From the NCBI RefSeq assembly GCF_013761175.1, contig NZ_JACDUR010000002.1, positions 440,816 through 504,815 on the forward strand: 64,000 bases of DNA. The letters are read 5' to 3'. Position numbers and translations under genes: made by a program. Of the stretch, positions 1 through 64,000 are shown piece after piece. Within the stretch, counting starts at the first letter, position 1, and each line of letters begins with the position of its first letter. This stretch comes from Nonomuraea soli (GTDB taxonomy: Bacteria > Actinomycetota > Actinomycetes > Streptosporangiales > Streptosporangiaceae). The notes below the pieces were generated by a model that did not search any database, had not been told where the DNA came from, and saw only the letters and a program-made list of their open reading frames with translations.

Positions 1-3
1 CAG

Positions 4-115
4 CGTGTCGCGCCGCCCTCGTGTCGCGCCGCCCTCGTGTCGCGCCGCCCTCGTGTCGCGCCGCCCTCGTGTCGCGCCGCCCTCGTGTCGCGCCGCCCTC
101 GTGTCGCGCCGCCCT
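4..115. repeat. 16-bp tandem repeat, seven perfect copies
   Basis: Seven uninterrupted identical copies of the 16-mer CGTGTCGCGCCGCCCT lie head to tail, and a degenerate copy follows at about 150-164. The array begins three bases inside the left edge, so it may extend further left. Because 16 is not a multiple of 3, the array reads through all three frames in turn. The long open frames across it are therefore a by-product of the repeat and not evidence of a gene. No flanking gene is visible on the left, and the function is unknown. Confidence 0.95.
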
Positions 116-206
116 GGTCGTCAGTCCTGCGACGTTGCCGGGCCGCCCTCGTGTTGGGCCGCCCGGGCAGGCGCGCCATCCGCGTTGTCGAGAGATGCCC
201 GACAAA

Positions 207-240
207 CGAGAGCGTTGCCGGGGCCCCGGCAACGCTCTCG
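207..240 (-). terminator. Terminator hairpin after the peptide ABC operon
   Basis: This is a perfect 34-nt inverted repeat with 17-nt arms (CGAGAGCGTTGCCGGGG and its complement) and no spacer. It lies 34 nt past the stop codon of the last gene of the minus-strand operon. On the minus strand it is followed by a short TTT run, so it resembles an intrinsic terminator with a weak U-tract, as is usual in GC-rich actinomycetes. Confidence 0.8.
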
Positions 241-273
241 TAGGTGGTTGCGGCGCGAAGGCCGAGGGCGGTG

Positions 274-1266
274 TCAGCCGACCCTGACCTCCGGCATCTC
301 CTCGGCGAAGTGGCAGGCCACCGGGTGTCCGTTGCCGCGGTCGATGAGGGCGGGCTCCTCGGCGGCGCAGATGTCCTGCGCCTTCCAGCACCGTGTCCGG
401 AACCGGCACCCGCTGGGCGGGTCCACGGGGCTGGGCACGTCGCCGATGAGGATGACCCGCTGCCGTTCCCGCTCGACGCGGGGGTCGGCGACGGGGGCCG
501 CCGACAGCAGGGCCTGCGAGTACGGGTGCGCGGGCTTGCCGTACAGCGCGTCACGGGGTCCTGTCTCGACGACCTTGCCCAGGTACATCACCATGACGCG
601 GTCGGAGATGTGGCGCACCACCGACAGGTCGTGGGCGATGAACAGGTAGGCGAGGCCGAGCCGCTCCTGGAGGTCCTCCAGGAGGTTGACCACGCCGGCC
701 TGGACGGAGACGTCGAGCGCGGAGACCGGTTCGTCGAGGATGAGGAGCTTGGGTTCCAGGGCCAGGGCGCGGGCGATGCCGACGCGCTGGCGCTGGCCGC
801 CGGAGAACTCGTGCGGGTAGCGGTTGCCGTGCTCGGGGTTGAGCCCGACCAGTTCCAGCAGTTCGGCGACGCGGGCGGGTCCGCCGGAGCCCCACATGCC
901 GTGCACCTTGAGCGGCTCGGCGATGATGTCGTTGACCGGCAGCTTCGGGTTGAGGGAGGCGTAGGGATCCTGGAAGACGATCTGCATGTTGCGGCGCACG
1001 GCCTGCATCTGCTTGTACGGCAGGCCGACGAGTTCCTGGCCGTCGAAGCGGACCGAGCCGGAGGTGGGGGTGTGCAACTGGAGGATGGCCCGCCCGGTGG
1101 TGGACTTGCCGCAGCCGGACTCACCCACGATGCCGAGGGTCTCGCCCGGCGCGACGTGCAGCGAGACCCCGCTGACCGCCTGGATGTGCCCGACCACCCG
1201 GCGCAGGAAGCCTGCTCCGCGCACCGGGAAGGTCATCACCAGGTCGTCGACTTCGAGCAGGCTCAT
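274..1266 (-). CDS. Peptide ABC transporter ATPase (OppF/DppF type)
   Basis: A 330-aa ATP-binding subunit that powers uptake of oligopeptides or related substrates. The Walker A motif GESGCGKST is at residues 48-56. The Q-loop context [11 protein letters not shown], the signature FSGGQRQR and the Walker [13 protein letters not shown] follow in order. A C-terminal CRFRTRC...C cluster and a [10 protein letters not shown] stretch match the oligopeptide-transporter ATPase C-terminal domain. The ATG at 1266 overlaps the TGA of the preceding ATPase gene by 4 nt (ATGA), which implies translational coupling. It is the last gene of a five-gene minus-strand operon. The family is clear; the real substrate cannot be read from sequence. 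Confidence 0.93.
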
Positions 1267-2369
1267 CCTTGGATCTCGCTTTCGGCACGGAAGAACACCG
1301 TCGGGTCCTCGACCGCTTTCATCTTCGGCCAGTGGTGGCAGGCGGCCCGGTGGTCGAGCGCGTCGGTGAGTGCCAGGTCCGGCTCGCGGGTGACGCACTC
1401 CTCGTCGGCCAGCGGGCAGCGCGGGGAGAACGGGCAGCCGGACGGCAGGTTGATGAGGGAGGGCGGCGCTCCCTTGATCGGCCGCAGCCGGTGGCCGGTG
1501 GTGTCGGTCGACGGCATGGAGCCGAGCAGCCCGGCGGTGTACGGCATGCGCGGCGAGTAGAAGATGGCGTCGGTGTCGGCCACCTCCACGGGTTTGCCCG
1601 CGTACATGACCAGCACCTTGTGGGCCATTCCGGCGATGACGCCGAGGTCGTGGGTGATGAGGACGATGGCGGCGTTGACGGCGTCCTTCACCTCGATGAG
1701 CTTCTCCAGGATCTGGGCCTGGACGGTCACGTCGAGCGCGGTGGTCGGCTCGTCGGCGATGATCACGTCGGGGTTGTTGATGACCGCCATGGCGATCATC
1801 GCGCGCTGCCGCATGCCGCCGGAGAACTCGTGCGGGTAGGCCCGCAGCCGGGCCTCGGCCTGCGGGATGCCGACCAGGTCGAGCATCTCGCGGGCCCGGC
1901 CGAGCGCCTGCTTGCGCGGCATCAGCTCGTGCGCCAGGACGGCCTCGGCGAGCTGGTCGCCGATGGTGAAGACCGGGTTGAGCGCGGTCATCGGGTCCTG
2001 GAAGACCATGGCGATCTTCTTGCCGCGCAGGTCGCGCCGGCGGCGCTGGGGCAGGGCGAGCACGTCCTCGCCCCGGAAGAAGATCCTTCCGGAGATCCGC
2101 GCGGTGCGGGGGAGCAGCCCCATCACCGCCATGGAGGAGACGGACTTGCCGGAACCCGACTCGCCGACGATGCCGAGCACCTCTCTCTGGTGCAGCACGT
2201 AGCTGACCCCGCGTACGGCATGCACGACGCCGTCGTCGGTGGGGAACTCGACGGTCAGGTCCTCGACGCGGAGGATCTCCTCGTCGGAGGGGGGACGCAC
2301 GTCGTCGAGGGTCAGCCCGACGTGCACGTCGAGGCGGTTGTCGCCGTGGCTGTCGAGGATCTCGCCCAT
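1263..2369 (-). CDS. Peptide ABC transporter ATPase (OppD/DppD type)
   Basis: A 368-aa ATPase paired with the downstream OppF-like protein. It has an N-terminal extension of about 35 residues before the ATPase fold. Walker A reads GESGSGKS, followed by [12 protein letters not shown], the signature FSGGMRQR and Walker [13 protein letters not shown]. The C-terminus carries the [14 protein letters not shown] cysteine motif typical of OppD/DppD proteins. The start at 2369 shares one base with the stop of the permease gene upstream. A longer open frame upstream is antisense shadow. The canonical DEPTTALD Walker B contrasts with the altered motifs of the second Opp-type transporter at 40.7-42.5 kb. 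Confidence 0.93.
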
Positions 2370-3319
2370 CAGGCACGCACCCGGTTCTGGCGGGGGTCGA
2401 ACGCGTCGCGCAGCCCGTCGCCGATGAAGTTGATGGACAGGGCCACGGTGATGATCAAGATGCCCGGCCACCAGAACAGCCACGGGCGGGTCAGCATCGC
2501 TCCCTGGTAGAAGCTGATCAGCTGGCCCAGCGAGATGTCGGGCGGCTGCACGCCGAAGCCGAGGAAGGAGATCGCCGACTCCACCAGGATCGCCGAGGCG
2601 ATGGTCAGCGTGGTGCTGACGATGATGATGCCCAGGGTGTTGGGCAGGATGTGCTTGAAGATGATGCGGCGGGGCCGGGTGCCGATGGCGCGGGCCGCTT
2701 CGATGAACTCGCGCTCGCGCAGCGAGAGCACCTCGCCGCGGACCAGGCGCGCCAGTTGCGGCCAGATGACCAGGCCGAGCGCCAGGCCGAGGACCAGGAT
2801 GCCGGAGCCGCCCGCCATGCGGCCGACGATGGCGGCGATCAGCAGCACCGGGATGGTGATCATCACGTCGGTCAGCCGCATGAGCGCCGTCTCCGTGCGC
2901 CTGCGGAAGTAGCCGGCGGCGGCTCCCACGAAGGTGCCGACGGAGGTCGCCACGAGGCCGACCAGGAGCGCCACCAGAAGCGACTGCTGGGTGCCCCGCA
3001 TCACCAGGGCGAAGTAGTCCTTGCCCACGTTGTCCTGGCCGAAGGGGTGCTCGCCGATGCTGAACGGCCAGAGCGTCAGCGTGGGAGCACCGCCGTCGAT
3101 CACGCGTCCGGTGGTCGTCCAGCCGTGTTTCCACCAGCCGCCGAACGGGCCGAACCCGACGGAGGTGAAGGCCAGCACGACGACGGCGAGCAGCACCACC
3201 AGTCCGGTCATGGCCGCCTTGTGCTGGAAGAACCGGCGGCGGACCAGTTGTCCCTGCGTTCTGGCGACGATGGTCATGCCCTGAGCGTCGCCGCTCGTCA
3301 CCGGTGCCGAGAGTGTCAT
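2369..3319 (-). CDS. Peptide ABC transporter permease (OppC/DppC type)
   Basis: A 316-aa inner-membrane permease. A cytoplasmic N-terminus of about 35 residues precedes the first membrane segment (residues 37-52). A periplasmic section with the family motif [14 protein letters not shown] follows. The second half has five hydrophobic segments, and the EAA loop [20 protein letters not shown] contacts the ATPases. The ATG at 3319 has a strong AAGGAG ribosome site 8 nt upstream. It forms the heteromeric pore with the large permease encoded next upstream. Confidence 0.92.
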
Positions 3320-3332
3320 TCCCCGATCTCCT

Positions 3333-4841
3333 TCACGACAGCCGGATGCGCGGGTCGAGGTAGGCGTAGATGATGTCGGCGATCATGTTGAAGACCACGA
3401 TCGCGCCGCCCGTCACGACGAAGAAGGCCATCACCGGGGCGGGGTCGACCATTTCGAGCCCGTCCCTGAACATCTGGCCCATGCCCTTCCATCCGAAGAC
3501 GGACTCCGTCACGACCGCGCCGCCGATCACCCCGGCGAAGTCGAACGCCATGAGGGTGGTGATCGGGATCATGCCGTTGCGGAAGGCGTGCTTGACGATG
3601 ACCGTGCGCTCGGGCAGGCCCTTGGCGCGTGCCGTACGGACATAGTCCTGGTTCATCACCTCGAGCATCGAGGCCCGGCTGTAGCGGCTGTAGGTGGCCA
3701 TGGAGATGAGGATCAGCGCCATGGTCGGCAACATGATGTGCGTGGCCGAGTCCAGCGTGAGCTGCCAGAAGTCGCCGCGGAAGTTGGGGGTGTTGGAGCC
3801 GATCGTGGCGATCGGCCGGCCCCTCATGCGCTGGCTGTAGGCCTGGAAGGCGCTGAGCAGCGCGTCGAGGAAGATCAGCCCGGCGGTGACGAGGCCGGTG
3901 AGGATCGCAGTGGTGATCGCCTGCCGTCTGAGCAGGCCGCCCAGGCCGTACCCGAGGGCGACGCAGACGCCGACGGTCAGGACCAGCAGGCCCAGCAGTT
4001 GTGGCCAGGTGGGGTCGGTCAGCACGCCGCCCAGGACGGTGTGCAGCGCCGTGCCGAGGCCGGCCGCGGCGAGTGCCGCGTAGAGCGGCCCGCGGTACTG
4101 CAGGCCGGCGAAGAGCGCGCAGATGCCGACGGCGGAGGCGACGGCGATCAGGCCGATGACCACGGTGCCCAGCCCGGGGTCGGCGAACCAGCGGGTGGAG
4201 GACAGGAAGGACAGGAAGGTGGCCGTGACTAGCGCCCCCAGCGTGAAGCTGATCAGCCGCGCCTGGGTGGACCCGGCGGTCAGCGCGCCCCACAGCAGTC
4301 CGGCGGCGATCGCGACGACCACGATGACGGTGGTGTCGATGACCGGATCGCGCAGCCAGGTGTTGAACCCGATGGCGACGTACTGCTTGAGCATGACCGC
4401 CAGCCAGAACAGCGGCAGGGAGAAGGCGACGAAAGCGGCGAAGGTGACCGAGTAGTCGAAGCCGCTGTACTGCCGCAGCGCCGACAGGATGCCGACCGTG
4501 ATGCCGATGAGCATCGCCAGGACCGTGGCGGCCACGACGAGCTGGAGGGTGGCGGCCAGGGCGTTGCCCAGGATGACGCCGACGTCCTGGCCGTCCCTGT
4601 TGACGCCGAGATCGCCGGTGATCAGCGCGCCGAGCCACTGGAGGTAGCGGATGGGGATGGGAACGTCCAGATTCATCCGCTCGGAGCGGACCCGCATCTG
4701 GTCTTCCCTGTTAGGACCGGTCTGCTGGCGCAGGTCTGCCAGCGGATCGCCGGACAGCGCGGTCATGACGTACATGATGATGGTGGCCGCGAGAAGGACG
4801 AAGACTGAGATCATCAGTCTTCGCGTGATGAAGGCGATCAC
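3333..4841 (-). CDS. Peptide ABC transporter permease, expanded OppB type
   Basis: A 502-aa permease, about 170-190 residues longer than an ordinary OppB/DppB. The N-terminal 120 residues and the C-terminal 170 residues are standard: the first contains FVLLAATIIMYVMTALSGDP and the second the EAA loop DYVRTARAKGLPERTVIVKH. Between them, roughly residues 160-330, is an insertion with five or so extra hydrophobic segments. No frame change or stop marks the insertion, so the gene looks intact. The GTG start at 4841 follows an AGGGGG site. It is co-transcribed between the substrate-binding protein and OppC. Confidence 0.9.
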   Translation of the reverse strand: MIAFITRRLMISVFVLLAATIIMYVMTALSGDPLADLRQQTGPNREDQMRVRSERMNLDVPIPIRYLQWLGALITGDLGVNRDGQDVGVILGNALAATLQLVVAATVLAMLIGITVGILSALRQYSGFDYSVTFAAFVAFSLPLFWLAVMLKQYVAIGFNTWLRDPVIDTTVIVVVAIAAGLLWGALTAGSTQARLISFTLGALVTATFLSFLSSTRWFADPGLGTVVIGLIAVASAVGICALFAGLQYRGPLYAALAAAGLGTALHTVLGGVLTDPTWPQLLGLLVLTVGVCVALGYGLGGLLRRQAITTAILTGLVTAGLIFLDALLSAFQAYSQRMRGRPIATIGSNTPNFRGDFWQLTLDSATHIMLPTMALILISMATYSRYSRASMLEVMNQDYVRTARAKGLPERTVIVKHAFRNGMIPITTLMAFDFAGVIGGAVVTESVFGWKGMGQMFRDGLEMVDPAPVMAFFVVTGGAIVVFNMIADIIYAYLDPRIRLS

Positions 4842-4869
4842 CGTTCACCCCCTGAGGTGCGGTTGTGCG

Positions 4870-4904
4870 GGCGCGGGGCAGGGGAGGAATGTCTGCCCCG
4901 CGCC
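4870..4904 (-). promoter_or_regulatory. Hairpin between binding-protein and permease genes
   Basis: Inverted repeat arms GGCGCGGGGCAG (4870-4881) and CTGCCCCGCGCC (4893-4904) enclose an 11-nt loop. It lies between the substrate-binding protein gene and the first permease gene. No T-run follows. Such a structure could protect the 3' end of the binding-protein mRNA or partly terminate transcription, which would give more binding protein than membrane components. That role is inferred from position. Confidence 0.6.
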
Positions 4905-4929
4905 TGCACGCTCTAGGTGGATGGGGCGG

Positions 4930-6684
4930 TTAGGAGCCCAGGGTCCAGGTCTCGGCGTTCCACACGTAGGTGGACTGCGCCGGGTTCGGGTTCACGCCCT
5001 GGAGCTTCTCGTCCCACGCGGTCACCAGCGGGTGGGCGAACAGGGGGATGGTGGCGAGGTCCTCCCAGAGGAGCTTCTCGATCTGGTTGATCATCGCCGG
5101 GTGCTTGGACTTGTCGGTGGTCCCGTTGAGCTCGTTGATGAGCTTGTCGACCTCCTTGTTGCTGTAGCACCCGCTGTTGTTGGCCTTGTGGTCGGCGTCG
5201 CACTTGCCCTGGGCGACGGTCCGGTAGGTCGAGCTCCAGCCGCTGACCTGGCCCGAGCCGACCCAGGCGAACAGGGCCACGTCGTAGGTGTTGGTGTTCA
5301 GACCGCCGTCGGCCTCGAAGAAGTTCTCCTCACCGGCGTCGGTGACCTTGAAGCCGGCCTGCTCGCAGGAGTCGCGGATCAGGTCGACGGTCGAGGTACG
5401 GCGAGGGTTCGGGATGATGTGCCCGATCTTGACCTCCTGGCCGACCTTGCCGGCCTTCTCCAGGATGGCCTTGGCCCCGGCGATGTCCGGCTGGGCGTAC
5501 TTGTCGAAGCCCGCGGCGTCGGAGACAGCCGCGTAGGTGGACTCGAACGGCAGCACGTTGCGGACCTTGAGCGGCTCGGAGTCGGCGGCGACCGGCTTGA
5601 TCAGGTTGTCGACGATCAGCTGGCGCGGCACGCACAGCGCGAACGCCTCACGCAGAGCCTTGTCCTTGAACGGGCTGGAGTCGAAGTTGAAGTCCATGTG
5701 CTCGTAGGTGAAGGACGACCCCGTCTGCACCTTGATGCCCTGCAGACCCTCGAGCTGCTTGACCAGGTCGGCGTTCGGCTGCGGCTCGATGGCCTGGACC
5801 TCGCCGTTCTGCAGCGCCTGGACCTGCTGGTCCTCGGGGATGACCCGCTGGATCAGCGTCTTGGTCGCGGGAGCCGTGCCCCAGTACTTGTCGTTGGCGA
5901 CCATCGTCACCGACTGACCGGCCTGCATCGACTCGATCCGGTACGGACCGGACGCGGGGATCTTGTCGGTGGCGGGCAGCTGGCCCTGGATCACCCAGAT
6001 GGTGTTCCACGCCTTGGAGGCGGGGGCGAGCTTGGCCTTGTCCTCGGCCTTGACGGCGGCGATGAAGTCGTCCTCGGACAGGCCCGACTCCTTCTCGATC
6101 ACGTGGGCCGGAAGGACCTCGTTGTTGGCCGGGCCGTTGGAGTCCCAGTCGGCGAAGGGCTCGGAGTAGACGAGCTCGAAGGACTTGCCGCCCTTGTCGC
6201 AGGCGGGAGCCTTGGTCAGCTCGACACCGGTGGTGCCGTCGGTCTGGAAGTCGCCGCCCTTGCCGGACTTGACGATCCACCACAGCAGCATGTCGTCGCA
6301 GTCGATCGCGGTGCCGTCGGACCAGACGGCCTTGTCGCTGATCGTGTACTTGACGGTGAGGGGATCGTCAGAGGTCTTCTCATAGGTACCGAAGTCGGTG
6401 TTGGGCGTCACGGCGCCCTTCTCACCGAAGTCCCAGAAGCCGCTGAGGACGTTCTGCATGACCATGCGGTTGGTCAGGTTGTTGACCGCGATCGAGTTGA
6501 AGGAGTTGAACTCCTGGGCCTCGGCGTAGGCGATCGTGTCCGCGGCGCCGCCTGCGGTTTCGGTGGTGGCGGCGGAGGGTGAACCGCTGGGCGCGGCACT
6601 CTCGCCGGAGGTTCCGCAGGCCGAGAGCAGCATGACGCCGGCCGTCAGGCCAGCCGCTAACCCGGCATACTTGCGATTGCTCAC
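4930..6684 (-). CDS. Peptide ABC transporter substrate-binding lipoprotein
   Basis: A 584-aa family-5 (OppA/DppA-like) solute-binding protein. The lipoprotein signal peptide ends in LLSACG, so Cys23 is the likely lipidated residue. A low-complexity Ser/Ala/Thr linker of about 25 residues precedes the binding domain. The body has the family pattern ISDKAVWSDGTAIDCDD near residues 117-133 and ends with a TWTLGS tail. The GTG start at 6684 is supported by AAGGAGC 6-7 nt upstream. It heads the operon oppA-B-C-D-F and faces metNIQ across a 470-bp intergenic region. The ligand is probably a peptide, but this is unproven. Confidence 0.92.
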   Translation of the reverse strand: MSNRKYAGLAAGLTAGVMLLSACGTSGESAAPSGSPSAATTETAGGAADTIAYAEAQEFNSFNSIAVNNLTNRMVMQNVLSGFWDFGEKGAVTPNTDFGTYEKTSDDPLTVKYTISDKAVWSDGTAIDCDDMLLWWIVKSGKGGDFQTDGTTGVELTKAPACDKGGKSFELVYSEPFADWDSNGPANNEVLPAHVIEKESGLSEDDFIAAVKAEDKAKLAPASKAWNTIWVIQGQLPATDKIPASGPYRIESMQAGQSVTMVANDKYWGTAPATKTLIQRVIPEDQQVQALQNGEVQAIEPQPNADLVKQLEGLQGIKVQTGSSFTYEHMDFNFDSSPFKDKALREAFALCVPRQLIVDNLIKPVAADSEPLKVRNVLPFESTYAAVSDAAGFDKYAQPDIAGAKAILEKAGKVGQEVKIGHIIPNPRRTSTVDLIRDSCEQAGFKVTDAGEENFFEADGGLNTNTYDVALFAWVGSGQVSGWSSTYRTVAQGKCDADHKANNSGCYSNKEVDKLINELNGTTDKSKHPAMINQIEKLLWEDLATIPLFAHPLVTAWDEKLQGVNPNPAQSTYVWNAETWTLGS

Positions 6685-7154
6685 AAGAACGCTCCTTGTC
6701 GTGTCCGCCCATCGAGAGCGGTCGTAGGGGGGTTGGCGCTGATCAGAGCATTTTCACGAATTCCGAACAAGAGGGTAAGTAAACTTGTGACAAATCGGTG
6801 CTCCAACGGGGATCTACTTGTCCGACCGGCCTCGGCCCGCTGTGGCCCCGCTGTGGCCTCGCGGCCGGGCGCCGAGTGTGAGCGAGGTCACTCGGATTCT
6901 GGGAATCAGCCCAGGTAGAGCGGTGTTTTCCAGAGCGTGAACGAGATGTGTGTGACGGCGATGGGCGAGATGCCCTGGGGCATGTGTCGCTAGACGCTGC
7001 CCGCCCCGCCCTGTCCCCCTCGTTCGAAGGTCTTCGCATCGTGACCCGTCCCGCTTTCGTGCTGCGCCGCCTGAGCCATCTGCCCTTCCATCCCGGCACG
7101 CGCTAGTCCCCCACCTGATTCCGACGTTCATCCGACGACGAGTGGGGATTTTTC
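6685..7154. promoter_or_regulatory. 470-bp divergent control region, oppA-like and metN
   Basis: No gene is supported here. The part nearest the minus-strand binding-protein gene (about 6740-6800) is AT-rich compared with its surroundings and probably holds that operon's promoter. The part nearest metN is a long leader ending in a hairpin that can cover the metN ribosome site. I looked on the plus strand for the conserved cores of S-box (SAM-I) and SAM-IV riboswitches and did not find them. Confidence 0.6.
7107..7148 (+). promoter_or_regulatory. Possible ribosome-site-covering hairpin before metN
   Basis: CCCCAC at 7109-7114 is complementary to GTGGGG at 7142-7147. The latter contains the only plausible Shine-Dalgarno of metN (GGGGA, 6 nt before the GTG). 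TTTTT directly follows the right arm. The same structure could therefore act as a translation switch or as a weak terminator. The stem has only 6 bp and a 27-nt loop, so this is a suggestion. Confidence 0.4.
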
Positions 7155-8105
7155 GTGATCGAGGCTTCAGGGCTGCGCAAGCTCTACGGCCAGACCGTCG
7201 CGCTCGACGGTGTCGACCTGGCCGTGCGCCAGGGCGAGATCTTCGGCGTGCTCGGCCAGAGCGGCGCGGGCAAGAGTACGCTGCTGCGCTGCGTCAACCT
7301 GCTTGAGCGGCCCGACTCCGGCACCGTGACGGTGGCCGGGCGCGAGCTGACGAAGCTGGGGGAGCGCGAGCTCAACCAGGCACGCCAGCGCATCGGCATG
7401 GTTCACCAGCACTTCGCCTTGCTCGCCTCACGCACCGTGGCAGGCAACGTCGCCTTCCCGCTCGAGGTCATGGGCGTCGGCAGGCGTGAGCGCGACCAGC
7501 GGGTGGCCGAGCTGCTGGAACTGGTCGGGCTGGGCGGCCGGGGCAAGGACCATCCGCGCCAGCTGTCGGGCGGGCAGAAGCAGCGGGTGGGCATCGCCCG
7601 CGCCCTGGCAGGGCGGCCAGAGGTGCTGCTGTCGGACGAGGCCACCTCGGCCCTCGACCCAGGCACCACCGAGTCGATCCTCGGGCTGCTGAAATCGCTC
7701 AACCGCGAGCTCGGCCTGACGATCCTGCTGATCACCCACGAGATGAACGTCGTCAAGAGCATCTGCGACTCGGTCGCGATCATGGAGAACGGGCGGATCC
7801 GCGAGTCCGGCGGCATCGGCGAGCTGATCCGCACCCCCGGCTCCCGGCTCACCCGGGAGATCTTCCCGCTCCCCGAGCCCGCGGCCGGGCACATCACCCT
7901 CACGTTCACCGGCCATCCCGAGGAGCCTGTCATCTCCGAGGTGGTGCGCAAGTTCGACGTGGACGTCAACATCCTCGGCGGCGCCATCGAGGAACTGGCC
8001 GCGGGTTCGGTCGGGCGGCTGCGTGTCGACCTGGCCGGGGGAGAGCGGGACAACGCCCTGACCTACCTGCGCGAGCGGGGCCTGCTGGTGGAGGTGGCCG
8101 GCTGA
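7155..8105 (+). CDS. metN: Methionine ABC transporter ATPase MetN
   Basis: A 316-aa ATPase of the MetNIQ importer for D/L-methionine. Walker A GQSGAGKST is near residue 35, the Q-loop region is MVHQHFALL, the signature is LSGGQKQR and Walker B is VLLSDEATSALDP. The last 80 residues match the NIL domain, which binds methionine and inhibits transport when cytoplasmic methionine is high. The GTG start is set by GGGGA just upstream. The stop overlaps the metI start (TGATG). The order metN-metI-metQ is the standard one. Confidence 0.95.
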   Translation: MIEASGLRKLYGQTVALDGVDLAVRQGEIFGVLGQSGAGKSTLLRCVNLLERPDSGTVTVAGRELTKLGERELNQARQRIGMVHQHFALLASRTVAGNVAFPLEVMGVGRRERDQRVAELLELVGLGGRGKDHPRQLSGGQKQRVGIARALAGRPEVLLSDEATSALDPGTTESILGLLKSLNRELGLTILLITHEMNVVKSICDSVAIMENGRIRESGGIGELIRTPGSRLTREIFPLPEPAAGHITLTFTGHPEEPVISEVVRKFDVDVNILGGAIEELAAGSVGRLRVDLAGGERDNALTYLRERGLLVEVAG

Positions 8106-8761
8106 TGGAGCTCGACGAGATCACCCCGCTGCTGTGGCAGGCCACCGGCGAGACCGCCGTCATGGTCGGCTGGGCGACCCTGTTCACGGTCCTGCTCGGA
8201 CTGCCGCTGGGCGTCGCCCTGGTCGCGCTCGACAAGGACGGCCTGCGGCCGATGCCCGCCCTCAAGGGCGCGATCGGCGTCGTCGTCAACGTCGGCAGGT
8301 CGCTGCCGTTCCTGGTGCTCATGATCGCGCTCATCCCGTTCACCCGCGTGGTGGTCGGCAGCTCGATCGGCACCGAGGCCATGGTGGTGCCGCTCACGGT
8401 CGGAGCGGTGCCGTTCTTCGCCCGCCTCGTCGAGACCGCCCTGCGCGAGGTCGGCCGCGACGTGGTCCAGGCCGCGCAGGCCATGGGCACCGGCAAGCTG
8501 GCCATCATCCGCAAGGTCCTGCTGCCCGAGGCCTTTCCCGGCCTGGTCGCCGGGCTCACGGTGACCGTGGTCGCGCTCATCGGCTACTCGGCCATGGCCG
8601 GCGTCATCGGCGGTGGCGGCCTGGGCGACCTGGCCAAACGTTACGGATACGAGCGCTTCGAGACCGGCGTCATGGTCGCCGTGGTCATCGTGCTCATCAT
8701 CGTCGTTCAACTGATCCAGAGCCTGGGTGACCACGTCGCCCGGCGCCTGTCCCACAAGTAG
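8105..8761 (+). CDS. metI: Methionine ABC transporter permease MetI
   Basis: A 218-aa permease of usual family length with five predicted membrane segments. The EAA loop reads EVGRDVVQAAQAMGTGKLAI, followed by IRKVLLPEA. The conserved GYSAMAGVIGGGGLGDLA stretch lies near residues 160-177. Its start shares a base with the metN stop, and metQ begins 9 nt after its stop, so the three genes form one operon. Confidence 0.95.
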   Translation: MELDEITPLLWQATGETAVMVGWATLFTVLLGLPLGVALVALDKDGLRPMPALKGAIGVVVNVGRSLPFLVLMIALIPFTRVVVGSSIGTEAMVVPLTVGAVPFFARLVETALREVGRDVVQAAQAMGTGKLAIIRKVLLPEAFPGLVAGLTVTVVALIGYSAMAGVIGGGGLGDLAKRYGYERFETGVMVAVVIVLIIVVQLIQSLGDHVARRLSHK

Positions 8762-8770
8762 GGAAAAATC

Positions 8771-9607
8771 ATGAAGATTCGTGCCATTGCAGGTGTTGCC
8801 GCTCTGAGCCTGTTGCTCGCCGCATGCGGAACGTCGCAGTCCGCTACTCCGGCGGGCGGGAGCGCCGGCACTCCGGATGCCTCCGCCGTGCTGAAGGTCG
8901 GCGCCAGTCCCGTGCCGCACGGCGAGATCCTGAAGTTCGTCAAGGACAACCTGGCCGCCAAGGCCGGGCTGAACCTGGAGATCGTGGAGTTCGGCGACTA
9001 CGTGCAGCCCAACGTGCAGCTCGACGAGGGCCAGCTGGGCGCCAACTACTTCCAGCACAAGCCGTACCTGGACGACTTCAACTCCTCCAAGGGCACCAAG
9101 CTGAGCTTCGTGGAGCCGGTGCACCTGGAGCCGCTCGGCCTGTACTCCAAGAAGATCACCGAGGCCGCCGCCCTGGCCGGCGGTGCGACCGTGGCCGTGC
9201 CCAGCGACGCCACCAACCTGGGCCGCGCACTGAAGCTGCTGGCCGACAACGGCATCGTCAAGCTCAAGGACGGCGTCGGCACCGCCGCCACCGAGCGTGA
9301 CATCACCGACAACCCCAAGCAGCTGGTCTTCAAGCCGATCGAGGCCGCGCAGCTGCCCCGCTCCCTCGAGGACGTCGACGCCGCGGTGATCAACGGCAAC
9401 TACGCCATCGAGGCCGGGCTCAAGCCCGCCTCCGACGCGCTGGTGCTGGAGAAGACCGAGGGCAACCCGTACGTCAACGGGCTGGTCGTGCAGGCCGGCC
9501 ACGAGAAGGACGCCAACGTCGTGAAGCTGGCCGAGCTGCTGCGCAGCAAGGAGGTCAAGGACTTCATCGCGACCAAGTACGCCGGCTCCGTGATCGCCGC
9601 CGAATAA
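8771..9607 (+). CDS. metQ: Methionine-binding lipoprotein MetQ
   Basis: A 278-aa NlpA/MetQ-family solute-binding lipoprotein. The signal peptide ends in LLLAACG, with Cys18 as the lipidation site. The mature part has the family motifs VGASPVPHGEIL, FGDYVQPN, LGANYFQHKPYL and VAVPSDATNLGRAL. AGGGA lies just before the ATG. The MetQ assignment rests on the adjacent metN and metI; NlpA-family proteins outside such an operon can have other ligands. Confidence 0.95.
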   Translation: MKIRAIAGVAALSLLLAACGTSQSATPAGGSAGTPDASAVLKVGASPVPHGEILKFVKDNLAAKAGLNLEIVEFGDYVQPNVQLDEGQLGANYFQHKPYLDDFNSSKGTKLSFVEPVHLEPLGLYSKKITEAAALAGGATVAVPSDATNLGRALKLLADNGIVKLKDGVGTAATERDITDNPKQLVFKPIEAAQLPRSLEDVDAAVINGNYAIEAGLKPASDALVLEKTEGNPYVNGLVVQAGHEKDANVVKLAELLRSKEVKDFIATKYAGSVIAAE

Positions 9608-9749
9608 GGCCGATTCTCAGCTTTAATTCAGGAAAGTGTCGTTACCTGCGAATTACTTAGTCGTGATCATCCGTATTAAGTGAATTGCAAGCCTCGGGGC
9701 GTAGGAAGAGGTCCGTTGGAAATCCCCTCGTCCCGAGGAGACGCAGGAA
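9608..9749 (+). promoter_or_regulatory. AT-rich promoter and leader of the basic secreted protein
   Basis: Positions 9613-9690 are markedly AT-rich for this genome and probably hold a promoter. The leader then contains CCTCGGG (about 9692-9698) and CCCGAGG (about 9732-9738), which could pair around a 33-nt loop just ahead of the start. No known riboswitch core was recognised. Confidence 0.45.
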
Positions 9750-10331
9750 ATGCGACTCGTTTCACGGATCCTGATCGGAGTCACAGCCGCCACAATGGTG
9801 TCTGTAGCCGCTCCGGTCGCGGCGAACGCGGCGACAGCACCCGCCTCGTCCGCCACGCATTACTACCAGTCCGGATGGGGACCCTATTCGTCCCCCAACG
9901 GCAAGTCCAAGGCCGAAGGCCAGGTGACCGTCGACAAGAAGGACGTCAAGGTCAAGGTCTTCGTCAAGAAGTGGAAGCGCGTGCTGGTCTGCAAGAAAGA
10001 CAAGCACGGCAAGCTGATCTGCAAGAAGGTCTGGCGCCTGGTGAAGGTCCCGGTCTGGAAGACCGAGACCCACTACCCGTTCAAGGTCGACAGCACCCTT
10101 CACAACTACAAGTGGTGGGGCAAGTACGGCTGCGCCTGGGAGACCTTCAAGGTCGTCGGTTTCGACGGTTCGACGTATTACAAGTCGTTCCGCAACTGCG
10201 GCAAGCACCCGAAGTCCTACTCGTTCACCGGTAAGAACGCCAAGCACATCTTCGTCGATGTGAGCCGGGGCAACCCCTGGCGGCCCAAGAACAACCACTC
10301 GGGCTTCAAGGACGTTTACCACCACGCCTGA
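9750..10331 (+). CDS. Secreted Lys-rich protein of unknown function
   Basis: A 193-aa protein with a Sec signal peptide (positive MRLVSR, hydrophobic core, ANAATA cleavage region near residue 28). The mature part is very basic and rich in Lys, Trp and Tyr. A central stretch of alternating Val/Lys/Trp contains the pair VCKKDK and ICKK, and further cysteines in YGCAWE and FRNCGK could form disulfides outside the cell. It has its own AT-rich promoter region and a strong terminator, so it is a single-gene unit. I do not recognise the family. The charge pattern would suit binding to cell-wall polymers, polysaccharide or nucleic acid, but nothing proves it. Confidence 0.8.
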   Translation: MRLVSRILIGVTAATMVSVAAPVAANAATAPASSATHYYQSGWGPYSSPNGKSKAEGQVTVDKKDVKVKVFVKKWKRVLVCKKDKHGKLICKKVWRLVKVPVWKTETHYPFKVDSTLHNYKWWGKYGCAWETFKVVGFDGSTYYKSFRNCGKHPKSYSFTGKNAKHIFVDVSRGNPWRPKNNHSGFKDVYHHA

Positions 10332-10344
10332 CAGGGCGAAACGC

Positions 10345-10389
10345 CGAAGCCGTGATCTCCCCGATGAGATCACGGCTTCGCCGTATTTT
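10345..10389 (+). terminator. Intrinsic terminator
   Basis: A perfect 15-bp stem (CGAAGCCGTGATCTC at 10345-10359, complement at 10366-10380) with a 6-nt loop is followed by CCGTATTTT. It ends the transcript of the basic secreted protein. The next gene starts 7 nt after the T-run. Confidence 0.9.
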
Positions 10390-10395
10390 GGGCCC

Positions 10396-11463
10396 ATGCG
10401 AATCGTGCTGCTGCTCGCCGTTCTCGCCCCGCCCGCCGCTGTCGAGGCGCCCGTGGTCGTGGCCGCTCCGGCGCGGGCTCTCCACCAGGCCGAGCAGGTC
10501 GGGGCCGCCGGGCCGTACGAGCGCAGAGGCGAACGCGCGGTCGCGGTCTGGACGGGACCGGAGCGGCGGGTGCCCTTCCCCGCGACGGAGCTGGTGCCGT
10601 CGTGGACGGCGGACACGCCGCCAGGCACCCGCATCAGGGTCGAGGTCAGCGTGCCAGGATCGGGCTGGTACGTCCTGGCCCGCTGGTCGTACGACGGCCC
10701 GCGCACCTCGGTCGAGGGCCAGGCCGACACGTACGGCCGGGTCAAGACCGACGTCTTCCGCTCCCGTCGCCCCTTCACCTCCTACCGGCTGCGCGTGGCG
10801 CTCATCAGGCCGTATACGGAGTTGAGGAGCCTGCGACGATACGGCTCAGCCGTACGGCCAGGCCTGCGCAGCCTCGGAGCGGTGGCCTCGGCGCCCGGCG
10901 CGGCGGCGGCCGACACGGGAGGCCTGGCCTGGGGCCGGGAGCTGCGGGTGCCGCGCAAGTCGCAGCTGGAGCACGCCGGCCACGGCGGCGGCGCCTGGTG
11001 CAGCCCGACGGCGACGGCCATGGTGCTGCACTACTGGGGCAGGGGCCCGTCGGCGAAGGAGCTCGCCTGGGTGCCGGACGGCGACGCCGACCCGCGTGTC
11101 GACCACGCGGCCAGGCACACCTACGACGAGGCCTACGAGGGCACCGGGAACTGGGCGTTCAACACCGCCTACGCCGGGCGTTTCGGGCTCAGGGCCCACG
11201 TCACCCGCCTGACCTCCCTGGCCGGGGCCGAGGAGTACATCGCCCGCGACATCCCGGTCGTCGCCTCCCTGGCCTTCACCAGGAAGGAGCTCGGCTACGC
11301 CAGCGACGGGCACCTCATGGTGGTCACCGGGTTCACGGCCGAGGGTGACGTCATCGCCAACGACCCGGGACGCCGCCAGGTGCGCCAGATCTACCCGCGC
11401 GAGGCCTTCGAGCGGGCCTGGATGCGCAGCAGTACAGGAACCACTTACATCATCCACCCCTGA
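10396..11463 (+). CDS. Secreted C39-like cysteine peptidase family protein
   Basis: A 355-aa protein with a short N-terminal hydrophobic segment consistent with export. Residues about 1-175 have no family I recognise. Residues about 185-355 match the peptidase C39_2 (papain-like) fold: VPRKSQL leads into GGAWCSPTATAMVLHYWG with the nucleophile Cys, SDGHLMVVTGF supplies the His, and ANDP supplies the third residue. The triad looks intact. Members of this group are usually extracellular; the substrate is unknown. The ATG lies right behind the preceding terminator and has no strong ribosome site, so the start is moderately sure. Confidence 0.85.
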   Translation: MRIVLLLAVLAPPAAVEAPVVVAAPARALHQAEQVGAAGPYERRGERAVAVWTGPERRVPFPATELVPSWTADTPPGTRIRVEVSVPGSGWYVLARWSYDGPRTSVEGQADTYGRVKTDVFRSRRPFTSYRLRVALIRPYTELRSLRRYGSAVRPGLRSLGAVASAPGAAAADTGGLAWGRELRVPRKSQLEHAGHGGGAWCSPTATAMVLHYWGRGPSAKELAWVPDGDADPRVDHAARHTYDEAYEGTGNWAFNTAYAGRFGLRAHVTRLTSLAGAEEYIARDIPVVASLAFTRKELGYASDGHLMVVTGFTAEGDVIANDPGRRQVRQIYPREAFERAWMRSSTGTTYIIHP

Positions 11464-11481
11464 CCGAATACTGTTCTAGTC

Positions 11482-13005
11482 ATGTATCCGGGAGCAATCG
11501 CAGCCGTCACCCCCGACAAGCCCGCTGTGATCATGGCGGGATCCGGCGAGGTCGTCACCTACCGGCAGCTGGACGAGGAGTCCAACCGGCTGGCCCACCT
11601 CTTCCGCGCCCGCGGGCTGAAATCGGGCGACCATATCGCGTTCATGATGTCCAACCACCCGCTGTTCCTGACCGTGGCGTGGGCGGCGCACCGGGCCGGG
11701 CTGTACTACACCGCGATCAGCTCGCGGCTGCAGGCCGACGAGCTCGCCTACATCGTGGACAACTGCGAGGCCAGAGCCTTCATCACCACCGCCGACCTGG
11801 CTGAGGTGGCCGCCGCGGCGCCCGAGGTGGAACTCCGGCTCATGATCGGCGGCACGGCCGATGGATACAGCTCCTACGAGGACGCGGTCGCCGCCCAGCC
11901 GGCGACCCCGATCGACGACGAGTGCCAGGGCGCCGACATGCTCTACTCCTCGGGCACCACCGGCCGGCCCAAGGGCGTCAAGCCGGGACTGTCGCTGGCG
12001 CCGATGAGCGAGCCCGGCATCCTGCTGCAGCTGATCCAGTTCCTGTTCGCGCCCTCGGCCGACAGCGTCTACCTGTCGCCCGCGCCGCTCTACCACGCCG
12101 CGCCGCTGCGCTACTGCATGTCCTTCCAGAAGCTCGGCGCCACCGTCGTGGTGATGGACAAGTTCGACCCCGAGGCCTACCTCGAAGCCGTCGAACGCCA
12201 CCGCGTCACCCACTCGCAACTGGTGCCGACGATGTTCATCAAGATGCTCAAGCTCCCCGAGGAGACACGCGCCAAGTACGACCTGTCGTCGCTGCAGTGC
12301 GCCATCCACGCCGCCGCGCCCTGCCCGGTGCCGGTCAAGCAGCAGATGCTCGACTGGTGGGGGCCGATCATCCACGAGTACTACGCCGGGACCGAGGGCA
12401 ACGGCTTCCTGTACGTCTCGCCGTCCGACTGGCTGACTCACCCCGGCACCGTCGGCCGCCCGCTGCTGGGCAAGGTGCACATCCTCGACGAAGAGGGCGA
12501 CGAGGTGGCGCCGCGCGAGCACGGCACGGTCTTCATCGCCGACGGGCCCGCCTTCGAATACCACGGCGACCCCGACAAGACCCGCGCCTCCCAGGACGCG
12601 CGCGGGCGCGGCTGGACCACGCTCGGCGACATCGGCTACGTCGACGAAGAGGGATTCCTCTACCTCACCGACCGGCGCTCCTACATGATCATCTCGGGCG
12701 GGGTGAACATCTACCCGCAGGAAGCCGAGAACGTGCTCGCCGTCCACCCCAAGGTCGCCGACGTCGCCGTCTTCGGCGTGCCGGACGAGGAGATGGGCGA
12801 GCAGGTCAAGGCGGTCGTCCAGCCGGCCGACTGGGCGCAGGCGGGGCCGGAGCTGGAGGCCGAGCTCATGGAGTACTGCCGGGGCAAGCTGGCGCACTTC
12901 AAGTGCCCGAGGTCGGTCGACTTCCGTGAGGAACTTCCCCGGCACCCGACGGGGAAGCTGTACAAGCGGCTGTTGCGGGATGAGTACTGGCCCGCGAAGA
13001 GGTAA
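11482..13005 (+). CDS. Acyl-CoA synthetase (AMP-forming), FadD-like
   Basis: A 507-aa ANL-superfamily ligase that should activate a fatty or other carboxylic acid to its CoA thioester through an acyl-AMP. Motifs in order: P-loop YSSGTTGRPKGV near residue 155, APLYHAAPL, EYYAGTEGNG (A5), TLGDIGYVDEEGFLYLTDR (A7-A8 hinge) and the catalytic Lys in HPTGKLYKRLL. The length is normal for a fadD-type enzyme. No ribosome site precedes the ATG; ATACTG lies about 11 nt upstream, so a leaderless transcript is possible. It is not adjacent to a beta-oxidation operon, so the substrate is open. Confidence 0.9.
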   Translation: MYPGAIAAVTPDKPAVIMAGSGEVVTYRQLDEESNRLAHLFRARGLKSGDHIAFMMSNHPLFLTVAWAAHRAGLYYTAISSRLQADELAYIVDNCEARAFITTADLAEVAAAAPEVELRLMIGGTADGYSSYEDAVAAQPATPIDDECQGADMLYSSGTTGRPKGVKPGLSLAPMSEPGILLQLIQFLFAPSADSVYLSPAPLYHAAPLRYCMSFQKLGATVVVMDKFDPEAYLEAVERHRVTHSQLVPTMFIKMLKLPEETRAKYDLSSLQCAIHAAAPCPVPVKQQMLDWWGPIIHEYYAGTEGNGFLYVSPSDWLTHPGTVGRPLLGKVHILDEEGDEVAPREHGTVFIADGPAFEYHGDPDKTRASQDARGRGWTTLGDIGYVDEEGFLYLTDRRSYMIISGGVNIYPQEAENVLAVHPKVADVAVFGVPDEEMGEQVKAVVQPADWAQAGPELEAELMEYCRGKLAHFKCPRSVDFREELPRHPTGKLYKRLLRDEYWPAKR

Positions 13006-13034
13006 GGGCCCCTCTCCTCGGGTAGTGGGTGCGC

Positions 13035-13178
13035 ATGTCGAAGCTGATGAATCGCATACGGGCGTATCTGCGCAGCCCCGAGGGCAGGCGGAACGTGGAG
13101 AAGGCGAAGCGGATGGCCAGGGACCCGCGCAACCAGGCGCGAGCGCGGGGCTGGCTGAACAGGCTACGGCGGCGCTGA
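13035..13178 (+). CDS. Small basic conserved-looking protein, 47 aa
   Basis: ATG at 13035 to TGA at 13178 encodes 47 residues beginning MSKLMNRIRAYLRSPEGRR and continuing with alternating basic and hydrophobic residues to NRLRRR. The pattern suggests an amphipathic, strongly positive helix. It lies 29 nt after the acyl-CoA ligase gene on the same strand and may be co-transcribed. Similar small proteins annotated as hypothetical occur in actinomycetes, from memory. Function unknown. Confidence 0.6.
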   Translation: MSKLMNRIRAYLRSPEGRRNVEKAKRMARDPRNQARARGWLNRLRRR

Positions 13179-13201
13179 CGCGGCACGGGGCGGAGAGTGC
13201 C

Positions 13202-13450
13202 TCAGTGCAGGAGCGAGATGAGCAGCCCGGAGAGCCCGGTGACGGTGAACCAGGTCGCGGCCAAGGTGACGGCGGCTTTCCGGATCTGCTTGCGTTGCTC
13301 CGCCGTGCGGTCAGGCCGTTGGGAGGCGAGCCAGAAGACGGCGGTGATCACGAGGATGGAGAGGGAACAGGTGAAGTAGGTCCTGGTGAACACGACGCCA
13401 TAGTAGTTGGTCGTGTTACCGGGCAACGTGGTCAAGATCCTGCTCATCAT
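13202..13450 (-). CDS. Small membrane protein, two segments
   Basis: About 82 aa starting with MMSRIL at 13450 (or the second Met at 13447). It has two hydrophobic segments, around FTCSLSILVITAVFWLA and VTLAATWFTVTGLSGLL, joined by a charged loop RPDRTAEQRKQIRKA. An in-frame extension to 13525 is Pro/Arg-rich and looks non-coding, so the shorter start is preferred. It is convergent with the 47-aa gene. Family and role unknown. Confidence 0.55.
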   Translation of the reverse strand: MMSRILTTLPGNTTNYYGVVFTRTYFTCSLSILVITAVFWLASQRPDRTAEQRKQIRKAAVTLAATWFTVTGLSGLLISLLH

Positions 13451-13871
13451 CGGCCTCGGCCTCGGACTTCTCGTCCCCGTCGCCAACAGCGGTAGCGGCC
13501 AGCCCACCGCCTCGGTCGTCTCCAAAGAAGGCCGACACGGACGAAACCGGCACGGGTCGTGCCGACCAGGTCGTGCGCGACCGCGGCTGAGCTGGAACCG
13601 GTCTCCCCAGCGGGTTCTTCTTGCATCGCTGGGCGACCGTGGCGATCAGCGCGGCCTCCGGCGATCGTCCTGATTGGCTCGCGTGTAAAGGGTTGGCATC
13701 GGCCGAGGCGGGTAGGCCCACCCTCGTAACTCGCTAGCTTTCGAGGAGACCGCCGTGACCTAACACCCACATCCGAGCGCTCAAAGCGCCAGCCATGCAA
13801 CGGGATCCCAGGGAGAAGTCTGCCCTGAGGAGCTCGGTGCGAGGTGGAGCGGATGAGCTGGAGGGGTGGAA
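13451..13871. other. Gene-poor interval
   Basis: I see no supported gene between the small membrane protein genes. The open frames here lack sensible composition, start sites and conservation-like patterns. One curiosity is a good Shine-Dalgarno (CGAGGAG, about 13741-13747) followed by GTG ACC TAA, a two-codon frame that is probably chance. Confidence 0.5.
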
Positions 13872-14108
13872 GTGGTCTTCTTCTACGGCAAGTGGCAGCG
13901 GGTCGCGGTGTGTGCCGTGCTTCTCGTTCCGGCCGTTTTGATCGTCCTGGCGCTGGTCGTTCCCGCGATTGTTCTGGCCTTCCTGCCGTACGGGCAGCGG
14001 TTCATCCTGAACGTCTTCAGCGAGATCGCCACTCTCGTCAAGATCCTCCTGGCGAGGACGAACGAGTTCGACGAGATCGAATCCTCCGTCAATCGAAAGC
14101 GTCAGTAG
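13872..14108 (+). CDS. Small membrane protein, 78 aa
   Basis: GTG at 13872 is preceded by GGAGGGG at proper spacing, which makes it a better start than the GTG at 13866. The 78-aa product has one long hydrophobic stretch (CAVLLVPAVLIVLALVVPA, residues about 13-31, running on for 8 more), then an amphipathic FILNVFSEIATLVKILLAR and a charged C-terminus. No known family recognised. The good ribosome site and amino-acid pattern support a real gene. Confidence 0.55.
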   Translation: MVFFYGKWQRVAVCAVLLVPAVLIVLALVVPAIVLAFLPYGQRFILNVFSEIATLVKILLARTNEFDEIESSVNRKRQ

Positions 14109-14382
14109 CGGGGCGAGTCCCCGGGGCTTGACGGATAGCAGGGGAAGCGGAGGGTCGAGGACGGAAGGTGAGGCGTGCCGGAGTGGAGGCCGATGGACCG
14201 GGCCGCCATCTTCACGCATCGATCTGGAACCAATTTTTCGCCGTTTTCGCAGCGAGCACGCTCGTTCGACGTGCGGTGATAAGGCGCTCGTGAGCCGCTT
14301 CATCTTGCGCCGATCATCGGCTTAATCAGCACTTACGCGCAGCTTGACACCCTTGAGTCATCGGGATTCGAGGGAGTGGAAG

Positions 14383-15768
14383 ATGAACGCGAACGAGCCT
14401 CGGGATCGGGACGACGAGAGCCGCACGGAGCAGCTGCCGGTCGCCGGTGGCGGGTGGAGCCAGTTCGGCTCCACGCCGCCCACCGCCGGGGCCTATCCCG
14501 GCGCCGGTGAGCAGCCCGCCGAAGCACAGGGTGCGCACGCGCAGCAGAGCGGGGCGCAGGGAGCGCAGAGCGGTGCGCAGGGGGCCGCGCAGGCACAGCA
14601 GGGGGAAGGGCCGCAGCACACCACGCCGCTGGCGAGCCTGCCCGGGCCGTACGGCGAGCCCTTCCAGGGGGCGCCTGCCGTACCGAAGCAGCGCAGGGCG
14701 TTCAGCGCGGGTCAGAAGGTCGTCGCGGGTCTGGCCCTGGCGGCGATGGCGATCGGCGGCGGCGCGGCGGGGGCCGCCATCGCGACCGCCGCGGCCGACG
14801 ACCGGCCGACGGCCGTGAGCAGCCCGGTCTTCAAGCAGGCCGGCAGCTCGCTGACCGTGGCGGACGTGGCCCAGAACGTGCAGCCCTCGGTGGTCACCAT
14901 CCAGGGGCAGACGGGTGAGGGCTCGGGTGTCGTCCTGTCGGCCGACGGCCTGATCCTGACCAACAACCACGTCGTCGAGGGTGCGGGCAGCACCACGATG
15001 ACGGTCAAGTTCAGCGACGGCAAGACCGCCAAGGCGACCGTCGTGGGCACCGACCCGAGCACCGACATCGCGGTCATCAGGGCGAGCGACGTCTCCGGGC
15101 TCACCCCGGCGACCCTCGGCGACAGCGACCAGCTGCGGGTGGGCGATCCGGTGCTGGCCATCGGCAGCCCGCTCGGGCTGGAGGGCTCGGTCAGCTCGGG
15201 CATCGTCAGCGCGCTCGACCGCACGCTGACCGTGGGCGGCGAGCAGCAGCAGAGCCCGTGGGGGCGCCAGCAGCAGCAGAACTCCGCCACGACCATCGGC
15301 GGCGCGATCCAGACCGACGCCGCGATCAACTCGGGCAACTCGGGTGGGGCGCTGGTCAACGCGGCGGGCCAGGTGATCGGCGTCAACACCGCGATCGCCA
15401 CCGCCGGCAGCAACGGCAACATCGGCGTGGGCTTCGCCATCCCGATCAACACCGCCAAGCAGGTCTCCGACCAGCTGATCTCGTCGGGCAAGGTCAGCCA
15501 CGCCTTCCTGGGCGTCGGTGTCGCCGACGCGACGGGCGGGACGGCGGGCGCGCTCGTCAGCCAGGTGACGCCGGGAAGCCCGGCCGAACAGGCCGGGCTG
15601 AAGCAGGGAGACATCATCACAAAGATCGGCGAGACGTCCGTCGACGATGGCGCTACGGTAGTCGGAGCGGTGAGAGGTTTGAAGCCCGGCGATAAGGTCA
15701 AGATCACATATGTGAGGAATGGCCAGTCGGCCGAGGTCGACGTCACCCTCACCACGAAGAGCGAATAG
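14383..15768 (+). CDS. HtrA/DegP-type membrane serine protease with PDZ domain
   Basis: A 461-aa trypsin-like protease for extracytoplasmic protein quality control. A cytoplasmic Pro/Gln/Ala-rich region of about 110 residues precedes one membrane segment (VAGLALAAMAIGGGAAGAA). The catalytic domain outside the membrane has His in LTNNHVVEG, Asp in STDIAVIRA and Ser in INSGNSGGALVN. A C-terminal PDZ domain begins at FLGVGVADATG and includes GLKQGDIITKIG. ATG at 14383 is preferred over an in-frame ATG at 14344 because GAGGGAGTGGAAG precedes it. The architecture matches actinobacterial HtrA/PepD proteins. Transcription ends at the hairpin just downstream. Confidence 0.93.
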   Translation: MNANEPRDRDDESRTEQLPVAGGGWSQFGSTPPTAGAYPGAGEQPAEAQGAHAQQSGAQGAQSGAQGAAQAQQGEGPQHTTPLASLPGPYGEPFQGAPAVPKQRRAFSAGQKVVAGLALAAMAIGGGAAGAAIATAAADDRPTAVSSPVFKQAGSSLTVADVAQNVQPSVVTIQGQTGEGSGVVLSADGLILTNNHVVEGAGSTTMTVKFSDGKTAKATVVGTDPSTDIAVIRASDVSGLTPATLGDSDQLRVGDPVLAIGSPLGLEGSVSSGIVSALDRTLTVGGEQQQSPWGRQQQQNSATTIGGAIQTDAAINSGNSGGALVNAAGQVIGVNTAIATAGSNGNIGVGFAIPINTAKQVSDQLISSGKVSHAFLGVGVADATGGTAGALVSQVTPGSPAEQAGLKQGDIITKIGETSVDDGATVVGAVRGLKPGDKVKITYVRNGQSAEVDVTLTTKSE

Positions 15769-15787
15769 AGGATCCCCCTCGCTGAAC

Positions 15788-15828
15788 GGGTGTGCCGTCG
15801 AGATCGCTGCGGACTCGGCGGCACACCC
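15788..15828. terminator. Hairpin between convergent genes
   Basis: GGGTGTGCCG (15788-15797) pairs with CGGCACACCC (15819-15828). A second, outer pairing of CCCTCGC near 15776-15782 with GCGAGGG near 15841-15847 can enclose it. It lies between the HtrA-type gene (plus) and the ABC-2 permease gene (minus) and can serve both as a bidirectional terminator. There is no clear T-run. Confidence 0.65.
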
Positions 15829-15855
15829 CCCTCCCACCTGCGAGGGAGCGGGTCG

Positions 15856-16593
15856 TCAGGAGAAGCGGCGCCCCTCGTCGCGCCGGTAGGCCCACGCGGT
15901 GGCGAGCGCCAGCACCACCGTCCACACCCCCAGCATGCCGATGGCGAGCCAGTTGACCTCGATGCCCATCACGGCCCACCACAGAAGTTCGAGCGCGCCG
16001 CGACTGGGCATGTAGGGGGACACCGCCTCGATGAAGGCGGGCATGGCCATGGGGTTTCCGAGCAGCCCGCCAAGGATGGCGATCGGGAAGAAAAGGATTT
16101 GCGACACCCCGATCGCCGCCTTGGCGGGCAACAGGAAGCCGATGAACAGCCCGATCAGCATGAACGGGATCGTGATCACCAGTACGGCCAGCAGCCCGAA
16201 CAGCAGTCGCGGCGGGGAGAGCGTGGCGCCGGTGAACAGGGCCGCGAGCACCACGACGGGGATCATGGCCAGCAGCGAGATGGCCATCGCGGTCAGCACC
16301 CGCCCGGCGATCCGGGGGTACGGCCCGGCCGGCAGGGTGCGCAGGTAGGGGTCCCAGGGCAGTTCGCGGTCCTGGGCGACGTTGATGCCCAGGCCGATCA
16401 TGCCCGTCGACATCACCGCGAAGACCACCATGGCGCAGGTCGCGCCGAGTGCGAACGCCGGATCGCTCACGTTGGGCACCACGAAGGCCAGGAAGGCCGC
16501 GGCGGGGAAGAACGCCCCCGCGACCAGGCCGATCGGCACCCGCAGCTGCTCGATGAACTGCACCCGGGTATGGGCCAGGACCAGGCTAGACAT
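15856..16593 (-). CDS. ABC-2 type exporter permease
   Basis: A 245-aa membrane protein with six hydrophobic segments and the layout of ABC-2 permeases: an N-terminal cytoplasmic helix (LVLAHTRVQFIEQLRVPIG) followed by paired membrane segments. Its start overlaps the end of the ATPase gene by 8 nt, so it is the membrane half of one exporter. It is the last gene of a four-gene minus-strand operon with its own regulator. The exported compound is unknown; many such modules confer drug or lipid efflux. Confidence 0.88.
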   Translation of the reverse strand: MSSLVLAHTRVQFIEQLRVPIGLVAGAFFPAAAFLAFVVPNVSDPAFALGATCAMVVFAVMSTGMIGLGINVAQDRELPWDPYLRTLPAGPYPRIAGRVLTAMAISLLAMIPVVVLAALFTGATLSPPRLLFGLLAVLVITIPFMLIGLFIGFLLPAKAAIGVSQILFFPIAILGGLLGNPMAMPAFIEAVSPYMPSRGALELLWWAVMGIEVNWLAIGMLGVWTVVLALATAWAYRRDEGRRFS

Positions 16594-17464
16594 GGGACGC
16601 CTCCGTCGCGGTGATGGCCAGGAAGGCCTCTTCCAGGGATGTGGGCTGGACCTCCAGGTCCTCGAACGGCAGGCCGCTCTTGACCAGGGCCACCACCAGC
16701 GCGTCGGAGTCGCCGGTGACCAGGTGGTAGCGGCCGTCGCGCCGCTCCGTGTCGATCACGCCGGGCAGGTCGGGCAGCTCGGGAGCCGCCAGCGACACCT
16801 TCCTGACCCCGACGAAGCGCTTGACCGCCTGCACGGTGTCGTCGGCCAGCACCCGTCCGCCGCCGACCACGACGACGCGCTGGGCCAGCGCCTCGATCTC
16901 CTCCAGGTAGTGGCTGGTCAGCAGGACGGTGCCGCCGTCGGCGTGGAAGGCGCGGATGCCGTCCCACAGGGCCCTGCGCGCCTCCACGTCGAGGCCGGTG
17001 GTCGGCTCGTCGAGGAAGACGATCTTTGGGTCGCCCACGAACGCGAGCGCCACGCCGACCCTTCTGCGCTGGCCGCCGGACAACGAGCCGATCTGGCGCT
17101 TGATCAGGTCGGCCAGGCCGAAGCGTTCGACCACCTCGTCCTTGCGGTTCACCGGGTAGTGCCGGGCGACGAAGTCGAGCGTCTCGCCCACCTTCAGCGA
17201 GGTCGGCAGGCCGGTCTCCTGCGGCGTGACGCCGATGCCCCGCCGTACGGAGGCGTCCATCGGTGAGCCGCCGAGCAGCTCGACCGTGCCGCTCGTGGGG
17301 CGGCGCAGGCCCACGAGCAGGTTGATCAGTGTGGACTTGCCGGCGCCGTTCGGACCGAGCAGGCCAACCAGCTCCCCCTGGTGGATCTCCAGCGAAACCC
17401 CGTCCAGGGCGGTTACGTCACCATAGGTGCGGGTGACCTCTATCGTCCTGGTTAATACCGTCAC
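16586..17464 (-). CDS. ABC-2 type exporter ATPase
   Basis: A 292-aa ATPase with Walker A GPNGAGKST, Q-loop GVTPQETGLP, signature LSGGQRRRVG and Walker B IVFLDEPTTGLD. The C-terminal 80 residues match the extension often seen in drug-exporter ATPases. The GTG start at 17464 overlaps the stop of the regulator gene by 4 nt (GTGA). It works with the permease encoded directly downstream. Confidence 0.93.
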   Translation of the reverse strand: MTVLTRTIEVTRTYGDVTALDGVSLEIHQGELVGLLGPNGAGKSTLINLLVGLRRPTSGTVELLGGSPMDASVRRGIGVTPQETGLPTSLKVGETLDFVARHYPVNRKDEVVERFGLADLIKRQIGSLSGGQRRRVGVALAFVGDPKIVFLDEPTTGLDVEARRALWDGIRAFHADGGTVLLTSHYLEEIEALAQRVVVVGGGRVLADDTVQAVKRFVGVRKVSLAAPELPDLPGVIDTERRDGRYHLVTGDSDALVVALVKSGLPFEDLEVQPTSLEEAFLAITATEASHV

Positions 17465-17766
17465 GTGACTCCTCCAAGCAGCGCTCGAAGCGCCTCGGTG
17501 TACTCCTCGAATGCCAGCCGTCCGCGCCTGGTGAGGGCGACGTAGGTGACCGGCGTGCGGCCCTCGTGGGCCTTGGTGATCTCGACGTAGCCCGCTTCCT
17601 CGAGCTTCGTCAGGTGGACCGACAGGTTGCCCGCGGTCAGGTCCAGCATCTTCTTGAGGCTGGGGAAGGAGACCCGATCCCCGCCGGGCAGGGCGCTGAG
17701 CGTCACCACGACGCGCAGCCGCGCCTGAGCGTGGATGACCGGGTCGAGTTCGGGCACGGCCGTCAT
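17461..17766 (-). CDS. Winged-helix transcriptional regulator
   Basis: A 101-aa DNA-binding protein. The helix-turn-helix spans about residues 30-60 (FPSLKKMLDLTAGNLSVHLT), followed by the wing EITKAHEGRTPVTYVALT. It resembles the ArsR/MarR-like stand-alone wHTH proteins (HTH_45/HTH_27 type) that sit in ABC-2 exporter operons. The ATG at 17766 overlaps the preceding gene by 4 nt. Longer upstream reading in this frame is antisense or out-of-frame shadow. It probably controls this operon. No metal-binding cysteines are visible. Confidence 0.85.
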   Translation of the reverse strand: MTAVPELDPVIHAQARLRVVVTLSALPGGDRVSFPSLKKMLDLTAGNLSVHLTKLEEAGYVEITKAHEGRTPVTYVALTRRGRLAFEEYTEALRALLGGVT

Positions 17767-18368
17767 CGGCGATGCCTCCTGATGACGCCCACCCCCATGA
17801 AGGCCCCGCCGACCAGGATGGCGAAGAGCAGATAGGCGTACGGCTGGCCGACCGCCGCGGCGATGCCCACCACGACGGCCATCCAGGTGCCGACGAAGAA
17901 CATCGTCCAGTCGAGCCAGATCGCGCCCCCGGCCATGTAGAGCACGGCCGCGATCATCAGCGAGCAGGTGGAGAACAGCAGCCCGACCAGGTTCTGGTCG
18001 AGGTGGATCACGAACGTCGAGCAGACCCAGCCCATGACCGCCATGCCGACGAACCAGGCGATGCCGTACATCGCGCCGCGCTGGGACGTGTGGCCCTTGA
18101 CCCGCAGGCTGGAGCGGGTGGTGCCGTAGACCATGGCGCTCCCGGCCAGGATCTGGCCGCCCATCAAGATGGCGAGCGCCAGCTGCCAGGAGATCCCCGC
18201 CGAGTCCACCCCGTAGGCCAGGAAGAAGGCGAGATAGCCGACGAACCAGGCCGCGCCCCACGGCACGTAGGTGAACAGCGGGTTGGGGATCAGGTCGTGG
18301 CGGACCGCCTTGCGTTGTTCCTCGATCAGCCGCAAGGTCTCGTCGGGGCTGAGGCTGACTTCATCCAT
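17763..18368 (-). CDS. Membrane protein of the exporter operon
   Basis: A 201-aa protein. About 25 soluble N-terminal residues (LSPDETLRLIEEQRKAVRHD) are followed by five or six hydrophobic segments and a short basic tail. It is the first gene of the four-gene operon and overlaps the regulator gene by 4 nt. No enzyme motif is visible. Small membrane proteins with this layout often accompany wHTH/ABC-2 modules, so a sensing or assembly role is plausible but unproven. Confidence 0.75.
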   Translation of the reverse strand: MDEVSLSPDETLRLIEEQRKAVRHDLIPNPLFTYVPWGAAWFVGYLAFFLAYGVDSAGISWQLALAILMGGQILAGSAMVYGTTRSSLRVKGHTSQRGAMYGIAWFVGMAVMGWVCSTFVIHLDQNLVGLLFSTCSLMIAAVLYMAGGAIWLDWTMFFVGTWMAVVVGIAAAVGQPYAYLLFAILVGGAFMGVGVIRRHRR

Positions 18369-18432
18369 AAACCAGTTTGTATCACAAACCTCTCTGCCAC
18401 GAAAACCCCAAGTGCCGTGAATCGGCCAGGGA

Positions 18433-20364
18433 TCAGCGGCGGGTGAGCATCTCCGACTCCCACAGATCCCGGTAGTAGCCGGGCCGCTCCACCAGCTCGC
18501 GGTGCGTGCCGCGCTGGATCACGCGGCCGTGCTCCAGCACCAGGATCTCGTCGACCTGCTCCAGGCCGCGCAGGCGGTGGGTGACCAGCAGGGTCGTACG
18601 GCCATGCGTCGCGTCCAGCAGGTCGGCCATCAGCTCGTCGGCGGTCTGCTCGTCGAGCGCCTCGGCGGGCTCGTCGAGCAGGAGCACCGGGGGATCGTAG
18701 AGCAGGGCCCTGGCCAGGGCCAGGCGCTGGAGCTGGCCGCCGGAGACGGTCCGCGCGTCCTCGCCCAGCTCGGCCTCCCAGCCGACGGAACGCACCCACG
18801 TCTGGAGCTTCGCCTGCCGTACGGCTGCCTCCAGGGCCTCCTCGCTCTTGCCGGGGCCCGCGAGCTGGAGGTTGGCGCGCAGGGTGGTCTGGAAGACGTA
18901 GGGGTCCTGGGTGAGGCCGGTCATCAGGGTGCGCACGTCGTCGGAGCCGAGGTCGCGGACGTCGGCGCCGTTGACCGTGATCGTGCCGGACTCGGGCTCG
19001 ACCAGGCGCATCAGGGCGGCCAGGAGGGTGCTCTTGCCCGCGCCGCTGGGGCCGACCAGGGCCACACGCTTGCCGGGGGTGAGGGCGAGGCTGACACCGT
19101 CGACGGCGGCGGCAGGCGTGGCGGGCTCGGGGTGGGGGGCGTCGCCTGCTCCCGTGGCCGTGGCCGTGGCCGTCGTCGTGGCCGGAGCCGTGACTGCGGG
19201 CGGGGCCGCGTGCCGTACGACCAGGTCTCTCACCTCGACCGTCAGCGGTGCGGAGGGAAGCGGGGCGGGGTGGGCGGGCTCGGTGACGGCCGGCGGGGTG
19301 GCGCGCACCTCCCTGAGGCGGCGGACGGCCGCCAGGATGCCGGTCAGGCGCTCACCCGCCGCGGCCAGCGGCAGGACGGGCTCGAAGGCGACCAGCGACA
19401 TCAACGCCAGTACGGCGGTGCCCACGGAACCGACGCCCGCGCCCTGAGCCAGCAGGACGATCGCGGCCACGGTCAGCCCCTGCGTGAGCACGCCGAACGC
19501 CAGCGCCGACGCGTGCACCCTCGACTGGCGGCGCTCCAGAGCGGCCAGGGCCGCGTCGGCGTCCAGAGCGCTGCGCAGGGCGCGGTCGCCGGCGCCGCTG
19601 GCGGCCAGGTCGGCGGCGCCGTGCACCAGGTCGGCGGTCCGGGCGGCCAGGTCCGCGCGGGCGGGGGCGATGCGCGCCGCCCAGCGCCGGGCGCCTGCCG
19701 CGGTGGCGGCGGGCAGCAACGCGCCCGCGATCGCCAGGCCGGCGAGGAGCACGAGGGCGGCCGGGGGAAAGATCGTGAGGCCGATGGTGACGGCGGCGAC
19801 CGCGGTGATCAGCGCCGCCGCGGCGGGCAGGAGGCAGCGCACCAGGAGATCCTGGACGGCCTCGGTGTCGTCGACCATGCGGCTGAGCAGGTCGGCGCCG
19901 CCGTGGCGCGGGGACTGGGGCGGGATGAGGGAGGCGTAGAGGTCTTCCCGGGTGCCCGCCTGGGCGCGCAGGGCGACGTCGTGGCCGGTCAGGCGCTCGG
20001 CGTAGCGGAAGACGCCGCGGCTGGTGGCGAAGGCGCGGACGGCGACGATGGCGACACTCAGGGCGGCCAGCGGGGGCTGCTCGGCGGCGCGGGTGATGAG
20101 CCAGGCGGCGGCGGCGATGAGGCCGACCCCGGCCAGCTCGGCGGCGGCGCCGGCCAGGACGGCCCAGACGAGCCGCCACCGCATGGAGCGGAGCGACGAG
20201 GCGCGAGGAGCGTCCGCCGCCGGGCCGGAGGGCTGCTCGGGGGCATGACCCTCGGGCGTCGCTCTCTCGGGCGTCGGGTGGGCGGGCGTTGATTGAGTAG
20301 GCGCCGGGAGGTCGGTGGGGGTGTCCGAGGAGTGCGGTGGGTTCTTGGGGTCGTTCGAGGTCAT
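18433..20364 (-). CDS. cydC: Thiol reductant ABC exporter subunit CydC
   Basis: A 643-aa fused membrane-ATPase half-transporter needed, with CydD, for assembly of cytochrome bd (export of glutathione/cysteine-type thiols in characterised systems). About 60 N-terminal residues are Pro/Thr/Ala-rich. Six membrane segments follow, including the N-terminal motif LAGAAAELAGVGLIAAAAWLI. The ATPase domain has GPSGAGKST, the signature VSGGQLQRLALARAL and VLLLDEPAEALD. The ATG at 20364 overlaps the cydD stop (ATGA). A linker of repeated Thr/Ala codons precedes the ATPase domain. The gene closes the operon cydA-B-D-C. Confidence 0.92.
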   Translation of the reverse strand: MTSNDPKNPPHSSDTPTDLPAPTQSTPAHPTPERATPEGHAPEQPSGPAADAPRASSLRSMRWRLVWAVLAGAAAELAGVGLIAAAAWLITRAAEQPPLAALSVAIVAVRAFATSRGVFRYAERLTGHDVALRAQAGTREDLYASLIPPQSPRHGGADLLSRMVDDTEAVQDLLVRCLLPAAAALITAVAAVTIGLTIFPPAALVLLAGLAIAGALLPAATAAGARRWAARIAPARADLAARTADLVHGAADLAASGAGDRALRSALDADAALAALERRQSRVHASALAFGVLTQGLTVAAIVLLAQGAGVGSVGTAVLALMSLVAFEPVLPLAAAGERLTGILAAVRRLREVRATPPAVTEPAHPAPLPSAPLTVEVRDLVVRHAAPPAVTAPATTTATATATGAGDAPHPEPATPAAAVDGVSLALTPGKRVALVGPSGAGKSTLLAALMRLVEPESGTITVNGADVRDLGSDDVRTLMTGLTQDPYVFQTTLRANLQLAGPGKSEEALEAAVRQAKLQTWVRSVGWEAELGEDARTVSGGQLQRLALARALLYDPPVLLLDEPAEALDEQTADELMADLLDATHGRTTLLVTHRLRGLEQVDEILVLEHGRVIQRGTHRELVERPGYYRDLWESEMLTRR

Positions 20365-22160
20365 CGCGAGTCCCCGGCGGTCGGGCCCGTGGCGGGCGGG
20401 GCGGAGGCGGCCGGACCGCCGACCTGGGGCACGGCGCCGCCGGCCTGGGGCACGGCGCCGCCGGCCTGGCCGCCGGCGGAGTCGGCGATCACGCGGCCCT
20501 CGTGGACGCGGATGACACGGTCGGCCAGGTCGATCATGGCGGGGCGGTGGGCGACGATGATCGCGGTCCGGCCGGTCGACAGCCTGCCGGTGGCCTCGAC
20601 GATGGCGGCCTCGCTGCGGCCGTCGAGGCGGGCGGTGGGCTCGTCGAGCAGCAGGATCGCGGTGTCGGGGCGGCAGAAGGCCCTGGCCAGGGCGATGCGC
20701 TGGCGCTGGCCGGCCGACAGGTTCGCGCCGCGCTCGCCGACGAGGGTGTCGAAGGCCTGGGGGAGCGCGTCGATGAAGGGGGTGGCGTGGGCATGGCCGG
20801 CCGCCTGCCGTACGGCCTCGGCGGTGGCGTCGGGGGCGCCCAGGCGGATGTTGTCGGTGACGGAGACCGCGAAGAGGTGGGGGCGCTGGGGGACGAAGGC
20901 GGTCTCGGCGCGCCACTGGTCGAGGTCGAGGTCGCGCAGGTCGGCGCCGTCGACGAGGACGCGGCCCGACGACGGGGTGAGGAAGCCGAGCAGAAGGTTG
21001 AGGAGGGTGGACTTGCCGCCGCCGCTCTCGCCGACCAGGGCGACGCGCTCGCCCGGGGTGATGGTGAGGGAGACGTCTTCCAGGGCCGCCCCGGTGCGGC
21101 CGGGGTAGTGGGCGGTGACGTTCTCGAGGCGGATCTCGGGTGGACGGGCGCCGTGGCCGGAGCGCCGGGCGCCGCCCCCGGTGCTCGCCGTACCGGAGCC
21201 GCTGGGCACGGGAGGTTCACCCCCAGCCGGGGAAGGCTCCGGCGCGAGGACCGCGAAGGCGGCGTCCGCGGCCGCGACCCCCTCCATCGACGCGTGGAAC
21301 CGTGTCCCCATCACCCTCAACGGCAGGTACGCCTCCGGCGCCAGCAGCAACACCAGGAGCGCCGACGTCAGGTCGAGGCTCCCCCCGAGCAGCCGCAGCC
21401 CGATCGGCACCGCCACCAGTGCCAGCGACAACGACGCGCACAGCTCCAGCACCAGTGCCGACAGGAACGCCACCCGCAGCGTGCGCATGGTGGCGCTGCG
21501 ATGGGCGTCGGCGACGGAGCGGATGACGTCGGCCTGGTAGCGGGCGCGGCCGAAGGCGCGCAGGGTGGGCAGGCCGCGCACGACGTCGAGGAAGTGCCCG
21601 CCGAGGCGCGACAGCGCGTGGAACTGCTTCTCGGTGACCGCCTTGGTGTGCATGCCGACGAGGGCGCCGAAGATCGGGATGAGCGGCAGCGTGACCAGCA
21701 CGATGATCGCGCTGGTCAGGTCGGCGAAGAGCAGGCGCAGCAGCACCGCCAGGGGCACGACGGCGGCCACGGCGACGGCGGGCAGGTAGCCGGTCAGGTA
21801 CGGGTCGAGGCGGTCGAGGCCGCGGCCGACGAGGGTGACGAGCTCGCCGGAGCGGCGCGACGACAGCCGGACCGGGCCGAGTTCGGCGAAGCGGGCCAGC
21901 AGCCGGTGGCGCAGCGCGGATTTGGCGCCGGTGGCCAGGTGGCCTGAGCGCACCCCCTGGACCCAGCCGAGCAGGGCGCGCAGCGCCACCACCAGGACGA
22001 GGAAGAGCAGGGCCGCGGTCTCGAAGCGGCCCGACAGCACCCCGGCCAGGAGTTCGGCCTGGACCAGGACGAGCACGCCCGCCACGACGGCGGCGGCCAG
22101 CGCGACCACGAGGTGCGTGCGCACGTGGGTGCGCAGCAGCCCCATCAGCTCTTTGTGCAC
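20361..22160 (-). CDS. cydD: Thiol reductant ABC exporter subunit CydD
   Basis: A 599-aa half-transporter that pairs with CydC. It has six N-terminal membrane segments and the CydD-typical AVTEKQFHALSRLGGHFLDV coupling region. The ATPase domain has GESGGGKST, LSAGQRQRIALARAF and ILLLDEPTARLD. The signature reads LSAGQ rather than LSGGQ, which is tolerated in several CydD proteins. The C-terminal tail contains two copies of a GGAVPQ repeat encoded by a short tandem DNA repeat at about 20422-20465. The GTG at 22160 follows AGAGGGAG. Confidence 0.92.
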   Translation of the reverse strand: MHKELMGLLRTHVRTHLVVALAAAVVAGVLVLVQAELLAGVLSGRFETAALLFLVLVVALRALLGWVQGVRSGHLATGAKSALRHRLLARFAELGPVRLSSRRSGELVTLVGRGLDRLDPYLTGYLPAVAVAAVVPLAVLLRLLFADLTSAIIVLVTLPLIPIFGALVGMHTKAVTEKQFHALSRLGGHFLDVVRGLPTLRAFGRARYQADVIRSVADAHRSATMRTLRVAFLSALVLELCASLSLALVAVPIGLRLLGGSLDLTSALLVLLLAPEAYLPLRVMGTRFHASMEGVAAADAAFAVLAPEPSPAGGEPPVPSGSGTASTGGGARRSGHGARPPEIRLENVTAHYPGRTGAALEDVSLTITPGERVALVGESGGGKSTLLNLLLGFLTPSSGRVLVDGADLRDLDLDQWRAETAFVPQRPHLFAVSVTDNIRLGAPDATAEAVRQAAGHAHATPFIDALPQAFDTLVGERGANLSAGQRQRIALARAFCRPDTAILLLDEPTARLDGRSEAAIVEATGRLSTGRTAIIVAHRPAMIDLADRVIRVHEGRVIADSAGGQAGGAVPQAGGAVPQVGGPAASAPPATGPTAGDSR

Positions 22161-22169
22161 GAGCTCCCT

Positions 22170-22901
22170 CTAGAAGAACGACGGCATGCGGTCGGCCTTC
22201 CCGAAGGTCCGCCAGACCAGGACTTGTGCCCCGACCATGATCGGTGCGAACGGCACCACCATAAGCCCGAGCGTGGTCAAGGTCGCCGACGGGGCCGAGT
22301 GCTCCAGAAGGTATCCTGCCGCACCGACAAGGACGATGACCGCGGGCGCGGCGGCCAGGACTGCGGACAGCCACGGCGAGCCGCCGCCGGGGAAGGACGT
22401 CAGGCGGCGGCCGAGGAAGGTCCAGCCGTGGTAGGCGAAGGCGACGGCGACGAAGCCGCCCAGCGCCAGGCCCGTCCAGGAGAGCGAGCCGGTGGCCAGG
22501 GCGAACAGGGCCATGCCCCATCCGAGGGCCAGGCCGAGCGAGCCGATGAAGATGGCGAACTCCCAGAACGAGCGCCATCCCTGTGCGGGGATGCGGCGGC
22601 GGAACCACAGGCCGGCGTCGCGCAGCACCCACGACAGGAGCATGACGACGACCAGCGGGTACAGGGCCAGCAGCACCTCGGCCTCCAGCGACGGGTAGAC
22701 GCCGAACAGCACGCCGGCCAGCGCCACCAGCCACACCTCGTTGGCCAGGACGAACGGGGCGATGGCCCCGATCATCGCGTCGCGCCTGTCGCGGTCGCGC
22801 CCGAGGAACGGCAGCAGCAGCCCCACCCCGAGATCGAAGCCCTCCAGGGCGAAGTAGCCGATCAGCAGCGCGGAGAAGACCGCGAGCCAGACGATGTCCA
22901 T
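22170..22901 (-). CDS. cydB: Cytochrome bd oxidase subunit II, compact form
   Basis: A 243-aa integral membrane protein with about seven hydrophobic segments. The N-terminus (MDIVWLAVFSALLIGYFALE, then GFDLGVG) is diagnostic for CydB, and TLGLMVVPFAPIMVGAQVLV near the end matches its last membrane helix. Typical CydB proteins have 330-380 residues, so roughly 90 or more are missing from the interior. No frameshift is evident because both ends are in one open frame with good codon use. CTGAGGAG precedes the ATG. It lies 12 nt after cydA and 9 nt before cydD. Confidence 0.88.
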   Translation of the reverse strand: MDIVWLAVFSALLIGYFALEGFDLGVGLLLPFLGRDRDRRDAMIGAIAPFVLANEVWLVALAGVLFGVYPSLEAEVLLALYPLVVVMLLSWVLRDAGLWFRRRIPAQGWRSFWEFAIFIGSLGLALGWGMALFALATGSLSWTGLALGGFVAVAFAYHGWTFLGRRLTSFPGGGSPWLSAVLAAAPAVIVLVGAAGYLLEHSAPSATLTTLGLMVVPFAPIMVGAQVLVWRTFGKADRMPSFF

Positions 22902-22913
22902 GGATTCGACTCC

Positions 22914-24071
22914 TCAGTAGCTCAGCACGGGTTCCGCGGGCCTGGCCCCGAGCGCGGTGCCGACGGGCCCGCGCCTGACGACGCGCACGATCAGCACGTA
23001 GTCGACGATGGCGAGCATCGCCAGCACCCCGACGAACCCGGCGAACGACATCGCGATCATCGGCTGCGTCAGCCCGGGTGACAGGGCGTCGGCCACGGTG
23101 AGCTCGCCGGTGATCATCCACGGCTGCCGCCCGATCTCGCGCGCCATCCAGCCGAGGATGGAGATGACGAACGGCAGTGGCGTCATGGCGATGAGCACCG
23201 GGTGGGTCCACCGCCAGCGCGGCAGCACTTTGATCATCGGCAGCATGACCAGCAGCACCACGAACATGAGCAGCTCGCCGAGCAGGATCATGAAGCCGAG
23301 CCCGATGCCCGCCCCCGTGTTCCCCTCGAACTTGCCCTCGGGGACCACCGAGAACTGCGCGTACCCCATCGCCACCGCCAGGAGGATGCCGACGGCGGCG
23401 GCCACCAGGCCCGTGCGCAGCGAGCGGGTGAACAGCTCCAGGTCGGGTGTACGGCGGCGCAGGTGGTAGGCGCTGGCGCCCATCATGACCATGCCGCCGG
23501 TGAACAATGCCGCGCCGATGACGTGCGGCAGCGCGAAGACCAGCTGCGGGTTGCTCAGCAGCGCCCCGGCATCGGTCAGCTGCAGGTGGTCGCCGACCCG
23601 GGTGGCGCCCGCCGGGTTCTGCAGGAAGGAGTTGGCGACCATGATGAAGAACGCGCTGCCGTACGCGGTCAGGACGACCATCCAGATGCTCGCGACGTGC
23701 AGCCACTTGGGCAGCCGGTGCCAGCCGAAGATCCACAGCCCCAGGAACGTCGACTCCAGGAAGAAGGCGACGAGGGTCTCCATGGCCAGCGGCGCGCCGA
23801 ATACGTCGCCCGCGGTGTGGGCCAGGCCGCTCCACGACAGCCCGAACTGGAACTCCATCACCAGTCCCGTGACGATGCCCATCGCGTAGTTGATGACGTA
23901 GATCTGGCCCCAGAACCGCGTCATGCCCTCGTGGACCGGGTTGCCGGACCGGGCCCACCGGGTGTTCATGATTGCGACGAGCGGCGCCAGGCCCAGCGTC
24001 AGCACGACGAACAGGAAGTGCAGGCTCCCGGTCAGGGCGAACTGCAGCCGGGCGATGTCGAGAACGTCCAT
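22914..24071 (-). CDS. cydA: Cytochrome bd oxidase subunit I without Q-loop
   Basis: A 385-aa haem-binding subunit of a terminal oxidase; E. coli CydA has 522 aa. Recognisable features: haem-ligand His18 in GSLHFLF, Glu98 and Glu106 in LAMETLVAFFLEST, the second haem ligand His in LPHVIGAALF, and the conserved GRQPW. Where other CydA proteins have the long quinol-binding Q-loop, this one has only about 20 residues (YAQFSVVPEGKFEGNTGAG). The Glu before GW in the PLPW...EAGW motif (E. coli Glu445) is a hydrophobic residue here (PLPFVISILGW). Met in GFMILLGE may still serve haem b558. No ribosome site precedes the ATG, so a leaderless mRNA is likely. Confidence 0.9.
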   Translation of the reverse strand: MDVLDIARLQFALTGSLHFLFVVLTLGLAPLVAIMNTRWARSGNPVHEGMTRFWGQIYVINYAMGIVTGLVMEFQFGLSWSGLAHTAGDVFGAPLAMETLVAFFLESTFLGLWIFGWHRLPKWLHVASIWMVVLTAYGSAFFIMVANSFLQNPAGATRVGDHLQLTDAGALLSNPQLVFALPHVIGAALFTGGMVMMGASAYHLRRRTPDLELFTRSLRTGLVAAAVGILLAVAMGYAQFSVVPEGKFEGNTGAGIGLGFMILLGELLMFVVLLVMLPMIKVLPRWRWTHPVLIAMTPLPFVISILGWMAREIGRQPWMITGELTVADALSPGLTQPMIAMSFAGFVGVLAMLAIVDYVLIVRVVRRGPVGTALGARPAEPVLSY

Positions 24072-24116
24072 GTAGACACTCTACATGTAGACAGCCGACA
24101 TGTAGCATGGTTACAT
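24070..24116. promoter_or_regulatory. Twin PadR-type operators over cydA and padR starts
   Basis: Two perfect inverted repeats ATGTA-N7-TACAT occur at 24070-24086 and 24100-24116, with centres 30 bp apart. The first overlaps the cydA start codon and the second overlaps the padR start codon. ATGTA/TACAT half-sites are characteristic of PadR-family operators. A TANNNT element lies 6 nt before each start codon (TAGAGT for cydA on the minus strand, TAGCAT for padR). Both transcripts may therefore be leaderless and both promoters would be covered by bound repressor. Confidence 0.8.
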
Positions 24117-24462
24117 GAGTACGATGGGAAGCGTGAACCCCGATGCCCTGCGCGGCCACATGGACGCCCTGATCCTGTCCGTACTCGAGCACGAGCCGCT
24201 GCACGGCTACGCGATCATCGAGGCCCTGCAGGAACGCAGCTCAGGAGCGCTGGCCGTGCCGACCGGCACCGTCTACCCGGCGCTGCGCAGGCTGGAGCGC
24301 ACCGGATACCTCGACAGCGAGTGGGCCACCGTCGGCGGGCGCAAGCGCCGCACCTACCGGCTGACCTCCGCGGGCCGCACCCATCTGGCGGGCGAGCGCA
24401 CGGCCTGGCAGTCGTTCGCCGGCGTCATCACCAGCGTGCTGCAACCACGCTCGGCCGGGTGA
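24115..24462 (+). CDS. PadR-family transcriptional regulator
   Basis: A 115-aa PadR-type repressor. The winged helix is at about residues 17-90, with LSVLEHEPLHGYAIIEAL, then TGTVYPALRRLERTGYLDSE and the wing GRKRRTYRLTSAGRTHL. The ATG at 24115 lacks a ribosome site and sits in the operator half-site. A GTG at 24133 (giving VNPDALRGHMDALIL) has GGGAAG close by and would match the usual PadR N-terminus, so the true start may be there. It is divergent from cydA and shares the operator region, so it very probably controls the cyd operon and itself. The inducer is unknown. Confidence 0.88.
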   Translation: MSTMGSVNPDALRGHMDALILSVLEHEPLHGYAIIEALQERSSGALAVPTGTVYPALRRLERTGYLDSEWATVGGRKRRTYRLTSAGRTHLAGERTAWQSFAGVITSVLQPRSAG

Positions 24463-25093
24463 GCCGCTGACACTGCAGCGCGTGCCAGGCCTGCACCCCC
24501 ACCACCACGTAGCTGACCATGCTGATCAGCGTGCCTGGCAGGTAGTCGCTGAAGCCCAGGGGCCCGTGCGCGCCGTACACCAGCAGGCTCGACAGGCCGA
24601 AGGTCACGCCCAGCAGCGTCCAAGTGTAGAAGGCCAGGGCACGCGTCACCCTGCGGCTGTCGGCGCCTCTTCGCAGCGCCACGATGAGCACGCCCGCCAC
24701 CACCCCCGACAACAGCTGCGCGATGTCCAGGGCGCGGGCGGCGGGGACGAACCAGTCGGGGCGCCTCACCCACTCGTGCACGTCGTAGGGGAAGACCCGC
24801 CAGACCAGCGCCCACATCAGGGCGATCGCGGGCACGCTGAGGAACAGCAGCCAGGCCAGCCGCCGCCCGGCGCAGGCGACGAGCTCCTCCTGGAAGCCGG
24901 GAGCGATGGCTGCGACGGGTCCGAACTCCTCGACCGCGCGCAGCTCGGCCGAACGCCGGTCCATGCCGCCCGCCTCGAAACTCTCGGCCGCGTCGAGCAG
25001 GCTGTCGCGAGCCTCGACGACCAGGTCGCGCTTGGCGGCGTACGGCCCGTTCAGGGAACGCCGCAGGTCGGTCACGTAGTCGTCGATGAGCAT
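24428..25093 (-). CDS. HAAS-domain-like membrane protein
   Basis: A 221-aa protein. Residues about 1-75 (YVTDLRRSLNGPYAAKRDLV, then LDAAESFEAGGMDRRSAELRAVEEFGP) match the helical prefix domain (HAAS/DUF1700-like) often found next to PadR regulators. Five hydrophobic segments follow. The ATG at 25093 is preferred over upstream in-frame Met codons because the domain begins there. Its 3' end overlaps the 3' end of padR by 35 bp in convergent orientation. HAAS proteins are thought to partner PadR regulators, which suggests a link, but here the genes are not in one operon. Confidence 0.75.
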   Translation of the reverse strand: MLIDDYVTDLRRSLNGPYAAKRDLVVEARDSLLDAAESFEAGGMDRRSAELRAVEEFGPVAAIAPGFQEELVACAGRRLAWLLFLSVPAIALMWALVWRVFPYDVHEWVRRPDWFVPAARALDIAQLLSGVVAGVLIVALRRGADSRRVTRALAFYTWTLLGVTFGLSSLLVYGAHGPLGFSDYLPGTLISMVSYVVVGVQAWHALQCQRLTRPSVVAARW

Positions 25094-25103
25094 GACCTTC
25101 AGC

Positions 25104-26495
25104 CTAAGGACGCGCTGCCGGGGTCCGGATCGGGGAAACCCCTGATTTTCCACTGGGCCGATGCGAGGCGTGTGAGGCCGACGACACCATGACCGTCCCC
25201 AGCGCCACCGCCACGACCAGGAGCGCCCAGGCCACGGTCCTGCTCAGCCGCAGGCCGTACCCCGCGAACAGCCAGTACATCGACAACCACCAGCGGCGCG
25301 AGGCCTGGCGGCGCATCTCCATCGCCCCGAAGGCGAAGTCGGCGGAGGTGCGCTCGTCGTCGACCCCCTCGCGCAGCGAGGTGTAGAGCCAGGCGAGCCG
25401 GTCGGGCGTCGCGCCGGGGTCGGCGGCGGCACTCCACCCGCGCCACCCGTGCTCGTCGGCGAGGGTACGGCGGCGCGAGAACCAGCGCAGCGGCGGCCAG
25501 CCCAGGCTGAGCCGCACCCCGCGCGGGGTCAGCGCGAACGAGCAGTCCTTGACCCGCAGCCCGGCCGGGTGCACCAGCCCCGCGAAGCGGCAGGTGGCCA
25601 GGTCGAGGCCGCGCAGCGTCAGCTCGGGGGCGTCGACGGCGCGCAGCGAGTCGACGGCGGCCAGGCCGCGCCCGGAGATCGTGGCCCGCCCGCGCAGCAC
25701 CGCCCCTTCCAGGTCGGCGCGCGCGTCGGTCAGCCGCAGCAGCAGCTGCCCGCCGACCTCCAACCGGCGCAGGTCGACCGCGTTGCCGCGCACCGACAGG
25801 TCGACCAGGCCGTCGGCCCGCGCCCTGGCCAGCGACACGCGGCCGCCCGACGACAGGTAGGCGTCGCCGCACAGGTGCGCGGCCTCGAACGCGGCCGACC
25901 CGCCGACCTTGCGGAAGGAGAGCGTACGGCCGAAGCGGGCGCCCCGGAAGCAGGCCGTCTCGCCGATGAGCGCCCCGTCGAAGGTGGCGAAACCGTCGAA
26001 CCTGGCGCGCTCGCACGACAGGCCGCGCACGAACACGGCCTCGCCGAACAGGGCGTCACGGCCGATCATGGCCCGGTCCAGGCTGGTGTAGCCGTGCACC
26101 CTGGCGCCGTGCAGCGACAACTCGCGGCCGAACCGGGCCCCGGCCAGGGAGAGGTTGCCCAGGAAGCGGGTGCCGTAGAAGGAGGCCAGCCGGTCGAACC
26201 TGGCGTTCTCGAGCGTCAGGTCGCCGGCGAACTCCAGCTCCGACAGGCGTGTCTCGTCGGGGAAGCGGGCATGGTCGAGACGGGTGCGGCCGGGGCGGCG
26301 CCCGGCCGCCTCGACCACGCGGGCCAGCAGGTCGGCGTCGAGCCTGGTGCCTCGCAGATCGAGCAGGCGTCCTGGCCGGATCGCGGCGAGCTCCTCGTCG
26401 AGCTGGTGAGGAGCCAGGTGGGACAGACAGAGACCGTACGGCGGGCGCGCGATCCCCGTGCAGGCAGGCGAGTGCGAGCAGGTGACCCAGTCCAT
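25104..26495 (-). CDS. Pentapeptide-repeat membrane protein
   Basis: A 463-aa protein. The N-terminus has CSHSPACTGIARPPYGLCLSH, a Cys/His cluster likely to bind zinc. Residues about 85-330 contain degenerate pentapeptide repeats (A[NRD]F/L-type units such as LENARFDRLASFYGTRFLG), which form a right-handed beta-helix. One hydrophobic segment near the C-terminus (VAWALLVVAVALGTVMVS) anchors it. No ribosome site is seen; TATGAC lies about 8 nt before the ATG, so the mRNA may be leaderless. The C-terminal part abuts the HAAS-like gene with a 10-nt gap, so they may be co-transcribed. Function unknown; pentapeptide proteins often bind other proteins. Confidence 0.82.
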   Translation of the reverse strand: MDWVTCSHSPACTGIARPPYGLCLSHLAPHQLDEELAAIRPGRLLDLRGTRLDADLLARVVEAAGRRPGRTRLDHARFPDETRLSELEFAGDLTLENARFDRLASFYGTRFLGNLSLAGARFGRELSLHGARVHGYTSLDRAMIGRDALFGEAVFVRGLSCERARFDGFATFDGALIGETACFRGARFGRTLSFRKVGGSAAFEAAHLCGDAYLSSGGRVSLARARADGLVDLSVRGNAVDLRRLEVGGQLLLRLTDARADLEGAVLRGRATISGRGLAAVDSLRAVDAPELTLRGLDLATCRFAGLVHPAGLRVKDCSFALTPRGVRLSLGWPPLRWFSRRRTLADEHGWRGWSAAADPGATPDRLAWLYTSLREGVDDERTSADFAFGAMEMRRQASRRWWLSMYWLFAGYGLRLSRTVAWALLVVAVALGTVMVSSASHASHRPSGKSGVSPIRTPAARP

Positions 26496-26510
26496 GACAA
26501 GGTCATACCC

Positions 26511-26547
26511 GCTTAAAGAAAAGGGCAGGCATGGATCTGCCTGCCCT
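26511..26547 (-). terminator. Intrinsic terminator of the nuclease gene
   Basis: The stem AGGGCAGGCA (26522-26531) pairs with TGCCTGCCCT (26538-26547) around a 6-nt loop. Read on the minus strand it is followed by TTTTCTTTAAG, a good U-tract. It lies 17 nt past the stop of the secreted nuclease gene. Confidence 0.9.
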
Positions 26548-26563
26548 CTCCCCGACGTTCCCG

Positions 26564-28957
26564 CTAGCGGTCGACCTTGCCGAACAGGTCGAGGCCGATC
26601 AGCAGCGGGTCGTGGTCCGAGCTGCGGTACGGGTCGGCCTTGTACAGGTCGCCCGCGGTCTTGAACTCGGCGTTGTAGTCGTAGTAGACGTCCTCGTCCG
26701 CGTTGACGTGCCAGATCGTGGCGCCGGTGACGCGCTTCATGAGCTGGTGGGCCAGCATCAGGTGGTCGAGCTCGCCGGAGGCGCCGCCGAAGACGTAGCT
26801 GTAGCGGGAGGCCGCGGGGACGAACGCCTTGCTGGCGCTGCGCAGCCCGCCCTGCTCCAGGGTCTCGATCGGGTCCTCCTCGCTGTAGGCGTTGAGGTCG
26901 CCCGCGACGATCGCGTTGGGCAGCTCCAGCGTCTCGATCATCTCCAGGACGGCCTGCGCCTGCAGCACGCGCTGGGCGTTCCAGCAGCCCTGGCCGTTGT
27001 CGACGTTCTCACCCGAGTCGGGGCAGCTGCCCTTGGACTTGAAGTGGTTGGCGATGACGGTGAAGGGCCGCGAGCCCTTCTCGGCCGAGCGGAAGGTCTG
27101 CGCCAGCGGCGGGCGGGCGTTGAAGAATCGCTGGTCGGCGATGGTCTTCGGGGCGCCGACCGGCTTGACCTTGGCCGGCTTGTAGATCATCGCCACGGCG
27201 ATGGCGTCGGTGCCGGGGCCGGGGTGCGTGACCAGGGCGTAGGTGCCGGCGCCGACCGCGGCGTTGAGCGCCTCGACCAGGGCTTCCAGCGCTTCGGGCT
27301 TGAAGCCGGTGGCCGCCAGGTCGGGCCGCGGGTTCTCGACCTCCATGAGGCTGACGACGTCGGCGTCGAGCGCCTTCAGCGTGGCGATCTCCTTGGCCAG
27401 CTGGCGGTCGCGCTCGGTCGCGGTGTTCGCCCCGCGCGGGGTGAAGTTCGCGTTGTAGGGCGGGTTCGGGTATCCGGCCGCGTTGAGCGTGGTGAACCAG
27501 TTCAGGGTGTTGAAGCTGGCGATCCTCACGTCGCCTCCCACCTTGGCGGGGGCCGCGGTGCGGGCGTTGTCGCGAGTGAAGGTCAGCGCGGCGGTGGGGT
27601 GCACGAGGTACTTCAGGTTCGTGCTGGTGGAGCCGTAGGCGCCCTCGTTCAGCACGCCGACCAGCCCGCTCACGCCGTCGCCCGAGCGGGCCAGCTGCTC
27701 GCCCGCCGGATAGTGCGGCATGGGATTGGGGTTCTGGCCGGAGGAGCCGTCGTCGATGACGAGGGAGCGGCGCGCGTCGGCCGCCGGGTCCACGCCGGGA
27801 CGGTCGGTCGGGATGAACAGGCGCCCGCCGGTGGCCGCGAGCAGCTGGCCGTAGCGTGCGTGCCAGTAGTTCTCGCTGACGGTCAGCTTGCCGGGCACCT
27901 TGACCAGGACGCCTTCGAGACGCTCGAAGGTGTCGGACGCGGCGATCGGCAGGGTGAGCGTGGCCGGCTCGACGGTGCCGGTGCCGCAGACGTCGACCGC
28001 GGTGACGGTGGAGATCTGGGTGGCGCCGCCGAATTCGGCGACCGTGCCGGAGACCTTCACCCTGGAGCCGGGGGAGAGCGCCGTGGCGGAGAAGGACGGG
28101 GCGAAGACGAAGACGCCGTCGGAGGTGGCGGCGTCGGCGTCGGGCGTGTCGTCCTGGACGAAGAAGCCCGAGCGGGCCGTCGCGCTGGTGAAGGTCCTGG
28201 TGACCACGCCCTCGACACGGACCTGCTGCCCGGTGAGCGTGCTGGCCGCGCCGGTGCCCTGGACCTGGGCGATCTGGTGGGTGACGGCGGTGTCGCACGG
28301 GTTGGCCGTCGGCGTTGGCGAAGGCGTCGGGGTCGGCTCGCCGCCGCCGGGGCCGGCCAGGTTCGTGGGCGAGGGGGCGCCGGCGGTGAAGTCGGCGGCG
28401 TTGTTGTCGGTGTCGGCCGGGGAGGCGGCGCGGCTGACGGAGTTCGTGTTCGACGCACCCGTGGCGGGGGCGCCCTCCGAGACGTTGGCCGTGCCGTACC
28501 CGACGAAGTCCTTGACGAGGGCCGGGTCGCCGGCGCCCGCTTGGGCGGTGGTGGAGGTGACCAGCGCGACCTTGCCGGCGGTCGCGCTCATCGCGATGGA
28601 GCCCGTCACGTCGGGGGCGGGCAGCGCCTGGGTGCCTCCGGCGCCGGCGCCCTGCTGCACCAGCAGCCGCTTGCCGGGGGCGATGGTGCCGCTGAGCGGG
28701 GTCACCTGCCACGACGTGCCGGCGGCGGAGGCGTACTGCACGCTCCAGCCGGCCAGGCTGACGGGGGACGAGCCGAGGTTGTACAGCTCGACGAAGTCGT
28801 GGGTCCAGGTGGCGCCCGAGTTGCCGCCTCCGCCGTACACCTCGGAGATGACGACGTCGGGCGAGACCGCCGAGGCGGGGGTGGCGGCCACGAGGGCGGC
28901 TCCGGCGGCCAGCGCCGCCGCGAGCAGGGCCGCTGTGGCACCTCTGGTCATGGTCAC
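26564..28957 (-). CDS. Secreted LTD-domain endonuclease/exonuclease/phosphatase family nuclease
   Basis: A 797-aa extracellular DNase-like protein (ExeM/NucH type). A signal peptide ends near ATPASAVS (residue about 34). A lamin-tail domain follows (VVISEVYGGGGNSGATW, FVELYN, about 35-180), then a Pro/Thr linker (TPTPSPTPTANP), an OB-fold-like region (about 220-330) and the EEP catalytic domain from about 480. Active-site patterns are IASFNTLNWF, LMEVENP, NHFKSKG, AGDLNAYSEEDP and SSDHDPLL. GTG at 28957 is chosen because GAGGAG is 8 nt upstream; ATG at 28951 is the alternative. It probably degrades extracellular DNA for nutrients. Confidence 0.9.
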   Translation of the reverse strand: MTMTRGATAALLAAALAAGAALVAATPASAVSPDVVISEVYGGGGNSGATWTHDFVELYNLGSSPVSLAGWSVQYASAAGTSWQVTPLSGTIAPGKRLLVQQGAGAGGTQALPAPDVTGSIAMSATAGKVALVTSTTAQAGAGDPALVKDFVGYGTANVSEGAPATGASNTNSVSRAASPADTDNNAADFTAGAPSPTNLAGPGGGEPTPTPSPTPTANPCDTAVTHQIAQVQGTGAASTLTGQQVRVEGVVTRTFTSATARSGFFVQDDTPDADAATSDGVFVFAPSFSATALSPGSRVKVSGTVAEFGGATQISTVTAVDVCGTGTVEPATLTLPIAASDTFERLEGVLVKVPGKLTVSENYWHARYGQLLAATGGRLFIPTDRPGVDPAADARRSLVIDDGSSGQNPNPMPHYPAGEQLARSGDGVSGLVGVLNEGAYGSTSTNLKYLVHPTAALTFTRDNARTAAPAKVGGDVRIASFNTLNWFTTLNAAGYPNPPYNANFTPRGANTATERDRQLAKEIATLKALDADVVSLMEVENPRPDLAATGFKPEALEALVEALNAAVGAGTYALVTHPGPGTDAIAVAMIYKPAKVKPVGAPKTIADQRFFNARPPLAQTFRSAEKGSRPFTVIANHFKSKGSCPDSGENVDNGQGCWNAQRVLQAQAVLEMIETLELPNAIVAGDLNAYSEEDPIETLEQGGLRSASKAFVPAASRYSYVFGGASGELDHLMLAHQLMKRVTGATIWHVNADEDVYYDYNAEFKTAGDLYKADPYRSSDHDPLLIGLDLFGKVDR

Positions 28958-29185
28958 GGATGATCTCCTCGTAGAAAGCGTTCCGGACATTTCTACAGGT
29001 AGATCGCAATGGTGTCTTTGACATGACTTGCCAGGTATGAGCGGCTGGAGCTGGGATCTGTGTGCGCGCGACACCTCACCGTGGTCAAGAGTTCATCGGC
29101 GCAGCTCCGAATCGTGACTAAAGTCGATGGCCGGGCATCCCTGTGGCCGATGCCGCGTTCCATGCGCCGCTCCGAGACTGGAGTC

Positions 29186-29377
29186 ATGGGTTTTCTCGGC
29201 GTCATCCTCATGATTCAGGGCTTCGGCGGGCTCGTGGCCCGGCAGTTCTTCGACCGTGACTTCGGTTTGCTGGACAACTGGTTCAGCGGGGGAGCGTTGA
29301 CGGCGGTGCAGGTGGCGGTCGGGCTCGTGGGCCTGATAATCCTGCTCCTGTCCGTCCGGCGCTCCGACGACTCGTGA
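29186..29377 (+). CDS. Small membrane protein, 63 aa
   Basis: ATG at 29186 with GGAG just upstream. The product has a first hydrophobic segment MGFLGVILMIQGFGGLVA, a hydrophilic loop containing RQFFDRDFGLL, a second segment (VQVAVGLVGLIILLLSV) and a basic/acidic tail RRSDDS. It precedes the thioredoxin gene by about 70 nt on the same strand. No family recognised. Longer in-frame starts upstream give unlikely Arg/Ser-rich sequence. Confidence 0.6.
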   Translation: MGFLGVILMIQGFGGLVARQFFDRDFGLLDNWFSGGALTAVQVAVGLVGLIILLLSVRRSDDS

Positions 29378-29446
29378 GGAATGCTCGGCGCGGGTAGGTG
29401 GTTGACGTAACCAGTACCTTCAGCGACGTATGACGAGGAGCCACGT

Positions 29447-29824
29447 GTGGCGACCATCGAAGTGACCGAGACGAACTTCAACGACATCGCCGACAAGGGG
29501 ATCGTCCTGCTCGACTTCTGGGCGGCCTGGTGCGGGCCTTGCCGCATGTTCGCCCCGATCTTCGAGAAGGCCTCGAACAAGCACGAGGACGTCACCTTCG
29601 GCAAGATCGACACCGAGGCGCAGCCCGCGCTCGCGCAGGGCTTCGACATCACCTCGATCCCCACGATCATGGCCATTCGCGACGGCATCGTGGTCTTCGC
29701 CCAGGCCGGCGCGCTCCCCGAGCCCGCGCTCGAAGACCTGATCGGCCAGGTCAAGGCGCTCGACATGGAGGCCATCAAGGCTGAGCTGGCCGACGAGATG
29801 CAGAAGGCCGCCGAGCAGAACTGA
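29447..29824 (+). CDS. Thioredoxin
   Basis: A 125-aa cytoplasmic thioredoxin. The active site WCGPC is at residues 28-32 and the cis-proline is in TSIPT near residue 72. The C-terminus is about 15 residues longer than in classical thioredoxins and ends in a charged helix (MEAIKAELADEMQKAAEQN). The GTG start at 29447 follows GACGAGGAG. It is a single-gene unit with a strong terminator directly behind it. It reduces protein disulfides with electrons from thioredoxin reductase, which is not encoded nearby. Confidence 0.95.
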   Translation: MATIEVTETNFNDIADKGIVLLDFWAAWCGPCRMFAPIFEKASNKHEDVTFGKIDTEAQPALAQGFDITSIPTIMAIRDGIVVFAQAGALPEPALEDLIGQVKALDMEAIKAELADEMQKAAEQN

Positions 29825-29840
29825 CCCCCGGCGCACACGG

Positions 29841-29867
29841 AAAAGCCCCGCCTCGAGCGGGGCTTTT
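29841..29867 (+). terminator. Bidirectional intrinsic terminator
   Basis: AAAAGCCCCGC (29841-29851) pairs with GCGGGGCTTTT (29857-29867) around a 5-nt loop. The arms begin and end with A4/T4, so it serves the thioredoxin gene on the plus strand and the methyltransferase gene on the minus strand. Confidence 0.93.
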
Positions 29868-29906
29868 CGGTTCTCGGCCCTCCGGTTTCGCAGAGCCTCG
29901 GGTTGC

Positions 29907-30674
29907 TCAGCGCTTGACGCCGACCCCGGCGTAGCCAGGGGCGGGCGGTCCGTCGACCGGCCCGTCGGGGCGCCACTCCTTCGGCAGCACCAGCCCGGGC
30001 TCCACCAGCTCGTAGCCCTCGAAGAAGGCCGAGATTCCGGCATGGGTGCGCAGGTTCAGCGCCGCCGTGCTGCGCCGGTAGACCTCCAGCGCGTCGGGGG
30101 TCAGGTCGGGCTTGGGGTCGATCGCGTGGCTGATGACCAGGTGGCTGCCGGGAGCACTGGCCTCGTGCAGCCGCTTGACCAGGTCGTAGGCGGGCTCGTC
30201 CGGCACGAAGTGCAGCAGGCACAACATCAGGAAGCCGACCGGCTCGTCGAAGTCGATCAGGCCGCGCAGGCCGTCGAGCAGGGCGTCGGGTTCGCGCACG
30301 TCGGCCTGCAGCACCTTGACCTGCGAGCCGGCCAGCAGGGCGCGCGCGTGCGCGCACACGACGGCGTCGTGGTCGACGTAGACCACGCGCGCCTCGGGCG
30401 CGATCTCGTGGGTGTTGCCCTGCGTCGGCAGCCCGGAGCCGAGGTCGACGATCTGGCGCACACCCGAGTCGACCAGGAAGCGGACCGCGCGGCGCAGGAA
30501 CGCCCGGTTCTCCTGGGCCGACAGCGCGGTCGCCGGGAAGGTCCGCATGACCTGCTCGGCGGCGGCCCGATCGGAGGCGAAGTTGTCCTTGCCGCCCAGG
30601 AAGTAGTCGTACATGCGGGCGACGTTGGGAACGCTGGGGTCCACACCCTCGGGCACTGACTGGCTCACGGGCAT
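29907..30674 (-). CDS. SAM-dependent methyltransferase, Methyltransf_19 (DUF574) type
   Basis: A 255-aa protein of a family abundant in filamentous actinomycetes. The N-terminal signature VARMYDYFLGGKDNFASDR is diagnostic. Motif I appears as VDLGSGLPTQGNTHE, followed by VVYVDHD, VLQADVRE and ISHAIDPKP. The length is normal. The targets of this family are mostly unknown. The gene is transcribed alone toward the thioredoxin gene. Confidence 0.9.
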   Translation of the reverse strand: MPVSQSVPEGVDPSVPNVARMYDYFLGGKDNFASDRAAAEQVMRTFPATALSAQENRAFLRRAVRFLVDSGVRQIVDLGSGLPTQGNTHEIAPEARVVYVDHDAVVCAHARALLAGSQVKVLQADVREPDALLDGLRGLIDFDEPVGFLMLCLLHFVPDEPAYDLVKRLHEASAPGSHLVISHAIDPKPDLTPDALEVYRRSTAALNLRTHAGISAFFEGYELVEPGLVLPKEWRPDGPVDGPPAPGYAGVGVKR

Positions 30675-30744
30675 GATCGTACCCGAGGGTGTCTCGCAAA
30701 GCCCGAAAAATCAGGCTCTTTCCGTTATGTCACGATAAGTCGTG

Positions 30745-32082
30745 TCAGGCGGACCGGTAGAGCTCCGCGACCCGGAAGGCCAGGTCGAGCGACTGGCTGC
30801 GGTTGAGCCGCGGGTCGCAGGCCGTCTCGTAGCGCAGCGCCAGGTCGTCCTCGAGGATCTCGGTGCCGCCGCCCACGCACTCGGTGACGTCGTCGCCGGT
30901 GAACTCGATGTGCACGCCGCCCGGGTGGGTGCCCAGCGCGCGGTGCACCTCGAAGAAGCCGCTGACCTCGTCGAGCACGTCGTCGAGGCGGCGCGTCTTG
31001 TAGCCGCCCGCGGCCTCGAAGGTGTTGCCGTGCATCGGGTCGCAGATCCAGGCGACCTGCGCGCCGCTCGCCGAGACCTTCTCCACCAGCGTGGGCAGGT
31101 GCTCACGGATCTTGGACGCGCCCATGCGGGTGATGAACGTCAGCCGGCCCGCCTCGTTGTCGGGGTTCAGCTTCTCGATCAGCGCCATCGCCTCTTCCGG
31201 CGTGGTCGTCGGGCCGAGCTTGACGCCGATCGGGTTGCGGATGCGCGAGAAGAACTCCACGTGGGCGCCGTCGAGCTGGCGGGTGCGCTCGCCGATCCAG
31301 ACCATGTGCGCCGAGACGTCGTACGGCAGGCCGGTGCGCGAGTCGATGCGGGTGAGCGCCTGGTCGTAGTCGAGGATGAGCGCCTCGTGCGAGGAGTAGA
31401 ACTCCACCGTGTGGAACTCCTCCGGCTCCGCGCCGCAGGCCCGCATGAAGGCGAGGGCCTGGTCGATCTCCCTGGCCAGCTGCTCGTAGCGGCGGCCGGC
31501 GGGGGACTCGGCGACGAAGTCCTGGTTCCAGGCGTGAACCTGGCGCAGGTCGGCGTAGCCGCCCTTGGCGAAGGCGCGGGCCAGGTTCAGCGTCACCGCG
31601 CTGGAGTGGTAGGCCTTCAGCAGCCGGTTGGGGTCGGGCTGCCTGGCCTCGTCGGTGAACTCGAAGCCGTTGACCATGTCGCCGCGGTAGGCGGGCAGCG
31701 TGACACCCTCGCGGGTCTCGGTCGACTTGGAGCGCGGCTTGGCGAACTGCCCCGCGACCCGGCCGATCTTCACGACCGGCACCCGGCCCGCGTAGGTCAG
31801 CACGATGGCCATCTGCAGCAGGGTCTTGAGCTTGTTGCGCACGTTGTCGGCGGTGGCCCCGGCGAAGGTCTCGGCGCAGTCGCCGCCCTGCAGCACGAAG
31901 GCCTCGCCCCTGGCCACCGCGGCCAGCTCGTTCTTGAGCTGGTCGCACTCGCCGGCGAAGACCAGCGGAGGCAGGCTTCCCAGCTCGGCGACCACGCGCT
32001 CCAGCGCCGCCGGGTCCGGCCAGTCGGGCTGCTGGGCAGCGGGAAGCTCCCGCCAGGAATCGAGATTGTTCAGTGCGCTCAC
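30745..32082 (-). CDS. Class II DAHP synthase
   Basis: A 445-aa 3-deoxy-D-arabino-heptulosonate-7-phosphate synthase, the first step of the shikimate pathway (phosphoenolpyruvate + erythrose 4-phosphate). Class II motifs: VLQGGDCAETF, PVVKIGRVAGQFAKPRS, RMGASKIREHLP, WICDPMHGNT and the C-terminal YETACDPRLNRSQSLDLAF. The length matches plant/actinobacterial class II enzymes. The GTG start at 32082 has no ribosome site; TACCCT lies 8 nt upstream, so a leaderless mRNA is possible. It is the only aromatic-pathway gene in the window. Confidence 0.95.
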   Translation of the reverse strand: MSALNNLDSWRELPAAQQPDWPDPAALERVVAELGSLPPLVFAGECDQLKNELAAVARGEAFVLQGGDCAETFAGATADNVRNKLKTLLQMAIVLTYAGRVPVVKIGRVAGQFAKPRSKSTETREGVTLPAYRGDMVNGFEFTDEARQPDPNRLLKAYHSSAVTLNLARAFAKGGYADLRQVHAWNQDFVAESPAGRRYEQLAREIDQALAFMRACGAEPEEFHTVEFYSSHEALILDYDQALTRIDSRTGLPYDVSAHMVWIGERTRQLDGAHVEFFSRIRNPIGVKLGPTTTPEEAMALIEKLNPDNEAGRLTFITRMGASKIREHLPTLVEKVSASGAQVAWICDPMHGNTFEAAGGYKTRRLDDVLDEVSGFFEVHRALGTHPGGVHIEFTGDDVTECVGGGTEILEDDLALRYETACDPRLNRSQSLDLAFRVAELYRSA

Positions 32083-32160
32083 GACATACGAGGGTATTTC
32101 ATTTGCCCGACCAGTCGGGTGCTGGTGTCCACTTTCTGAGAAGGTATTTCCACCTGGTGG

Positions 32161-33375
32161 TCACTTCTGGACCTCCGCGCCCTGCCCGCCCGCGCGGCTG
32201 TGCCGCCTCAGCAGCAGCACGACACCGGCCAGCAGGAGCGCCCCGGCTCCGAGCAGGGCCGCCGAGCCGTACAACAGCGGGCCGTCGTGACCGGCGGCCA
32301 CCGGGGCGGGCGGCGGCCCGCCGCCGAAGACCGTCTCCTCCGGCACCCCTGCCTGACCCGCCGGAGCGGACATGATGCGCTCGGCCTCGATCAGCGCCCC
32401 GGCCGGGTTGACCTGGCCGAAGCCGATGGCGGTGTCGTAGGCGAAGTCGGCGCTGTCCTTCCACGCCGCGCCGTGAGGCCTGCGGGCGGTCGCGGTGAGC
32501 GCCTGGCCGGCCTGGGCGGAGGTGATGCCGGGAAAGCGGGACTGGAGCATCGCGGCGGCGGCTCCCACCTGGGCGGCCGCGGCCAGGCCCGGGTCCGCCG
32601 CACCGGTCGAGCCGTCAGGGGCGGGCAGGTCGCGCGGGTGGCCGGGAGCCGACAGGACCACCGCGTGGTTGCGCGCCTCGTACACCGGCCTGCCGTCGTC
32701 GCCGAGCGGCGCCACGCCGAGCACGCCGGGCAGGCCGGCGGGGTAGCGCGGGTCCTGGCCGGGGCGGACGGGGGTGACCAGGACGGCGTTGGCGTCCAGG
32801 GCGTAGCCGACCGCCTCGCGCAGGCGCTCGTCGGGGGCGGGGAAGACGCTGTCGAGGACGATCACGCCCGCGCCGTGGTCGACGGCCCAGCGGATGGCCT
32901 CCAGGTAGCGCTCGCCCGGCAGGTCGGCGGCGCGCCAGGCGGCCATGGCCTCGGGGTCTGCGAAGTCCTGGGGGTCGGGCTCGACGCGCACCGACAGGAC
33001 GTTCGCGTCGGGAACCAGGCCGGTGGGGGCGGTGAGGAGGGCGGCCAGGCGCGTGCCGGTGACCTTCGCGGGGTCGCGCCCGGCGAACGGGCCGCCGGGG
33101 GCGGCGGTGCCTTCGGAGGCGGCGGGCGCCGGGTCGCCGTCCTCCTGCTTCGTACGGCGGAGTGGGTCCTTCGTACGGCGGAGCAGGTCGTGCTCACCCT
33201 TGAACGAGTCCCCGATCCCGTCGACCCAGCCCACCCCTGACGACAGGAGCGCCACCGTCACCCCCGCGCCCTTGGTGACGCGCTGCGCCGCGGCGAAGTC
33301 GCGGGTGGCCTGCGCGCTGGGCGCCCAGGCGAGGGCGAGGGCGGCGGTCACGCAGGCCACGGACTTGGTCAACAT
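32161..33375 (-). CDS. Mycosin-like S8 protein lacking catalytic residues
   Basis: A 404-aa protein with a signal peptide (cleavage near AQATRDF), a subtilisin-fold domain and a C-terminal membrane segment (SAALLGAGALLLAGVVLLL), which is the architecture of type VII secretion-linked mycosins. Every catalytic position looks lost. The Asp motif VAVIDTGV reads VALLSSGV (Asp to Ser45). The His motif HGT reads TGT in KVTGTRLAALL. The Ser motif GTSxAAP reads GLAAAA before QVGAAAAMLQSRFP. The oxyanion Asn is also missing (VIVLDSVFP). The fold motif QSRFPGITSAQAGQALTATA is kept. It overlaps the upstream gene by 7 nt. Confidence 0.85.
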   Translation of the reverse strand: MLTKSVACVTAALALAWAPSAQATRDFAAAQRVTKGAGVTVALLSSGVGWVDGIGDSFKGEHDLLRRTKDPLRRTKQEDGDPAPAASEGTAAPGGPFAGRDPAKVTGTRLAALLTAPTGLVPDANVLSVRVEPDPQDFADPEAMAAWRAADLPGERYLEAIRWAVDHGAGVIVLDSVFPAPDERLREAVGYALDANAVLVTPVRPGQDPRYPAGLPGVLGVAPLGDDGRPVYEARNHAVVLSAPGHPRDLPAPDGSTGAADPGLAAAAQVGAAAAMLQSRFPGITSAQAGQALTATARRPHGAAWKDSADFAYDTAIGFGQVNPAGALIEAERIMSAPAGQAGVPEETVFGGGPPPAPVAAGHDGPLLYGSAALLGAGALLLAGVVLLLRRHSRAGGQGAEVQK

Positions 33376-34052
33376 GACACCACCTCGACGGCTCGGCAGG
33401 GGTCGCCGGCCGAGGCCAGCGGAAGCAACGTGTCGTCCACCAGACGCCCGGCGAAGCCGAACACCGACCGCGCGGCGTGCGCCAGCGCCGGTCGCCCGTC
33501 CGGATAGCCGACGGCGGCCATCACCAGGTAGCGCCCCTGCCGCTCCATGACGTGCTGCTGCGCCTGGGCGTCGCCGAAGCGGGCGGCCAGGGTGCCGGGG
33601 AAGGCGGCGGGGCGCGGACCGGCCAGCCCCGCCTCGGCGACCGACGCGGCCGCGTGCTCGTCGCGCATGACGACGATCGCGACGGTGGCCAGCAGGCTCC
33701 CGTTCCTGTCGCTGTAGGTCGCCCGCAGGACACGCTCGCATCCGGGCTCCCACACGATCGCCTGCGCGACCGGGTTGAGCCCGTCGGCGCAGCCGCTCTC
33801 CTGGGCGATGCCCAGCCGCACCGCGTACAGCCGCGCCCCCTGGCCCTGCATCCGGGGGAAGATCCGGTCGGCGTTCCAGGTGCGCCAGCGGTCGGCCTGT
33901 TCCATCGTGCCGAGTTCGGCCGCCTGCGTGCTCGCCGGCGGCCGGGTGAGCTCGAAGACGAGCCCGATGGCTCCGGCGGTGAGGCAGCAGAGACTTCCGA
34001 CAATGGCCACCAGAGTGATCAAAGAGGAATTAGCGGGCACGAAAGAGGACAC
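33369..34052 (-). CDS. Membrane-anchored extracytoplasmic protein, unknown
   Basis: A 227-aa protein with one N-terminal membrane segment (LITLVAIVGSLCCLTAGAIG) and an extracellular domain of about 190 residues. Four cysteines (ESGCADG, EPGCERV, GDPCRA and VVSC at the terminus) could form two disulfides. No family recognised. Its 3' end overlaps the mycosin-like gene, so the two are co-expressed and the products may form a complex. The GTG at 34052 has only a weak ribosome site, so the start is uncertain. It is divergent from sigK across 97 bp. Confidence 0.75.
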   Translation of the reverse strand: MSSFVPANSSLITLVAIVGSLCCLTAGAIGLVFELTRPPASTQAAELGTMEQADRWRTWNADRIFPRMQGQGARLYAVRLGIAQESGCADGLNPVAQAIVWEPGCERVLRATYSDRNGSLLATVAIVVMRDEHAAASVAEAGLAGPRPAAFPGTLAARFGDAQAQQHVMERQGRYLVMAAVGYPDGRPALAHAARSVFGFAGRLVDDTLLPLASAGDPCRAVEVVSC

Positions 34053-34115
34053 TAGGCTCTTGGCGTCTCTTTATGGTCACGCGCCACAGGCCCCGCGAAG
34101 TCGCGAGGCAAGTCG

Positions 34116-34142
34116 GCATCCGCCGGGGTCACCCTGCCGAAT
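34116..34142 (+). promoter_or_regulatory. Putative SigK-type promoter of sigK
   Basis: GCATCC (34116-34121) and CCGAAT (34137-34142) are separated by 15 bp. This closely resembles the -35 CCATCC and -10 CCGAAT elements described for mycobacterial SigK. The expected transcription start, 7-8 nt after the -10, coincides with the GTG start codon at 34150. This predicts autoregulation and a leaderless sigK mRNA. Confidence 0.65.
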
Positions 34143-34149
34143 CACTCGC

Positions 34150-34713
34150 GTGACAGACACACTGGTGTCCCGCGATCTCGACGACCTGCTCGTCCGGGTC
34201 GCGTGCGGGGACGAGGCCGCCTTCGAACGGCTCTACGACCGGGTGAGCGGGCCCGTCTTCGGGCTCGTGATGCGCGTGGTGCGCGACCGGGCCCAGGCCG
34301 AGGAGGTCGCCCAGGAGGTGCTGGTCGAGGTCTGGCGCTCCGCCGCGCGCTTCGACGGGGCACGCGGCTCCGCGCTCTCGTGGGTGCTGACCATGGCCCA
34401 CCGGCGGGCGGTGGACCGGGTGCGCTCCAGCCAGGCCTCGGGCGAGCGCGACTACCGGGTCGGGGTGCGCTCCGTCGAGATCGCCCACGACCAGGTCGTC
34501 GAGGAGGTCGCGGTGCGCCTGGACGGCGAGCGGGTACGGCGCTGCCTGGGCGGGCTGTCGGAGGTCCAGCGGGAGGCCGTCACGCTCGCCTACTACGGCG
34601 GCTACAGCTATCCCGAGGTCGCGGGGCTGCTGCGGGTGCCCCTGGGCACGGTCAAGACCAGGATGCGCGACGGTCTGGTCCGCCTGCGCGACTGCATGGG
34701 AGTCGAACGATGA
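34150..34713 (+). CDS. sigK: ECF sigma factor, SigK family
   Basis: A 187-aa extracytoplasmic-function sigma factor. Region 2 (about residues 15-85) contains YDRVSGPVFGLVMRVVRDRA, then EVAQEVLVEVWR and the -10-recognition segment SWVLTMAHRRAVDRVRSS. Region 4 (about 125-185) contains LSEVQREAVTLAYYGGYSY and PLGTVKTRMRDGLVRLRD. The GTG at 34150 is chosen by homology; no ribosome site precedes it. The stop overlaps the rskA start (ATGA), which is the usual sigK-rskA arrangement. It is held inactive by the membrane anti-sigma factor until that is degraded. Confidence 0.92.
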   Translation: MTDTLVSRDLDDLLVRVACGDEAAFERLYDRVSGPVFGLVMRVVRDRAQAEEVAQEVLVEVWRSAARFDGARGSALSWVLTMAHRRAVDRVRSSQASGERDYRVGVRSVEIAHDQVVEEVAVRLDGERVRRCLGGLSEVQREAVTLAYYGGYSYPEVAGLLRVPLGTVKTRMRDGLVRLRDCMGVER

Positions 34714-35726
34714 CCGACATCCACACCCTGTCCGGCGCCTACGCGCTGCACGCGCTGACCGGATCCGAGGTGACGCGGTTCGAGCAGCACACCGACGGGT
34801 GCGACGAGTGCGCGCACGAGGTCAGGGCCCTGCGGGAGACGGCGGCGCGCCTGGCCCTGGCCGTCGCCGAGCCGCCCCCCGCCGCCCTGCGCGGCCGCGT
34901 CCTGGCGGCGGTCAAGCACGTACGGCAGGCGGCCCCTGACCCGACGCGGGTGCTGCCCTTCCCCGACGGAGCAGGGCGCACCCAGGCCTCGCCGGGCGGG
35001 CAGGAGACCGTCCGGTTCCAGGCCCCGCCAGGGGAGGGCGAGACCGTCCGGTTCCAGGCCCGCGCGATCCCGCTCCCGCAGCCGCCCGTCCCGGGCGCCG
35101 ATCCCGGCGCGGGTCCCGGCGGTGCGGGTCCCGGTGGCGCGGGTCCCGGTGGCGCGGGTCCCGGTGGCGCGGGTCCCGGTGGCGCGGGTCCCGGTGGCGC
35201 GGGTCCGGGCGGGGCCGGTGGTGACGTGGTCGAGATGCGCGGCCGTACGCCGTGGCGCACCCGGCTGGCGCTCAGCCTCACCGCGGCCGCTGCCGCCGCT
35301 GCTGTCACGCTCGGCGTGATCGCCTACGACACCCGGGGCGAGCTCGACCGGAGTCTCACCGCCCAGCGGGAACTCGTCTCCGTGCTCGCCGCCCCCGACG
35401 CCCGGACCGTGCGCCGTCCCGTCACCTCGGGAGGCACCGCCACCGTCGTCTACTCACGCGACCGCGGCAGGCTCGTCTTCACCTCCTCCGGGTTGCCCGA
35501 ACTGGGCGACGGGCGGGTCTACGAGCTGTGGCTGATGGGTCCCGACGGCCCGCGTCCCGCCGGGCTGCTCACCCGAGACGGCGGCGGCACCGACGGCACG
35601 ACCGTGCCGGTGTTCGCCCGGCCGCTCGGCGACGACCGGCACATCGGCCTGACCGTCGAGCCCGCCGGAGGGTCGAGCAGGCCGACGACGACGCCGATCC
35701 TGTTCGCGGAGCTGCCCCAGGCGTAG
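34710..35726 (+). CDS. rskA: Anti-sigma-K factor RskA family protein
   Basis: A 338-aa membrane anti-sigma factor. The cytoplasmic sigma-binding domain is at residues 1-75 (LSGAYALHALTGSEVTRFEQH, then CDECAHEV). A linker of about 95 residues has two RFQA-type repeats and a GPGGA repeat tract. One membrane segment follows (TRLALSLTAAAAAAAVTLGV), then the extracellular RskA domain (VYELWLMGPDGPRPAGLL, HIGLTVEPAGGS). It is longer than typical RskA (about 230-260 aa), mainly because of the linker. It is translationally coupled to sigK and ends 2 bp from a convergent gene. Confidence 0.92.
   Translation: MTDIHTLSGAYALHALTGSEVTRFEQHTDGCDECAHEVRALRETAARLALAVAEPPPAALRGRVLAAVKHVRQAAPDPTRVLPFPDGAGRTQASPGGQETVRFQAPPGEGETVRFQARAIPLPQPPVPGADPGAGPGGAGPGGAGPGGAGPGGAGPGGAGPGGAGPGGAGGDVVEMRGRTPWRTRLALSLTAAAAAAAVTLGVIAYDTRGELDRSLTAQRELVSVLAAPDARTVRRPVTSGGTATVVYSRDRGRLVFTSSGLPELGDGRVYELWLMGPDGPRPAGLLTRDGGGTDGTTVPVFARPLGDDRHIGLTVEPAGGSSRPTTTPILFAELPQA
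35107..35216 (+). repeat. 15-bp minisatellite inside rskA
   Basis: About seven copies of a 15-bp unit (GGCGCGGGTCCCGGT with small variants) encode GPGGA repeats in the linker between the sigma-binding domain and the membrane segment. The unit is a multiple of 3, so copy-number change would alter linker length without breaking the frame. Confidence 0.9.
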
Positions 35727-35728
35727 GC

Positions 35729-36688
35729 CTAGAGCCGGGCGAGCGCCTCGGTGAGGCCCTTGCTCGCCGCGTCGCGCAAGGGTGCGTACTCCTCCTCCGG
35801 GTACTGCCGCGGACCGTTCTCGACCAGCAGGATCAGGTAGAGGTAGGCCCGGTACAGGTCGAGCCTGACCGGATCCAGTTCGAGCGGGGCGATCTCGCGG
35901 TAGCCGGCCAGGAACGGGTCGGCGGGGTCGACCTCGGCGAAGATCGTCGGGGTGATCAGCTCGGCCAGCGGGTCGCCCCAGAAGGCCCGTTCCAGGTCGA
36001 TGACGGCCTGGATGCGGGGTGTGCCGCCCGACAGGTCCACGAAGGCGTTGCCCGGCCAGATGTCGAAGTGCACCAGCCGGGGTTCGGTGACCGCGTCGAG
36101 GGCGGGCGCGGAGCGGTGCACCCGGTCGCGGATCTCGGCTTCCGGCACCGGCAGCTCGGTCGGGTAGCGCTCGGTGTCCTTCAGCAGCGCCTCCACCATC
36201 GCCAGGAAGGCCTCGCGCCAGGTGGCGCCGGTGATGCCGCTGTGCGGGTAGCCGTAGACGTCGCCGCGCACGGAGTTGAACCTGGCCATGTGCCCGCCGA
36301 GCTCGCGGCGCAGCGCCGCCTGGGTCTCGTCGGGGAGCCGCACCTGGTTCCACGACGTGCCGGTGAGCGCCGACAGGACGAGGTAGTCGCCGCCCAGCAC
36401 GGGGTCGTCGAATCCGGCCGCCACGAGGTCGGCCAGCGGCACGCCCGCCGCTCCCGCCAGTTCGTAGGCGCGTGCCTCCATGCGCAGCAGGTCGCGCTCG
36501 TAGGTGAGCTGTTCGAGTTCTGGAGGAGGCGACAGCTTGAGCACGACGTCGCGGCCGTCGTCGAGGGACAGCCGCCACACGGCGTTGGCGAAGCCGTCGG
36601 TCAGTTCGGCCGAGGTGACGATTGCGGCGCCTGTCGCGCGTCTGGCCAGGGCGTCGAGCTCTTCGGGGGTGAGACGCCGCTTGGTCAT
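35729..36688 (-). CDS. APH-fold small-molecule kinase
   Basis: A 319-aa aminoglycoside-phosphotransferase/choline-kinase-like protein. The ATP-binding Lys is in DVVLKLSPP, the Brenner-type catalytic loop reads LVHFDIWPGNAFV (HxDxxxxN), and the metal-binding motif is VIDLERAFWGD. ATG at 36688 is preferred over 36697 because GGAG lies 5 nt ahead of it. A CebR-like operator with one mismatch sits 27 nt upstream. Its neighbour across the divergent region is a sugar-type importer, so a role as a sugar or metabolite kinase is more likely than antibiotic resistance. The substrate is unknown. Confidence 0.85.
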   Translation of the reverse strand: MTKRRLTPEELDALARRATGAAIVTSAELTDGFANAVWRLSLDDGRDVVLKLSPPPELEQLTYERDLLRMEARAYELAGAAGVPLADLVAAGFDDPVLGGDYLVLSALTGTSWNQVRLPDETQAALRRELGGHMARFNSVRGDVYGYPHSGITGATWREAFLAMVEALLKDTERYPTELPVPEAEIRDRVHRSAPALDAVTEPRLVHFDIWPGNAFVDLSGGTPRIQAVIDLERAFWGDPLAELITPTIFAEVDPADPFLAGYREIAPLELDPVRLDLYRAYLYLILLVENGPRQYPEEEYAPLRDAASKGLTEALARL

Positions 36689-36714
36689 GCTCTCCATGGG
36701 GGAGAGCGTACGGG

Positions 36715-36728
36715 TGAGAGCGCTCCCA
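36715..36728. promoter_or_regulatory. CebR/CelR-like operator, one mismatch
   Basis: TGAGAGCGCTCCCA matches the 14-bp palindrome TGGGAGCGCTCCCA at 13 of 14 positions. It lies 27 nt upstream of the kinase start on the minus strand, where a repressor would block the transcript. Confidence 0.7.
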
Positions 36729-36780
36729 TTGGGTGCCGAAAGCCTAACATTGCGGATATGTCACGCGCTTCCTGGGTCTA

Positions 36781-36809
36781 TTGACACAGAGAAGCGCCGA
36801 TTTTACGGT
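36781..36809 (+). promoter_or_regulatory. Promoter of the sugar-type ABC operon
   Basis: TTGACA (36781-36786), a 17-bp spacer and TACGGT (36804-36809) form a good housekeeping promoter reading toward the binding-protein gene. The CebR-type operator begins about 37 bp past the -10, so a bound repressor would act as a roadblock to the elongating polymerase. Confidence 0.6.
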
Positions 36810-36845
36810 CGCGTTACCTGATTGGTGCGAGGCGAGCCTCGCCAA

Positions 36846-36861
36846 ATGGGAGCGCTCCCAT
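36846..36861. promoter_or_regulatory. CebR/CelR-type operator, perfect
   Basis: ATGGGAGCGCTCCCAT is a perfect 16-bp palindrome containing the known 14-bp CebR/CelR recognition sequence. It lies 78 bp upstream of the ABC binding-protein start, in the leader of that operon. Confidence 0.88.
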
Positions 36862-36938
36862 CACAGCAGACCTTCGGGGGCTGGTGCTCGAGGACAACTC
36901 TGCCGGGTGTGGCCGGATCAGAGACGAAGGAGAATTCC

Positions 36939-38711
36939 ATGCGCAACAGTTGGCGGTTACTCACGCCCTTAGTCGCGGCGGGTCTGGCCGTAGCCGCCTG
37001 CTCATCCGGCGGCACGCCGCAGACCGGCGGGCAGGCCTCGCCGGGCGGTTCCGCTCCGCCGGCCACCCAGCCGGCGCAGCAGCCGGCCCAAGCAGGGGAG
37101 TTCCCCCGCAACGAGACTCTCTACTCCACGGGAACGATGTGGGGTCCGCCCGCCAACTTCAACCCGATGGACGAGGGCAACCACGCCACCGGAACGGTCG
37201 GCCTGGTCTACGAGACCCTGTTCCACTTCGACACCAACGCCAAGAAGCTGACGCCGTGGCTGGCCGAGAGCGGCAGCTGGACCGACGACAAGACCTACGT
37301 CGTCAAGCTCCGCTCGGGCGTCACCTGGAACGACGGCAAGCCGTTCACCGCCAAGGACGTCGCCTTCACCTACGGGCTCGGCAAGATCAAGGGCAGCGCC
37401 TTCGCCCACGTGTGGGACTGGCTGGAGGCCGTCGAGGCCACCGACGACCAGACCGTCACGGTGAAGTTCAAGACCGCCAAGTACAGCCAGTGGGACTTCG
37501 AGCTCTACCAGCGGGCGATCGTGCCGCAGCACCTCTGGGAGGGCAAGGACGACAAGGACGTGCTCACCGGGATGAACGAGAACCCGGTCGGCACGGGCGC
37601 CTACAAGTACCTCAGCCACGCCGACGACCGCGTCGTCTACCAGCGCCGCGACGACTGGTGGGGCAAGACGGCCCTGAACATGGAGCCCAAGCCCAAGTAC
37701 TTCGTGCACATCGTCACCCCGAGCAACGAAGTCGCCCTCGGCCTGTTCATGCAGAAGCAGCTGGACCTGGCCAACAACTACATCCCCGGCATGAACCGCA
37801 TCGCCGGTGAGGCCTCGGGCATCCACACCTACTACCCGCAGGCGCCGTACAACCTGTCGGCCAACACCGCGTGGCTGGTGCCCAACACCACCAAGAAGCC
37901 GCTGAACGACGCGGCCTTCCGCAAGGCGCTGGCGACCTCGGTCGACGTGCCGAGCATCGTCAAGAACGTCTACGGCGAGGTGGTCCAGGCCGCCAGCCCG
38001 ACCGGTCTGCTGCCCGGCTGGAAGGACTTCGACGACCAGGCGGTCATCGGCGAGAAGGGCTTCACCTTCAACACCGACAACGCCAAGAAGATGCTCGCCG
38101 ACGCCGGCTACAAGGACACCGACGGCGACGGCCTGGTGGAGAACAAGGACGGCAGCAAGATCAGCCTCAAGCTGATCACCCCTGCCGGCTGGAGCGACTG
38201 GAACCAGTCGGCCAGCGTCATCGCGACCAGCGCCAAGGCCGCGGGCATCGACGTCACCGCCGAGACCCCCGACTTCCCCGCGCTCCTCGAGGCACGCAAC
38301 GCCGGCAAGTTCGACCTGGTGATCAACAACGAGCGCCAGCTGTCGGTCAGCCCGTGGACCTACTACGACTACCTGTTCCGCCAGCCGGTCAACGAGGTGC
38401 AGAACACCGTCAACTTCGGCCGGTACGAGAACAAGCAGGCGTGGGACCTCGTCCAGCAGCTCGACGCCGTCAAGACCGACGACGTCGAGGGCATGAAGAA
38501 GGTCATCTCGCAGCTCCAGGCCATCCACCTGGACGAGCTGCCTGCCATCCCGCTCTGGTACAACGGCGTCTGGTCGCAGGCCAGCAACGGCGTGTGGAAG
38601 AACTGGGGCGCCGACGGCGGCGCGAACAAGTACCCGGCCGTGTTCTGGCGCCACTGGTTCGAGATGGGCGGCTTCGAGACGCTGACCCAGCTCCAGACCA
38701 ACGGCTCCTGA
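36939..38711 (+). CDS. Opp-type substrate-binding lipoprotein, likely for oligosaccharides
   Basis: A 590-aa family-5 solute-binding lipoprotein (signal peptide with AVAAC lipobox, Cys21, then a Gly/Pro/Gln-rich linker). Residues about 60-80 read ETLYSTGTMWGPPANFNPMD; the body has LRSGVTWNDGKPFTAKDVAF. Near residue 395 is a calcium-loop-like DTDGDGLVENKDG. Family-5 proteins bind peptides but some bind cello-oligosaccharides (for example Thermotoga TM0031-type). The CebR-type operator upstream and the epimerase nearby favour a cello-oligosaccharide ligand; this is inference. AAGGAG precedes the ATG at 36939. It heads a five-gene importer operon. Confidence 0.9.
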   Translation: MRNSWRLLTPLVAAGLAVAACSSGGTPQTGGQASPGGSAPPATQPAQQPAQAGEFPRNETLYSTGTMWGPPANFNPMDEGNHATGTVGLVYETLFHFDTNAKKLTPWLAESGSWTDDKTYVVKLRSGVTWNDGKPFTAKDVAFTYGLGKIKGSAFAHVWDWLEAVEATDDQTVTVKFKTAKYSQWDFELYQRAIVPQHLWEGKDDKDVLTGMNENPVGTGAYKYLSHADDRVVYQRRDDWWGKTALNMEPKPKYFVHIVTPSNEVALGLFMQKQLDLANNYIPGMNRIAGEASGIHTYYPQAPYNLSANTAWLVPNTTKKPLNDAAFRKALATSVDVPSIVKNVYGEVVQAASPTGLLPGWKDFDDQAVIGEKGFTFNTDNAKKMLADAGYKDTDGDGLVENKDGSKISLKLITPAGWSDWNQSASVIATSAKAAGIDVTAETPDFPALLEARNAGKFDLVINNERQLSVSPWTYYDYLFRQPVNEVQNTVNFGRYENKQAWDLVQQLDAVKTDDVEGMKKVISQLQAIHLDELPAIPLWYNGVWSQASNGVWKNWGADGGANKYPAVFWRHWFEMGGFETLTQLQTNGS

Positions 38712-38722
38712 CTGTCTGACCC

Positions 38723-38750
38723 GCCCCCTCGCGCAGCTGCGCGAGGGGGC
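38723..38750 (+). promoter_or_regulatory. Hairpin between binding-protein and permease genes
   Basis: A perfect 28-nt inverted repeat (GCCCCCTCGCGCAG and its complement, no spacer) is followed by TCTCTAA. It sits 12 nt after the binding-protein stop and 60 nt before the permease start. As in the first Opp-type operon, it could stabilise the upstream message or cause partial termination. Confidence 0.7.
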
Positions 38751-38809
38751 TCTCTAACGGGGGGCCGCTCCAGGCCGCGGCCTCCCATTAGTCCACGGAG
38801 GACTCGCGC

Positions 38810-39793
38810 GTGCGCCGCTACTTCGGCAGGAAACTCCTGCTCTACGGGCTGACCTTCTTCGTCGCCGTGACCATCAACTGGATGATCCCGCGCTTCATGC
38901 CGGGTGACCCCGTCTCGACCATGCTGGCCCGCCGCACCGTCAACGATCCGGCGGCCTACGAGCAGATGCGGGTCTACTACAGCGACCTGTTCGGCCTGGA
39001 CAAGCCGATCTGGGAGCAGTACCTGAACTTCTGGGGCTCGCTGCTGCAGGGGGACTTCGGCATCAGCGTCTGGGCCTTCCCGACCCCGGTGGGCAGCGTG
39101 ATCCTGTCGGCTCTGCCGTACACGCTGGCCCTGGTGATCCCGGCGGTCCTGCTGAGCTGGGTGGTGGGCAACTGGTTCGGCGCTTTCGCCGCCCGCCGCA
39201 AGCTGCTCGACAGCGCGGTCCTGCCCGTCGGCTACCTGCTGACCGCCATGCCGTACATGTGGCTCGCGGCGCTGCTGGCCTGGGTGCTGGGCGTGGTGAC
39301 CGGCTGGTTCCCCTTCGCCGGCGGCTACAGCTTCTCCCGCACGCCCGAGCTGACCTGGCCCTTCATCCAGGACCTGATCATGCACTGGGTGCTGCCGTTC
39401 CTCTCGCTCTTCCTGGTCGCGCTCGGCGGCTGGGCGATCGGCATGCGCAACATGATCATCTACGAGCTCGACTCGGACTACTCGAACTACCTGGGCGCGC
39501 TCGGCGCCCCCAACCGGCTGATCCGCCGCTACGCCTTCCGCAACGCGATGCTGCCGCAGATCACCGGACTGGCCCTGCAACTGGGCGTCATCGTGGCGGG
39601 CGCGGTGGTCACGGAGATCGTCTTCGCCTATCCCGGCCTGGGCCTGACCATCCTGCGCGCCATCCAGAACCTCGACTTCTTCCTCCTGCAGGGCGTCTTC
39701 CTGTTCATCGTCGTGGGCGTGCTGATCGCCAACTTCGTCATCGACGTCGTCTATCTGCTGGTGGACCCGCGGACAAGGATCGGTGTGGCATGA
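38810..39793 (+). CDS. Opp-type ABC permease (B subunit)
   Basis: A 327-aa permease of usual OppB length with six membrane segments. N-terminal FVAVTINWMIPRFMPGDP matches the family pattern. The EAA loop is SNYLGALGAPNRLIRRYAFR, followed by NAMLPQITGLALQLG. The GTG start at 38810 follows CACGGAGGA. Its stop overlaps the start of the next permease by 4 nt. Unlike the expanded OppB at 3333-4841 it has no inserted segments. Confidence 0.92.
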   Translation: MRRYFGRKLLLYGLTFFVAVTINWMIPRFMPGDPVSTMLARRTVNDPAAYEQMRVYYSDLFGLDKPIWEQYLNFWGSLLQGDFGISVWAFPTPVGSVILSALPYTLALVIPAVLLSWVVGNWFGAFAARRKLLDSAVLPVGYLLTAMPYMWLAALLAWVLGVVTGWFPFAGGYSFSRTPELTWPFIQDLIMHWVLPFLSLFLVALGGWAIGMRNMIIYELDSDYSNYLGALGAPNRLIRRYAFRNAMLPQITGLALQLGVIVAGAVVTEIVFAYPGLGLTILRAIQNLDFFLLQGVFLFIVVGVLIANFVIDVVYLLVDPRTRIGVA

Positions 39794-40686
39794 CGGCGCT
39801 GCAAGAGATCACCACGCGCGAGGCCGAGTCGGCGTCCGGGCCCAGCCGCGACTGGCTGCACTTCGCGGTCCGCAACAAGAAGCTGGTCATCGGCACGCTG
39901 ATCATCCTGCTGTTCCTGTGCATCGGCGTTTTCGGCCCGCTGCTGGCCCGCTCGGGCTCGGCCTACGACTTCGTCGGGCCTCGCATGGAGCCGCCGTCGT
40001 CGGAGTTCTGGTTCGGCACGACCCTGTTCGGCCAGGACATCTTCGCGCAGTTCGTGTACGGCGTGCGCAACGCCTTCATGGTCGGGCTGTTCGGCGGCGG
40101 CGTCGCCGCGATCGTCGGCATGGTCGTCGGCTTCCTGGCCGGATACCGCGGCGGCTGGGTCGACGAGGTGCTGAGCATGATCACCAACGTGGTGCTGGTG
40201 CTGCCCTCGCTCGCGGTCCTCATCGTGGTCAACGCCTACCTCGGCATCAGGAGCATCCCCGCCCAGGCGCTGTTCATCGGCCTGACCATGTGGCCGTGGG
40301 CCGCCCGCGCCATCCGGGCGCAGACCTTCTCGCTGCGCTCGCGCGACTTCGTCGACCTGGCCAGGCTCAGCGGCTCGGGCACCGGGAGGATCATCGCCAG
40401 GGAGATCGCCCCGAACATGAGCTCCTACCTGGTCATGATGTTCATCCTGATGTTCGGCGGCGCCATCCTGACCGCCGCGTCGCTCGACTTCATCGGCCTG
40501 GGGCCGACCGAGGGCGTGTCGCTGGGCCTGATGCTCCAGCACGCGAGCGTCAACAGCGCCCTGCCGCTGGGCCTGTGGTGGTGGTTCGTCCCGCCGGGAG
40601 CGGCGATCACCGCCCTGGTGGGCGCCATGTACGTGGCCAACGTCGGGCTGGACGAGGTCTTCAACCCCAAGCTCAGGGAGATGTGA
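39790..40686 (+). CDS. Opp-type ABC permease (C subunit)
   Basis: A 298-aa permease with an N-terminal cytoplasmic stretch (about 25 residues) and six hydrophobic segments. Family motifs: FGTTLFGQDIFAQFVYG and the EAA loop DFVDLARLSGSGTGRIIARE. The ATG at 39790 overlaps the upstream stop (ATGA), and the next gene starts 1 nt after its stop. It forms the translocation pore with the preceding permease. Confidence 0.92.
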   Translation: MTALQEITTREAESASGPSRDWLHFAVRNKKLVIGTLIILLFLCIGVFGPLLARSGSAYDFVGPRMEPPSSEFWFGTTLFGQDIFAQFVYGVRNAFMVGLFGGGVAAIVGMVVGFLAGYRGGWVDEVLSMITNVVLVLPSLAVLIVVNAYLGIRSIPAQALFIGLTMWPWAARAIRAQTFSLRSRDFVDLARLSGSGTGRIIAREIAPNMSSYLVMMFILMFGGAILTAASLDFIGLGPTEGVSLGLMLQHASVNSALPLGLWWWFVPPGAAITALVGAMYVANVGLDEVFNPKLREM

Positions 40687-40687
40687 C

Positions 40688-41632
40688 GTGACGCTGAAGG
40701 TCGATGACCTGCGGGTCTACTACCGGACGCTGCGCGGCGAGGTGAAGGCGCTCGACGGCGTCAGCTTCACGCTGGCCGACGGCGAGATCATGGGCCTGGC
40801 GGGGGAGTCGGGCTGCGGGAAGTCCACGCTGGGCAAGAGCCTGATCCGCCTGGACCAGCGCATGAAGCACGTCGGCGGGAGCGTCGAGCTCGACGGCCAG
40901 GTGCTGCCGATCGCCGACGACCGGCGCATGAACGCCCACCGCTTCTTCGAGGTCTCGCTCATCCCGCAGTACTCCATGAGCGCGCTCAACCCCACCCGCA
41001 AGATCGGCAGGATGATCGAGGAGCTGCTGCGGTCGCGGGGAGCCCCCTTCGACAGGAAGGAGCTGGAGCGGCGGCTGCACCTGGTCGGCCTGAGCACCGA
41101 CGTGCTCGACCGCTACCCGATCGAGCTGTCGGGCGGCATGAAGCAGCGCACCGTCATGGTCATCTCCACCCTGCTCGACCCCTCGCTCCTGATCGCCGAC
41201 GAGGTCACCTCCGCCCTCGACGTGTCGAGCCAGCGCGCCGTGGCGCAGACCCTCCTGGAGTTCCGCGACCGCCACCTGGTCAAGAGCATGATCGTGGTCA
41301 CCCACGACCTGTCGCTCGTCTACCAGATCGCCGACACGATCATGGTCATGTACGCGGGGAAGCTCGCCGAGAAGGCACCCGCCAAGACCATCGTCAACGC
41401 GCCCCGCCATCCTTACACGCAGGCGCTTATCAACTCCCTGCCCGAGGTGGGCGTGCGCTACTCCGAGCGCAGGCTCCAGGGCATCCCCGGCAGCCCCCCG
41501 TCGCTGCTGAACCCGCCCAAGGGCTGCCGCTTCCGCGACCGCTGCCCGCTCGCCTTCGACAAGTGCGAGACCGAGCCGCCGTTCACGGAGATCGCGCAGG
41601 GACACTCCGTCGCGTGCTGGAAGGCGATCTAG
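40688..41632 (+). CDS. Opp-type ABC ATPase (D subunit)
   Basis: A 314-aa ATPase. Walker [11 protein letters not shown]-loop LIPQYSMSALNP, signature LSGGMKQRTV and Walker B LLIADEVTSALD. The usual Pro after DE is Val here. A C-terminal CRFRDRCPLAFDKC motif is typical of Opp-family ATPases. GTG start, 1 nt after the permease stop. It abuts the second ATPase gene. Confidence 0.92.
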   Translation: MTLKVDDLRVYYRTLRGEVKALDGVSFTLADGEIMGLAGESGCGKSTLGKSLIRLDQRMKHVGGSVELDGQVLPIADDRRMNAHRFFEVSLIPQYSMSALNPTRKIGRMIEELLRSRGAPFDRKELERRLHLVGLSTDVLDRYPIELSGGMKQRTVMVISTLLDPSLLIADEVTSALDVSSQRAVAQTLLEFRDRHLVKSMIVVTHDLSLVYQIADTIMVMYAGKLAEKAPAKTIVNAPRHPYTQALINSLPEVGVRYSERRLQGIPGSPPSLLNPPKGCRFRDRCPLAFDKCETEPPFTEIAQGHSVACWKAI

Positions 41633-42538
41633 ATGCTCAAGCTCGACAAGGTCGGCAAGACCTACAGGATCGGGGCGTTCGGCGGCCAGGAGCTGCGGGC
41701 CGTCCACGACGTGAGCTTCCAGGTGAACCCCGGCGAGGTCGTCTCGCTCATCGGGGAGAGCGGCAGCGGCAAGTCCACGATCGGCAAGATGGTGCTGCGC
41801 CTGCTGCCCCCCAGCGCCGGCGCCATCACGCTCGACGGCACTCCCGAGGCCGACTACTACCGCCACGTCCAGGGCGTCTTCCAGGACCCCTTCAGCTCCT
41901 ACAACCCGATCTTCAAGGCCGACCGGGTCTTCGAGATGGTCCGGCAGGGCTTCGGCCTGCCGTCGCAGGACTGGCGCGAGAAGGTCGAGGCGGCCCTGCG
42001 GTCGGTGCGCCTGGACCCCGGTGCCGTGCTCGGCAAGTATCCGCATCAGCTGAGCGGGGGCCAGCTGCAGCGCATGCTGATCGCCCGAGCCCTGCTGCTG
42101 GAGCTGAAGGTCCTGGTCGCCGACGAGATCATCAGCATGCTCGACGCCTCGACGAGGATCGACGTGCTCAACCTCCTCGGGGAGCTGCGCGAGCGCGGTC
42201 TGGGCATCCTGTTCATCACCCACGACCTGTCGCTGGGCAACTACGTCAGCGACCGCACCGTCGTGCTCTACAAGGGCCGGATGGTCGAGACGGGCCGCAC
42301 CGACCGGGTCTTCGGCGACCCCCGCCACCCCTACACGCGCCGCCTGCTGGCCTCCGTGCCGCAGCTGCACCGCAAGTGGTCGGAAGAGGAGGAGCAGCCG
42401 GAGCCCGAGGCGGAATGCCTGTTCCACGCGCCGGGCGAGGGCTGGGTGGAGCCCGACCACTTCGTCGGCTGCGCCTTCGGCGGCGAGCAGGACGAATGCC
42501 CGCGCGCCGCCGAGGCGGTCGTCATCCCGCTGCGCTGA
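41633..42538 (+). CDS. Opp-type ABC ATPase (F subunit), diverged
   Basis: A 301-aa ATPase with Walker [11 protein letters not shown]-loop VFQDPFSSYNP, signature LSGGQLQRML and Walker B VLVADEIISMLDAS. The Walker B and D-loop differ clearly from the canonical DEPTSALD, although the catalytic Glu is kept. The C-terminus has a shortened Cys motif (ECLFHAPGEG, later VGCAFGGEQDEC). ATG directly follows the D-subunit stop. Its 3' end overlaps the convergent epimerase gene by 17 bp. Confidence 0.9.
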   Translation: MLKLDKVGKTYRIGAFGGQELRAVHDVSFQVNPGEVVSLIGESGSGKSTIGKMVLRLLPPSAGAITLDGTPEADYYRHVQGVFQDPFSSYNPIFKADRVFEMVRQGFGLPSQDWREKVEAALRSVRLDPGAVLGKYPHQLSGGQLQRMLIARALLLELKVLVADEIISMLDASTRIDVLNLLGELRERGLGILFITHDLSLGNYVSDRTVVLYKGRMVETGRTDRVFGDPRHPYTRRLLASVPQLHRKWSEEEEQPEPEAECLFHAPGEGWVEPDHFVGCAFGGEQDECPRAAEAVVIPLR

Positions 42539-43382
42539 CCGTCCGGATGGTCCAGCTCGCCTCGTGGCTCCGGCCCGGGGCGAGCCGGATCAGGCCGGTG
42601 CCCGAGTTGAAGGCGTCGGGCGGGCACGTCATCGGCTCCACGGCCAGGCCGGCGTGCCCCAGCCCGGTGCCGGTGCAGACCTGCACCCACGGCATGACCG
42701 CGGCGTCCCACACGATCTCGACGCAGCCGTGACGCACCCGGCCCTCGGACAGGCCCGTGAACGCGTGGTCGATGGCGGTGTCGCCGACCTTGCGCGGCTC
42801 CCTGAAGTCGTACGGCGTGGTCTCGACGCCGGTCAGCTCGCGCGGCACGAGCGCCTCGTCGACGAGCAGGACCTGGGAGGCGGGAAGGTGCAGCTCGTCG
42901 ACGTCCGACAGCAGCCACGGGTGCGGGCCGCAGCCGTAGGGCGCGGGGCGATCGCCGGTGTTGCGGGCGGTCAGCGTGCTCGTCAGGCCGCCGGAGCCGA
43001 GGCGGTGCACGATCTCCAGCCCCAGGCTGAAGGGGTAGCCGGGGGAGGGCTCCAGCGCGAGCGTCAGCCGTACGAAGGCGTGGTCGTCCTCGACCTGGAG
43101 GAACTCCGCGACCGTCCACTCGGCCTCGGCGACCAGGCCGTGCAGGGCGTGCCCGCGGTCCGGCTCGTTGACCGGGAGCCGGTGCTCCTCGCCGTCGAAC
43201 ACGTAACGCGCGCCCGCCACGCGGTTGGGCCAGGGAGCCAGCACCGTGCCGCTGTAGTAGGGGATCGGGCCGTCGGCCGGCCAGCTCGTGACCAGGTCGC
43301 GCTCGCCGTCACGCAGCACGCGAACGGCAGCGCCGCGCGCCGAGACGTCGGCGAGCAGGCTGCCGCTACGCAGGGTAGGCAC
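42522..43382 (-). CDS. Aldose 1-epimerase family protein
   Basis: A 286-aa mutarotase-like enzyme that interconverts alpha and beta anomers of free sugars. Motifs: YYSGTVLAPWPNRVAGARY, RGHALHG with a catalytic-type His, YGCGPHPWLL and the catalytic Glu region LAVEPMTCPPDAFNSG. The GTG at 43382 has AAAGGACT upstream; a longer in-frame start at 43448 overlaps the E2 gene and is unlikely. It is the last gene of the E1-E2 operon on the minus strand. Its presence ties that operon to sugar catabolism. Confidence 0.88.
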   Translation of the reverse strand: MPTLRSGSLLADVSARGAAVRVLRDGERDLVTSWPADGPIPYYSGTVLAPWPNRVAGARYVFDGEEHRLPVNEPDRGHALHGLVAEAEWTVAEFLQVEDDHAFVRLTLALEPSPGYPFSLGLEIVHRLGSGGLTSTLTARNTGDRPAPYGCGPHPWLLSDVDELHLPASQVLLVDEALVPRELTGVETTPYDFREPRKVGDTAIDHAFTGLSEGRVRHGCVEIVWDAAVMPWVQVCTGTGLGHAGLAVEPMTCPPDAFNSGTGLIRLAPGRSHEASWTIRTVSAAG

Positions 43383-43404
43383 TGGGGAGTCCTTTCGAGA
43401 TGTG

Positions 43405-44454
43405 TCAAGACAGGGTAATGGGTGCCCGCAACGCGGCGGCCAATGCACCCAGGAACGCGGCGGCGTCCCTGCCGTTGAGGAAACGGTGGTCGTAGGCCAG
43501 GCCCAGCGTCACCACGCGCCGTCCGTCCGTCTCCTGCCGCGGCGCCGTCAGCGACAGCGCGCAGGTGTGGCCCGGGTAGACGATGGGGGTCGCCAGGATC
43601 ACGCCGTCGTCGGGGTGCAGGGCCAGCAGGATGTTGGCGCCGCTCAGGTCCGCCTCGGTGAACGTCCCGTTCAGTGCCGTGCGGCGGTAGCGCGCCAGGT
43701 CGGCGGCCAGCTCGGCGGTCGGGCGGCCGGTGGCGTCGCGCAGCACGGGGACGAACATGCCGTTGCCGAGGTCCACGGTCACCCCCACGTGGGCCGCGCC
43801 CGCGCGCCGCGCGCTCCTTCCGCTGACCGGCGTGGCGAAGCACAGCGGGAACTTCTCGACCAGGCTTCCCGCCGCCTTGACGACCAGCTCGGGCACGCCG
43901 ATCAGGACCCGGTCGCGCCGGGACAGGACGCGGGCGTGCGACAGCGCGTCGGTCACGTCGACGCGCATTGCGGTGAAGGCGGCGGGAATGGCGGCGTGGG
44001 ACTCCTCGACCACGGCCGCCACCCGGCGCTGGGTCCTCGACAGGTGGATCAGGTCGGGGTCCAGGTCGTCGGTGGTGACGACCTTCTTGCCGAGCGCGTG
44101 GACCTCCTCCAGCGTGATGCCCCGCTCGGCCATGAGAGCCTGCGCGGGCCTGGTGATGACCACCGTGGCGGCCCGCTCGCCCTCGGCGGCGGCCGGGGAA
44201 GCGACGCCCGGCGCGGGCTCCTCGCCGAGGCTCAGCCGGGCGATCACCTGGCCGGGCGCGCACTCGGCGCCCTCCGCCAGAGCATGCCTCAGCACGCCGT
44301 CGTGCTCGGCCGTGAGCTCCTCCACCGTCTTGGAGGTCTCCAGCTCCACGATGGCCTCTCCGGCCCGTACGGCGCGGCCGTCGGCCGCCAGCCAGGCGAC
44401 CACGAGATAGGCCGTGTCGTTGCTGTTGAGCTTGGGCACCAGGATGTCGGTCAC
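43405..44454 (-). CDS. 2-oxoacid dehydrogenase acyltransferase (E2)
   Basis: A 349-aa lipoyl-bearing acyltransferase. The lipoyl domain is at about residues 1-75, with ELETSKTVEEL placing the lipoylated Lys. A short E1/E3-binding region is at about 100-135 (PAQALMAERGITLEEVHALG). The catalytic domain follows, ending with YDHRFLNGRDAAAFLGALAA. The active-site His is present; the Asp usual in DHRxxDG is Asn. GTG at 44454 overlaps the E1-beta stop (GTGA). It transfers the acyl group from E1-bound TPP to CoA. Confidence 0.9.
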   Translation of the reverse strand: MTDILVPKLNSNDTAYLVVAWLAADGRAVRAGEAIVELETSKTVEELTAEHDGVLRHALAEGAECAPGQVIARLSLGEEPAPGVASPAAAEGERAATVVITRPAQALMAERGITLEEVHALGKKVVTTDDLDPDLIHLSRTQRRVAAVVEESHAAIPAAFTAMRVDVTDALSHARVLSRRDRVLIGVPELVVKAAGSLVEKFPLCFATPVSGRSARRAGAAHVGVTVDLGNGMFVPVLRDATGRPTAELAADLARYRRTALNGTFTEADLSGANILLALHPDDGVILATPIVYPGHTCALSLTAPRQETDGRRVVTLGLAYDHRFLNGRDAAAFLGALAAALRAPITLS

Positions 44455-45503
44455 GTGACGGTCTCCAGTACGGCACGGCGGATGTCGCCGGGCTGCAGCA
44501 GGACCTCGCGCTCCAGGTGCGCCGCCGCGGGGATGACACTGTCGGCCGAACTGACCAGCGTGACCGGCTTGCGCAGAGCCGGCCACATCCGGGAGTGGAG
44601 CGCCGCGGCGACGTCGGCGCCCCAGGTGCCGCCCGCCGTGCTCTCCTCGGCGACCACGACGTGCCTGGAGGCCGGGAGCAGTTCTGGCAGGGGGTGGAGC
44701 CGGGAGGGCACCAGGATCTCGCAGACCACCTCGTGCTCCATCAGCAGGTCCTCGGCCGCCGCCAGGGCCCGGTGGGCCACCCCGCCCGGCACGATCAGCG
44801 TGCAGTCGGGCTCGCCGCCCCCGTCGAGGCTCACGCGGGCCACCTCGTCGCCCGGATACGCGCCGCGGCCGGCGAAGCCGACGCGGAAGAGCGGGCCCGC
44901 CTCGAACATCCTGCGGGTGTAGAGGACCTTGTCCTCGAACAGCAGGCACGGCAGGCCCTGCTCCAGCATCCCGGCCAGCAGGCGGGTGGCGTCGTGGAAG
45001 GGCGTCAGCTCGTACACGCGCAGGCCGGGGATGCCGATGAAGTGCTTCTGCGGGCTCTGGCTGTGGGTGGCGCCGTAGCCCCGGTTGCCGCCCGAGGGGC
45101 AGCGGACGATCAGCGGGACCGGGACCGGCCTGCCGTACATCGCGGTGGACTTGGCGGCGAAGTTGGCCAGCTGGTCGAAGGCGAGCGTCACGAAGTCGGC
45201 GAACATGATCTCGACGATCGCCTTGGCCCCCGCCAGCGCCAGCCCGGCGCCCACGCCGGTGATCGCGCCCTCGCTGATGGGGGTGGAGCGGACACGGTCG
45301 CCGAAACGGGTGGAGAGACCCTTGGTGATCTTGAAGGCTCCGCCGTACGGGTCGGTGATGTCCTCGCCCAGGACGTGCAGGTCGGGGTCGGCCTCGAGGA
45401 GGTCGTGCAGCGCCCGGTTGAGGTGCTCGGCCACCCGGGGCGCGGGCCCCTGCACCGCGCCCTCCCGCGCCGCGGACTGGCGGGCGTCGGCGACATCGGT
45501 CAC
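44451..45503 (-). CDS. 2-oxoacid dehydrogenase E1 beta subunit
   Basis: A 350-aa thiamine-diphosphate-dependent transketolase-like subunit. Motifs: LGEDITDPYGGAFKITKGLS, RSTPISEGAITGVGAGLALA, VPLIVRCPSGGNRGYGATHS, and a C-terminal domain with CEILVPSRLHPLP. GTG at 45503 overlaps the E1-alpha stop by 4 nt. It resembles pyruvate/acetoin dehydrogenase beta subunits. The oxidised 2-oxo acid cannot be read directly; pyruvate from sugar is the simplest guess. Confidence 0.92.
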   Translation of the reverse strand: MTDVADARQSAAREGAVQGPAPRVAEHLNRALHDLLEADPDLHVLGEDITDPYGGAFKITKGLSTRFGDRVRSTPISEGAITGVGAGLALAGAKAIVEIMFADFVTLAFDQLANFAAKSTAMYGRPVPVPLIVRCPSGGNRGYGATHSQSPQKHFIGIPGLRVYELTPFHDATRLLAGMLEQGLPCLLFEDKVLYTRRMFEAGPLFRVGFAGRGAYPGDEVARVSLDGGGEPDCTLIVPGGVAHRALAAAEDLLMEHEVVCEILVPSRLHPLPELLPASRHVVVAEESTAGGTWGADVAAALHSRMWPALRKPVTLVSSADSVIPAAAHLEREVLLQPGDIRRAVLETVT

Positions 45504-46390
45504 GCGCGCTCCCACACCGAGAGCGGGCGGGCCGAGACGTCGGCCACGATGCGGCCGACCAGGGCCTGGATCTCCAGGTCCAGATCGCCACCCGCGGCGT
45601 GCCGGTACCAGTCGGCCGCGCGAGCCTCGTCGAGCTCCTGGGCGGGGCGGGTGTCGTCGCCCTTGCTGTGCGGCCCGAGCCGGTGGGTGACGAACTCCAC
45701 GACGATCGGGCAGCTCTCCTCCCGGACGGCGGCTACCAGGGGCGCGAGCTCGGCGCGGATCGTGCCGATGTCGGTCGTGGCCAGCCGGATGTGCGGCAGG
45801 TCGAAGGCGGCGGCGCGCGCCGCGATGGTGCCGGCCAGGTGCCGGTGGGTGGGGGTGGACTGGGCGATGCCGTTGTTCTCGACGACGACCAGCAGGGGCA
45901 CGCGCCACAGGGCCGCCATGTTGAGCGCCTCGTAGACGGCGCCCTCGCCCCAGGTGCCGTCGCCCACGTGCACGCAGGCCAGCGCCCCGGTGCCCTTGAG
46001 CCGCAGCGCGGTGCCGACGGCCACGGGCAGGCTCTCGCCCTGGACGCCGGTGGACAGGAACCGGTGGTGGTAGATGTGCTGGCTGCCGCCGACGCCCGAG
46101 CAGAGCGCGCCCTCGCGGCCCATGATCTCCGCGAGCAGGCCTGGCGCGTCGCCGTAGCGGGCCAGCAGGTGGCCGTGGCCGCGGTGGTTGCTGAAGACGT
46201 AGTCGTCAGGGCGCAACAGCGGCGACAGGGCGACGGGGATGTACTCCTGGCCCAGGCAGGTGTGCGTGGTGCCGCCGATCTGGCCGGCCTCGAACAGCCG
46301 CAGCAGCGACAGCTCGAAGTGGCGGATGAGGAGCAGGCTGCGCAGATCCTCGGTGCTGAGACCGCGAACCGCCTCGGCGAGGCCGGTCAT
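45500..46390 (-). CDS. 2-oxoacid dehydrogenase E1 alpha subunit
   Basis: A 296-aa TPP-binding subunit. The TPP motif runs from GDGTWGEGAVYEALNMA to VVVENN (GDG-x25-NN type), with FSNHRGHGHLLARYGD and GVGGSQHIYH before it. ATG at 46390 has GGAG 8 nt upstream and matches the usual N-terminus; an in-frame extension to 46483 would run through the promoter and operator. It is the first gene of the operon E1-alpha, E1-beta, E2, epimerase. No E3 (dihydrolipoyl dehydrogenase) gene is present, so E3 must be shared. Confidence 0.92.
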   Translation of the reverse strand: MTGLAEAVRGLSTEDLRSLLLIRHFELSLLRLFEAGQIGGTTHTCLGQEYIPVALSPLLRPDDYVFSNHRGHGHLLARYGDAPGLLAEIMGREGALCSGVGGSQHIYHHRFLSTGVQGESLPVAVGTALRLKGTGALACVHVGDGTWGEGAVYEALNMAALWRVPLLVVVENNGIAQSTPTHRHLAGTIAARAAAFDLPHIRLATTDIGTIRAELAPLVAAVREESCPIVVEFVTHRLGPHSKGDDTRPAQELDEARAADWYRHAAGGDLDLEIQALVGRIVADVSARPLSVWERA

Positions 46391-46432
46391 AACGGGACTC
46401 CAGATGCTCTCACGGGACCTCCCGGGAACGGA

Positions 46433-46446
46433 TGGGAGCGCTCCCA
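46433..46446. promoter_or_regulatory. CebR/CelR-type operator before the E1-E2 operon
   Basis: A perfect TGGGAGCGCTCCCA. It begins 7 nt past the -10 of the minus-strand promoter at 46454-46483, so it covers the transcription start of the E1-alpha operon. Confidence 0.88.
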
Positions 46447-46453
46447 CATTTGG

Positions 46454-46483
46454 AGCGTAGGAGGCGCGGATTCGAGATGTCAA
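46454..46483 (-). promoter_or_regulatory. Promoter of the E1-E2-epimerase operon
   Basis: Read on the minus strand: TTGACA (46483-46478), 18-bp spacer, TACGCT (46459-46454). It is a strong match to a housekeeping sigma promoter. The CebR-type operator is immediately downstream. Confidence 0.75.
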
Positions 46484-46588
46484 CCCCGTGTCTTGATGTG
46501 CCGGTCAAATTGCCTGACTCGACCCCGTATTGCGCCCCGAACACGCCGGAATTTCGGCCATCCGTTATGTCGATCGTGAGAAATATTC

Positions 46589-46618
46589 TTGACACTCAAC
46601 AAGCGACATTCCTAGCCT
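46589..46618 (+). promoter_or_regulatory. Promoter of the NRPS cluster
   Basis: TTGACA (46589-46594), 18-bp spacer, TAGCCT (46613-46618). The operator at 46626-46639 starts where transcription should start. The architecture mirrors the divergent E1-E2 promoter, so both units should respond to the same repressor. Confidence 0.75.
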
Positions 46619-46625
46619 CCGACGT

Positions 46626-46639
46626 TGGGAGCGCTCCCA
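46626..46639. promoter_or_regulatory. CebR/CelR-type operator before the NRPS cluster
   Basis: A perfect TGGGAGCGCTCCCA (with a further T on the right), 23 bp ahead of the first biosynthetic gene and about 8 bp after the -10 element. This is the classic position for transcription block. Confidence 0.9.
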
Positions 46640-46662
46640 TCAGCGCTGCCTTTGGGGGAACG

Positions 46663-48141
46663 ATGTCCGTGAAGTCCCTGCCTGATTTGTTATGCCTGCG
46701 GGCCGAGGAGGCGCCCACCGGCGACGCCGTGCTGGTCGAGGGGCGTGAGCCGCTCACGTACGGCCAGTGGAACCAACGCGCCCGCGCGCTCGCCGTACGG
46801 CTGGCCCTTCGAGGCGTGCGGCCGGGGGACCGGGTGGGGCTGCAGTTCTCCGAGCGGGACTGGCCCGAGTTCGCGGTGGCCTACTGCGGTACGCAGCTCG
46901 CCGGCGCCGTGGCCGTGCCGCTGTCGGACCGGCTGGCCCCGGCCGAGCTGGACTACATGCTGGGCCACTGCGAGGCGGTGGCGGTGCTGCACTCAGCAGG
47001 ACTGCGCCGGCCCCCGGGACCGTGGTGGACGGCCGCGTTGACGGAGATCGAGCCCGACGCGGCAGACGGCACGGAGCCGGAGATCACGATGCGCGGCGAC
47101 GACCCAGCGCAGATCCTTTACACCTCCGGCACCACGGGCCGTCCGAAAGGGGTGGTCGCGACGCACGCCAATCTCGTCCACGGCGCGGAGATTCGTGCCC
47201 GACGCCGCCGTTTCGGACACTCCCAGATCCTCCTTCATGCCTTCCCCATCGGGACGAACGCCGCCCAGCTCATGCTGTTCAACGCGCTCGACGCCCACCC
47301 CGCCGTCCTGAGCCCCGCGAGGTTCACCCCCGCCCGATTCGCCCGGCTGATCGGCACCAGGCCGGTCGGCACGGTCTTCCTGGTCCCCTCGATGGCGATC
47401 GAACTGCTCGACGCGGGCCTGCACGAGCGCTACGACTTCTCCGGCGTGCGGCTGCTGGGCTCGGCGGCGGCGGCGCTGCCCCCCGCCGTGGCCAGGCGCC
47501 TGGCGCAGGCCTTCCCGAACGCGGCGATCGTCAACTACTACACCTCGACCGAGGCCGCCCCCGCCCAGACGATCATGATGTACGACCCGGCCAGGCCCGG
47601 GGCGCTGGGCCGTCCCGCGGCGGGAAGCGCGCTGCGGATCCTGACCGAGAAGGGGGCCCCCGCCGCGACGGACGAGGTGGGCGAGGTGTGGCTGCGTTCG
47701 GCGGCCGCCTCGCGCGCCTACCTCGGCGAGGGCGCCTCGCCGACCTTCCGCGACGGCTGGGTGCGCATGGGCGACCTGGGCCGCCTCGACGCCGACGGCT
47801 ACCTCTACCTCGTCGACCGCGAGAGCGACGTGGTCAAGTCCGGCGCGTTCAAGGTCTCCACCCTGCACGTGGAGTCCGCGCTGCACGAACACCCCGACAT
47901 CGCGGAGGCCGCCGTCTTCGGCCTGCCGCATCCCGTCCTGGGCACCGTCCTGGCCGCCGCGGTGGTCCCGCGCCGGGACGCGACGCTGTCGCCCACCTCG
48001 ATCCGCGCCTTCCTGATGGACCGGATCGCCACGCACGAGCTGCCCGCACGGGTGGCCGTCCTGGAGTCCCTGCCCAAGAACACCTCGGGCAAGGTGCTCA
48101 AACGCCGCCTGCCCGAGCTCCTCGATTCGTCTCGGAGTTGA
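46663..48141 (+). CDS. Acyl-AMP ligase, NRPS starter activation
   Basis: A 492-aa adenylate-forming enzyme. Motifs: ILYTSGTTGRPKGVV (A3), NYYTSTEAAPAQT (A5), RMGDLGRLDADGYLYLVDRE (A7-A8) and the C-terminal Lys in NTSGKVLKRRLPEL. It has no fused carrier domain. It probably activates a carboxylic-acid starter for loading on a carrier protein, or makes the CoA ester. ATG at 46663 follows GGGGGAA; in-frame starts upstream would lie in the operator and promoter. It is the first gene of a plus-strand cluster that runs beyond 64 kb. Confidence 0.88.
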   Translation: MSVKSLPDLLCLRAEEAPTGDAVLVEGREPLTYGQWNQRARALAVRLALRGVRPGDRVGLQFSERDWPEFAVAYCGTQLAGAVAVPLSDRLAPAELDYMLGHCEAVAVLHSAGLRRPPGPWWTAALTEIEPDAADGTEPEITMRGDDPAQILYTSGTTGRPKGVVATHANLVHGAEIRARRRRFGHSQILLHAFPIGTNAAQLMLFNALDAHPAVLSPARFTPARFARLIGTRPVGTVFLVPSMAIELLDAGLHERYDFSGVRLLGSAAAALPPAVARRLAQAFPNAAIVNYYTSTEAAPAQTIMMYDPARPGALGRPAAGSALRILTEKGAPAATDEVGEVWLRSAAASRAYLGEGASPTFRDGWVRMGDLGRLDADGYLYLVDRESDVVKSGAFKVSTLHVESALHEHPDIAEAAVFGLPHPVLGTVLAAAVVPRRDATLSPTSIRAFLMDRIATHELPARVAVLESLPKNTSGKVLKRRLPELLDSSRS

Positions 48142-48142
48142 C

Positions 48143-49630
48143 ATGACCCCAGCCCAGCACGGCATGTGGCTGACCGAACGCGCCGGGCTCGGCGGACCGG
48201 TGCACCACCTGCCGCTCCGGGTGCGCTTCGCTGGCCCCCTCGACACGGACGCGCTTCTGGCGGCCTGCGCCGCCGTGGTGGCCCGCCATCCGGCGCTGAC
48301 CGCCGCCTTCCCCGACGGCCGGGCCCTGTACGGCGCGGCCAGACCGGCCATCCGCCTGGCCCAGGATCCGGACGCCGACCCGGATGACGAGGCGGCCCAG
48401 CCGTTCGACGTGGAGTCGGGGCCGCTGGCGCGCTTCACGCTGTATCGGCGTGGCGAGGAGGACCACCTGCTGCAGGTGGTGGCGCACCACCTGGTCTTCG
48501 ACGGGGTGTCCAAGGATCTGCTGCTGGCCGACCTGGCGCAGGCGTACGGCGGAGCGGACCTGCCTGCCGCCGCCGCTCCGCCGGAGGCGCCCGAGGCAGA
48601 GTCCCCGGCAGAGGTCCCGGCAGAGGTCCCGGCAGAGGTCTTGGCGGCGGATCGCCCGGCAGCGGAGGGTGGGCTGGAGCGGGCGGCGCGGTTCTGGGAG
48701 AGCCGGTGGCGCGACGACCCCACCCTCCTGCCGGGCCACGGCAGCTCCTCGCCGCGCCCCACGCGGGCCGACGCCGTCACCCTCGATCTCGGCGACCTGC
48801 GCGACGCCGCGCAGGCACTGGAGGTGACCCGCTTCGAAGCACTGGTGACGGCCCTGATCCTGGTGCTGCACGGCTACGGCAACGACCGTCCTGCCGTGGC
48901 GGTGGACGTCTCCACCCGCACCCCCGAGACCGACGACGCCATCGGCCACCACGCCAACGAGCTGCCCGTGTTCGTCACCCCCGAGGGCACCTACCGGGAG
49001 ACGGCGGCGGCGGTGCGCGCGGAGCTGCGTGCCGCCTACCGCCACCGGCAGGTGCCCGTGCCACGGGCGGTCGGCGGCATCTCGCCCAGGAGCGCGTTGA
49101 AGCCGGTGACGGTCAGCTTCCGCGAGCGAGGGCGGCCCGAGCCGGTCTTCCCAGGCGTCGAGGCCGAGGTCGACTGGGCGGTGCCGACCGGGTGGATCCG
49201 GGGCAGCCTGCACGTCCAGGTTGTCGACGAGCTGGCGCGGCTGCACGCCGGGCCGGGAGTGCGCGGGGACGAGGTGGCGGCGCGTCTGCGTGCCGTCCTG
49301 CGGGCCGACCCCGACCTGCCGATCGTCGCCCTGCCACTGCCCGCCCGCCTGACCCCTGCCGCACTCGACGGACCCGCGGACGGCGCAGTGGACGGCGCCG
49401 TGGACTCCGAGCTGGTCGCGAAGGTGACGGAGATCTTCCGCGAGGCGCTCCAGGTCGGCGACATCCAGCCCGACGACGACCTGTTCGACCTGGGAGGCCA
49501 CTCCCTGACGGTCACCACGATCATCGGCCTGGTCAAGGAGCGCCTGGCCGAGGAGCTGTCGTTCGAGGTGTTCATCGACACCCCCACCGTCACCGGCGTC
49601 GCCGGGGAGATCGCGAGGACGAGGTGCTGA
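48143..49630 (+). CDS. NRPS condensation-carrier didomain protein
   Basis: A 495-aa protein. The condensation domain (about 1-395) has the active site HHLVFDGVS near residue 115, fitting HHxxxDG. A linker near residues 150-170 contains PAEV repeats. A carrier domain at about 415-495 has DLFDLGGHSLT with the phosphopantetheine Ser near 454. There is no adenylation domain, so the carrier must be loaded in trans, perhaps by the ligase encoded just upstream. It starts 1 nt after the ligase stop and overlaps the next gene by 7 nt. Confidence 0.88.
   Translation: MTPAQHGMWLTERAGLGGPVHHLPLRVRFAGPLDTDALLAACAAVVARHPALTAAFPDGRALYGAARPAIRLAQDPDADPDDEAAQPFDVESGPLARFTLYRRGEEDHLLQVVAHHLVFDGVSKDLLLADLAQAYGGADLPAAAAPPEAPEAESPAEVPAEVPAEVLAADRPAAEGGLERAARFWESRWRDDPTLLPGHGSSSPRPTRADAVTLDLGDLRDAAQALEVTRFEALVTALILVLHGYGNDRPAVAVDVSTRTPETDDAIGHHANELPVFVTPEGTYRETAAAVRAELRAAYRHRQVPVPRAVGGISPRSALKPVTVSFRERGRPEPVFPGVEAEVDWAVPTGWIRGSLHVQVVDELARLHAGPGVRGDEVAARLRAVLRADPDLPIVALPLPARLTPAALDGPADGAVDGAVDSELVAKVTEIFREALQVGDIQPDDDLFDLGGHSLTVTTIIGLVKERLAEELSFEVFIDTPTVTGVAGEIARTRC
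48604..48639 (+). repeat. 12-bp repeat in the C-PCP gene
   Basis: Three tandem copies of CCCGGCAGAGGT encode PAEV repeats in a flexible linker within the condensation-domain gene. In-frame unit length. Confidence 0.9.
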
Positions 49631-49857
49631 GGGAGCGGATCGCCGAGCTGGTGAGCCAGGCCAGCGGCGGCGAGCTGGAGGCGGCCGAGGTGCTGGCGGC
49701 GGACTGCCCGCTGCCCGCGCTCGGGGTGACCTCGCTGGTCTACATCAGGTTGCTGGACGCGATCGAGCTGGAGTACGGGGTGGACCTGGATGCCGAGGCG
49801 GGCTGGCTGGACACGCTCGACGGCCTGGTGGCGAGCCTTGAGGCGGCCGGGCGATGA
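49624..49857 (+). CDS. Free-standing carrier protein
   Basis: A 77-aa carrier protein (PCP/ACP). The phosphopantetheine-site motif is [16 protein letters not shown], with Ser in TSL. Typical PCP motifs carry GGHS; the GVTS form is closer to stand-alone aryl or acyl carrier proteins. The GTG at 49624 follows CGAGGACGAG and overlaps the preceding stop. Its stop overlaps the mbtH start. It may receive the starter from the AMP ligase. Confidence 0.85.
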
Positions 49858-50072
49858 ACGCTGAGGAGACGTCGATGATGTGGGTGGTCGTCAACCACGA
49901 GGAGCAGTACTCGATCTGGTGGAGCGACCGTGAGCCGCCCGCCGGGTGGCGTGGCGCCGGGTTCGAGGGCAGCCGCGAGGAGTGCCTGGAGCACATCGCG
50001 GCCGTCTGGACCGACATGCGCCCGCTCAGCGTCAGGCCGGTCACCGATGAGGCCGCGGGAGGCTCGGGTTGA
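49854..50072 (+). CDS. MbtH-family protein
   Basis: A 72-aa MbtH-like protein that binds and activates NRPS adenylation domains. Diagnostic residues: [32 protein letters not shown] and VWTDMRPLS, including the three conserved Trp. Four-nt overlaps on both sides show coupling with the carrier protein and condensation genes. Confidence 0.95.
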
Positions 50073-51367
50073 GCAGCGACCGCCTGCTGGACAGGCTGGC
50101 CGCGTTGCCGCCGGAGCGGCGCCGGGCGCTGCTGGCCTCGGTCCAGGGCGGCGAGCGCACGTTCCCGCTGTCGAAGGCCCAGGAGCGGCTGTGGTTCCTA
50201 CACCGCTACGACCCCGCGGACTCCGCCTACAACATCGTCTGGACGATGCGGCTGCGCGGCGCCCTGGACGTGAGCGCCCTGGCCGCGGCGCTGACCTCGG
50301 TGGTGCGCAGGCACGAGGTGCTGCGTACCCGCTACCGGATGGTGGGCGAACGGGCGGCGCAGCTCGTCGACGCGCCCGCGCCCGTGGAGGTGGAGCGTGA
50401 CGGCGAGCTGGAGGAGTTCGCGACCCGCCCGTTCGACCTGGCACGGCGTGGCCCGCTCCGGGCGGCCGTGATCCGCACCGGACCGAGGGAGTGGCTGTTC
50501 TGCCTGGTGGTGCACCACATCGCGCTGGACGGCTGGTCGCTCGACACACTGATCGGGGAGATCGCCGAAGCGTACGCGGGCAGGTCGCTCGAGGTCGCGG
50601 AAACGCAATATCGGCATTTCGTTGAATGGGAGCGCTCCCAGGACGTTTCGGCGGCGGTCGCGCGCCGGGCCGAGGCGTTGGCGGGCGCTCCACCGCTCGA
50701 TCTGCCGGGCACCAGGCCCGCCCGCTGGAGCGGGCGCGGCGGCCGGGTGCGCGTCACCGTGCCCGACGAGATCACCACCCGGCTGGAAGGCGTCGCCAAG
50801 GCCAACCGGGCGACGTTGTTCATGGCGCTGCTGGCCGCCTTCGAGACCATGGTCTTCCGGGTCTCCGGTGCCACCGACTTCTGCGTGGGCGTACCGGTGG
50901 CAGGGCCCGGCCGTGTCGCCTTCCCCTCGCTGGTGGGGTGCCTGGCCAACACCATGGCCCTGCGGGCCGACCTGAGCGGTGAGCCCGGCTTCGCCGACCT
51001 GCTGCGCCGTACCCGCGTGGCGACCCTGGGCGCGCTGCAGCACGCCGCCGCGCCGTACGAGGAGGTGCTGGCGGCGGTGCGCCCGCCTCGCGACCCGAGC
51101 CGGCCGCCGCTGTGCCAGGTGATGTTCAACCTCACCCACAACCTGCCCAAGCAGCGGCTGCTCAGCGCCTCGATGGGCGACCTGGAGGCCGAGGTGCTGG
51201 ACCCGCCCCCGCCGCGCAGGGCCAAGGCGGACCTGTCGGTCGAGCTGTGGCGCGGCCCGGAAGGGCTGGGCGGCTGGCTGGAGTACAACGCCGACCTGCT
51301 CGACGCCGCCGCCGCCGAGCGGCTGGCCGCCCTGTACGCCTCCATCGTCACCGAGGAGACACGATGA
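50069..51367 (+). CDS. Free-standing NRPS condensation protein
   Basis: A 432-aa condensation domain with the intact site HHIALDGWS near residue 150. C1-type motif [15 protein letters not shown] and C5-type [10 protein letters not shown] are recognisable. It should join the upstream acyl or aminoacyl chain to the glycine on the next protein. The TTG start at 50069 is supported by GGGAGG 6 nt upstream and a 4-nt overlap with mbtH. Around 50600-50650 the coding sequence holds a CebR-type operator and a cluster of codons rare for this genome (CAA, TAT, CAT, GTT). Confidence 0.9.
50627..50640. promoter_or_regulatory. CebR/CelR-type operator inside an NRPS gene
   Basis: A perfect TGGGAGCGCTCCCA within the condensation gene, encoding W-E-R-S. 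The 26 bp before it (50601-50626) are about 60% AT, far above the local average. I see no convincing promoter on either strand, so it may act as an elongation roadblock, giving a second lock on the downstream NRPS genes. Confidence 0.75.
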
Positions 51368-53124
51368 TCCTGGAGGAGATCCGCGCCTGGAGCGAGCGCA
51401 CGCCGCACGCCGTCGCGGTCAGCGGGCACGGCGGGCAGCTCACCTACGCCGGGTTGTGGCGGCGCGCCACGGACCTGGCCGGACGGTTGCGCGCGCTCGG
51501 CGTCGGGCGGGGCACGACCGTCGGGCTGCACCTGGAGCGAACGCCCGGCATGGTGGTGTCGATCCTGGCCGTCTGGGCGGCCGGCGGCGCCTACGTGCCC
51601 CTCGACCCGGGCTTCCCCGCCGAGCGGCTGGCCCTGATGCGCGAGGACGCGGGCATCGACCTGGTGCTGACCGGCGAGTTCGTCGGGGACCTGGGCGAGG
51701 CGAGCGGGCCCGCCGCCCCGCTCGGCGACGGACCGGGGGACCTGGCCTACCTGATGTACACCTCGGGATCCACCGGCCGGCCGAAGGGCGTGGCGGTGCC
51801 GTACGACGCGGTCGCCAACCTCCTGCGCTCCTTCGGCGACCGTCTGGAGCTGGGACCCGGCGACGTCTGGCTCGCCGTGACAACGCTGTCGTTCGACATC
51901 TCGGTCCTGGAACTGCTCCTGCCCCTGGTCAGGGGCGCGCGGGTGGTCGTGGCCGGGCTGGAGGAGAGCGCGGACGGCGCGGCCCTGCGGGCGCTGGCCG
52001 AGCGCGAGTACGTGACCCACCTGCAGGCGACCCCGGCGACGTGGCGCATCCTGCTCGCCTCCGGCGGCGTGCCCGCCTCCGTCGCGACCCGGCTGTGCGG
52101 CGGCGAGGCGCTGCCGCGCGACCTGGCCGACGAGCTGCTGCGCGGCGGAGCCCGCTTGTGGAACGTCTACGGTCCCACCGAGACCACCGTCTGGTCGGCG
52201 GCGGGCCTGGTCGGCGACGGGCCGATCGACCTGGGCGAGCCCATCGACGAGACTAGCCTGTACGTCCTGGACGCGGGCGGCGGGCCGGCAGGGGAAGGCG
52301 AGCTGCACATCGGCGGCGCGGGCGTGGCCCGCGGCTACCACGGGCTGCCCGCGCTGACCGCCGCCCGCTTCGTGCCCGACCCGTTCGCCGGGGTGCCGGG
52401 CGCCCGCATGTACGCCACCGGCGACCTGGTCAGGCGTACCCCCGAGGGCAGGCTGCTGTTCCTGGGCCGGGCCGACCAGCAGGTCAAGGTGCGGGGCTTC
52501 CGCATCGAGCTGGGCGAGGTCGAGGCGGCGCTGCGCCGGGTGACGGGGACGGGCGACGCGGCGGCCACCGTACGGCCGGGCCCCGACGGCACGGCGAGGC
52601 TGATCGCCTACGTGACCGGCGGCCCGCCTCCCGAGCGTGCCGCACTCGCCGCGCTGCTGCCCGACTACATGATCCCCTCCCACGTCGGCACCCTGCCCGA
52701 GCTGCCGCTGACGCCGAACGGCAAGGTGGACCGCCGGGCCCTGCCCGACCCCGCGTGGACCCGCGACCTGAGCACGCCCTACCGGGAACCGCGGACGACG
52801 GCCGAGAAGGAGCTGGCCCTGATCTGGGGGGAGGTGCTGGGCATCGCCGAGCCGCTCGGCGTCGACGACGACTTCTTCCAGCTCGGCGGGCACTCGCTGG
52901 GCGCCGCCCAGATCCTCGCCCGCGTCCAGGCGAGGTTCGCCCTGTCGGTGCCGCTGGCGCTGCTGTTCGAGAACCCCACCATCGCCGGCCTGGCCGCGGA
53001 GATGGACCGGCTCGACCCCGACGAGTGGGATCTGGCCGACATCGCCGCCATGCGCGACGAGCTCGACGGCCTGGGCGCCGAGCAGCTGGAGGCCCTGTTC
53101 GACCGGCTGGAGGAGGGCCGGTGA
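51364..53124 (+). CDS. NRPS adenylation-carrier protein, predicted glycine
   Basis: A 586-aa A-PCP didomain. A3 YTSGSTGRPKGV near residue 131, A4 LSFDISVLELLLPL, A5 NVYGPTETTVW near 266, A10 LTPNGKVDRRALP. The carrier Ser is in QLGGHSLGAA near 511. Reading the pocket positions by eye gives D-I-L-Q-L-G-V-V-W-K, close to the published glycine code DILQLGLIWK. The C-terminal tail ends in an acidic helix (LEALFDRLEEGR) likely to dock with the next protein. The ATG overlaps the previous stop. Confidence 0.93.
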   Translation: MILEEIRAWSERTPHAVAVSGHGGQLTYAGLWRRATDLAGRLRALGVGRGTTVGLHLERTPGMVVSILAVWAAGGAYVPLDPGFPAERLALMREDAGIDLVLTGEFVGDLGEASGPAAPLGDGPGDLAYLMYTSGSTGRPKGVAVPYDAVANLLRSFGDRLELGPGDVWLAVTTLSFDISVLELLLPLVRGARVVVAGLEESADGAALRALAEREYVTHLQATPATWRILLASGGVPASVATRLCGGEALPRDLADELLRGGARLWNVYGPTETTVWSAAGLVGDGPIDLGEPIDETSLYVLDAGGGPAGEGELHIGGAGVARGYHGLPALTAARFVPDPFAGVPGARMYATGDLVRRTPEGRLLFLGRADQQVKVRGFRIELGEVEAALRRVTGTGDAAATVRPGPDGTARLIAYVTGGPPPERAALAALLPDYMIPSHVGTLPELPLTPNGKVDRRALPDPAWTRDLSTPYREPRTTAEKELALIWGEVLGIAEPLGVDDDFFQLGGHSLGAAQILARVQARFALSVPLALLFENPTIAGLAAEMDRLDPDEWDLADIAAMRDELDGLGAEQLEALFDRLEEGR

Positions 53125-56100
53125 AGGCGCCCCTGGCTCCCCAGCAGGAGCGCCTGTGGCTGCTGCATCGCCTCGACCCCGGCGACGCCTCCTACAACAT
53201 GTACAGGTCGAGCCGGCTGCGCGGCCCGCTCGACCGCCCGGCCCTGGAGCACGCGGTCGCCGCCCTGGTGCGGCGCCACGAAGGACTGCGCACCCGCTTC
53301 CGCGAGGAGGACGGGGTGCCGTGGGCGATCCTGGAACCCTCCTGGACCCCGGCCGTCGAATGGGTTGCGTGCACCACGGTCGACGAGGCCGACCGCTACC
53401 TGACCGACCGGATCAACGACCCGTTCGACCTGACGCGGCCGCCGTTCCGGGTGCTGGTGGTACGGCTCGCGCCGGACGACCACCTGCTGTGCCTGATGCC
53501 GCACCACATCGTGGCGGACGGCTGGGCCGCCGGAGTGATGCACGACGACCTGGCCGAGCTCTACAACGCGGCGGTGACCGGCCGCGAGCCCCAGCTGCGC
53601 CCGCTGCCGGTGGGCCCGGCCGACTACGCCCGATGGCAGCGCAGGCGGGCCGAGCGCGCCGTGCCGTACTGGCAGGACAAGCTCGCCGAGCCCCCGCCGC
53701 CCGACCTGCCGTTCGCGCGGGTGCGCACGGCGGAGCCCGGCGTACGGCCGGCCCGCGGCGGATGGTGGGCGCTGCCCGCCGGGGTGATGGGCGAGCTGGA
53801 CCGGCTCGCCCGCGCTCACCGGGCCAGCCTGTTCATGGTGCTGATGGCCGCCCACCAGGTGCTGATCTCCCGGCACACCGGGCACGGAGAGGTGCTCGTC
53901 GGGACGGTGGCCGCGGGCCGCGACCGGGTGGAGATCGAGCCGATGGTCGGCTACGTCTCCCAGGCCGTGGTCATGCGCGGCGACCTGGGTGACGACCCGC
54001 CCTTCACCGAACTGCTGGAGCGGACCCGGCGGGAGGCGCTGGAGGTGCTCGGCAGGCCCGCCGTGCCGTTCGAGCAGATCAGGCAGCCCGCCGCGACGCT
54101 CATGCCCAGCATGTTCATCCTCCAGGACGTCGAGATGTCGGGCCGTGACGCCTTCCACGGGCTGCGCGAGACCACGCACGGGGGAGCGCTGCGCCACGCC
54201 AAGCTCGGGCTGGCCGCCGAGGTGTGGCGCAGCGGCGAGGAGTACGGCCTGACCATGACCTGGGACGCCGGGCTGTTCGGCCAGGAGGACGGCGAGGTGC
54301 TCGCCGCCAGGTACGTCCGGCTCCTGGAGTCGATCGCCGCCGATCCGTCCGCGCCGGTCTCCCGGCTGGAGTTGTGGCCCGAGCAGGCGGCGGTGACGGC
54401 AGAACCCGAAGTGCGGCCCGAAGCGCGGCCCGGAGTGCGGCCCGAAGCGCGGCCCGAAGCGCGGCCCGGCGGTGGGCTTGGCGCCCGGACCGGTTCTCTG
54501 TCAGCGGCACGCGGTGACGACCCCGCCGTGATCTGCGGGGACGTCGTCGTGTCCCACGCCGCGCTCCGCGAGCGCGCCTCCCGGCTGGCCGGGGGACTGG
54601 CCGCGTCCGGCGTACGGCCTGGCGACATCGTGGGGGTGCGGCTGCCCCGCTCGCCTGAGGCGATCATCGCCTTGCTCGCCGTCTGGGGCGCGGGCGCCGC
54701 CTACCTGCCGCTCGACCCGGCCGATCCCCCCGAGCACGCGGTGCGGCTCCTGGAGGAGGCCGGGGCGGTGGCGGTGATCACGTGGGACGGCCTGCCGTAC
54801 AAGGTCCTGGATCCCGAGCTCACCGGCGAGCCACTTGAACGGGAACCGGCGGGCGACGCGTATGTGATCTTCACCTCCGGCTCCACGGGCACGCCCAAGG
54901 GGGTCCTGGTGGGGCACGAGGCCGTGGCGGCCAGGGTGGCGTGGATGGTCCGCGACTACGGGCTGGGGCCCGGCGACCGGATCGTGCAGTTCGCCTCGCT
55001 CAGCTTCGACGCCCATGTGGAGGAGATCTTCCCTGCGCTGGCGGCGGGCGCGGCCCTCGTGCTGCTGCCCGAGGGCGCGGCCAGCCTGCCCGATGTGCTC
55101 GCCGGCCCCACCGGGCGGCAGGTCACCGTGCTCGACCTGCCCACCGCGTACTGGCACCGCCTGGTCGACGACCTCGACGAGATCGTCTGGCCGCCCGAGC
55201 TGCGCCTGGTGATCATCGGGGGTGATCAGGCGCACGAGAACGCCGTCGCCCGCTGGCACGAACGGTTCGGCGGCCGGGTCCGGCTGGTCAACACCTACGG
55301 GCCGACGGAGGCGACCGTCATCGCGACCGCCGCCGACCTGACACCCGAGGACGGACGGCCGCCGATCGGCAGGCCCATCGGCGCCACCAGCGTGGCGGTG
55401 CTGGACCGCCACGGCAGGCCGCTGCCCGCCGGATGCGCCGGGGAACTGGCCATCGGCGGGACGGGCGTGGCGACCGGCTACCTCGGCAGGCCGGGCCTGA
55501 CCGCCGCGGCGTTCGTCCCCGACCCCGACGGCCCGCCGGGCTCGCGGCGCTACCTCACCGGCGACCGCGCCCGGTGGCGTTCCGACGGGCGGCTGGAATT
55601 CCTCGGCCGCGCCGACTCCCAGGTCAAGGTGCGCGGCTTCCGCATCGAGACCGGCGAGGTCGAGCAGGCTCTGCTGGCGCTGCCGGGGGTCGCGCAGGCC
55701 CACGTCACGGCGCGCGGCGACGACCTCGTCTGCTACCTCGCCGGATCCGCGACGGACGAGGAGCTGAGGACCGGGCTGGCCGCGCGGCTGCCGCGCCAGT
55801 TCGTGCCCACGCTGTGGGTGCGGCTCGACGCCATGCCGCTCACGAGGACCGGCAAGATCGACAAGTCGGCGCTGCCGGAGCCGCGTCCCGCCGTCGCCGA
55901 GCACGTCCCGCCGGAGGGTGAGGCCGAGGAGCTCGTCGCCGGGATCTGGCAGGACCTGCTGGGCGTCAAGGCCGGCCGTACCTCGGACTTCTTCGAGCTC
56001 GGCGGGCACTCGCTGCTGGCCACCCGGGTGGTGGCACGGCTGCGCGCCGCCCTCGGGATCCAGCTGAGCATCATGACGATCTTCGACCGCTCCACCGTCG

Positions 56101-56153
56101 CCGCGCTCGCCGCGGCCGTCGAGGAAGCCCTGATCGAGGAGCTGGCGCTGTGA
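53121..56153 (+). CDS. NRPS module C-A-PCP
   Basis: A 1010-aa complete elongation module. The condensation site HHIVADGW is near residue 127. A Pro/Glu/Arg repeat linker is at about 430-450. The adenylation domain spans about 470-920 (FTSGSTGTPKGV near 583, NTYGPTEATV, LTRTGKIDKSALP), and the carrier Ser is in ELGGHSLLAT near 961. Pocket residues read by eye are D-A-E-D-I-G-T-V-I-K. Two acidic positions (239 and 278 by GrsA numbering) suggest a basic side chain; the set resembles a lysine code I recall. GTG start with 4-nt overlap. Confidence 0.93.
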   Translation: MKAPLAPQQERLWLLHRLDPGDASYNMYRSSRLRGPLDRPALEHAVAALVRRHEGLRTRFREEDGVPWAILEPSWTPAVEWVACTTVDEADRYLTDRINDPFDLTRPPFRVLVVRLAPDDHLLCLMPHHIVADGWAAGVMHDDLAELYNAAVTGREPQLRPLPVGPADYARWQRRRAERAVPYWQDKLAEPPPPDLPFARVRTAEPGVRPARGGWWALPAGVMGELDRLARAHRASLFMVLMAAHQVLISRHTGHGEVLVGTVAAGRDRVEIEPMVGYVSQAVVMRGDLGDDPPFTELLERTRREALEVLGRPAVPFEQIRQPAATLMPSMFILQDVEMSGRDAFHGLRETTHGGALRHAKLGLAAEVWRSGEEYGLTMTWDAGLFGQEDGEVLAARYVRLLESIAADPSAPVSRLELWPEQAAVTAEPEVRPEARPGVRPEARPEARPGGGLGARTGSLSAARGDDPAVICGDVVVSHAALRERASRLAGGLAASGVRPGDIVGVRLPRSPEAIIALLAVWGAGAAYLPLDPADPPEHAVRLLEEAGAVAVITWDGLPYKVLDPELTGEPLEREPAGDAYVIFTSGSTGTPKGVLVGHEAVAARVAWMVRDYGLGPGDRIVQFASLSFDAHVEEIFPALAAGAALVLLPEGAASLPDVLAGPTGRQVTVLDLPTAYWHRLVDDLDEIVWPPELRLVIIGGDQAHENAVARWHERFGGRVRLVNTYGPTEATVIATAADLTPEDGRPPIGRPIGATSVAVLDRHGRPLPAGCAGELAIGGTGVATGYLGRPGLTAAAFVPDPDGPPGSRRYLTGDRARWRSDGRLEFLGRADSQVKVRGFRIETGEVEQALLALPGVAQAHVTARGDDLVCYLAGSATDEELRTGLAARLPRQFVPTLWVRLDAMPLTRTGKIDKSALPEPRPAVAEHVPPEGEAEELVAGIWQDLLGVKAGRTSDFFELGGHSLLATRVVARLRAALGIQLSIMTIFDRSTVAALAAAVEEALIEELAL
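54407..54470 (+). repeat. 12-bp repeat between C and A domains
   Basis: Five or so copies of a 12-bp unit (CCCGAAGCGCGG and variants) encode P-[EG]-[AV]-R repeats in the linker between condensation and adenylation domains. The unit keeps the frame, so linker length can vary. Confidence 0.88.
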
Positions 56154-57409
56154 TCGAGTTCTCCGGCGCGGCCGTACGGCACGGCCCCGCGACCTGGGGG
56201 CAGCGGGCCATCTGGCGGATCACCCAGTGGCTGCCGCCCGGCGACCCCTACTTCAACCTGCCCTGGACGCTGGCGGTGCGCGGCAAGCCCGGCATGGCCG
56301 AGGTCGAGGCGGGTCTGCGCCGCCTGATGGAACGGCACGAGAGCCTGCGGACCACCTGGCACGACGGCCTGACCCAGCGGGTGGCGGGGGAGGGCAAGCT
56401 CGCCGTGGACCTGGTGGAGGCAGGCGGCGAGCGGCCGCGCGAGGTGGCCGCGCGGATCGCCGCCGGGCTGGCGGCCACCGGGTTCGACTACGCGGGCGAG
56501 CTGCCCCTGAGGTGCACGATCGTCACCGTGAACGGCATGCCGAGGGTGCTGGCCTTCGGCTTCAGCCACCTGGCCGTCGACGCGGGCGCCATGGAGATGA
56601 TCGCCCGCGAGTGGCCGCTCCTGCAGACGGGGGCGCCGCTGCCGCCCGCCCCGCAACCGCTGGAGCTGGCGGCCTACGAGCAGTCGCCGGAGGGCGCCGC
56701 GACCAGCGGGCGCGCCTTGCGGCACTGGCGCACCTGCCTCGACCGCGCCCCTCGCACGCTGTTCGGGCCGGGGACGTCGGAGCAGGCCGCGGGAAATCCG
56801 TGCCGTTTCGTCAAGCTCGGCATGGATTCCCCGCTCTCGGCCCGCGCCGCCACCACCCTGGCCGCACGCCACGGCGTCAGCACCACCAGCGTCCTGATCG
56901 CCGCCTACGTCACCGTGCTGGCGCGCCTGACCGGCCACCGCACGATCGCCCTGCAGTTCATCGTCGGCAACCGGCACGCGCCGGCGACGCAGGGCCTGGT
57001 CGCCACCCTGGTCCAGGACGGCGTCTTCGTCGTCGAGACCGCCGGCGACTTCGCGGCGACGGCCCGCGCCGCGCACGCCCAGGCCCTGACGGCCTACCGG
57101 CGCGCGCACTACGACCCCGCGGCCCAGCAGGCCCTCATCGCCGAGGCGGGCCCGGCGCCCACCGCCTACTTCAACGACACCCGCACCTTCCCCGGCTGGC
57201 CCAACCTGCCGGCCTCGCCGCCACCGGCGACGATCACCGAACTCGGGACCTGGGAGCACGTCGACGCGCAACTGTTCTTCGCCGTCGACCCCGCCACCCA
57301 CACCTGCCGGACGAGCCTGCTGGCCGACACCGAGCACCTGCCACGCGCGCGGATCGAGGAGACGCTGCGCGGCATCGAATCCCTGCTGGTCACCGAGGAG
57401 ACGGCGTGA
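56150..57409 (+). CDS. Free-standing condensation-like protein, altered active site
   Basis: A 419-aa condensation-superfamily protein. The motif HHxxxDG reads SHLAVDAG near residue 138: the second His and Asp remain, the first His is Ser and the Gly is Ala. N-terminal TWGQRAIWRITQWLPPGDPY replaces the usual LS/TPAQERLW pattern. C-terminal features such as FIVGNRHAPATQGLVATLVQ are recognisable. It overlaps both neighbours by 4 nt. It may catalyse an unusual condensation, cyclisation or offloading-linked step, or be structural. Which, cannot be told from sequence. Confidence 0.85.
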   Translation: MIEFSGAAVRHGPATWGQRAIWRITQWLPPGDPYFNLPWTLAVRGKPGMAEVEAGLRRLMERHESLRTTWHDGLTQRVAGEGKLAVDLVEAGGERPREVAARIAAGLAATGFDYAGELPLRCTIVTVNGMPRVLAFGFSHLAVDAGAMEMIAREWPLLQTGAPLPPAPQPLELAAYEQSPEGAATSGRALRHWRTCLDRAPRTLFGPGTSEQAAGNPCRFVKLGMDSPLSARAATTLAARHGVSTTSVLIAAYVTVLARLTGHRTIALQFIVGNRHAPATQGLVATLVQDGVFVVETAGDFAATARAAHAQALTAYRRAHYDPAAQQALIAEAGPAPTAYFNDTRTFPGWPNLPASPPPATITELGTWEHVDAQLFFAVDPATHTCRTSLLADTEHLPRARIEETLRGIESLLVTEETA

Positions 57410-58683
57410 AAGCGCTCATAGTCGGCGGCGGGCTCTCCGGCCCGCTGCTGTCGATCTTCCTGTCCGCCCGCGGCCACGAGGTGGAGCTCGTCGAGCGCCG
57501 CCCCGACCCGCGCACCTCCCCGCCCGCGGGAGGCCGTTCCATCAACCTGGGCGTCTCCGCCCGAGGCATCCGGGCCCTGCGGGCGGCCGGCCTGTGGGCG
57601 GAGGTCAGGAAACTGGCGGTGCCGATGCGCGGCCGCATGGTGCACCTGCCGGGCAGGGCCCCGGCCTTCCACCCCTACGGCCGCTCGCGTGACCAGATCC
57701 TGCACTCCGTGCGCCGCGACGGCCTCGCCTCGCTGCTGGTCGAGCGCGCCGAGAAACAGAGCGGCGTACGGCTCACCTTCGACACCCCGTGCCTGGCCGT
57801 CGACCCCGACACGGCCACGCTCACCCTGCCGGGCAGGCAGGTCACCGGCGACTTCGTGGTCGGCGCCGACGGGGCGTCGTCCGTCGTCAGGACCGCCCTG
57901 CACCGCAGGCTCGCGGGCAACTTCCGGCGCGACCACCTCGAATGGGGCTACCTGGAGCTGACCATCCCGGCCTCCGCCGGACTGCCGATCGAGGCCCTGC
58001 ACCTGTGGCCCGGCTCCGGAGGTCTCGCCGTCGCCCACCCCAACCTCGACGGCTCGCTGACCTGCACGCTCTTCCTGCCCCGCCAGGGCAGCGACCCGGC
58101 CGCGCTGATCGCCGGGCAGCTGCCGGGCCTCACCGCCCTCATCCCCGACCTGCCCGACCAGCTCGCCGCCGCCGAGATGTCGACCCTGACCACCGTCAGG
58201 ACCTCGCCCTGGCAGCACGACGGCCGGGTGGTGCTCGTCGGCGACGCCTGCCACGCCGTCTACCCCTTCTACGGCCAGGGCATGAACTCCTCCTTCGAGG
58301 ACTGCGTCGTCCTGGACCGCTGCCTGGGCGAACACCCTCCCGCCGAGGCCTTCGCCGCCTACGAGCGCGCCAGGCGCCCCCACACCGACGTGCTGGCCGA
58401 GCTGTCCGAGCGCAACTTCTTCGACCTGCGCGACGGCGTGCGATCACCGCTCGCCGTCGCCAGGAAACGCCTGGACCTGGAGTTGCACCGGCTCTTCCCC
58501 CACGCCTGGGTGCCGCTGTACACCCTGGTCTCCCACACCACCGTGCCCTACGGCGACGCCCTGCGCCGAGCCAGAACGCAGGAGCGGATCGCGGCCGCCG
58601 CGGCGGGCCTGACCGGGGCCGCGCTCGTGGCCGCCACGGGCATCGCGGCGCGCCGGTTCCGACGCGAGAGGACCTCCACATGA
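57406..58683 (+). CDS. Kynurenine 3-monooxygenase-like flavoprotein
   Basis: A 425-aa FAD-dependent aromatic hydroxylase. The N-terminal FAD motif is ALIVGGGLSGPLLSIFLSAR. GGRSINLGVSARGIRALRAA and YGRSRDQILHSVRR match kynurenine 3-monooxygenase closely. GDACHAVYPFYGQGMNSSFE is the second FAD motif. A C-terminal hydrophobic helix (AAAAAGLTGAALVAATGIAA) followed by RRFRRER suggests a membrane anchor, as in eukaryotic enzymes. No other kynurenine-pathway gene is in the window, so it may act on free kynurenine or on another aryl substrate of the NRPS. The GTG start overlaps the preceding stop. Confidence 0.88.
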   Translation: MKALIVGGGLSGPLLSIFLSARGHEVELVERRPDPRTSPPAGGRSINLGVSARGIRALRAAGLWAEVRKLAVPMRGRMVHLPGRAPAFHPYGRSRDQILHSVRRDGLASLLVERAEKQSGVRLTFDTPCLAVDPDTATLTLPGRQVTGDFVVGADGASSVVRTALHRRLAGNFRRDHLEWGYLELTIPASAGLPIEALHLWPGSGGLAVAHPNLDGSLTCTLFLPRQGSDPAALIAGQLPGLTALIPDLPDQLAAAEMSTLTTVRTSPWQHDGRVVLVGDACHAVYPFYGQGMNSSFEDCVVLDRCLGEHPPAEAFAAYERARRPHTDVLAELSERNFFDLRDGVRSPLAVARKRLDLELHRLFPHAWVPLYTLVSHTTVPYGDALRRARTQERIAAAAAGLTGAALVAATGIAARRFRRERTST

Positions 58684-59332
58684 TCACGCACCCCACCGAT
58701 CCGTCGCTGATGCTCTTCGACCCCGGCGACGTCGCGGCGCAGGAGCCGCCGCACCCGCTGGTCCGTCAGTACGCCACGGAGTTGGGCGCGGTCGTCGCCT
58801 GGGCCCATGAGTACCTGTGCCGGCCGCACCCCGAGCTCGGCCGTCGCGGACCGGTCTGCCCCTACACCCAGGCCTCGCTGGAGCGCGGCCTGTTCCGGCT
58901 GGCCGTGGAGCCCGGCCACGACGCCGGATCCCCCGGTGTGATGGACCGGTATCGCGAGTGGTTCACCATCCTGGCTCCGCCCGGCCGCGCCGACTCGGTG
59001 CATGCCGCGATCCTGGTGCTGCTGCCGGGCATGGCGGGACGACTGGAACTGATCGACGAGGCGCAGCGCCTGCTGAAGGACACCTATGTGGCTGACGGAT
59101 TGATGATCGGCGAGTTCCACCCGGGACCGCCCCCCAAGGCGGGACTGTGGAACCCCGGTTTCCGGCCGTTGCACGCGCCCGTGCCGATGCTGGTCATCAG
59201 GCACATGGTCGCCACCGACCTGCCCTTCCTCGCCGATGACCCCGCCCACCTGGAGGCCTACCAGGCCCGGTTCGGTGACCAGATCCCCGGCCGGTTGCGT
59301 GACGCGTTCCCGGCCGTGGCCGCGGGTGAACG

Positions 59333-59336
<4 letters not shown>
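58680..59336 (+). CDS. Unrecognised 218-aa protein of the NRPS cluster
   Basis: A soluble protein with no signal peptide. Conserved-looking stretches are GPVCPYTQASLERGLFRLAV near residues 58-77, LKDTYVADGLMIGEFHPGP and PVPMLVIRHMVATDLPFLAD. The single CPYT Cys plus His residues in GEFHPG and IRHM could form an active or metal site. I recall a DUF (possibly DUF6875) with similar motifs but am not sure. ATG at 58680 overlaps the monooxygenase stop, and its stop overlaps the terminal NRPS start, so it belongs to the pathway. Confidence 0.7.
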
Positions 59337-63597
<4,261 letters not shown>

Positions 63598-63601
<4 letters not shown>

Positions 63602-64000
63602 GCAACCACACGATCAGGTTCGCCCTGGTCTGGACGGCCTCGTTGGTGTCGGCGGTCGGATCCGGCCTCACCGGCTTCGTCCTGGGCGTGTGGATCTACA
63701 CCACCACCGGCTCGCCCACCCAGTTCGCCGCGGCCATGCTCAGCGGGATGATCCCCGGCATCCTGATCGGCCCCTTCGCCGGGGTCGTGATCGACCGGTT
63801 CGACCGCCGGCGGGTCATGGTGCTCACCGACAGCCTGGCCGCCGCCTCCACCGCCGCCGTCGCGGTCCTGGCCGCCTCGGACGCGCTCACCGTCTGGCAC
63901 GTCTGCGCGGCCTCGGCGGTCAGCGCCGCCTGCGGCACCTTCCACATCACCGCCTACCAGGCGATGACCCCGCTGCTCATCCCCGACAAGCACCTGGCGA
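63598..64000 (+). CDS. MFS transporter, 3' part beyond the window
   Basis: The first 134 residues of a major facilitator. Membrane segments alternate from ALVWTASLVSAVGSGLTGFV onward. The cytoplasmic A-motif between segments 2 and 3 reads GVVIDRFDRRRVM. It resembles exporters of the EntS type that accompany NRPS clusters. ATG overlaps the NRPS stop by 4 nt (ATGA), so it is in the same transcript and probably exports the product. Truncated only by the window edge. Confidence 0.85.

Follow-up and report, generated by a model that had tools for sequence, protein, structure and literature searches.

The closest described system is the thaxtomin (txt) NRPS cluster of Streptomyces scabiei which, according to the available parts of two sources, carries CebR sites and is switched on by cello-oligosaccharides (PMC8914351, PMC12527672). 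In the accessible text of the former, direct CebR control is found for thaxtomin alone among the known clusters of that species, and most clusters responding to cello-oligosaccharides are not under direct CebR control (PMC8914351). Likewise, thaxtomin is the sole CebR entry in a table of cluster-borne sites published in 2025, in the part of that paper available (PMC12527672). Within the open-licence literature searched, as far as the accessible text goes, no NRPS cluster other than thaxtomin has known CebR sites. Two further systems are pertinent, both described from partial sources: the ROK regulon of chitosan use, whose published CsnR box is AGGAAANTTTCCT (PMC6097792), and the dnacin and naphthyridinomycin clusters, in which two-component transketolases feed an NRPS (PMC7570522).

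Here we describe an NRPS cluster for a peptide-type natural product in a 64-kb stretch of DNA from a soil actinomycete of the genus Nonomuraea (the window, i.e. the whole of the sequence analyzed) which, like txt, is tied to CebR-type sites. Unlike txt, it resides in a host from another actinomycete order, and its core genes are unrelated by the domains seen. Its sites lie at operon starts, whereas those of txt, in the available part of the source, lie far upstream of txtR and txtA and inside txtB (PMC12527672). The 14-mer, the ceb operon and the associated cellulases are those of the CebR/CelR cellulose regulon as it appears in the accessible text on that system (PMC4898821); in contrast to the known regulon, it appears here to extend to an NRPS family.

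CebR-type sites in the window and the genome

A motif scan of the window reproduced the starting observation of the earlier note, namely four exact copies of the palindrome TGGGAGCGCTCCCA (36847-36860, 46433-46446, 46626-46639 and 50627-50640) and one copy, TGAGAGCGCTCCCA at 36715-36728, matching it in 13 of 14 positions; beyond these five, the window holds no match to TGGGAGCGCTCCCA with up to 3 mismatches. With at most one mismatch the five sites stand against 0.03 expected from shuffles of the window (shuffle maximum 1), and the note's argument against chance pointed in the right direction. At up to 3 mismatches the same five show no excess over shuffles (mean 8.78), which confines the signal to near-perfect sites.

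Four of the five sites are intergenic. The one-mismatch copy lies 17 bp before the start (36697) of an APH/fructosamine-kinase-like kinase gene (35729..36697, minus strand; PF01636, PF03881), which is divergent from an Opp-type importer, and a predicted operator at 36847..36860 lies 78 bp before the start (36939) of the importer's family-5 solute-binding protein gene (36939..38711, plus strand; PF00496). This gene is followed on the same strand by two permease and two ATPase genes (38810..42538), the second permease being assigned by position, with no Pfam match in the tested frame start. The solved chains nearest to the binding protein include mannoside-binding and chitin-oligosaccharide-binding proteins, which, in line with the sugar import of the earlier note, makes sugar uptake likelier than peptide uptake; the substrates are probably beta-oligosaccharides. 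The remaining two intergenic sites are likewise predicted operators, found 42 bp before the start (46390, minus strand) of an E1 alpha subunit gene (46433..46446) and 23 bp before the start (46663) of the first gene of the NRPS operon (46626..46639). These three exact sites lie directly at the starts of the importer, E1/E2 and NRPS operons; the fourth, at 50627..50640, lies in frame within the condensation domain of an NRPS gene (codons TGG GAG CGC TCC CAG). This copy is probably coincidental: GAG, CGC and TCC are common codons of the genome, and the protein stretch encoded there is not kept in the related genome G035. Nevertheless, the available text on txtB records a functional CebR site within a coding gene (PMC12527672). 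Promoter scans near the CebR sites found no sigma-70-type promoter. G035 retains the whole island with its sites: a site precedes the same solute-binding protein gene (as also in G001), an exact site precedes the E1 alpha gene, and the counterpart of the region upstream of the NRPS ligase holds one exact and one 1-mismatch site.

The sites, for which the earlier note had found no other place in the 64 kb, are indeed confined to these positions within the window, but the genome (10.09 Mb) contains the exact 14-mer at 17 places and the reversed pattern at 0 (28 against 3 with up to one mismatch). Summed over 54 Nonomuraea genomes, there are 543 exact sites against 2 reversed. The exact sites of the host genome mark a genome-wide set of cellulase genes. 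In addition to the 4 in the window (before the importer, E1 alpha and NRPS ligase genes and within an NRPS gene), 2 lie before cebE, 1 before a GH9 gene, 2 between GH12 and LPMO genes, 2 between GH48 and GH6 genes, 1 between GH3 and GH5 genes and 1 beside another GH9 gene. The others are associated with further NRPS loci, with 1 where an adenylation gene starts (C3:435 kb), 1 before a DUF6875-NRPS operon (C8:100 kb) and 2 in an NRPS/YcaO locus (C8:596-598 kb), where one overlaps a start codon and one is inside the gene. Several of the 1-mismatch sites, inside coding genes, are probably due to chance.

The LacI-family gene for which the earlier note had called was recovered as cebR (L016:10311-11342, minus strand; 69.5-70.5 kb on the scale of the window). 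Past the MFS gene at the window's edge follow an O-methyltransferase gene, four further genes, and then cebR, bglC, cebG, cebF and cebE. The complete ceb operon (cebEFG-bglC-cebR; in order a solute-binding protein, two permeases, GH1 and LacI) thus lies 5.5 kb beyond the window end, and its two exact sites stand before it. Its CebE matches 8bfy, a cellobiose-binding protein (4.7e-74) taken to be the CebE of S. scabiei, consistent with the abstract of one source (PMC10714786). An orthologue of CebR is the best match, at 71-80% identity, in each of the other 53 genomes of the genus, and among 62 relatives of CebR in named genomes, 29 have a locus with bglC, cebF, cebE and an exact site. A LacI-type gene within a cebEFG-bglC locus, with TGGGAGCGCTCCCA before cebE and cellulase genes, supports the identification of the palindrome as the CebR/CelR operator, as given in the earlier note.

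The NRPS cluster and its E1/E2 operon

The NRPS operon on the plus strand begins with a stand-alone AMP ligase (46663..48141; PF00501, with acyl-CoA ligases as best NCBIfam models), a condensation-PCP protein (48143..49630), a free PCP (49624..49857, assigned by reading and homology) and an MbtH-like protein (49854..50072, assigned by reading). Domain matches define the condensation domain protein that holds site 50627 (50069..51367), an adenylation-PCP protein (51364..53124), a C-A-PCP module (53121..56153) and a condensation-like protein (56150..57409). Next come three genes that belong to the core of a wider family: a VioC-like FAD monooxygenase (57406..58683; VioC is the best NCBIfam model, below its cut-off), a DUF6875 protein (58680..59336) and, from domain matches, a C-A-PCP-reductase NRPS (59333..63601). 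An MFS exporter gene (63598..64000) continues beyond the window. In the accessible text of one source DUF6875 proteins are described as tryptophan-oxidizing heme proteins, and the protein here is a possible heme oxygenase on the same basis (PMC13307353). The adenylation domain of the reductase module displays the code DAGxMGHVC in 31 of 32 loci, whatever their regulatory wiring; the fourth residue varies with the alignment and the code carries no substrate assignment.

The txt cluster contains an AraC-type activator, TxtR. No AraC-type activator was detected among the scanned genes of the cluster described here, a set that omits a few small genes.

Divergently from the ligase, on the minus strand, are encoded the E1 alpha subunit (45500..46390; PF00676), the E1 beta subunit (44451..45503), both below equivalog cut-offs, an E2-like acyltransferase with a lipoyl domain (43405..44454; domain matches) and an aldose 1-epimerase-like protein (42522..43382; PF01263). 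The oxidation of keto acids, the catabolic role which the earlier note had ascribed to E1/E2, was set aside because the E1/E2 genes adjoin the NRPS starter genes for the ligase and condensation-PCP protein in 9 of the 39 DUF6875 loci examined (G015a, G051, G009b, G031b, G038, own C4, own C2, G035 and G080), including loci without a CebR site. From this linkage, the operon most likely provides the NRPS with a building block instead of oxidizing keto acids. Two-component transketolase-like genes beside an NRPS with a terminal reductase are reminiscent of the dnacin/naphthyridinomycin-type clusters, a likeness by gene type, and the transketolases that feed the NRPS in those clusters suggest that the unit might be sugar-derived.

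A family of clusters with alternative sensor boxes

The family is defined by a core of NRPS-reductase, FAD monooxygenase, DUF6875, MFS and O-methyltransferase genes. DUF6875 was detected in 14 of the 54 Nonomuraea genomes and, across the taxonomic family, in 33 of 200 genomes sampled (31 above cut-off). The 39 loci comprise 19 of the 20 matches within the genus, a fragment in G050 being left out, and 20 of 34 loci outside it. Those with at least 4 of the 5 core genes, 32 in number, were retained, and 7 with fewer were excluded (G021, G079, G130, G116, G121b, G114b and G146). Within 10 kb of DUF6875, exact CebR sites occur in 10 of the 32 loci (21 sites) and the exact CsnR/ROK box AGGAAANTTTCCT in 10 others, and no locus of the 32 has both, although the loci are related and the counts hence not independent. 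In the same 32 loci each of 209 other palindromes of the composition of the CebR site occurs in at most 1 locus, and 14 other ROK-type permutations occur in none. By this measure the cluster of the window is counted via site 50627 alone, because its promoter sites are more than 10 kb from DUF6875, as are the exact sites of G035. With wider flanking DNA for 11 loci (10 that had shown no box, and G233) the totals are 11 loci with CebR sites and 12 with the exact ROK box, which G190a and G122 show within the wider DNA; the host's own C6 locus has a ROK box with 1 mismatch.

The ROK-wired clusters resemble the CsnR regulon in carrying the box AGGAAANTTTCCT together with an adjoining ROK gene, but the glycoside hydrolase beside them is of the GH3 type, whereas that of csn (csnREFGHK, which also comprises a kinase) is GH4. 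ROK, ABC and GH3 genes were seen at these loci, with one ROK and one GH3 protein subjected to a Pfam scan. Sequences like AATAGGAAACTTTCCTAAGA are kept between the GH3 and NRPS genes, and related boxes lie at the solute-binding protein/ROK and PCP/ligase promoters. Eight loci lack both boxes; among them, G085, G179, own C4 and G190b have in their vicinity a LacI gene and genes for sugar transporters, and G159 has sugar transporter genes. A search of the box-free loci for a third operator yielded no shared intergenic palindrome (similar pairs in G190b were weak), and without the intergenic filter it returned solely GC-rich coding repeats.

A quick tree of the concatenated FAD monooxygenase, DUF6875 and MFS proteins (1065 columns, SH-aLRT only), with G035 labeled as CebR despite its exact sites lying more than 10 kb from DUF6875 and own C6 as ROK despite its mismatch, requires at least 5 changes for the three labels (CebR 3, ROK 2), as against a shuffled mean of 15.0; four rows, including own C2 and C8, have long branches, and the changes do not separate gains from losses. 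Without the box-free loci at least 2 changes, i.e. between sensors, are required. We somewhat favor the interpretation that these clusters constitute an NRPS family of Streptosporangiaceae with plug-in control, in which one core with a nearly invariant reductase-module adenylation code came under CebR in some lineages and a CsnR-type ROK protein in others, the control having switched at least twice, while further members lie beside other LacI/sugar-transport loci. In the open-licence literature, to the extent of the text accessible, we found neither CebR nor CsnR sites reported for the DUF6875-NRPS family.

Proposed control and its alternatives

Reading binding, ligand, direction of control and product from the sites, the gene identities, their conservation across species and the depletion of matches in controls, we propose, with a probability of roughly 0.85, that the CebR-type LacI repressor of the ceb operon couples the importer, E1/E2 and NRPS operons to the digestion of cellulose. 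CebR would bind TGGGAGCGCTCCCA at the promoters of these three operons, at the cebE promoter of its own operon, and at cellulase genes; entering cello-oligosaccharides would detach it from these sites, and uptake would then begin together with cellulose digestion and production of the NRPS-derived metabolite. The link between CebR and the NRPS, first put forward in the earlier note, is corroborated by conserved sites in related clusters of other species. In five Nonomuraea clusters distant from ceb (G009, G011, G031, G042 and G016) there are two exact sites each at conserved positions. The distal operator of their footprint is exact in all five; behind a conserved TTGACT...TAGCGT-like block comes a second, less exact copy, and the start of the adenylation gene holds a third exact site, with the rare codons GGA and CCA retained there. 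The host's C3:435 kb and C8:100 kb loci, with one exact and one 1-mismatch CebR site each, resemble the two parts of these clusters, and loci from three other genera (G080, G067 and G182) have 1, 3 and 4 exact sites respectively.

Such conserved footprints, along with the reversed-pattern, 209-palindrome and shuffle controls, leave hardly any room for the sites being chance or coding artefacts, even though site 50627 and that at C8:596037 are inside coding regions. It might instead be argued that the NRPS cluster merely dwells in the neighborhood of ceb and that the sites serve the adjacent sugar genes alone. In the host and G035 the cluster indeed sits between the importer (opp) and ceb operons, with E1/E2 and NRPS genes taking up the roughly 27 kb between the two; in G001, which is without a DUF6875 match, the opp and ceb operons converge with 147 bp between their ends. 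Moreover, in five other ceb loci (L076, L079, L081, L082 and L099) an NRPS lies within 10 kb, and none of them shows a further CebR site at up to one mismatch. However, the five ceb-distant clusters bear sites even though their cebR is 1.4 Mb away in G031 and on a different contig in the rest, and we regard this explanation as very improbable.

A single repressor for all the sites is likely. Part of the CebR recognition helix recurs in several other LacI proteins, which makes binding by a paralogue possible; the helix pattern search behind this comparison missed 4 of 30 fetched LacI loci, among them CebR, whose helix was read on its own. In all, 51 LacI-type genes are present in the genome, and 1-mismatch sites stand just upstream of those at C3 and C6:31900. 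A paralogue with a similar site, e.g. the LacI protein of C3:302191, which is preceded by TGGGAGCGCTCTCA, might thus control the NRPS instead. This is unlikely, though less so than the foregoing alternatives, given that the recognition helix of the C3 protein (SPATASRALSG) differs from that of CebR (GRGTVSRVING), and that the ceb operon adjoins the cluster in the host, G035 and G080.

Under the plug-in control favored above, the metabolite would be made whenever the given polymer is digested, whichever sensor reports it; with related clusters carrying either the CebR switch or that of another sugar sensor, its production seems to follow the polymer under digestion at the time. Many natural-product clusters are silent in the laboratory, and here the inducers may be read from the DNA: cello-oligosaccharides are predicted for one set of clusters and probably amino-sugar oligosaccharides for another. 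The family would allow one to test directly how a cluster changes its sensor with the chemistry kept, and for what reason the breakdown of polymers is linked to the making of a metabolite.

A kinase gene in the window

An APH-type kinase gene (window 35729-36697) has a 1-mismatch CebR-type site 17 bp upstream, and at its divergent place two other genomes of the genus (G035 and G001) encode 327-329-aa proteins, matched by position and length.

LacI genes and CebR-like sites

Upstream of a LacI gene adjoining GH12/LPMO/GH48/GH6 genes (L019:4142-5148; C3:302 kb) we found TGGGAGCGCTCTCA; the recognition helix of its product is unlike that of CebR. A further sequence, TGGGAGCGCTTCCA, lies between divergent LacI and sugar-binding protein genes (L028:4040-6479; C6:32 kb). 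Transporter and GH1 genes accompany a LacI gene with 50% identity to CebR (L204:11622-15832; C4:606 kb), situated near a fourth DUF6875-type NRPS cluster, in which neither the CebR site nor the ROK box is present.

Additional NRPS loci

Two loci on separate contigs, L021:5254-8097 and L023:8341-15948, resemble the two parts of the five Nonomuraea DUF6875 clusters distant from ceb. Each has an exact CebR site and another with a single mismatch, and the second locus showed no FAD monooxygenase. In Sphaerisporangium, Microtetraspora and one other Streptosporangiaceae genome, NRPS genes with 36-38% identity to the reductase module occur within 10 kb of ceb loci (L076, L079, L081, L082, L099), with no additional CebR sites at up to 1 mismatch. 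Finally, an NRPS/YcaO/nitroreductase locus (L024:7884-9851; C8:596-598 kb) contains two exact CebR 14-mers: one overlaps the start codon of a gene 655 aa long, and the other lies inside that gene. This locus is possibly a further CebR-controlled biosynthetic cluster.
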